A stretch of 34,808 nt of DNA from Acidimicrobiia bacterium (GTDB lineage: Bacteria; Actinomycetota; Acidimicrobiia; Acidimicrobiales; MedAcidi-G1), in contig DQOF01000170.1 in the NCBI GenBank assembly GCA_015658775.1, positions 1 to 34,808 of the forward strand, written 5' to 3'. The notes under the pieces were generated by a model. That model saw only the letters and a list, made by a program, of their open reading frames with translations, made no database searches and was not told where the DNA came from. The position numbers were made by a program, and so were the translations under genes. Below are positions 1-34,808 of this stretch, one piece after another (the first letter of the stretch is position 1; each line of letters opens with the position of its first letter).

Positions 1-90
1 AAGAAGCGCGATTCGCTCCAGGAGGTCATTGCCGCCCTGAAGGGCGCCGACCTGAACCTGCCCCTCCAGTTCACGAACTTCCGCGACTAG
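1..90 (+). CDS. yajQ: YajQ family (DUF520) nucleotide-binding protein, C-terminal end only (5' end outside window)
   Basis: Frame 1 reads [29 protein letters not shown], matching the characteristic YajQ C-terminus ([26 protein letters not shown]). Confidence 0.85.
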
Positions 91-974
91 GAGATCGGCC
101 CTCCACGGGCTGTGTCACCAGAGCGCCACGATCCTCCGCGGAGGCGGGCGACACGGTCCTCGGTGGATGGATGGGTCGAGAACAGGCGGCTACGCCTGCG
201 CCCGCCGGCCGCCTGGGCCTTGAGTGGATCGACTATGTAGGACGATGCCTGGCTCGGGTTGACGCCAGACGGGATCCGGGCGGCGGCCACCTCCAACTTC
301 TCGAGCGCCAGGGCCAGCGGCTCACCGTCGCCCATCAGGCGTGCGGCCGAGGCATCGGCCTGGAACTCGCGACTGCGGCTGATGGCGGTCTGGATCACAA
401 GTGCCGCGATCGGCGCCAGGATTGCCAGCGCCAGTTGGCCGATCGGGTTGCGGCCACGGCCGCGTCCACCGCTGAACATGGCTGCGAACATGGCCATGCG
501 GGCGATCATCGTGATCGCCATTCCGATGGCGGCGGCCACCGATCCGATGAGGATGTCGCGGTTGCGGATGTGCATGAGCTCGTGGGCCAGCACCCCGCGG
601 ATCTCGTACCAGTTCATCCTGTCGACGAGACCCTGGGTGATTGCCACGGCGGCGTGGTCGGGATTGCGGCCGGTGGCGAAGGCATTGGGCTGGTCGTTGG
701 GCGAGATGTAGAGCTTCGGCATCGGCAGGCCGGCGGCCGTACTGAGTTCCGAGACGACACGGTGGTACTCGGGATGGGCGGCGGCGTCGGCGGGCACGGC
801 GCGTGCCGAGGCGATGGCGATCCGGTCGCTCCCCCAGTAGGAGCCGCCGACGACCACCAGGCCGAGCACGAGACCGAAGACCATCCCTCCGTTGCCACCG
901 ATGGCGCCGCCGATCACGACGAACAGGCCGCCCAGGAGGGCAAGCAGGGCGAAGGTCTTGGTCGTGTTGATCAT
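87..974 (-). CDS. htpX: Zinc metalloprotease HtpX homolog (M48 family)
   Basis: [21 protein letters not shown] motif, N-terminal TM segments, [12 protein letters not shown] motif. Start taken at [16 protein letters not shown] (ATG at 974); the ORF-track extension to 1046 is probably not translated. Confidence 0.92.
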
Positions 975-988
975 CGGTCCGTTCGGGG

Positions 989-1016
989 GAGTTAGGTCGG
1001 TCGGTTGGAGGGCCAA
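989..1016 (-). promoter_or_regulatory. Possible htpX promoter (TTGGCC-16-TAACTC)
   Basis: Read by eye on the minus strand: TTGGCC (1016..1011), 16-nt spacer, TAACTC (994..989), 14 nt before the ATG at 974. Weak match. Confidence 0.25.
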
Positions 1017-1053
1017 GCGTACGCGGGACATCCCCGACACGGGCATCGGCGGC

Positions 1054-1154
1054 CGACCGGGAACGCAGGAGACGCGGAGCGGGCGGGGGTTGCAGATCAG
1101 GAGTGCCCGGCGACCGGCCAGGAACGCGCGAGGCGCGGAGCGGGCGACAGGGGG
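1054..1154. repeat. Imperfect direct repeat in the htpX/HAD-gene intergenic region
   Basis: Copy 1 about 1054-1089 (cgaccgggaacgcaggagacgcggagcgggcggggg); copy 2 about 1111-1154 (cgaccggccaggaacgcgcgaggcgcggagcgggcgacaggggg). Confidence 0.6.
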
Positions 1155-1586
1155 TCAGTCGTAGTAGCCGGAGTGCACATAGACGGTCGGCACGCCCTCG
1201 GACCGGTACATGACGAGGTTCCTCGGGTCGTCGTCGACGGCCAGGACGGGCTCGTACCCGTCGCCCCGGAGACCGTCCAGGATCGCCCGCTTCACATCGG
1301 GTGAGCTGCCGAAGTCACCGTCGACCCGCATGGCTAGCAGGTCCCACGGCACATCGTGGCGGTCCAGCCATGCCAGCGTGGTCCCGGCGAGCCGGGCCGG
1401 GCGGGCGGTGAGCAGGACGATCGTCCGCCCCTCGGTCAGGCGCTCGACCAGCCGGATGCCCTCCGGGACCGGCGGATCGTGGACAGACGCCTCGAAGAAC
1501 GCCTGCCAGTCCCTCGCAGGTCCGGCCAGCAGGTGCTGGCGGCCCGAGGCGTCGGAGAGCACCCCGTCCACGTCGACTATGACCAC
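1155..1586 (-). CDS. HAD-superfamily phosphatase-like protein, resembling polynucleotide-kinase 3'-phosphatase domains
   Basis: N-terminal VIVDVDGVLSD (HAD motif I), TIVLLTARPARLAGTTLAWL (motif II region), LAVDDDPRNLVMYRSEGVPTVYVHSGYYD (motif IV-like). GTG start at 1586. Confidence 0.7.
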   Translation of the reverse strand: MVIVDVDGVLSDASGRQHLLAGPARDWQAFFEASVHDPPVPEGIRLVERLTEGRTIVLLTARPARLAGTTLAWLDRHDVPWDLLAMRVDGDFGSSPDVKRAILDGLRGDGYEPVLAVDDDPRNLVMYRSEGVPTVYVHSGYYD

Positions 1587-1637
1587 CGGTCCTGCCGGGG
1601 GCCTGCCATCAGACTCGAAGCGGACTCCTGACAGCGC

Positions 1638-3653
<2,016 letters not shown>

Positions 3654-3675
3654 CGCGGTGGACAGGACCGTCTGG

Positions 3676-3705
3676 ACCCTAGCCAGTCACCGCACCCCCG
3701 TCAGC
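3676..3705 (-). promoter_or_regulatory. Possible acs promoter (weak -35 GCTGAC, 18-nt spacer, -10 TAGGGT)
   Basis: TAGGGT (3681..3676) fits the actinobacterial TAnnnT -10 pattern. The -35 is poor. Confidence 0.2.
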
Positions 3706-4738
3706 AGCCGACGGACCACTCCAGGACGCCGAACCCGCCCAACCCCCCGGTGTCCAGGAGGGCTTCGGACTCGGTCACCCTGCTACGGGCGCGTACCGCT
3801 TCGAGATCACCGAGGTGGGCCCTCTCGGACCAGGTCCTGCGTCCCTCCTCGACCAGGCCGTCGATGCCGTGGAGCCGCAGGAACTCCGCCTGGGTCGACA
3901 GGGAGGCGCCGTCGGCCAGTTGGTCGACAGCCACGTCGACGGTGATGTCCTGCATGCCGGGACTGGCCAGCGGCGACCCACCCCGCCCATGGCCCCGGTA
4001 GGTACGCAGCCATTCCTCCTGGGGCCGGTCCGCCATGCCCCCGGTGGTCGTGCAGTAGTCGACCACCAGCAGCGCTCCCCTGTCCAGGCGGGCCAGGGCG
4101 TCGTTGACCCAGTCGGCGGCAGCGGCCTGGACAGCTATCCGGGCTCCGTCCACCGGATCGACCTCCACGGGTGGTTCGAACCGCTCGGCTAGGCACTCGA
4201 CGAACGTGCCGTCCGATACGCCTACCCGTACCTCGTGCCAGGCCCCGCCCACGGCCTCCAGGAGGCCGAACGCCAAGTTGTCCAACAGCTCGTTGGCCAG
4301 GATCACACCGACCAACGGCCCGTCGGGGAGTTCGGGGACGGACCGCAGTCGTTCGCCTGAGGGTTGCGCGGAACGGAGAGTGACCGACCGCTCGACCATC
4401 ACGTACGTGCCGACTTCGAGACAGCCGGGCCCAGCCGAAAGCACCGCCCTTGCCAGCGTGCCGACCCCGGCACCGGCCTCCACCACCGTGAAGCCGGCAG
4501 GACGTCCCAGCGCCTCCCACACGCTGTCCACGTAGCGTGCCAGGACGGATCCGAACAGCGGACCCACCTCGGGGCTCGTGATGAAGTCGCCCCGACGGCC
4601 TGCCATCCCGCCCGAGGCGTAGAAGCCTGCCGAGGAGTCGTAGAGGCACGCCTCCACGAACTCGTCGAATCCGAGAGGCCCCGAGGCACCGACGAGGCCC
4701 GCCAGCCGGGCGGAGAGGTCGGCCTGCGAACCGCGGAT
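3701..4738 (-). CDS. SAM-dependent methyltransferase, MidA/NDUFAF7 family (PF02636-like)
   Basis: LGFDEFVEACLYDSSAGFYASGGMAGRRGDFITSPEVGPLFGSVLARYVDSVWEALG ... TVVEAGAGVGTLARAVL ... GVILANELLDNLAFGLLE ... GALLVVDYC: typical MidA/NDUFAF7 architecture. The start codon is not canonical near 4738; the ORF-track ATG at 4891 lies well inside nuoN. Confidence 0.88.
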   Translation of the reverse strand: MRGSQADLSARLAGLVGASGPLGFDEFVEACLYDSSAGFYASGGMAGRRGDFITSPEVGPLFGSVLARYVDSVWEALGRPAGFTVVEAGAGVGTLARAVLSAGPGCLEVGTYVMVERSVTLRSAQPSGERLRSVPELPDGPLVGVILANELLDNLAFGLLEAVGGAWHEVRVGVSDGTFVECLAERFEPPVEVDPVDGARIAVQAAAADWVNDALARLDRGALLVVDYCTTTGGMADRPQEEWLRTYRGHGRGGSPLASPGMQDITVDVAVDQLADGASLSTQAEFLRLHGIDGLVEEGRRTWSERAHLGDLEAVRARSRVTESEALLDTGGLGGFGVLEWSVGC

Positions 4739-4739
4739 G

Positions 4740-6248
4740 TCAGCCCCCGAGGGCGAGCAGGCTGACGTGGGTGAAGCGGGCCACTGTCTGGGGGACCACG
4801 CCGAACAGGAGGGTGACGACACCGCAGATGGCCAGGGCCGAGGCCAGCGACGGGGTGATCGGGACCGCACCGACGTCGCCGTCGGGAACATCGTCGGCCC
4901 ACATGCGGAGCAGGATCGACGCGTAGTAGTAGAGGGCCACCGCCGCGTTCACCGCAGCCACCACGGCCAGGGCGTATCCCCACGGATCGCCGGCCGTTGT
5001 CAGCACCCTGAACACCTCGAACTTGGCGAACCACCCGCCCAGGGGCGGAATGCCGGCCAGCGACCCCATGAACACCGTCATGGCCACGGTCAGGGCCGGG
5101 GCGTACCTGAAGGCGCCGGCGAACGACGAGATCTCGGCCGAACCGGTCTTGCGGGCCAACGAGATGATCACGGCGAAGGCCCCGAGGTTCATCGCCGCGT
5201 AGATGACGAGGTAGGTGACTGTGGCCGACAGGGCCTGGTCGCCCACCGCCGTGCTGTGGCCGGCGACGGCCAGCGGGGCGATCATGAACCCGGTCTGGGC
5301 CACACCCGAGTAGGCCATGAGCCGGACGATGTTCGTCTGCCGCAGCGCTATCAGGTTGCCCACGGTCATCGAGAGGGCGGCCAGTATCCAGACGAGTGGT
5401 TCCCATACCTCGGGACGGCCGTAGAAGCCGACGAACACCAGTGCCAGCAGGGCCACGAAGCCCGCTGCCTTGGAGGCCACCGAGAGGAAGGCCGTGACCG
5501 GGGTGGGTGCACCTTCGTAGACGTCGGGAGCCCAGGTGTGGAAGGGGACCGCGGAGACCTTGAACCCGAACCCTGCGACCACGAAGACGATGCCCAGGGT
5601 GACGACCGATACCGAAGCACCTCCGGCAACCACCGCTGTGTTGATGTCGGACAGCAGGGTGGACCCGGCGATGCCGAACAGGAGCGACATGCCATAGAGC
5701 ATCACGGCGGAGGCGAACACCCCCATCAGGTAGTACTTCAGCCCCGCCTCGTTGGACCTGAGGTCGCTCTTGCGCCAGGCGACCATCAGGTAGGCGGGGA
5801 TCGACAACAGTTCGAGTGCGACGAACAGCGAGATGAGGTCGCGTGACGACGCCATCATCACCATTCCCATCACCGCAGCCAGCAGCAGGCCGTAGTACTC
5901 GTTCTCCCAGTAGTCGCCCTCGGCCACGTAGTTGGTCGACAGCAGGATCACCACGTAGCCGGCCAGGACGAAGACCACCTTCATCACCAGTGCGAACTCG
6001 TCGACCACGTAGGCGCCACCGAAGAGCACCCTGTCGGTGCCGTCCAGGGCGAGGGTCAGCAGCGGAACGGCGGTGGCCAACAGCCCCAGGCCGGCCACCA
6101 CCGCCGTGTAGGGGCGGGCCTTCTCGAGGAACACGATGTCGAGCAGTGTCACGAGGCTGCCGACCGAGAGCAGCACCAGTTCAGGCGCGAAGGCATGCCA
6201 GTCGATGGCCGGTCGCTCGAAGGCGAGGACGAGGAGGTCGACACCCAC
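4740..6248 (-). CDS. nuoN: NADH-quinone oxidoreductase subunit N, 11-subunit operon copy
   Basis: Antiporter-like subunit: LISLFVALELLSIPAYLMVAWRK, GFGFKVSAVPFHTWAPDVYEGAPTPVTAFLSVASKAAGF. Confidence 0.95.
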   Translation of the reverse strand: MGVDLLVLAFERPAIDWHAFAPELVLLSVGSLVTLLDIVFLEKARPYTAVVAGLGLLATAVPLLTLALDGTDRVLFGGAYVVDEFALVMKVVFVLAGYVVILLSTNYVAEGDYWENEYYGLLLAAVMGMVMMASSRDLISLFVALELLSIPAYLMVAWRKSDLRSNEAGLKYYLMGVFASAVMLYGMSLLFGIAGSTLLSDINTAVVAGGASVSVVTLGIVFVVAGFGFKVSAVPFHTWAPDVYEGAPTPVTAFLSVASKAAGFVALLALVFVGFYGRPEVWEPLVWILAALSMTVGNLIALRQTNIVRLMAYSGVAQTGFMIAPLAVAGHSTAVGDQALSATVTYLVIYAAMNLGAFAVIISLARKTGSAEISSFAGAFRYAPALTVAMTVFMGSLAGIPPLGGWFAKFEVFRVLTTAGDPWGYALAVVAAVNAAVALYYYASILLRMWADDVPDGDVGAVPITPSLASALAICGVVTLLFGVVPQTVARFTHVSLLALGG

Positions 6249-6251
6249 CTG

Positions 6252-7883
6252 CTAGCCCCCGACCGCCGCGTGCTCGTCGCCACCGCCGATGTCGTAGACG
6301 TCGGCACAGCCCAGTGCCTCGATCTCGGCAGCGGACAGCTCTACGACGTTCACCTTCAGACAGGTGTTGAGCGATGCGTCGACCGCTCCGTCGGTGACCC
6401 TAAACACCAGGTTCGGGTAGATGCCGATCGCCACGATGAAGGCCAGGATCGGCGCCCACGCGAGCCACTCGTGCCTGGTGACGTCGACGATGTCGGGGTT
6501 CTCGGCGAACTCGTCAGGGGGTGAGCCGAAGGCCACCCTCTGCAGCAGCCACAGCAGGTAGCCGGCGGCCAGCACGGTGCCCAGGGCCGCGATCACCATG
6601 AAGGTACGGAAGGTCTCGACCGGCAGGCCGTTGGCCGGGCTGTAGGCCGACAGGATCGCGGGGAACTCTCCCCAGAACCCGGCCAGGCCGGGCAGGCCCA
6701 GCGATGCCATGGCACAGATCCCGAATATCCAGCCCATCCGCGGCGCCTGGACGAGCAGGCCGCCCAGCCGGGAAATCTCCAGCGTGTGGTAGCGCTCCTT
6801 AATCGAGCCGGCGAGGAAGAACAGCATCCCGGTGATCAGGCCGTGGGCGACCATGCCCATGATCGCGGCGTTGATCCCGAAATCGGTGAGGGTTGCGATG
6901 GCGAGCATCACGAAGCCCATGTGGGCCACGGACGAGAAGGCGATGAGCCTCTTCATGTCCGTCTGGGCGAGGCACCCGAGGGCGCCGTAGATGATGCCGA
7001 CCACCGCCAGCAGCCCTATCCAGGGAGCCCACTCGACCGCTGCCTCCGGCAGGATCGGTATGGCTACGCGGATGAAGCCGTAGGTGCCCAACTTGAGGAG
7101 GACCGCTGCCAGGATCACCGAGCCGACCGTCGGCGCCTCGGTGTGGGCGTCGGGCAGCCAGGTGTGGAACGGGAACATCGGAACCTTGATGCCGAAGCCC
7201 AGGAACATGCCACCGAAGATCCAGAGTTGCGCCGTGCGCGACACCCCGTGGCTGAGCACGTTGTCGGCGATCTCAGCGAATACGAACGACTCGGCACCGG
7301 TCAGGAAGAACAGGGCCAGGAAGCTGACGAGCATGAGGGCGGAGCCGAAGAGGGTGAACAGGAAGAACTTGAGCGAGGCGTAGCGCCGGTTCGGCCCGCC
7401 CCACACGGCGATCATGAAGAACATGGGCAGCAGCACGATCTCGAAGAAGACGAAGAACAGCACCATGTCCTGGGCGACGAACGTGCCGATCATCCCCGTC
7501 TCCAGGATCAGGATCAGGATCAGGAACGCCTTGGGGTTGCGCGGCTCGGGGAAGTGGTCCCAGCTGTAGATGATGCACAGCGGGACGATGAGCATCGTGA
7601 GCAGGATCAGCGGCAACGACATACCGTCGATGCCCACCATGTACCGGCTCCTGATGACGTCGATCCACATCTCGTCGACCACGTACTGCAGTCGGCCCGT
7701 GGCATCCAGGTCGAACCAGAAGAGCAGCAGAAGGCCCACGAACGCCACCCACAGCGAGGTGACGAGCGCGACCATCCTGTGCTGGTCCTCGCGTTCCCTT
7801 GGAATCAGGAGCATGATCGCCACACCCACCAGGGGCGAGAAGGTGGCGAGGGTGATACCCCATCCGTCGAGCAGGTATTCCAT
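6252..7883 (-). CDS. nuoM: NADH-quinone oxidoreductase subunit M, 11-subunit operon copy
   Basis: FFVFFEIVLLPMFFMIAVWGG, KVPMFPFHTWLPDAHTEAPTVGSVILAAVLLKLGTYGF. Confidence 0.96.
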   Translation of the reverse strand: MEYLLDGWGITLATFSPLVGVAIMLLIPREREDQHRMVALVTSLWVAFVGLLLLFWFDLDATGRLQYVVDEMWIDVIRSRYMVGIDGMSLPLILLTMLIVPLCIIYSWDHFPEPRNPKAFLILILILETGMIGTFVAQDMVLFFVFFEIVLLPMFFMIAVWGGPNRRYASLKFFLFTLFGSALMLVSFLALFFLTGAESFVFAEIADNVLSHGVSRTAQLWIFGGMFLGFGIKVPMFPFHTWLPDAHTEAPTVGSVILAAVLLKLGTYGFIRVAIPILPEAAVEWAPWIGLLAVVGIIYGALGCLAQTDMKRLIAFSSVAHMGFVMLAIATLTDFGINAAIMGMVAHGLITGMLFFLAGSIKERYHTLEISRLGGLLVQAPRMGWIFGICAMASLGLPGLAGFWGEFPAILSAYSPANGLPVETFRTFMVIAALGTVLAAGYLLWLLQRVAFGSPPDEFAENPDIVDVTRHEWLAWAPILAFIVAIGIYPNLVFRVTDGAVDASLNTCLKVNVVELSAAEIEALGCADVYDIGGGDEHAAVGG

Positions 7884-7895
7884 GTCGGCCGTCTC

Positions 7896-10166
7896 CTAGA
7901 CGATGACTATGAGTATTCCGGCGAGGACCGTCGCCGCAGCGAAGAGAATCGCTGCGTAGTCCTGGATTCTGCCGGACTGGATCTTGCGGAGTTTCCCGCC
8001 GGTGTCCAACGCGACACGGCCCGAGGCGTTGACGACACCGTCCACCACCATCTGGTCGACCTTGTCGTAGACGGCCCGACCGGCGGACACGGCCGTCTCG
8101 CCGACGAGGTCGACGCCCCGGTCGATTACGCGCTGGTCGAACCGGTAGGCGGCGGCGGCCACCGGGCCCTTCGTGCCGCCTGCCACGATCCCCGTGTAGA
8201 GATGGTCCAGGTAGTACTTGTTGACGAGGAACGTGTGCCCCATGCGGGCCAGCGCATACCTGCTGGTGGGCCCGTCGGGGAGTTCGGTCAGGCTGCGGCC
8301 CGCCGCCGCCGAGGCTGCCTCTACCCTCACGAAGTAGTACCAGCCGGCGACCGCGAAACCGGTCAGGACCACGAGGGTTGACGCGATCGCCAGCGACCAG
8401 CTCGGGCCCGCATGGGAGATGACCGGGAAGTAGCCCGCCACCGGCTCCACAACGTGCCCGAAGCGCTCCTGCATCGAGCCGGGTGCGAGCTGGAAACCCG
8501 AAGGCATGTTCAGGAGGCCGGCCCCGACGGCGAGTCCGGCCAGGATCCAGAGGGGGACCGTGATGCGCCGCCCCGACTCGTGGGGCTCGCCGTGGCCACG
8601 GAACTCGCCGAAGAACGTGAGGTACACGCAGCGGGTCATGTACGCGGCCGTGAGCGCCGCCGTCACCATGCCCATGACCAGCATGAGCGTGTAGGCGCCG
8701 TTGCCACCGGTTCCACCGAAGAGGCCCCAGCCGCCGGTCCCCACCAGGATCTCGTCCTTCGACCAGAAGCCGGCGAACGGCGGCAGCCCGGCCAGGGCGA
8801 TGCTGGCGATCACGAACGTCCTGTACGTGTGGGGCATCACCTTTCGCAGCCCGCCCATGTCGGACTTCATGTCGAAGCCGTGCACTGCGTGTGCGGCCGA
8901 ACCCGAGCCCAGGAACAGGCAGGCCTTGAAGAAGGCGTGGGTGAAGAGGTGGAACATGGCAGCGGTCCAGGCACCCACGCCGAGGGCCATGACCATGTAG
9001 CCGAGCTGCGAGATCGTCGAGTAGGCGAGGACCTTCTTGATGTCACGTTGCACGAAGGCCAGGCAGGCGCCGACCAGGGTCGTGATGCCACCGATCACCG
9101 CCATCAGGTTGATGGAGCTGCCGCCGATGCTGAGGCCCTCGAAGAACACGCCGTAGAGGCGGGCGATCATGTAAACGCCCGCCACGACCATGGTGGCGGC
9201 GTGGATGAGGGCCGAGACCGGCGTGGGTCCGGCCATGGCGTCGGGCAACCAGGTGTGGAGGAAGAACTGTCCCGACTTGGACATGACGGCCGCCATCAGG
9301 CAGCAGGCGGCCACCAGCAGGGCGGTCTGGGGCAGCATCCCGGCTGAGGCCAGGGCGTTGGTCTCGGCGATCGAGAACGAGCCGAACCGGTCGGGCAGGG
9401 CCGAACCCACGCTGAAGAACAGGATGCTCACGCCGACGATCAGGCCCATGTCGCCCACACGGTTGGTGAGGAACGCCTTCAGGGCGGCGTCGCTGTTGGG
9501 CTTCTCCTCCCACCAGTGGCCGATCAGCACGAACGAACAGACGCCGACCAGCTCCCACGAGGTCAGCAGTTGCAGGGTGTTCTCGGAGATGACGAGCATC
9601 AGCATCGACGCGCTGAACAATGACAGGAACGCGAAGAAGTGGGTGTACCGCCTGTCGTCCTGTATGTACTCGGTCGAGTACACGTGCACCAGCAGCGATA
9701 CCAGGGTGACGACTATGAGCATCATCACCGCAGGCCCGTCGACAAGGGTGCCGACGGAGAACTCCACGCCGCCGGCCTGGAACCAGGTGACCGTGTTCAC
9801 GACGGCAAGCGACTGCTCAGCGTGGCCACCACCGCTGCCATGGTCGGCGGCATCGGCGCCGGAGTGCCCCCCGTCGTCGACCACCACCACGGCCCGGTGG
9901 ATCTCGTCACCGTGATAGTTGTCACGGTGTCCGATCCAGGCGGCCCCGGTCAGGAGCGCCAGCACGAAGGCGATGCCGAGCACGGCGATGCCGAGTTCGG
10001 AGCCGCCCCTCGGCATGCGCTTGCCGAAGAAGAGGATGACCACGAACGAGAGCGCCGGCAGCAGGGGAATGAGCCAGGCGTTGCGCAGGAACCAGTTGCC
10101 GCCCTCGGTGATACCGAGCGGCAGGTCGACGGCACCGCCGGCTGCGAGCACGAGGAGGTCGGTCAC
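7896..10166 (-). CDS. nuoL: NADH-quinone oxidoreductase subunit L, 11-subunit operon copy (756 aa, extended)
   Basis: LLTSWELVGVCSFVLIGHWWE, KSGQFFLHTWLPDAMAGPTPVSALIHAATMVVAGVYMIAR; long C-terminal extension with terminal TM. Confidence 0.96.
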   Translation of the reverse strand: MTDLLVLAAGGAVDLPLGITEGGNWFLRNAWLIPLLPALSFVVILFFGKRMPRGGSELGIAVLGIAFVLALLTGAAWIGHRDNYHGDEIHRAVVVVDDGGHSGADAADHGSGGGHAEQSLAVVNTVTWFQAGGVEFSVGTLVDGPAVMMLIVVTLVSLLVHVYSTEYIQDDRRYTHFFAFLSLFSASMLMLVISENTLQLLTSWELVGVCSFVLIGHWWEEKPNSDAALKAFLTNRVGDMGLIVGVSILFFSVGSALPDRFGSFSIAETNALASAGMLPQTALLVAACCLMAAVMSKSGQFFLHTWLPDAMAGPTPVSALIHAATMVVAGVYMIARLYGVFFEGLSIGGSSINLMAVIGGITTLVGACLAFVQRDIKKVLAYSTISQLGYMVMALGVGAWTAAMFHLFTHAFFKACLFLGSGSAAHAVHGFDMKSDMGGLRKVMPHTYRTFVIASIALAGLPPFAGFWSKDEILVGTGGWGLFGGTGGNGAYTLMLVMGMVTAALTAAYMTRCVYLTFFGEFRGHGEPHESGRRITVPLWILAGLAVGAGLLNMPSGFQLAPGSMQERFGHVVEPVAGYFPVISHAGPSWSLAIASTLVVLTGFAVAGWYYFVRVEAASAAAGRSLTELPDGPTSRYALARMGHTFLVNKYYLDHLYTGIVAGGTKGPVAAAAYRFDQRVIDRGVDLVGETAVSAGRAVYDKVDQMVVDGVVNASGRVALDTGGKLRKIQSGRIQDYAAILFAAATVLAGILIVIV

Positions 10167-10173
10167 AATCGGC

Positions 10174-10473
10174 TCAACCCCTCATCAGGTCGATCCGACT
10201 GAGATCGATGTTCCTGGCGTTCCGGTAGAGGAGCAGCACCATCGCAAGGCCCACGCCCACCTCAGCGGCGGCGATGGCGATCACGAACAACGTGAACACC
10301 TCGCCCGCAAGGGAGTTCCCGAAGGCTGCGAAGGCCACGAGGTTGATGTTCACGGCGTTCAGGATCAATTCGATCGACATGAGCACCAACACGCCGTTGC
10401 GACGGGCCAGGACGCCGTAGACGCCGATCGCGAACAGGGCGGCCGACAGCAGGAGGAACTGGTTCAGGAACAC
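10174..10473 (-). CDS. nuoK: NADH-quinone oxidoreductase subunit K, 11-subunit operon copy
   Basis: [28 protein letters not shown] ... [17 protein letters not shown]. Confidence 0.96.
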
Positions 10474-10476
10474 CGG

Positions 10477-11031
10477 TCAGTCCTTCCTGGCCACTACGAC
10501 AGCACCGATGAGGGCGGCCAGGAGCAGCACCGAGACCGCTTCGAACGGCACGATGTACTGGCTGAAGATCATGTCGCTGACATCGGCGGTGAGGCTGGGT
10601 TCCGCACGGCTCAACTCGGCGCCGCCGAACGTGTCGATGAGGGCGCCGCCGGTGACGCACAGAACCAGCGCGCCGACCAGTCCGGCCATGAGGCGCTGTT
10701 CCCCCTCGACGCCGTCGTCGTCGCCGAACGATCCCTTGGTGAGCATGATGCCGAAGAGGAACAGGACGACGATCGCGCCTATGTAGACCAGCACCTGGGT
10801 GACCCCGACGAACTCGGCGCCGAGAAGGATGAAGAGGCCAGCGGCTCCCGCCAGCACGATCACCAGGTAGAGGGCGGCGTGCACGACATTGCGCGTGGTC
10901 ACCATGCGCACGGCGCTCACGAGCATCGTCACCGCCACGACGGCGAAGGCGATGTTCTGGGCGACCAGCACCTCGCCACCGTCGAGGCGATCGAACTCGG
11001 CCAGCGCTGCGAGCAGGAAGGGTCTGCTCAC
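10477..11031 (-). CDS. nuoJ: NADH-quinone oxidoreductase subunit J, 11-subunit operon copy
   Basis: [54 protein letters not shown] start at 11031 overlaps the nuoI stop (GTGA). Confidence 0.94.
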
Positions 11032-11537
11032 CGGGGTACCTTCGGCTTCTTGGCCTCGCTGCCCGACTCGTAGTCCTGGAAGTCCGGGACGGTCTCCATC
11101 CACCTGCCGAGCTGCGACTTGTCGTGCAGGAGGTCGGCGATCCTGGGCTCGGAGTACTCGTATTCAGGAGTCCAGAACAGCGCGTCGAAGGGGCAGACGT
11201 CGACGCAGATCCCGCAGTACATGCACAGGGCGTAGTCGATGTCGAACCGGTCCAGGGCGTTCTTCTGGCGGGGCTTGCCGCCGGGCCTCCGGGGCGGCGC
11301 CTTGTACTTGTGGCCCTCTATGTAGATGCACCAGTCGGGGCACTCCCGGGCACAGAGCATGCAGGCTGTGCAGTTCCCCTCGTGCAGGGCTATGACACCC
11401 CGGGCACGCGGCGTGGGCGCCTCCTTGACCCGCGGGTACTGGACCGTGTGGGAGCCCTTGGTGAGGGTCCGGACCATCGTCCTCAACGTGACTCCGAGGC
11501 CCTTCACCATGCCGGGCAACCTTGGGCGGGAGGGCAT
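11028..11537 (-). CDS. nuoI: NADH-quinone oxidoreductase subunit I (2x[4Fe-4S]), 11-subunit operon copy
   Basis: [12 protein letters not shown] and [12 protein letters not shown] motifs. ATG at 11537 (GTG at 11540 also possible). Confidence 0.94.
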
Positions 11538-12574
11538 CACAGGACCACCTTCAGTACACCGGTGACCACGATGTTGGCCAGCGCGAGCGGAATGAGCACC
11601 TTCCATGCCAGCTGCTGGAGCTGATCCTCGCGAAAGCGCGGATAGGTGAAGCGGAACCAGAAGATCAGGAAGGCGACCAGGATCATCTTGCCCATGAGCA
11701 CGGCCGGGCCGATGACGTTGAACAGGTTGCTGGTCGGGTCCAGGCCCGGCACGTACCAGCCTCCAAGGAACAGCGTGGCTGCTAGCGCGGCGAAGATCCC
11801 GGCTGTAGCGAACTCCCCGATGAAGAAGAGGAGGAACCGGAGGCCGCTGTACTCGGTCAGGTAGCCGGTGACGATCTCCGACTCCGCGACCGGCATGTCG
11901 AACGGCGGCTGGGTCAACTCGGCCTGCACGGCGACGATGAAGATGGCGAATCCCACGAACTGGGTGATGATGAACGGGTTGCCGATGCCGCCCCAGCCGA
12001 ATATCTCGCCGGTGGCCTGTGCCATGACGATGCCCTGCATGTTGAGGGTTCCAGCCTGGATGACGACGCCCATGACGGCGAGGACGAGCGGCAGCTCATA
12101 GGCGACCAACTGCCCTGCGGCCCTCAGCCCGCCGATCAGCGAGTATTTGCTGGCAGACGCCCAGCCGGCCATGAGGACGCCGATGACGGAGATCGACGAC
12201 ACGGCCAGCGCAAGGAAGATCCCGGTGTCGATGTCGATGAACCAGAGGTCGGGCCCGGCCGGTATGACCAGCACCAGCAGGAAGGTTGAGATCAGCACCA
12301 CGAACGGTGCCAGCTTGAACACGATGCGGTCGGCCGCCCTCGGGACGAGGTCCTCCTTCTGGAGGAACTTGCCGACCTCGGCCAGCAACTGCATCGAGCC
12401 GTACGGCCCCGCCTCCATCGGGCCGAGCCTGCTCTGCATGAAGCTCATCATCTTGAACAGGAACAGGTAGACGAGCGTTCCGGCGGGCAGCAGCACGGCG
12501 ACCAGGCCCACGAGGGCCCTGATGACGGTCTGCTGCCAGTAGGCGAGCTCTACGGCGAGAAGTGCGCTGCTCAC
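11537..12574 (-). CDS. nuoH: NADH-quinone oxidoreductase subunit H, 11-subunit operon copy (divergent)
   Basis: [44 protein letters not shown] ... [32 protein letters not shown] start at 12574 in GTGA overlap with nuoD. Confidence 0.94.
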
Positions 12575-13743
12575 CGGTCTATGTCCCCGAGGATGAAGTA
12601 GAGGCTGGCCAGGATCGACACCACGTCCGGGACGTAGACGCCCTTCAGCAGCCACGGCGTGATCGAGATGTTGTTGAACGAGGCCGACCGGATCTTCACC
12701 CTGTACGGCACCAGGTCGCCCTTGGAGATCACGTAGAAGCCCATGATGCCGAGGGGGTTCTCGGTCTCCACGTAGGCCTCGCCGGCCGGCACCTTGATGA
12801 TGCGCGGCACCTTGGCCATTATCGGACCGGACGGCATGCCGTCGAGCAGTTGGTCGACCATGATGCAGGCCTCGCGGACCTCCTGGAGGCGCACCCAGTA
12901 GCGGGAGAAGGAGTCGCCGTCGGGGTGCGTCCAGACCTTCCAGTCCAGCCGGTCGTGGACGAGGCCGACCCCACCGTCGCGACGTAGGTCCCAGTCGACG
13001 CCGCTGGCGCGGATGTTGGCACCCGAGAGCCCGTAGGAGAGCCCCACGTCGGCGGGGATTACGCCGATGCCGCGGGTGCGGGCCTGGAAGATCTCGTTGC
13101 CCGTGACCAGGTCCTCCATCTCGTCGCAGAAGGTGCGGATGCGGTCCAGGACCCCCCTGGTCTCGTCGACCCAGCCCTTGGGGATGTCGTCCTTGAGGCC
13201 GCCGATGCGGTCGAAGTTGGGGTGGAACCGGCCGCCGGTGACCGCCTCGATCTGGTTCAGCACGAACTCGCGGTCCCGGAAGGCGAAGAACACGGGCGTG
13301 ACAGCGCCCAACTGGACTCCCATGTCGCCGAGGAACAGGACGACGTTGGCGATTCGGGACAACTCGAAGAGGACAGTGCGGATCCACTGGGCCCGGGGTG
13401 GCGCCTCGACCTCCATGAGTCGTTCGGCGGCCAGGATGAACGGGACCTCGTTGGCGAAGCTGCCGAGCCAGTCGATGCGGTTCACGAGCGTGGTGATCTG
13501 TGGGTAGGTGCGGACCTCGGCGAGCTTCTCGTAGCCCCGGTGCATGTAGCCCATGACGGGCTCGGCCGCCGTCACACGCTCGCCGTCCAACTTCACGATC
13601 ACCCGCAGGGTGCCGTGCGTGGCCGGGTGTTGCGGGCCCAGGTTCAGGACCATGCCGTCGGACTCGAACTCGACGTTGACCCGCGCATCGCTGGCCTGAC
13701 CCGCTATGTAGGCGAGTTTGCGGGTGTCGGGCACCGTGGTCAC
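12571..13743 (-). CDS. nuoD: NADH-quinone oxidoreductase subunit D, 11-subunit operon copy
   Basis: LNLGPQHPATHGTLRVIVKLDGE ... GYMHRGYEKLAE ... ILGDIDR. GTG start at 13743 adjoining the nuoC stop. Confidence 0.95.
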   Translation of the reverse strand: MTTVPDTRKLAYIAGQASDARVNVEFESDGMVLNLGPQHPATHGTLRVIVKLDGERVTAAEPVMGYMHRGYEKLAEVRTYPQITTLVNRIDWLGSFANEVPFILAAERLMEVEAPPRAQWIRTVLFELSRIANVVLFLGDMGVQLGAVTPVFFAFRDREFVLNQIEAVTGGRFHPNFDRIGGLKDDIPKGWVDETRGVLDRIRTFCDEMEDLVTGNEIFQARTRGIGVIPADVGLSYGLSGANIRASGVDWDLRRDGGVGLVHDRLDWKVWTHPDGDSFSRYWVRLQEVREACIMVDQLLDGMPSGPIMAKVPRIIKVPAGEAYVETENPLGIMGFYVISKGDLVPYRVKIRSASFNNISITPWLLKGVYVPDVVSILASLYFILGDIDR

Positions 13744-14444
13744 TACACGCTCCCCCCGTCGCCCTCGTCGTCGGCGTCGTCGCCCGGCATCAACTCGACG
13801 TCGACTATGCCCGGCCACGGCTTCACCCGGCGGGCGAGCAGGGGGTAGTCCTTGCGCAGCGGATTCCCCTCGAACTGGGTGGGCAGGTACAGGTGGATCA
13901 GGTTCGGGTGCCCCCGGAACGTGATGCCGAACATCTCCCATGCCTCACGTTCGTGCCAGTCGGCTCCGGGGTACGCCGGGATCCAGGAGTCGGCCCGGGG
14001 GTCGTGGGAATCAAGGTCGGCCTTGAGGGTCACCCCGATATGGGCTCTCGGGTCGTGGACCCGGGCCAGCAGCTGGAACCGGGTGCCGCCGCCGGCGACG
14101 CCCCAGGTCATCGGCTCGGGCTCGGCTGCCTCACCGTCGTCGGACAGGTCCACCTGGGCGTCCATGTCGCGACCGAACGGTGAAGGCAACCAGTCGATGG
14201 CCGAGAGGAAGTTGAAATAGGCCATGCCGCAGCGGTCGCGCAACGCCATGCCGGCATCCAGCCACGCCTCGGCGGTGACCCTGACCCACACATCGGTGCC
14301 TGGGGCGACCTCGCTGTCGACGAGGCCGTCGCCGAGCACGTCGGCAAGCGTGGCCACGAGCGACTCGCGTTCCTCGTCCGTGGCTCTCTCAGCGCTCTCG
14401 GCGGGCTCGTCCAGGGTGGTATCAGGTGACGACAATGGGATCAC
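13743..14444 (-). CDS. nuoC: NADH-quinone oxidoreductase subunit C, 11-subunit operon copy
   Basis: [45 protein letters not shown] start at 14444 gives a 23-nt overlap with nuoB; exact start uncertain. Confidence 0.92.
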
Positions 14445-14922
14445 CCGACCACTTCTCGGCCATGTCCTCTGCGGCGATGCGCTCCTGGAGGAGGACGATG
14501 CCCTCCAGCAGTGCCTCGGGCCGGGGTGGGCAGCCGGGGACGTAGACGTCGACCGGGATTATCTGGTCGACGCCCTTGGTCACCGAATAGCTGTCCCAGT
14601 AGGGCCCCCCGCAGTTGGCGCAGGACCCCATGGAGATCACGTACTTGGGTTCCGGCATCTGCTCGTAGAGCCGCCGGACGACGGGCGCCATCTTGTCGGT
14701 GACCGTGCCGGAGATGACCACGAGGTCCGCCTGGCGGGGGCTGGCCGGAAACGGGATGACACCGAGCCGCATGACGTCGTAGCGCGGCGATGCGAAGGCT
14801 GCGCCCATCTCTATGGCACAGCAGGCCAACCCCCACTGGTAGACCCAGAGTGAGTACTTGCGGCTGATGTTCAACAGCGCCGTCAGGGGCCTGGGCAACT
14901 TGCCGTTCTCGACCAGGCCCAT
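14422..14922 (-). CDS. nuoB: NADH-quinone oxidoreductase subunit B, 11-subunit operon copy
   Basis: [25 protein letters not shown] ... [41 protein letters not shown] (cluster N2 ligands). Confidence 0.97.
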
Positions 14923-14947
14923 CAGCGCCGTCCGCCGGCCGTCCCGG

Positions 14948-15313
14948 TCAGATCCATCTGAGCAGGCCCTTACGCCAGGCGTAGAAGAGCCCGAGTGCCA
15001 GGATGAAGATGAATATGGCCATCTCGACCAGGCCGAAGACGCCGTAGACCTCCAGCCGGGTGGCCCAGGGGAAGATGAACACGGCCTCCACGTCGAAGAG
15101 CACGAACATCAGTGCGAACACGTAGTACCGGATGTTGGACTGGCTCCACATGCCGCCCTGCGGGTCGACGCCGGACTCGTAGCTGATGCCCTTCTGGGCA
15201 GTGGCGCGTGACGGCCGCAGGAGGCTGCCGAGCCCCAGGAACGCCGCCACCAGGAGGACCGCCAGCCCACCGAACACGACCAGCGTGAACCATTGGCGGA
15301 GGTAATCGGACAC
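14948..15313 (-). CDS. nuoA: NADH-quinone oxidoreductase subunit A, 11-subunit operon copy
   Basis: [43 protein letters not shown] start at 15313. Confidence 0.95.
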
Positions 15314-15321
15314 GGGAGGAG

Positions 15322-15351
15322 AACCTACCTATCCACGGTGGCCGGAGCCAA
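15322..15351 (-). promoter_or_regulatory. Candidate promoter for the 11-subunit nuo operon (TTGGCT-18-TAGGTT), 8 nt before the GTG start
   Basis: In the 101-bp nuoN/nuoA gap, minus strand: TTGGCT (15351..15346), 18-nt spacer, TAGGTT (15327..15322; TAnnnT), then CTCCTCCC and GTG (15313). No Shine-Dalgarno-like purine tract directly before the GTG. Confidence 0.4.
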
Positions 15352-15414
15352 CGTCATCGCGGGACCGGGCACGGCGTGGGTTCGACCGCTCGGAATGTGG
15401 GCGGGTCGCACCGG

Positions 15415-16905
15415 TCAGCCTCCGACCAGCACGGGCACCGCGTCCCTGGCCAGGCTGAGCAGGGGGCCGGGCACCAGGCCGACGGCCAACACCCCTGCGG
15501 CTGCGACCAGGGACACGAACACCGGCCCGGCGGGCGCCGCCGGAAGGGCGGCGCGACCATCCCCGTCGGATCCGTCGTCCTCCAGGTAGAGCGCTACGAG
15601 GATCCGAAGGTAGACGAACGCCGCCACTGCCGCGGCCAACATGGCCACGGCCGCCAGGAGATACGACCCGTTGTCGACTGCCGAGGCCAGGACCCCCAAC
15701 TTGACCACGAAGCCCCCTGTGAAGGGAATCCCGGCCTGGCCGAGGAGGAGGACAGTGAAGGCGCCTGCCAGCAGGGGCCTGCGCCGGCCCATGCCACGGT
15801 ATGCGTCGAGGCCGTGGTTGGCGTCGCCCTCACCGCCGATGACGGTGATCACCGCGAAGCTGCCGACGGCCAGCAGCGTGTAGACGGCGAGGTATGCGAA
15901 CACCGACGAGGTGCCCCTGTCCGTGGCGGCCTGCACCCCCACCAGGATGAAGCCGGCGTGGACGATCGAGGAATAGGCGAGCATCCGCTTCACGTCGGTC
16001 TGGACCACGGCCACGATTGCCCCGCCCAGCACCGTGAGCCCCGCCATGACCTGCATGGCCGGCCGCCAGTCGGTGGCGTGGGTGCCGAAGGTGAGCACGA
16101 ACACCCTCACCAGGGCGGCGAAGCCCGCTGCCTTGACCCCGGCGGCCATCCAGGCCACGACAGGGGTGGGCGAGCCCTGGTAGACGTCGGGGGTCCAGGC
16201 GTGGAACGGGACCGCCGCCACCTTGAACCCGAGGCCCACGAGGAGGAGGCCCAGCCCAGCCAATAGCATGGCATCGTCGATGAGGACGTTGGTGGTCAAA
16301 AAGGTGCTGATCCGCACCAGGTTCGTTGACCCGGTTGCGCCGTAGACGAGGGCGATTCCGTAGAGCAGGAACGCCGAGGCGAAGGCCCCGAGCAGGAAGT
16401 ACTTCATCGCGGCCTCCTGCGATTCGATTCGTCGCAGGTGGAGGGCGGCAAGGACGTATACGGCTATGGAGAGGATCTCGAGGCCCAGGAAGAGCACTAT
16501 CAGGTCGTTGGCGGAGGCCATGACCACACCACCTGAAGCCGAGAGCAGCAGGAGCACGTAGAGCTCGACGCCGGGAAGGGCCTCCCGTGCCAGGTAGTCC
16601 CGGGCGGTCAGCGCCGTGGCGATCACCGCCACCGCCAGGACGCCCGTGACGAATATCGACGAGCCGTCGACGCCGACCGCCCCGCCCAGGAACGACTCGG
16701 CACCGTACCGGTCCACCTGCCGCCACATGGGGACGAGGGCGACCAGCACGACTGCGCCGGCCAGGACGGTCCAGGCGGGCGCCAACACGTCGGGGAGTCG
16801 CCTCACGAGCGATGCCACCGTCAGGAGTAGCAGGCCTCCCGCCGAGAAGACGAGCAGCGGAACCAGGGCCCACCAGGCCACGTAGGGGGTTGCGAGCTCC
16901 GCCAT
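15415..16905 (-). CDS. nuoN: NADH-quinone oxidoreductase subunit N, 14-subunit operon copy
   Basis: LIVLFLGLEILSIAVYVLAALHLRRIESQEAAMKYFLLGAFASAFLLYG ... GFKVAAVPFHAWTPDVYQGSPTPVVAWMAAGVKAAGF. Confidence 0.95.
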   Translation of the reverse strand: MAELATPYVAWWALVPLLVFSAGGLLLLTVASLVRRLPDVLAPAWTVLAGAVVLVALVPMWRQVDRYGAESFLGGAVGVDGSSIFVTGVLAVAVIATALTARDYLAREALPGVELYVLLLLSASGGVVMASANDLIVLFLGLEILSIAVYVLAALHLRRIESQEAAMKYFLLGAFASAFLLYGIALVYGATGSTNLVRISTFLTTNVLIDDAMLLAGLGLLLVGLGFKVAAVPFHAWTPDVYQGSPTPVVAWMAAGVKAAGFAALVRVFVLTFGTHATDWRPAMQVMAGLTVLGGAIVAVVQTDVKRMLAYSSIVHAGFILVGVQAATDRGTSSVFAYLAVYTLLAVGSFAVITVIGGEGDANHGLDAYRGMGRRRPLLAGAFTVLLLGQAGIPFTGGFVVKLGVLASAVDNGSYLLAAVAMLAAAVAAFVYLRILVALYLEDDGSDGDGRAALPAAPAGPVFVSLVAAAGVLAVGLVPGPLLSLARDAVPVLVGG

Positions 16906-18506
16906 CAGCCCTCCCCGTGGGAGTCGTGGTCGCCGTCATCGGGATCGATGTCGGCGCCCATGCGGCTGACCGGCTCGATGAAGCCGTCGACGTTGCGCTC
17001 GATGTGTTCGACGAGGGCGTCGACTGCCGGCTCCATCCGCTCGATGACCGGCTTGGGATACACGCCCATGAACACGATGAGCGCCAGGAGCGGTGCCAAC
17101 ACCAGGCCCTCACGAATCCGCAGGTCGGGCATTTCGGCGTTGTCGCCATGGGCCGGCCCGTGGAACACCCGTTGGTAGGCCCACAGCAGGTAGAGGGCGG
17201 CCAGGATCACGCCGGAGGCGGCCACCACGGCCCACCACCGGTGGGCGTTGAAGGCACCCAGCAGGATCAGGAACTCGCCTACGAACCCGTTCAGACCCGG
17301 CAGGCCGATCGACGACAGCATCACCAGTGTGAAGACGGCGGCCATGACCGGAGCCGACTTCTGGAGGCCACCCAACTCGTCGATCTGTCGGGTGTGGCGC
17401 CTCTCGTAGATCATCCCGACCAACAGGAACAGGGCGCCCGTGGACACCCCGTGGTTGACCATCTGCAGGAGGCTGCCCTCGAGGCCCTCGGTGTTGAGTG
17501 AGAACGTGCCGAGGATGATGAACCCGAGGTGGGCCACCGACGAGTAGGCGACGAGTCGCTTCAGGTCGCGCTGCATCGTCGCCACCACCGCGCCGTAGAC
17601 GATTCCGACCACGCCCAGGGTCAGGAACACCGGGGCGAAGAAGTGCGATGCCTCCGGGAACAGGTAGAGGCCGAACCGCAGGAAGCCGTATGTGCCGAGC
17701 TTCAGCAGCACGCCTGCCAGGATCACCGAACCGGCCGTGGGCGCCTCGGTGTGGGCGTCCGGCAGCCAGGTGTGCAACGGGAAGATCGGCACCTTCACGG
17801 CGAACGCCAGCGCGAACGCCAGGAAGATCCAGCGGGCGGCACCGGTGGAGAGGCTCTGAGCCTCGGCTATCGCGACCAGGTCGAAGGTGAGGGCTTCGCC
17901 CGCCGCGTCGGCGTGCATGAAGGCCAGGGCCAGTATGCCGACCAGCATGAGAGCCGAACCGGCCATCGTGTAGAGGAAGAACTTGGTCGCCGCCCGTGCG
18001 CTGTCGCCGTGTCCCCACCGACCGATGAGGAAGTACATAGGCACCAGCACGGCTTCGAAGCAGAGGAAGAACACCAACAGGTCGAGCGAGCAGAACACGC
18101 CCATTACTGCGGCCTCGAGTACCAGCATCCAGGCGTAGTACGACCGCGAATGGTGGTCCGGGTCGACGGCAAGGAGCGAGATCGGGAAAAGCAGGCCCGT
18201 CAGCACGACCAGGAACAGGGAGATCCCGTCGATGCCGAGGAGCCAGGAGATTCCCAGGTCCCGGATCCAGACCTGTTCCGTACCGAACTGGAATCCGGTG
18301 ACACCCGTGTCGAATGCCGTGAAGAGCCATACGGACATGGCGCCGGTGACCACCGAGACCGAGACGGCCACCAACTTCAGCAACTCGGGGCGGCGTCTGG
18401 GCATGACGATCACGAGCAGGGCACCGAGCAGCGGGACCAGAATCAGGGCGGGCAGCACGGGGAACGACACGGCACCGGCGGCGGCGAGGGTCACAGGGAC
18501 CGTCAC
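16905..18506 (-). CDS. nuoM: NADH-quinone oxidoreductase subunit M, 14-subunit operon copy
   Basis: FFLCFEAVLVPMYFLIGRWG, KVPIFPLHTWLPDAHTEAPTAGSVILAGVLLKLGTYGF. GTG start at 18506 in GTGA overlap with the nuoL stop; the ORF-track start at 19277 lies inside nuoL. Confidence 0.95.
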   Translation of the reverse strand: MTVPVTLAAAGAVSFPVLPALILVPLLGALLVIVMPRRRPELLKLVAVSVSVVTGAMSVWLFTAFDTGVTGFQFGTEQVWIRDLGISWLLGIDGISLFLVVLTGLLFPISLLAVDPDHHSRSYYAWMLVLEAAVMGVFCSLDLLVFFLCFEAVLVPMYFLIGRWGHGDSARAATKFFLYTMAGSALMLVGILALAFMHADAAGEALTFDLVAIAEAQSLSTGAARWIFLAFALAFAVKVPIFPLHTWLPDAHTEAPTAGSVILAGVLLKLGTYGFLRFGLYLFPEASHFFAPVFLTLGVVGIVYGAVVATMQRDLKRLVAYSSVAHLGFIILGTFSLNTEGLEGSLLQMVNHGVSTGALFLLVGMIYERRHTRQIDELGGLQKSAPVMAAVFTLVMLSSIGLPGLNGFVGEFLILLGAFNAHRWWAVVAASGVILAALYLLWAYQRVFHGPAHGDNAEMPDLRIREGLVLAPLLALIVFMGVYPKPVIERMEPAVDALVEHIERNVDGFIEPVSRMGADIDPDDGDHDSHGEG

Positions 18507-20431
18507 AGCGTCGACCTCGTGAGGAACCAGATCAGCAGGGCGACCGCCCCCACGCCGATACCGGCCGCGTAGGTGCGGACCATGCCGTTGTGGAACAGGC
18601 GCAGAACGCCGGCCGTCCTCGAGACGATGCCCGCCACCCCCCAGACGGCACCGTCCACGACGCGTTCGTCGAACCTCGTGGTGGCCTCGAAGCCCCGCCT
18701 GCCCGGACCTCCCATGAACCCGGACACGTACCGGTCGAACCTCCAGGCATCTGCCAGGAGGGGCCGTTCGATGGCCCGGTCGCTGATCCGCCGTTGCAGG
18801 TACACGACCAGCGCCAGTGCGATGCCGACGGCTCCGCCGACCACGGCAACCGCCGCCAGGACCCACTGCGTACCGGCACCCAGCCCCAGGTGGACCTCGT
18901 TGCCGAACAACGATGGCTCCAACCAGGCCTCCAGCCTCTTCGTCGAGGAGGAGAACGGCAGTTGCATGAGGCCGCCGCCGATTGCCAGCACGGCGAGCAC
19001 GACCAGCGGCAGGGTCATGGTCAGGGGCGACTCGTGGGGCCGGTGGTCGGCCCGCGCCGCCACGGTGGCAGGGTCCTCTCCGCCGGTCCGTGGTTCCGGG
19101 TACCGGTAGCGGCCGAAGAAGGTGAGTGCCACCTGGCGGGTCATGTAGAAGGCGGTCAGCACCGCCGTCACCAGGCCGACCAGCCACAGCGCAGGGCTTC
19201 GGTCCCAGGCGAACGCCAGGATCTCGTCCTTCGACCAGAACCCGGCGAATGGGGGAACCCCGGCTATCGCCAGCCAACCGATGATGAACGTGGTGGCCGT
19301 GACGGGCATGAACCGCCGCAGTCCGCCGTAGTGGCGGAGGTCCTGGTCACCGTCCATGCCGTGGATCACTGAACCGGCACCCAGGAACAACAGCGCCTTG
19401 AAGAAGGCGTGTGTGATCATGTGGAACACGGCGGCCACGTACGCCCCGGTGCCGACGGCCAGGAACATGTAGCCGAGTTGGCTGATCGTGGAGTAGGCGA
19501 GCACCTTCTTGATGTCGGTCTGGGCCAGGGCCGCGGTGGCCGCGAACAGGGCGGTTCCGACACCCACCCAGGCGATCATGTCCGGAACCCAGCCTGCGGC
19601 ATCGGCTATCAGGGGGTTGACGCGTGTCAGCAGGTAGACGCCCGAGGTCACCATCGTGGCGGCGTGGATCAGCGCGGACACCGGCGTGGGACCGGCCATG
19701 GCATCCGGCAACCACAGGTGCAGGGGGAACTGCGCCGACTTCCCGACGGCGCCGACGAAGAGCATCACGGCAATGAGCGTGGCGGTGGTCTGGGCGACGG
19801 TTCCGGCAGCTGCGGCGTCCAGCACGTCGACGTAGTCGAGCGACCCGAAGGCGAAGAAGGTGGCGAACATGGCGACCATGAACCCCCAGTCACCGATCCG
19901 GTTGGTGATGAAGGCCTTCTTGCCGGCCGAGGCGTTCGCCTCGTCGGTGAACCAGAACGAGATCAGGAGATAGGAGCAGGCGCCGACCCCCTCCCAGCCC
20001 AGGAAGGTGAGGAGGAGGCTGTCGCCCAGTACGAGCATCAACATGGCGAATGCGAACAGGTTCATGTAGGCGAAGAACCGACCGAAGTCGACGTCGCCGT
20101 GCATGTACCCGATCGCGTACATGTGGATGAGGGCACCCACACCCGTGATGAACAGGCACATCGTGAGGGCCAGGGGATCGACCAGGAAGCCGACGTCGAC
20201 CGAGAGGTCGCCGGCGGGCACCCATTCGAAGAGGGTCGTCACCGAACGCCGGTCATCGACGGCGCGGCCGGCCAGGTCCAGGTGGACGCCGACGGTCACG
20301 AGGAAGGAGCCGGTCAGGGCGCCCGTCGCCAGCCACCCGGCGCCGGGCTCACCGATGCGTCGACCGGCGACGGTCAGCACCAGGAAGCCGGCCAGCGGGA
20401 GGCCGGGAACCAACCAGATCAGGTCGAGCAC
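18503..20431 (-). CDS. nuoL: NADH-quinone oxidoreductase subunit L, 14-subunit operon copy
   Basis: FLGWEGVGACSYLLISFWFTDEANASAGKKAFITNRIGDWGF, KSAQFPLHLWLPDAMAGPTPVSALIHAATMVTSGVYLLTR. Confidence 0.96.
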   Translation of the reverse strand: MLDLIWLVPGLPLAGFLVLTVAGRRIGEPGAGWLATGALTGSFLVTVGVHLDLAGRAVDDRRSVTTLFEWVPAGDLSVDVGFLVDPLALTMCLFITGVGALIHMYAIGYMHGDVDFGRFFAYMNLFAFAMLMLVLGDSLLLTFLGWEGVGACSYLLISFWFTDEANASAGKKAFITNRIGDWGFMVAMFATFFAFGSLDYVDVLDAAAAGTVAQTTATLIAVMLFVGAVGKSAQFPLHLWLPDAMAGPTPVSALIHAATMVTSGVYLLTRVNPLIADAAGWVPDMIAWVGVGTALFAATAALAQTDIKKVLAYSTISQLGYMFLAVGTGAYVAAVFHMITHAFFKALLFLGAGSVIHGMDGDQDLRHYGGLRRFMPVTATTFIIGWLAIAGVPPFAGFWSKDEILAFAWDRSPALWLVGLVTAVLTAFYMTRQVALTFFGRYRYPEPRTGGEDPATVAARADHRPHESPLTMTLPLVVLAVLAIGGGLMQLPFSSSTKRLEAWLEPSLFGNEVHLGLGAGTQWVLAAVAVVGGAVGIALALVVYLQRRISDRAIERPLLADAWRFDRYVSGFMGGPGRRGFEATTRFDERVVDGAVWGVAGIVSRTAGVLRLFHNGMVRTYAAGIGVGAVALLIWFLTRSTL

Positions 20432-20434
20432 CCC

Positions 20435-20743
20435 CTACCCCCTCAGCACGGACAGGTCGTCGACCGTGGCACCGGAGCGGCGGCGCATGATCGCCACGAT
20501 CACGGCCAGGCCGACGACGACCTCGGCGGCCGCCACCACCAGCACGAAGAACACGGAGAGCTGCCCGCCCAGGTCGCCCAACTCGGCGCCCAGGCTGACG
20601 AACGTGAGGTTCACCGCGTTCAGCATCAGCTCTATGCACATGAACATGACGAGCGGATTGCGACGTACCAGCAGGCCCACCGCTCCCATCGAGAACAGCA
20701 CGGCACCCAGCGCCAGGTACCACCCGGTTGTCACGACCATCAC
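20435..20743 (-). CDS. nuoK: NADH-quinone oxidoreductase subunit K, 14-subunit operon copy
   Basis: LLVRRNPLVMFMCIELMLNAVNLTFVSL ... AAAEVVVGLAVIVAIMRRR. Confidence 0.96.
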   Translation of the reverse strand: MMVVTTGWYLALGAVLFSMGAVGLLVRRNPLVMFMCIELMLNAVNLTFVSLGAELGDLGGQLSVFFVLVVAAAEVVVGLAVIVAIMRRRSGATVDDLSVLRG

Positions 20744-21390
20744 GCCGGGTCCCCGGATGCTGTGTCGTCGGGCGACCGGCCCTCAGGGGACGGGTCCTGC
20801 GAAGCGGGAAGGTCGGGGGCACCCTCGTCGGCGGGGACGGCGGCGACCGCCTCGACGGGGATCGGCTGCAGCGGGCCCTTCAGGCGGCGGGCCAGGGCCA
20901 CGGCGCCCACGACGGCGACGGTGAGCAGGATCGCGGTCAACTCGACTGCGTAGACCATGTCCGTGAAGAGCGCCTCGCCGAGACGCCTGGTGTTGTCTGC
21001 GGCGTCACCCAGGGCGGCATTGGCCGCCCGAACGCCGGTGGATCCGTCCACGGCGACCAGCATCACGACCAGGGTCAGGCCCAGCAACGAGGCTCCGGTG
21101 ACAACCGCCAGCGGACGCTGTCCGGCTATCGGTTCGATGCCGAGGTCGTCGGCGCGGTCGACCCCCAGCAGCATGATCACGAAGAGGAACAGGATGACGA
21201 TGGCGCCTGCGTAGACGACCACCTGGACTGCGGCAAGGAACGTGGCGTTCAGGAGTACGAACAGCACGGCCACCCCGAACAGGGTCTGGACCAGGAAGAG
21301 GGCTGCGTGGACCGGGTTTCGTGCCAGGAGCACGCCGAGGGCTCCTGACAACACGACCACGGCGCTGACGATGAAGACGGCCGGTTCCAT
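20740..21390 (-). CDS. nuoJ: NADH-quinone oxidoreductase subunit J, 14-subunit operon copy
   Basis: RNPVHAALFLVQTLFGVAVLFVLLNATFLAAVQVVVYAGAIVILFLFVIMLLGVDR; acidic/Pro-rich C-terminal tail. Confidence 0.95.
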   Translation of the reverse strand: MEPAVFIVSAVVVLSGALGVLLARNPVHAALFLVQTLFGVAVLFVLLNATFLAAVQVVVYAGAIVILFLFVIMLLGVDRADDLGIEPIAGQRPLAVVTGASLLGLTLVVMLVAVDGSTGVRAANAALGDAADNTRRLGEALFTDMVYAVELTAILLTVAVVGAVALARRLKGPLQPIPVEAVAAVPADEGAPDLPASQDPSPEGRSPDDTASGDPA

Positions 21391-22034
21391 CAGGAACCGC
21401 CTGCGTCCGCATCGGCCTCGTGGGCATCGGCTTCGGCGCCCACCTCCGACAACTGACCCATCTCGGGTTGCCTCACGCCGTACCCCAGCTCGCCCGACCA
21501 GGCCACCTGGCCCACCCGGGAAGCGTCGCCACTCGGAGATGTCGCACGCATCCAGGCGGAGGTGGCGGCATCCTCACCTTCCCGCCAGTCCTCCCACGGC
21601 AGGTGCTGCGGCCGACCCGTCTCGGCGTCGACCAGCAGGTCGTCCTTCGTGTAGATCGCATCGGAGCGGTTGGTGAACGAGAACTCGAACAGCTTGGTCT
21701 CGGTGATCGCCTCTGTCGGACAGGCCTCGACACACAGGTCGCAGTGGATGCAGCGCAGGTAGTTGATCTCGTACACGAAGCCGAAGCGCTCACCCGGAGA
21801 AACCGGATCGTCGACCGGGTTGTCGGCACCCCTCACGTATATGCAGTCGGCAGGGCAGACGGCGGCGCACAACTCGCAGCCGATGCACTTCTCCATGCCG
21901 TCCTCGTAGCGGCTGAGCACGTGGCGACCGTGAAGCCGGTCGGGCTTCGGGCGCTTCTGCTCCGGATACGGGATCGTGACGCGCTTCTCGAACAACTTCC
22001 TGAACGTGACGACGAAGCCCCTGAGGTAGCCCAT
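21390..22034 (-). CDS. nuoI: NADH-quinone oxidoreductase subunit I, 14-subunit operon copy
   Basis: [24 protein letters not shown] ... [19 protein letters not shown] at 22034 overlaps the nuoH stop. Confidence 0.95.
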
Positions 22035-23296
22035 CAGGTCCTCCTGCTCCGGTCGTCGCCACCAGCACCGCCTGTCGGCGACGGCTCCCCGTATCCGCCG
22101 AACAGGTCGTCGGCCTCGTCCCGGCGGTCGGCCCTCGCCTTGGCGACGGCCCCTGCCAGCAGCGCGGCCCCGGCCCAGAGCACCAGAACCCCGATGAGCA
22201 CGACGGGGAGGATGGGCCAGCCGCTGTCCCGGGCGATGTCCAGCGTGGCGATCAGCAGGAACCACCCGAGGGCCGCCGGTATCAGCACCTTCCAGCCGAG
22301 GTCCATCAACTGGTCGTACCGGAACCGCGGCAGGGTGGCCCGCAACCAGACGAAGGTGAACAGGAAGGCCACCACCTTGAGGAAGAACCAGAGGGTCGGC
22401 CAGAGCCAGGCGACCGGCTCGTACAGGACCGGGCCGGCGGGGCCTCCCAGGAAGAGGGTGACGGCGATGGCCGACATCGTGATCATGTTCATGAACTCGG
22501 CCAGGTAGAACATGGCGAACCGGATGGAGCTGTATTCGGTGTGGAAGCCGCCCACCAGTTCCTGTTCGGCCTCCACGAGGTCGAACGGGGGCCGGTTCAG
22601 TTCGGCGGTGCCGGCGATCAGGAAGATCAGGAACGGGACTAGGCCCGTGGCCAGGATGTTCCAGTTGGCGGCCACCTGGCCGATCACGATCTCGTTGGTG
22701 GACAGGGAACCGGAGGTGAGGAACACGGTCGCGATCGCCAGGCTCAGCGCAGCCTCGTAGCTGATCATCTGCGCCGAGGCCCTGACCGAGCCGAGCAGCG
22801 GGTACTTGGACCCGGACGACCAGCCGGCGAGCATCACCCCGTAAACGGCTACCGACGACAGGGCCAGGAAGAAGAGGACGCCGACAGGCGGGTCGGCCAC
22901 CTGGAGCAGCGTCGACCGGCCGAACATCGAGACGACCCCGCCAGCCCCGTCCCTGAAGTCGCCTCCGACCGGCACGATGGCGAACGCTACGAATGCAGGC
23001 ACGATCGACAGGTAGGGCGCCAACCTGAAGACCACGCGATCGGCATTGGTCGGCAGGAGGTCCTCCTTGAAGAACAGCTTGATGCCGTCGGCGAGCGTCT
23101 GGAGGATTCCCCAGGGACCGGCCACGTCGGGACCGATGCGGTTCTGCATGTCGCTTAGGAGCTTGCGCTCGAACCAGATCACGAGCATGACCGAGACCAG
23201 CAGGAACACGAACGCCAGACCGGCCTTGAGCAGCACGATCAGGGCGACGGTCAGGTCCACGCCGTCGACGAGGAGTGGATCGACTGCCAGTATCAC
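22034..23296 (-). CDS. nuoH: NADH-quinone oxidoreductase subunit H, 14-subunit operon copy
   Basis: [42 protein letters not shown] ... [27 protein letters not shown]. Confidence 0.96.
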
Positions 23297-25809
23297 GGCG
23301 CCTTCTCCATACGCAGGTCGGTGACCGACGCCGACGCGTCGATCAGGTCACCGGCGTCCAGGCCGCTCTGGTTGAACAGCACATGTGCCGTGCCCCTCGT
23401 GACGCCGGGGTCGGAGCCGACCACCACGTTCAGCCTGCCACCGGGACCGGTCACCACGACGGTGTCACCATCGTTGACGCCCAGCCGGAGGAGGTCCGAG
23501 GGCTCCACCACCAGTCGGGTTCCGGGTGCCAGGCCCGCCAGTGCGGGGCTGTGTGCCATGAGCACACCGTTGTCGTACATCGAGCGTGTGACCACCAGCC
23601 GGAACAGGTCCCGGTCGCGATCAGGCACCTCGGTCGGCGCCGGCCTGACCAACGGCATTCCGCCTGGGACGAGCACACCCTCGCGGGTCGACGCCGCCAG
23701 GACCTCCCGGTCCAGCCCGGCATGGACGGGCGACACCGCAGCCAGTTCCGCCCAGACGTCGTCGACGGAGGCGAACCCCAGGTCGGCTCCCAGGCGCTCG
23801 GCCAACCCGACCGCGATCATCCAGTCGGGCCGCGACGTGCCCGGAGCCGTCACCTTCCGGACCACCAGGCTGATCCTGCCCTCCAGGTTCGTGAAGGAGC
23901 CGTCCACCTCCGTCGGCGCTGCCGCCGGCAGCACTATGTCGGCCCGTGCGGCGGTCGGCGTGGCGAATAGGTCGACGGCGACCACGGTGCGCACGCCGTC
24001 GAGTGCCCGCCTGGCGAGGCTCCGGTCGGGAACGTCGGCGAGGATGTCCGCCCCCAACAGCACCAGCACGTCGATCCCACCGGCCGCTGCAACCTCCAGG
24101 ATCGCGTTCGTGCCGTGGCCCCGGTGGGCCGGCACATGCGGCCAGATGCCGTCGAACCTGTTGCGACCCTCATCGAGCGTGGCGCGACCGGGCAACAGGC
24201 CGGGGGCCAGCCCCATGTCGATGGCGCCGTGCACGTTGCCCCTGCGCAGCAGCGACAGGAACGAGGCGTCGGGCATCCGGTCGTTCAGGGCAAGGGCGGC
24301 GTCGACCACGAGGCCCTCGGACTCGGCCAGCGACGTCCGTCCGAGAAGGACGGTCACCGGTCCGCCGGCGACGATGGCACCTCCGGCGGCCGCCAACTCC
24401 AGCCGGGTCGCCCGGTCGAGCGCTCCGGAACCGGATCCGCCGAACATCGCCTCCACGGCCATGACCGCCTCACCCGGCCTGATCCTCACGGAGTGCGCCG
24501 CGTGGGTGCTCAGCCCGGTGCTGAGGGGTGTGATCTCGATCAGGGTGGCGCCGTCGTGTACCACCGCATGGCGGAGCCGCAGGTAGAGGGCGCCCAACTC
24601 CTCCTTCGGGTCTGGGCCCAGAAGCACGATGGTGCCACCCGGCGTGCAGGCCCCGTCGATGGTGGCCCTGGGCAGGCCGAGCACGACCTCGGCAGGAAGT
24701 CCGTCACCGAGCTGGGCATCGACATGGTCGGTGCCCAGCACGCCCTTGGCCAGCTTGGCCCACGCGTACTGCGACTCGTTGGTGAGGCGGGCGCCGCCGA
24801 TCACCGCTATCCGGTCCGCTGTGGTGGCTGACAGCGCAGCGGCAGCGGCGCCCAGCGCCTCCCCCCAGGGTGCGGAGACGAGGGCGGACCCGTCGGGGTC
24901 GCGGTTGCCGATGTCGTCGCCACGCATCAGCGGGCCCGTGAGGCGGTCGGGATGGTCGTAGGCCTCGAAGACGAAGCGCTCCTTGTCGGACAGCCAGCCC
25001 CAGTTGACGGCATCGGCGTCGGCACCCTGGAACCTGAGCACCCGGTCACGCGACGACTGCACGGTGATACGACTACCGACGCTGTCCAGCACGCTCGTCG
25101 ACTCGACCTCCTGGAGATCCCATGGGCGTGCCTTGAAGCGGTAGGGCACCGCCGTCAGGGCGCCCACTGGACAGATCTGCACGGTGTTGCCGCTGAAGTA
25201 CGAGCTGAACGGCTCCCCGGGGAAGGTGTTGACCTGGGTCCTGGCACCGCGGTCCAGGAAGTGGATCAGCCGGTCGCCGGCCACCTGGTCGGCGAAGCGC
25301 GTGCAGCGATCGCAGAGGATGCACCTCTCCCGGTCCAGGTACACGTTCGAGTTGACGGGTATCGGCTTCAGGAAGAGCCGCTTCTCCTCGATGAACCGGC
25401 TCTCACCCGGACCGAAGGTCATGGTCTGGTCCTGGAGTGGGCACTCACCGCCCTTGTCGCACACCGAACAGTCGAGCGGGTGGTTGACGAGCAGCATCTC
25501 GAGGACACCGTCCTGGGCCTTACGGGTGCGCTCGGACCGGGTGTCGACCTGCATCCCCGGCGTGCACTCGATCATGCATGACGGCTGCAGCGCCGGTCCC
25601 CGGCCGGTGTCCACGTCCACGATGCACATCCGGCACATTCCCACCGGTGCCATACGCGGGTGGTGGCAGAAGCGGGGGATGTAGGTGCCTGAACGCTCAC
25701 AGGCGTCGATGAGCAGCTCGCCCGGCCGCGCAGCCACCTCGTCGCCGTTGACCGTGATGGTCACGGTGGCGTCCGTGTCCGTGCTCCCCGTGGACACGCC
25801 GTCGCTCAT
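23293..25809 (-). CDS. nuoG: NADH-quinone oxidoreductase subunit G
   Basis: N-terminal [2Fe-2S] [16 protein letters not shown]5 motif [15 protein letters not shown]4 motif CILCDRC...CPVGAL, then a molybdopterin-oxidoreductase-like region. Confidence 0.94.
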
Positions 25810-27224
25810 GCCGACACCTCGGCCCTGACCGGAATCCCGTCACCCCGTGTGATCTTGGCCTCGAACTCGTGGCGGAACCGGCGGATGGCCGACACGATCG
25901 GCGCAACGGCCGAGGGACCGAGCGGACATATGGTCGTCTGGAGCGGCGGGAACGGAACCGCTTCGAGGCCCTCGGCCTCGAACGACGCAGCAGGGTACGG
26001 GCCGGGGCTGATGTTGTCGCCCACGTCGAGCAGCAGGTCTATGTCGGAGGGGCGACCGTGGCCGTCGTAGATCCGCTGCAGGATCTTCTCCTCCCAACTG
26101 GTGCCCTCGCGACAGGGCGTGCACTTTCCGCACGACTCGTTGGCGAAGAATCGCACCAGACGGAGGCAGGCCTTCACGGCGTCGGTCGTCTCGTCCATGA
26201 CGACGATGGCCCCGGATCCGAGCATCGAACCGGCCGCGCCGACGGGGCGGGCCTCCAGCGGAAGGTCCAGGTGTTCGTTGAAGAACCAGGGTGCCGACCC
26301 GCCGCCGGGGATGAACATCTTGAGCTCGTGCCCGTCGCGGATGCCCTGGCAGAAGTCGTCGCCGTAGATGAGGTCGCGGAACGTGGTGACCCCTTGTTCG
26401 ACCTCGTACACGCCGGGCCTCCTGACGTGGCCGGACAGGGAGAACAGGCGGGTTCCCGGGGAGGCCTCGGAGCCGAAGCCCCTGTAGGCCTCGGCGCCGT
26501 GTTCCATGATCCACGGCAGGTTGGCGAGGGTTTCCACGTTGTTGACGATCGTGGGCCTTCCGTAGAGCCCGATGGCAGCCGGGAAATAGGGCGGCTTCAA
26601 CCGGGGCATTCCCCGATTGCCCTCGAGGCTCTCTATGAGGGCCGTCTCCTCGCCGACTATGTAGGCACCGGCGCCCCAGTGCAGGACGATGTCGACCGAG
26701 AGGTCGGTGCCGAGGACGCCGGCCCCAACGAGGTCCGCGGCGTACGCCTCGTTGAGCGCTGCGGCAATCCTCTCCTGGGCCAGCGCCATCTCGCCCCGGA
26801 CGTAGAGGAAGCACTGTGACAGCCCGATCGCGTAGCAGGCGATGAGGCAGCCCTCGATGAGTTGGTGGGGGTCGCGCTCCATCAGCAGGCGGTCCTTGTA
26901 GGTACCGGGCTCGCTCTCGTCGCCATTGACGACCAGGTAGCGGGGCCAGACGCCGTCGGGACAGAAGCCCCACTTGACGCCTGCGGGGAAGCCCGCGCCG
27001 CCGCGTCCCAGCAGGCTGGCCTGCCGAACCTCCTCGTGGACCTCGGCAGGCGTCCGCCTCAGCGCCGCCCGGAGGCCCTCATAGCCGCCAGTGGCCAGCG
27101 AGCGCTCGAGGGTGTACGAGTCCTCGAACGCGAACCTGCTGGTGAGTACCGCTGGTCCCGAGGTGCGGACGAAGCCCGGGGCGTTGGCCAGGTATCCCCA
27201 GCCGGCGTCGGTGGCGTCAGCCAT
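25806..27224 (-). CDS. nuoF: NADH-quinone oxidoreductase subunit F (NADH/FMN-binding)
   Basis: LLGRGGAGFPAGVKWGF, NGDESEPGTYKDRLLMERDPHQLIEG, ANESCGKCTPCREG. Confidence 0.97.
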   Translation of the reverse strand: MADATDAGWGYLANAPGFVRTSGPAVLTSRFAFEDSYTLERSLATGGYEGLRAALRRTPAEVHEEVRQASLLGRGGAGFPAGVKWGFCPDGVWPRYLVVNGDESEPGTYKDRLLMERDPHQLIEGCLIACYAIGLSQCFLYVRGEMALAQERIAAALNEAYAADLVGAGVLGTDLSVDIVLHWGAGAYIVGEETALIESLEGNRGMPRLKPPYFPAAIGLYGRPTIVNNVETLANLPWIMEHGAEAYRGFGSEASPGTRLFSLSGHVRRPGVYEVEQGVTTFRDLIYGDDFCQGIRDGHELKMFIPGGGSAPWFFNEHLDLPLEARPVGAAGSMLGSGAIVVMDETTDAVKACLRLVRFFANESCGKCTPCREGTSWEEKILQRIYDGHGRPSDIDLLLDVGDNISPGPYPAASFEAEGLEAVPFPPLQTTICPLGPSAVAPIVSAIRRFRHEFEAKITRGDGIPVRAEVSA

Positions 27225-27870
27225 CGGAGCCCACCTCCTCTGGCCGGGGCAGCCATGCCGGGGGGCCGTCCACCTGCTCGGGGGGAACTATGCCCGCCCG
27301 CCGGTCGGCCGGGATCCTCTGGCGGACCCGTCCCAGTGATCCATGAGGCGGCATCGTGCCGCGGTCGCCTGCGTTGCCCCGGACCAGGGGGCTGCGCCCG
27401 CTGCGGAGGTCGGCGACGACCGCATCGAAGGTCTCGGCAGTGGCACGGTGGAAGTACCGGTAGTTGACCATGAAGCAGGGCGCCTCCGTGCAGGCGGCCA
27501 CGCACTCGGCCTCCTCGACGGTGAACAGGCCGTCGTCGGTCGTGCCGCCTGATCTGACGCCCAACGTCGACTCGACGTGCTCGAGCAGTTCCTCGCCACC
27601 GAGCAGCAGGCAGGAGATGTTGGTGCAGACGTTCACCATGTACCTGCCCACCGGGTGGAACTTGAACATCTCGTAGAAGCTGCCGGTGCCGAGAACCTCG
27701 GCCGGCGTGGAGCCTGTCAGGTCGGCGATCTGGACCATTGCTTCGCGGGTGACCCATCCCTCCTGCTCCTGGGCCAGGTGCAGCAGCGGGATGAGGGCCG
27801 ACCGGGGGCGTGGATACCTGTCGATGATCTCGCGGGCGAGGCGCTCGTTGGGCGAGCTGAAGAAGGCCAT
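27217..27870 (-). CDS. nuoE: NADH-quinone oxidoreductase subunit E ([2Fe-2S] thioredoxin-like)
   Basis: VCTNISCLLLGGEELLEHVE ... VEEAECVAACTEAPCFMVNYRYF. About 45-aa basic/Pro-rich C-terminal tail. Confidence 0.94.
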   Translation of the reverse strand: MAFFSSPNERLAREIIDRYPRPRSALIPLLHLAQEQEGWVTREAMVQIADLTGSTPAEVLGTGSFYEMFKFHPVGRYMVNVCTNISCLLLGGEELLEHVESTLGVRSGGTTDDGLFTVEEAECVAACTEAPCFMVNYRYFHRATAETFDAVVADLRSGRSPLVRGNAGDRGTMPPHGSLGRVRQRIPADRRAGIVPPEQVDGPPAWLPRPEEVGSDG

Positions 27871-29213
27871 CAGCGGTCGACCTCGCCCATGATGGGGTCG
27901 ACCGAGGAGATGATGGCGACACCGTCGGCGATGAGGCCGCCCTCCATGAGGTGGGGCAGGGTCTGCAGGTTCACGAAACTGGGGCCGCGGATGTGCATGC
28001 GGTACGGCTTGGGGCCGCCATCGGAGACCAGGTAGCAACCCAGTTCGCCGCGGGGCGACTCGACGGCTACGTACACCTCGCCCTCGGGGACGTGGAAGCC
28101 CTCGGTGAAGATCTTGAAGTGGTGGATGAGGGCTTCCATGGACTCGCCGATCCGTGCCCTGGGAGGCGGGGTGACCTTCTTGTCCTGGGTCCTGTAGTCG
28201 CCGGTGGGCATCAGGTCCAGGATCTGCTCGACGATGCGCAGCGATTCCCGGGTCTCGTCGAGGCGGATGGCGAACCGGTCGAACGAATCTCCGTAGGTGC
28301 CCACGAGGACGTCGAAGTCCACCTCGTCGTATGCGAGGTAGGGCTCGTCACGGCGCAGGTCCCATGCGTAGCCGGTCGAGCGCAGGATCGGGCCGGTCAC
28401 CGAGAGGGCCAGGGCCTCGGCCGGCGTCAGGACCCCGACTCCCTGGAGGCGCTGCCTGAATATGGGCTGGCCGGTCAGCAGGGTGTCGTATTCGTCCAGC
28501 CTGGGCCGGATCAGGTCGAGCAGTCGACGGATGTCGTCGCGCCAGCCGTCGGGCAGGTCGGCGGCCACGCCGCCTGGCCTGATGTAGTTGTGGTTCATTC
28601 GCAGGCCGGTGACCTTCTCGAAGAAGCGCAGCACCTCCTCGCGTTCACGCCATCCGTAGATCATCATCGACACCGCTCCCAGGTCCATGCCGTTGGTGGC
28701 CTGGAACAGCAGGTGTGACGACACCCGGTTCAGCTCGCACATGAGCATCCGGATCCACGTGGCGCGCGGGGGCACCTCGATCCCGAGCAGCTTCTCGGTT
28801 GCCAACGAGAACACCAGTTCGGAGAAGAGGGATGCGGCGTAGTCCATTCGCGTGACGTTGGTCGGACCCTGGAGGAAGGAGAGGTTCTCGGCCGTCTTCT
28901 CCATGCCCGTGTGCAGGTATCCGATGACGGGCTTGGTCCGCAGGATCGTCTCGCCCTCCATCTCCAGCATCAGCCTCAGCACGCCGTGGGTCGAGGGGTG
29001 CGCCGGCCCCATGTTCAGGATCATTCGCTCGTCGGCGGCAGGATTGTCGGGATCGCTTACCTGGTCCAGTGCCTCGGCCTCACTCAGACGGAGCACGGCG
29101 CTGCCGTCCCGCCTGTGAACCCGTTCTGCGCTGCCCATGTCGATGCCCGTGGTGGCGTCGGACGGCGTCTCCGCGGCATCCGGGAGCGTGGCGTCGTGCG
29201 TTCCGGTGGTCAT
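27870..29213 (-). CDS. nuoD: NADH-quinone oxidoreductase subunit D, 14-subunit operon copy
   Basis: LNMGPAHPSTHGVLRLMLEMEGE ... GYLHTGMEKTAE ... TRMDYAASLFSELVFSLATEKLL ... IMGEVDR. ATG at 29213 (ATGA overlap). Confidence 0.96.
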   Translation of the reverse strand: MTTGTHDATLPDAAETPSDATTGIDMGSAERVHRRDGSAVLRLSEAEALDQVSDPDNPAADERMILNMGPAHPSTHGVLRLMLEMEGETILRTKPVIGYLHTGMEKTAENLSFLQGPTNVTRMDYAASLFSELVFSLATEKLLGIEVPPRATWIRMLMCELNRVSSHLLFQATNGMDLGAVSMMIYGWREREEVLRFFEKVTGLRMNHNYIRPGGVAADLPDGWRDDIRRLLDLIRPRLDEYDTLLTGQPIFRQRLQGVGVLTPAEALALSVTGPILRSTGYAWDLRRDEPYLAYDEVDFDVLVGTYGDSFDRFAIRLDETRESLRIVEQILDLMPTGDYRTQDKKVTPPPRARIGESMEALIHHFKIFTEGFHVPEGEVYVAVESPRGELGCYLVSDGGPKPYRMHIRGPSFVNLQTLPHLMEGGLIADGVAIISSVDPIMGEVDR

Positions 29214-29683
29214 CTCACCACCGGGGCGTCCTTGAACTGCACAGGGATGCTCCCGATGTCGAAGTCCTTGCGCAGCGGATGCCCCTCCCAGTCCTCCGGC
29301 ATGAGGATCCGGGTGAGGTCGGGGTGGCCGTCGAACGTCACGCCGTAGAGGTCGAAGACCTCGCGTTCCATGGCCTCGGTCCCCGGGAAGAGGTCGAACA
29401 GGGACGGCACGGAGGGGTCGTCGGCCGGTACCTGCACCCGCAGGCGGACGCGTTCGCCGCGTTGGTGGGCGTGGAGCATCACCACCAGCTCGAACCGCTC
29501 TGCGGCAGTTCCTGTCGGCAGGTCGGTGCGACCGGGATGATCCGCGTAGTCGACGGCGGTGACGTCGACCGCTGTGCAGAACCCGTCGTCCCTCAGCGCC
29601 GTGACGGTGTCGAGCAACTGGTCGGGCGAGGGGTGCAGGACCCTCTGGCCTCGTGAGGTGGTCTCCGGGACGCCGTAGGTCAT
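29210..29683 (-). CDS. nuoC: NADH-quinone oxidoreductase subunit C, 14-subunit operon copy
   Basis: [39 protein letters not shown]. Confidence 0.95.
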
Positions 29684-30288
29684 CGGCGTCCCAACTCGAC
29701 GGGCTGCTCAGTTCCCGAGTCGGATACGGGTGCCTCCACATGGATGGCGGCGCCACCCTCGTTGGCCGTCCTGCGGCGCGTCAGCTCACCGGTCAGGATG
29801 CTCTCGTGCAGGGTCAGGATGGCGTGCATCAGGGTCTCGGGTCCCGGCGGGCAGCCCGGGGCGTAGACATCCACGGGCACGATCAGGTCGACACCCTGGA
29901 CGATCGCGTAGTTGTTGAACATGCCGCCGCTGGATGCGCACACGCCCATCGAGATGACCCACTTGGGCTCCATCATCTGGTCGTAGATCTGGCGCAGTAC
30001 CGGCGCCATCTTCTGAGAGACCCGGCCGGCCACGATCATCAGGTCGGCCTGCCGGGGTGACGCCCTGAAGACCTCCATGCCGTAGCGGGCCAGATCGTAG
30101 TGGGCGGCTCCCGTGGCCATCATCTCGATGGCGCAGCAGGCGAGGCCAAACGTGGCAGGCCAACAGCTGCGTGCCCTCGACCACTTGACGAGGTCTTCGA
30201 TGCGGGCCGTGACGAAGTTGTGCTCTAGCCCCTCGAGCCCGTCGTCGGACACCCGGGAGACGTCACCGATGACCGGTAGCCGGCGCAT
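29680..30288 (-). CDS. nuoB: NADH-quinone oxidoreductase subunit B, 14-subunit operon copy
   Basis: [59 protein letters not shown] ... [20 protein letters not shown]. Confidence 0.95.
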
Positions 30289-30319
30289 CAGGCCTGCCCC
30301 TCCGAGAGCGTGGTGTGGA

Positions 30320-30826
30320 TCATCGGTCTGACACCTCCCGGGCGTTGGACGAAACGTCGACCGCGCTCCGGCCCTCCAGGCCCACCTGGCGGACACCGGC
30401 CCTCGTGATGGTGTTGGCAGCGGTGCGGGACGCCGACACCACGCCGCCGGGCCCGACCGGTCGTTTCAGCGGACCCCACTCGAGGGCACCGTTGCCTATC
30501 AGGTAGACGAACGACTCAAAGACCACGAGCGAGAATACGAGTACCGCCACCAGGCCGAACACCCCGATCTCGTGGTGTGCGATCGCCCACGGGTAGAAGA
30601 AGACGATCTCGATGTCAAAGACGATGAAGATCATCGCCACCAGGAAGAACCGGACCGGGAACCGCTCGGGCGCCTCGCTGCCGGGAATGATCCCGCACTC
30701 GTAGGGTGCCTGCTTCCTGTCGTTGGGGCTGCGCGGTGCCAACAACCGGGAGGCCGCGAAGCTGAGAGCCGCGAACAGCACGGCCAGGACGGTCAGCACG
30801 AGGATCGGAAGGTACTGGGCGAGCAC
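30320..30826 (-). CDS. nuoA: NADH-quinone oxidoreductase subunit A, 14-subunit operon copy
   Basis: [43 protein letters not shown] start at 30826 preceded by GGAGGGGAG. Confidence 0.94.
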
Positions 30827-30876
30827 CTCAGGCTCCCCTCCGCCGTTGCACGAGGATGCGGATGGCTGTCACCGGG

Positions 30877-31887
30877 TCAGGCCTTCGCCGACTCGAACTC
30901 CTCACGCCGTGCCATGACCTCCTTGTCACGGACGTGGAGCCAGTGGCAGAGCGCGAGGAAGACAAGCAGGGAGCCGATTGTGACCAGGGCCGGCCTGAGG
31001 CGGAGGTTGCCGAGGTCGCGCATCATCACGACCGACACGACGGGCTCGTCGGGGTCGGCAACGGGACGTGCAGGCGCCTCACCCGGCAGGGTGGGCTGGT
31101 CTACGACCGACTGGAGCTGCACAACCGTGTACTGGACAGGGTTGGTGATCCGGGCCGAGTTGGTGATCCAGAGGCTGATCCGGTCCCATCGGCCGGGGTC
31201 CTCGCCGAGCCTGGGCTTGCCACCGATCGTGTAGGCGTCGAGCAGTTTGAAGTCGCTGCCGCCGGCGAACCCCAGGTCGGGATGTGAGAGCACGTCGGCG
31301 ACGGCCTGGGCCTGGGCGTCGCCGGACTCGGTGGTTGCCAGCAGCCGCCAGCCGCCAAGGTCACCGAAACCGGCAGCATCGGTGACGCTCCTTGCCACGG
31401 AGGCCACCTCGGACCGGGTGACGGTCTCGTTGCGAACCCGACGGTCGGCCTGGAGGCGTGCCAGGTCCTCGGGGTCGAGGTCCGGATAGTCGGCCTCGCC
31501 CGGAAGGGTGCCGTACTCGGCGATCGCCTTCGCGTCGCCCGACGACACCACCAACTCGTAGCCGGTGGGCATCTCGTCGGGGTTGGGCAGGGTCCGGGCC
31601 TGGAGCAGCCCGCTGGCCCCCAGGTCGCCCACGTTGATGTCGACCGTCTGCCAGGAGGGGCTGTCGCCCTGCCAGCCCTTGCCGTACATCCACCAGGTGG
31701 CGCCCATGATGGTCATCCAGCCCATCAGGGCGGCCGCGGCCAGCAGCGTGCCGACCCGGATGCCCGAGTTGGTGGACAGGATCAGCCAGATCGAACCCAT
31801 GAGCACGGCTACGCCGGTGGCCACAACCAGGATGCCGCTGATGTTGGGATCCCAGGCGAGCCCGGCCAGCGTGACGAGGGTGTCCAT
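30877..31887 (-). CDS. Unassigned membrane protein: two N-terminal TMs, about 220-aa soluble region, one C-terminal TM
   Basis: MDTLVTLAGLAWDPNISGILVVATGVAVLMGSIWLIL...; C-terminal RPALVTIGSLLVFLALCHWLHVRDKEVMARREEFESAKA. ATG at 31887 overlaps the cytochrome c stop (TGATG). No family recognised. Confidence 0.85.
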   Translation of the reverse strand: MDTLVTLAGLAWDPNISGILVVATGVAVLMGSIWLILSTNSGIRVGTLLAAAALMGWMTIMGATWWMYGKGWQGDSPSWQTVDINVGDLGASGLLQARTLPNPDEMPTGYELVVSSGDAKAIAEYGTLPGEADYPDLDPEDLARLQADRRVRNETVTRSEVASVARSVTDAAGFGDLGGWRLLATTESGDAQAQAVADVLSHPDLGFAGGSDFKLLDAYTIGGKPRLGEDPGRWDRISLWITNSARITNPVQYTVVQLQSVVDQPTLPGEAPARPVADPDEPVVSVVMMRDLGNLRLRPALVTIGSLLVFLALCHWLHVRDKEVMARREEFESAKA

Positions 31888-33077
31888 CAGAGGCTCCTCT
31901 CGTACGCCACTATGGCGTCGATCTGCTCGGGCGTGAGGATGCGACTGCGCTCGACCACTCCGACCACGTCCAGGTCGTCGACGCGTCCTCCGAAGCCGGG
32001 CATGCCGCCCGAACCCGATCGGGCGTTGCCGAAGCCGACGCCGAGCTCCGAACCGGTCGTCACGAACTCGGCCTGACGCCTGCTGGTGGCGAAGTGGCCG
32101 TCCACGCCCGACAGGTCGGGGCCGACATGGCCGGTGCCGGGCAGCCATCCGGTGAGGATGCCGGACTCGGCGAGGCGTGGCCAGGTGGCGAGAAGTTCGG
32201 CTGTGCTGGCGACGTCGGTCGCCCCGTAGGAGAAGCCCGGCGTGTGGCAGCGGGCGCAACTGTTGGCTCCCTGTGCGGCCGGGTTTGTGAACAGCAACTC
32301 GCCGTAGGCAGGGTAGTCGCTGCTGGCCGGGTCGGATGCCTGTGCCAGCCAGGCGTCGACGGCGTCGTCGACGGCGTCGGTACCGGCCAGCGAGGGATCG
32401 GCCGAGGTGACGATCCTGCGGGTGCCCGCACGAAGGCCTGAGTCGATTTGCGCCGTGGTGGCAGCCTGGTCGAGTTGGATGGACCTCAGGAAGACGACGA
32501 GCTGCTCGACCTGCTGGGTGGTGAGCGGTCCGCCTCCGGGCAGGCCCCAGGCGGGCATCGGAGTGCCGGGGCGTCCGTAGTCCAGGATGTGGTGCACCTC
32601 CTCCTCGGTGAACCTGGAGAGCACGGTGGTGAGGGCGGGCGCCTTCCATTCAACCTGGGCCACGAACTGGCCGTCCGGATCCACGATGGTGAAGGCGGCG
32701 ACACCGCCCACGCCACCGGGGCCGTGACAACCAGAGCAGGCCTCCTCGAATGCCCGGCCTCCCTTGGTCTCAAAGCGGTCGACCCAGTCGATGGCGGCGT
32801 TCTCCTGCCGGGCAGGCTCCATCAGCCAGTACATGGGCAGGATGAGCGAGATGGCGGTGAGGGTCACCAGGGACCAGCCCAGGCTCCGGTCGAGCAGCCT
32901 CGTCTCGAGCTCGTCGTCGTCGGCATGCGTCCTCCGGTTGGCCGGCAGGTCGATCTCGGAGCCAATCTCACGCTTGCCGATCCGGAAGCTGAAGAGAAGG
33001 TAGACGACGAAGCCGACCATCACGATGACAGCCAGCACCATGCCGACCGTTTGTTGCGTGCTCGCTGCGAGGATCAT
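31887..33077 (-). CDS. Membrane-anchored diheme c-type cytochrome, probable bc-complex component
   Basis: Two TM segments, then two heme c sites: CSGCH (with GTPMPAWG) and CARCH (with GSGGMPGFGG). Confidence 0.88.
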   Translation of the reverse strand: MILAASTQQTVGMVLAVIVMVGFVVYLLFSFRIGKREIGSEIDLPANRRTHADDDELETRLLDRSLGWSLVTLTAISLILPMYWLMEPARQENAAIDWVDRFETKGGRAFEEACSGCHGPGGVGGVAAFTIVDPDGQFVAQVEWKAPALTTVLSRFTEEEVHHILDYGRPGTPMPAWGLPGGGPLTTQQVEQLVVFLRSIQLDQAATTAQIDSGLRAGTRRIVTSADPSLAGTDAVDDAVDAWLAQASDPASSDYPAYGELLFTNPAAQGANSCARCHTPGFSYGATDVASTAELLATWPRLAESGILTGWLPGTGHVGPDLSGVDGHFATSRRQAEFVTTGSELGVGFGNARSGSGGMPGFGGRVDDLDVVGVVERSRILTPEQIDAIVAYERSL

Positions 33078-33110
33078 CGGATTCTGTGTCGTTCTCCTGG
33101 CGGGGAGGGC

Positions 33111-33980
33111 CTAGTGGCCCCCGGCGTCGCCGATACAGTGCGGACCCTCGGCCTCCTGGCCGGTGGTGTTGGTACCGATGGGCGGACCCTGGACGATGGT
33201 GCCTGTGTCGACGGTCAGCACACCGTCGGTCACAGACATCGCGAACCGGTCCATGCCGCGGGGCGCGGGGCCTCCCCGCTTCTCACCGACCCGGTTGTAC
33301 TGCGAACCGTGGCACGGGCATTCGAACCACTGCGACGACACGCAGTTGGGTACGCGACAGCCCAGGTGCGGGCACTTCTGGTAGAGAGCGACCACGCCGC
33401 TCTCGAAGCCCGCCTCGACGCCGACGGCCATGCCGGCCAACTCGACCGATGAATACTGGGCCCGGGCCTTCTCGACCGAACCGTTGGGATATGCGGTGAT
33501 CCACATGCGGCCTTCGGGCTTGTAGAGGAAGCCGTTGTTGGCCTTGATCTCGGTGAGGAGCTCGATGAGGTTGCCGACCTTGATCTTCGATCCAAAGCCG
33601 CTGACGCCCTGCGGCCAGAGGAAGGCCAGCGAGGCGCCGCCGAAGCCGGACAGGCCGAGGCCCATCATGCCGACGATGCTGCGGTTGAAGAACTGTCGGC
33701 GGCTCACGCCCAGGGCCTGGGGATCGGAGGCGACGAAAGGCACGGGTGGTGCGCTCTCCACCACGGCGACCTCACCCCCGCGGCGGGCGACGACAGCCGC
33801 CTGCTCGACCTGACGGCCGGTCGGAGCGGCGTCCGCTGCGGCGAGCACGGGGTTCGCCCTGTCGCGGCTGCGGGCCTCCCTGGAGAGGCCGGCGGCACTG
33901 CGGTCGCGGCGCTTCGAAGCGCCCACGAGGAGCGCCACGGCCAGTGCGGCGAGCACGACTATGGCGATGGCGACTGCCAC
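33111..33980 (-). CDS. Rieske [2Fe-2S] iron-sulfur protein of a bc-type complex
   Basis: CPHLGC ... CPCHGS Rieske ligand motifs; SRRQFF twin-Arg motif before a TM segment; extra N-terminal TM. GTG start. Confidence 0.94.
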   Translation of the reverse strand: MAVAIAIVVLAALAVALLVGASKRRDRSAAGLSREARSRDRANPVLAAADAAPTGRQVEQAAVVARRGGEVAVVESAPPVPFVASDPQALGVSRRQFFNRSIVGMMGLGLSGFGGASLAFLWPQGVSGFGSKIKVGNLIELLTEIKANNGFLYKPEGRMWITAYPNGSVEKARAQYSSVELAGMAVGVEAGFESGVVALYQKCPHLGCRVPNCVSSQWFECPCHGSQYNRVGEKRGGPAPRGMDRFAMSVTDGVLTVDTGTIVQGPPIGTNTTGQEAEGPHCIGDAGGH

Positions 33981-34033
33981 TGTTCAGCTCCGTGGGTTCG
34001 GCACGGCGGCCACGGCGGGTATGGGCACGGTGA

Positions 34034-34783
34034 TCACAACTCGAAGAACAGCCCGCTGTTCCACGGGAAGACGAAGTTGAAGCCCGGACCCCGGAAGAAC
34101 GAACCGATCATTACGAGCACCGACCAGAACATGAGGTGCACCGTCATGAGCGAGATGGCGAACTTGCGGTCCTCGGGTGCCTTGGCCGGGTTCTTGTCGA
34201 TGTATGGCGCCATCACCAGGAGGAACAGGCCGATTCCCGGGATGGTCACGCCTGCCACCATCGGGTGGAACATGGTGAGCATCTCCTGGAGGCCCAGGAA
34301 GTACCACGGCGCCTTGGACGGGTTGGGGGTCTGGTTGAAGTTGGCCAGGTTCAGCAGGGGAGCGTTCACGAAGATCGAGAACAGCAGCGTGAACAGGGTG
34401 ACTGCCAGTGCCGCCAGGAACTCGGCTACCAGCAGGTGGGGCCAGACGTGCACCTTGTCGACGGGAACCGACTTGGTGTCCTGGATGGACCCCGACTTGA
34501 CGACAGTGAGCAGCCGTTGGTTGTGACCCTCGGGTCCGCTGCCCGGTACGGGGAGTCCAGCGGGTGGCTGTTGCACCGGAGCCGCGCCGACCAGCTGTTC
34601 GACGGCCGCCTTACCCCGGTCCAGGAGGTGATCGGGAATCTTCTCGGACGTGGTGCCGCCGGCAGCCGGTGGTGGAGCCGCCTGGGGGGAACCGGACTCG
34701 ACCGCGGGGGGTTCGGTCGCGCCTGCGGCCTTCCTGCGGGCCTCCTCGGCCCTCTTTCGGAGATGTTCGGGAACCTCGGTCAT
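34034..34783 (-). CDS. Cytochrome b C-terminal domain / subunit IV-like protein with about 110-aa N-terminal extension
   Basis: NQTPNPSKAPWYFLGLQEMLTMFHPMVAGVTIPGIGLFLLVMAPYIDKNPAKAPEDRKFA ... FRGPGFNFVFPWNSGLFFEL: subunit-IV-type quinol-site region and TM helices. Confidence 0.9.
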   Translation of the reverse strand: MTEVPEHLRKRAEEARRKAAGATEPPAVESGSPQAAPPPAAGGTTSEKIPDHLLDRGKAAVEQLVGAAPVQQPPAGLPVPGSGPEGHNQRLLTVVKSGSIQDTKSVPVDKVHVWPHLLVAEFLAALAVTLFTLLFSIFVNAPLLNLANFNQTPNPSKAPWYFLGLQEMLTMFHPMVAGVTIPGIGLFLLVMAPYIDKNPAKAPEDRKFAISLMTVHLMFWSVLVMIGSFFRGPGFNFVFPWNSGLFFEL

Positions 34784-34808
34784 CGTGGTGTCCTCGGCCT
34801 AGAGCGGT

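Follow-up and report, generated by a model that had tools for sequence, protein, structure and literature searches.

A MidA-family methyltransferase gene beside the operon of the Arg-type NuoD in a genome with two complex I operons

Across the genomes analysed here, the presence and the linkage of MidA, a methyltransferase of the NDUFAF7 family, track the type of complex I subunit NuoD that carries an arginine (Arg-type) rather than a threonine (Thr-type) at the position targeted by human NDUFAF7, and the rule runs one way. The window, by which we mean the whole stretch of DNA analysed (34,808 nucleotides of an Acidimicrobiia bacterium), encodes NuoD of both types, each in its own nuo operon, together with one midA gene. 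The best explanation, to which we give a probability of about 0.8, is that the product of midA is a methyltransferase for complex I assembly, which dimethylates the arginine of the NuoD of the 11-gene operon (NuoD-11). The reaction, along with its symmetry, timing and necessity, is inferred here.

The midA gene and the two nuo operons of the window

The features on which the analysis is based are the following.
3701..4738, minus strand: midA (NDUFAF7/COG1565 family, PF02636 methyltransferase), assigned by profile, PDB match and predicted fold; start codon uncertain
4740..15313, minus strand: 11-gene nuo operon (nuoA, B, C, D, H, I, J, K, L, M, N) without nuoE, F and G, directly upstream of midA
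12571..13743, minus strand: nuoD of the 11-gene operon, motif GYMHRGYEK; GTG at 13743 is the likely start
13537..13539, minus strand: codon (CGG) of the predicted target arginine in HRGYEK of NuoD-11
14422..14922, minus strand: nuoB of the 11-gene operon (NuoB-11), with Thr at the inter-subunit switch position (codon 14704-14706)
15415..30826, minus strand: 14-gene nuo operon, for comparison; its NuoD (NuoD-14) is not the predicted target
27870..29756, minus strand: open reading frame holding nuoD of the 14-gene operon, motif GYLHTGMEK; the true start lies inside the frame
29680..30396, minus strand: open reading frame holding nuoB of the 14-gene operon (NuoB-14), with Arg at the inter-subunit switch position (codon 30022-30024)

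All nuo genes of the window are on the minus strand, and so is midA, whose strand the initial annotation had left unstated. As that annotation had described, midA directly follows nuoN (whose stop is at about 4740), giving the gene order nuoA-B-C-D-H-I-J-K-L-M-N-midA. The genes nuoE, F and G are confined to the 14-gene operon, and the 11-gene operon fits the gene set of an 11-subunit complex I. The stop codon of midA is at 3701-3703. The coordinates first given for the gene hold, but its 5' end is uncertain because position 4738 reads ATC, with no ATG, GTG or TTG there; the nearest upstream starts, GTG at 4822 and ATG at 4891, are both inside nuoN. Either midA has an overlapping or otherwise unusual start within 4738-4891, or the draft sequence contains an error there. 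Despite the uncertain 5' end the domain is complete (345 residues, AlphaFold mean pLDDT 95).

Other genes flank this region. An acetyl-CoA synthetase-like gene (acs, 1638-3653) comes after midA, as it does in five relatives. Directly upstream of the 14-gene operon, at 31887-34783, are genes that resemble those of a bc complex: they encode a Rieske protein, a c-type cytochrome and a protein like the C-terminal part of cytochrome b.

Sequence and predicted fold identify the product of midA as an enzyme of the MidA/NDUFAF7 family, which is what the initial annotation had proposed. The profile PF02636 (Methyltransf_28) matches with 107.5 bits against a curated cut-off of 23.3 (E 1e-30), and this is the sole match in the 2.0-Mb draft genome, of which the window is one contig (C172). 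A search with NCBIfam returned no match for the protein. The PDB sequence matches comprise only three distinct sequences, all of them COG1565/MidA and including Dictyostelium NDUFAF7 (5ztz). When the AlphaFold model was compared using Foldseek, it aligned over its full length, family-specific insertions included, with 4g67, 4f3n, 1zkd, 5zu0 and 5ztz (TM 0.77-0.83), whereas methyltransferases outside MidA score at most about 0.4. In the family alignment the SAM-binding GxGxG and the family-invariant NE(L)xD, DY and DxT positions are retained (EAGAGVG, ANELLD, VDY and QDIT in the window protein).

The predicted target, the HRGxE arginine, is present in the same genome, in GYMHRGYEK of NuoD-11. 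Exactly two NuoD motif matches were found genome-wide, one Arg-type and one Thr-type, and both motifs and both codons are as originally read, the Thr codon (ACG) of NuoD-14 being at 28908-28910. The accompanying claim that NuoD-11 alone keeps the target arginine stands in that it is the only Arg-type NuoD, but the Thr of NuoD-14 is not a simple loss, as the 14-gene set has its arginine on NuoB.

This exchange is part of a known pattern. Coevolution of the NuoD and NuoB residues has been described (PMC5552823). In Thermus, Nqo4 has Thr (Thr64) and Nqo6 has Arg83; in mitochondria the Arg belongs to NDUFS2 and the Thr to NDUFS7. The two arginines are placed in the same space close to cluster N2 (PMC8042128). 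In the window, the 11-gene set (Arg on NuoD, Thr on NuoB) belongs to the mitochondrial-type residue class and the 14-gene set (Thr on NuoD, Arg on NuoB) to the Thermus-type class. We counted the swap at 50 loci where both subunits are encoded, drawn from Actinobacteria, Acidobacteriota, Nitrospirota, Bacteroidota and Methanoperedens; 47 of them could be scored. The coupling holds in all 47 pairs: 30 are Arg/Thr, 17 are Thr/Arg and no pair is mixed, and thus the arginine of NuoD-14 has moved to NuoB and was not simply lost.

A second NuoB residue was also recorded. At the position of bovine PSST Arg77 (FRASPRQ), an arginine that undergoes hydroxylation, NuoB-11 has Pro (FPASPRQ, 14746-14748) and NuoB-14 has Arg (30064-30066). 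Pro occupies this position in 9 of 21 scored Thr-class NuoBs and in none of 17 Arg-class NuoBs.

Co-occurrence and linkage of MidA with Arg-type NuoD

The initial annotation had suggested comparing MidA with HRG- and HTG-type NuoD across genomes. We scored 218 genomes from the phylum of the window (>=90% complete) for NuoD motifs and for MidA. A strict NuoD pattern that required a downstream [RKS]-[LIMV]-D stretch was dropped, because it failed to detect NuoD of the HRA type and of the Streptomyces type (NRHDW) and several genomes falsely looked Thr-only as a result; a relaxed pattern was used instead. The pattern can also match large subunits of group 4 hydrogenases (GYNHRG, GYSHRG and GHLHRG types).

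In the Actinobacteria, 59 of 85 genomes with Arg-type NuoD carry MidA, against 2 of 34 genomes with Thr-type only (Fisher p 8e-11; 8e-10 if the GF[VI]HRGLEK family f30, excluded from this count, is included). The GHLHRG genomes (f50) were kept as Arg-type without MidA, which works against the association. When the genomes are collapsed to families, the proportions are 22 of 31 and 1 of 10 (p 0.001); this is the safer figure, and the other p-values are optimistic, because the sampled genomes share ancestry and are not independent. Seen from the enzyme, 59 of the 62 actinobacterial genomes with MidA have an Arg-type NuoD, two are Thr-only (G090, G197) and in one (G172) no NuoD was found.

The association extends to other phyla. 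Among the matches listed for Acidobacteriota, and excluding genomes with only hydrogenase-like types, only HRA types or only HSG, MidA is present in 44 of 56 Arg-type versus 1 of 18 Thr-only genomes (p 3e-8), and again among the matches listed it is present in 9 of 9 genomes with both NuoD types. Among 48 genomes with MidA sampled from other phyla, an Arg-type NuoD was found in 45, and there was no Thr-only genome. The association anticipated by the annotation is therefore present, but it is one-way, given the 26 of 85 actinobacterial Arg-type genomes without detectable MidA. Overall, three MidA genomes were found with Thr-type NuoD only (G090, G197 and G270), where an Arg-type NuoD may be missing or have been missed, or MidA may have another substrate.

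Linkage follows the same division. In 31 of 59 actinobacterial genomes an Arg-type NuoD is encoded no more than 10 kb from MidA, whereas a Thr-type NuoD is that close in 0 of 50. In 26 of the 59 genomes with both MidA and Arg-type NuoD, MidA was not found within 25 kb of the latter, in some of these because contigs are broken. The nuoN-midA arrangement of the window is repeated in nine relatives from its order or class and in one more distant genome (L039). Outside the phylum, midA directly precedes nuoA at eight loci of Nitrospirota (including Nitrospira) in which the NuoD of the operon reads GYLHRGVEK, and in two cyanobacteria midA adjoins ndhH (GYLHRGMEK). On the NuoD tree, the linkage label requires at least four changes on well-supported branches.

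A different arrangement occurs in Streptomyces-like genomes (G023, G163, G183, G193, G083, G061 and others) and in family f18. Here a solo Arg-type nuoD2 (HRGAEK or HRAAEK) is 0.4 to 9 kb from midA, and the second nuo set, located by nuoH, is far from nuoD2. Two f17 genomes show the same nuoD2-midA pairing, on separate contigs. With these two included, solo nuoD2 next to midA and away from the second nuo operon was seen at ten loci. At two loci (L163, L164) the distant NuoB2 is Thr type, matching the Arg-type NuoD2. Target and enzyme thus stay paired where nuoD2 has left the operon, in Streptomyces-like genomes and in two other families.

Proposed role of MidA and its alternatives

Counting residues along the human NDUFS2 sequence places Arg85 in LLHRGTEK. 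That this is the human target (in mature numbering), as the initial annotation had it, agrees with the literature (PMC3829151, PMC3750175). Human NDUFAF7 dimethylates Arg85 of NDUFS2 early in assembly (PMC3829151), and loss of the human or the Dictyostelium enzyme impairs assembly of complex I (PMC3829151, PMC8042128). In Yarrowia, mutation of the target arginine lowers the content of the complex and disturbs N2 (PMC8042128). The same symmetric dimethyl-Arg mark is found at Arg-65 of Nqo4 in Paracoccus denitrificans (PMC3750175).

Based on this published biochemistry of the family and on the genomic association, symmetric dimethylation of the NuoD-11 arginine is the likeliest function of MidA. 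The enzyme would use SAM to dimethylate the HRG-motif arginine of free NuoD-11, a residue expected to sit next to the future site of cluster N2. Methylation would occur before or while NuoD-11 joins NuoB-11 and would stabilise the NuoD-NuoB interface. The cell's 14-subunit complex would not need MidA, because its arginine is on NuoB and its NuoD, with Thr, offers no guanidinium to methylate.

The 26 actinobacterial Arg-type genomes without detectable MidA mean that MidA is not universally needed with the arginine, and we rejected the stronger statement that an Arg-type NuoD needs MidA. MidA was found neither in the neighbourhood nor in the genome for a clade of actinobacterial complete 11-gene operons with HRGFEK or HRAFEK (L004-L011, L150, L151). 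This clade nests inside MidA-bearing lineages, and MidA was therefore probably lost in it.

These MidA-less operons, together with the unmodified Arg-249 of E. coli NuoCD (PMC3750175), count in favour of the strongest alternative: that MidA is a holdover, the 11-subunit complex tolerating an unmethylated arginine and methylation serving as optional fine-tuning of cluster N2 with no requirement in assembly. We consider this unlikely, at perhaps one chance in four, as 59 of the 62 MidA genomes retain the enzyme alongside its presumed target and the human and Dictyostelium defects are defects of assembly.

Less probable still is that the main substrate of MidA is another protein or a nucleic acid and that its place beside nuo genes reflects operon hitch-hiking. 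The three MidA genomes with Thr-type NuoD only would fit such a substrate, as would the many genomes in which midA is unlinked to nuo and the report that a Wolbachia MidA expressed in E. coli methylates DNA (PMC12455994). Hitch-hiking does not readily account for linkage that takes different arrangements in three phyla and is always to an Arg-type NuoD, for the pairing of midA with a solo nuoD2 and not with the rest of the operon, or for the near absence of MidA from Thr-only genomes. It is very doubtful that the methyl mark sorts subunits by keeping NuoD-11 off NuoB-14 in cells with two complexes: both classes, with complementary interfaces, do occur in the one window, and 48 of the 59 actinobacterial genomes with MidA and Arg-type NuoD also carry a Thr-type NuoD, but MidA is common where NuoD is Arg-type only (11 genomes in Actinobacteria, nearly all of those sampled in other phyla), so sorting cannot be its general role.

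The residues around the target were also compared. Nearly all of the MidA-less actinobacterial 11-gene operons (L004-L011, L150-L152) have Phe two residues past the target arginine. This Phe is a possible mark of independence from MidA, as a trend with exceptions. It was rejected as a strict mark, since G040, G268, G337 and G307 have HRGFEK together with MidA, and HRAFEK fails likewise in Bacteroidota, which have both HRAFEK and MidA.

Returning to MidA as an assembly methyltransferase for NuoD-11, we lean, if only slightly, towards a more general reading. Complex I would have two interchangeable arginine classes: in one the arginine is on NuoB and needs no modification, and in the other it is on NuoD, where in most lineages a dedicated MidA dimethylates it. 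The presence of MidA across bacteria and archaea would be predictable from the class, 11-gene lineages with HRG-Phe or HRA-Phe would have escaped the need for it, and cells with both classes, such as this one, would operate two forms of complex I, one of them methylated. Bacteria that have both classes and a methyltransferase tied to one of them could serve as an internal control on why mitochondrial complex I dimethylates an arginine beside N2. The genomic rule could also account for the lack of dimethyl-Arg in the complex I of Thermus and of many actinobacteria, and it names culturable models among Streptomyces-like actinobacteria, Nitrospira and cyanobacteria.

Relation to known systems

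The enzyme family, the modified site, the mark in a bacterium and the NuoD/NuoB swap are already known. The genomic rule that MidA goes with Arg-type NuoD, and the nuoD2-midA pairing, appear to be new. Our literature search found nothing that ties the presence or linkage of MidA to the NuoD/NuoB arginine class and no description of the nuoD2-midA pairing; the key paper on bacterial origin, Shahul Hameed 2018 (cited in PMC9006661), may overlap.

The Streptomyces nuo2 cluster resembles the 11-gene operon in being a second complex I without nuoE, F and G in an actinobacterium, and the separate location of nuoD2 was already noted there, in passages that do not mention midA (PMC3765725). In the window nuoD is in the operon with midA at its end, whereas in Streptomyces-like genomes nuoD2 adjoins midA at a site away from the cluster.

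The window protein belongs to the same family as human and Dictyostelium NDUFAF7/MidA by Pfam, PDB matches and full-length fold, and its predicted target lies in the same HRGxEK motif. Unlike them, it is encoded in a nuo operon beside its presumed target, in a genome whose second complex I belongs to the swapped class and lacks this target. Its identity to the solved MidA structures is about 22-30%, and its activity is a prediction.

Nqo4 of Paracoccus denitrificans is likewise part of a bacterial complex I with this arginine, modified in Paracoccus and predicted to be so in the window (PMC3750175). In Paracoccus the mark itself was measured and no enzyme for it was demonstrated, whereas the window co-encodes enzyme and target and the mark is predicted; the window also concerns an 11-subunit complex from another phylum.

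Finally, the two residue classes that distinguish Thermus from mitochondria (PMC5552823, PMC8042128) are the same two found here, one per operon. Those studies compared different organisms, whereas the window brings both classes together in one genome, with MidA beside only one of them.
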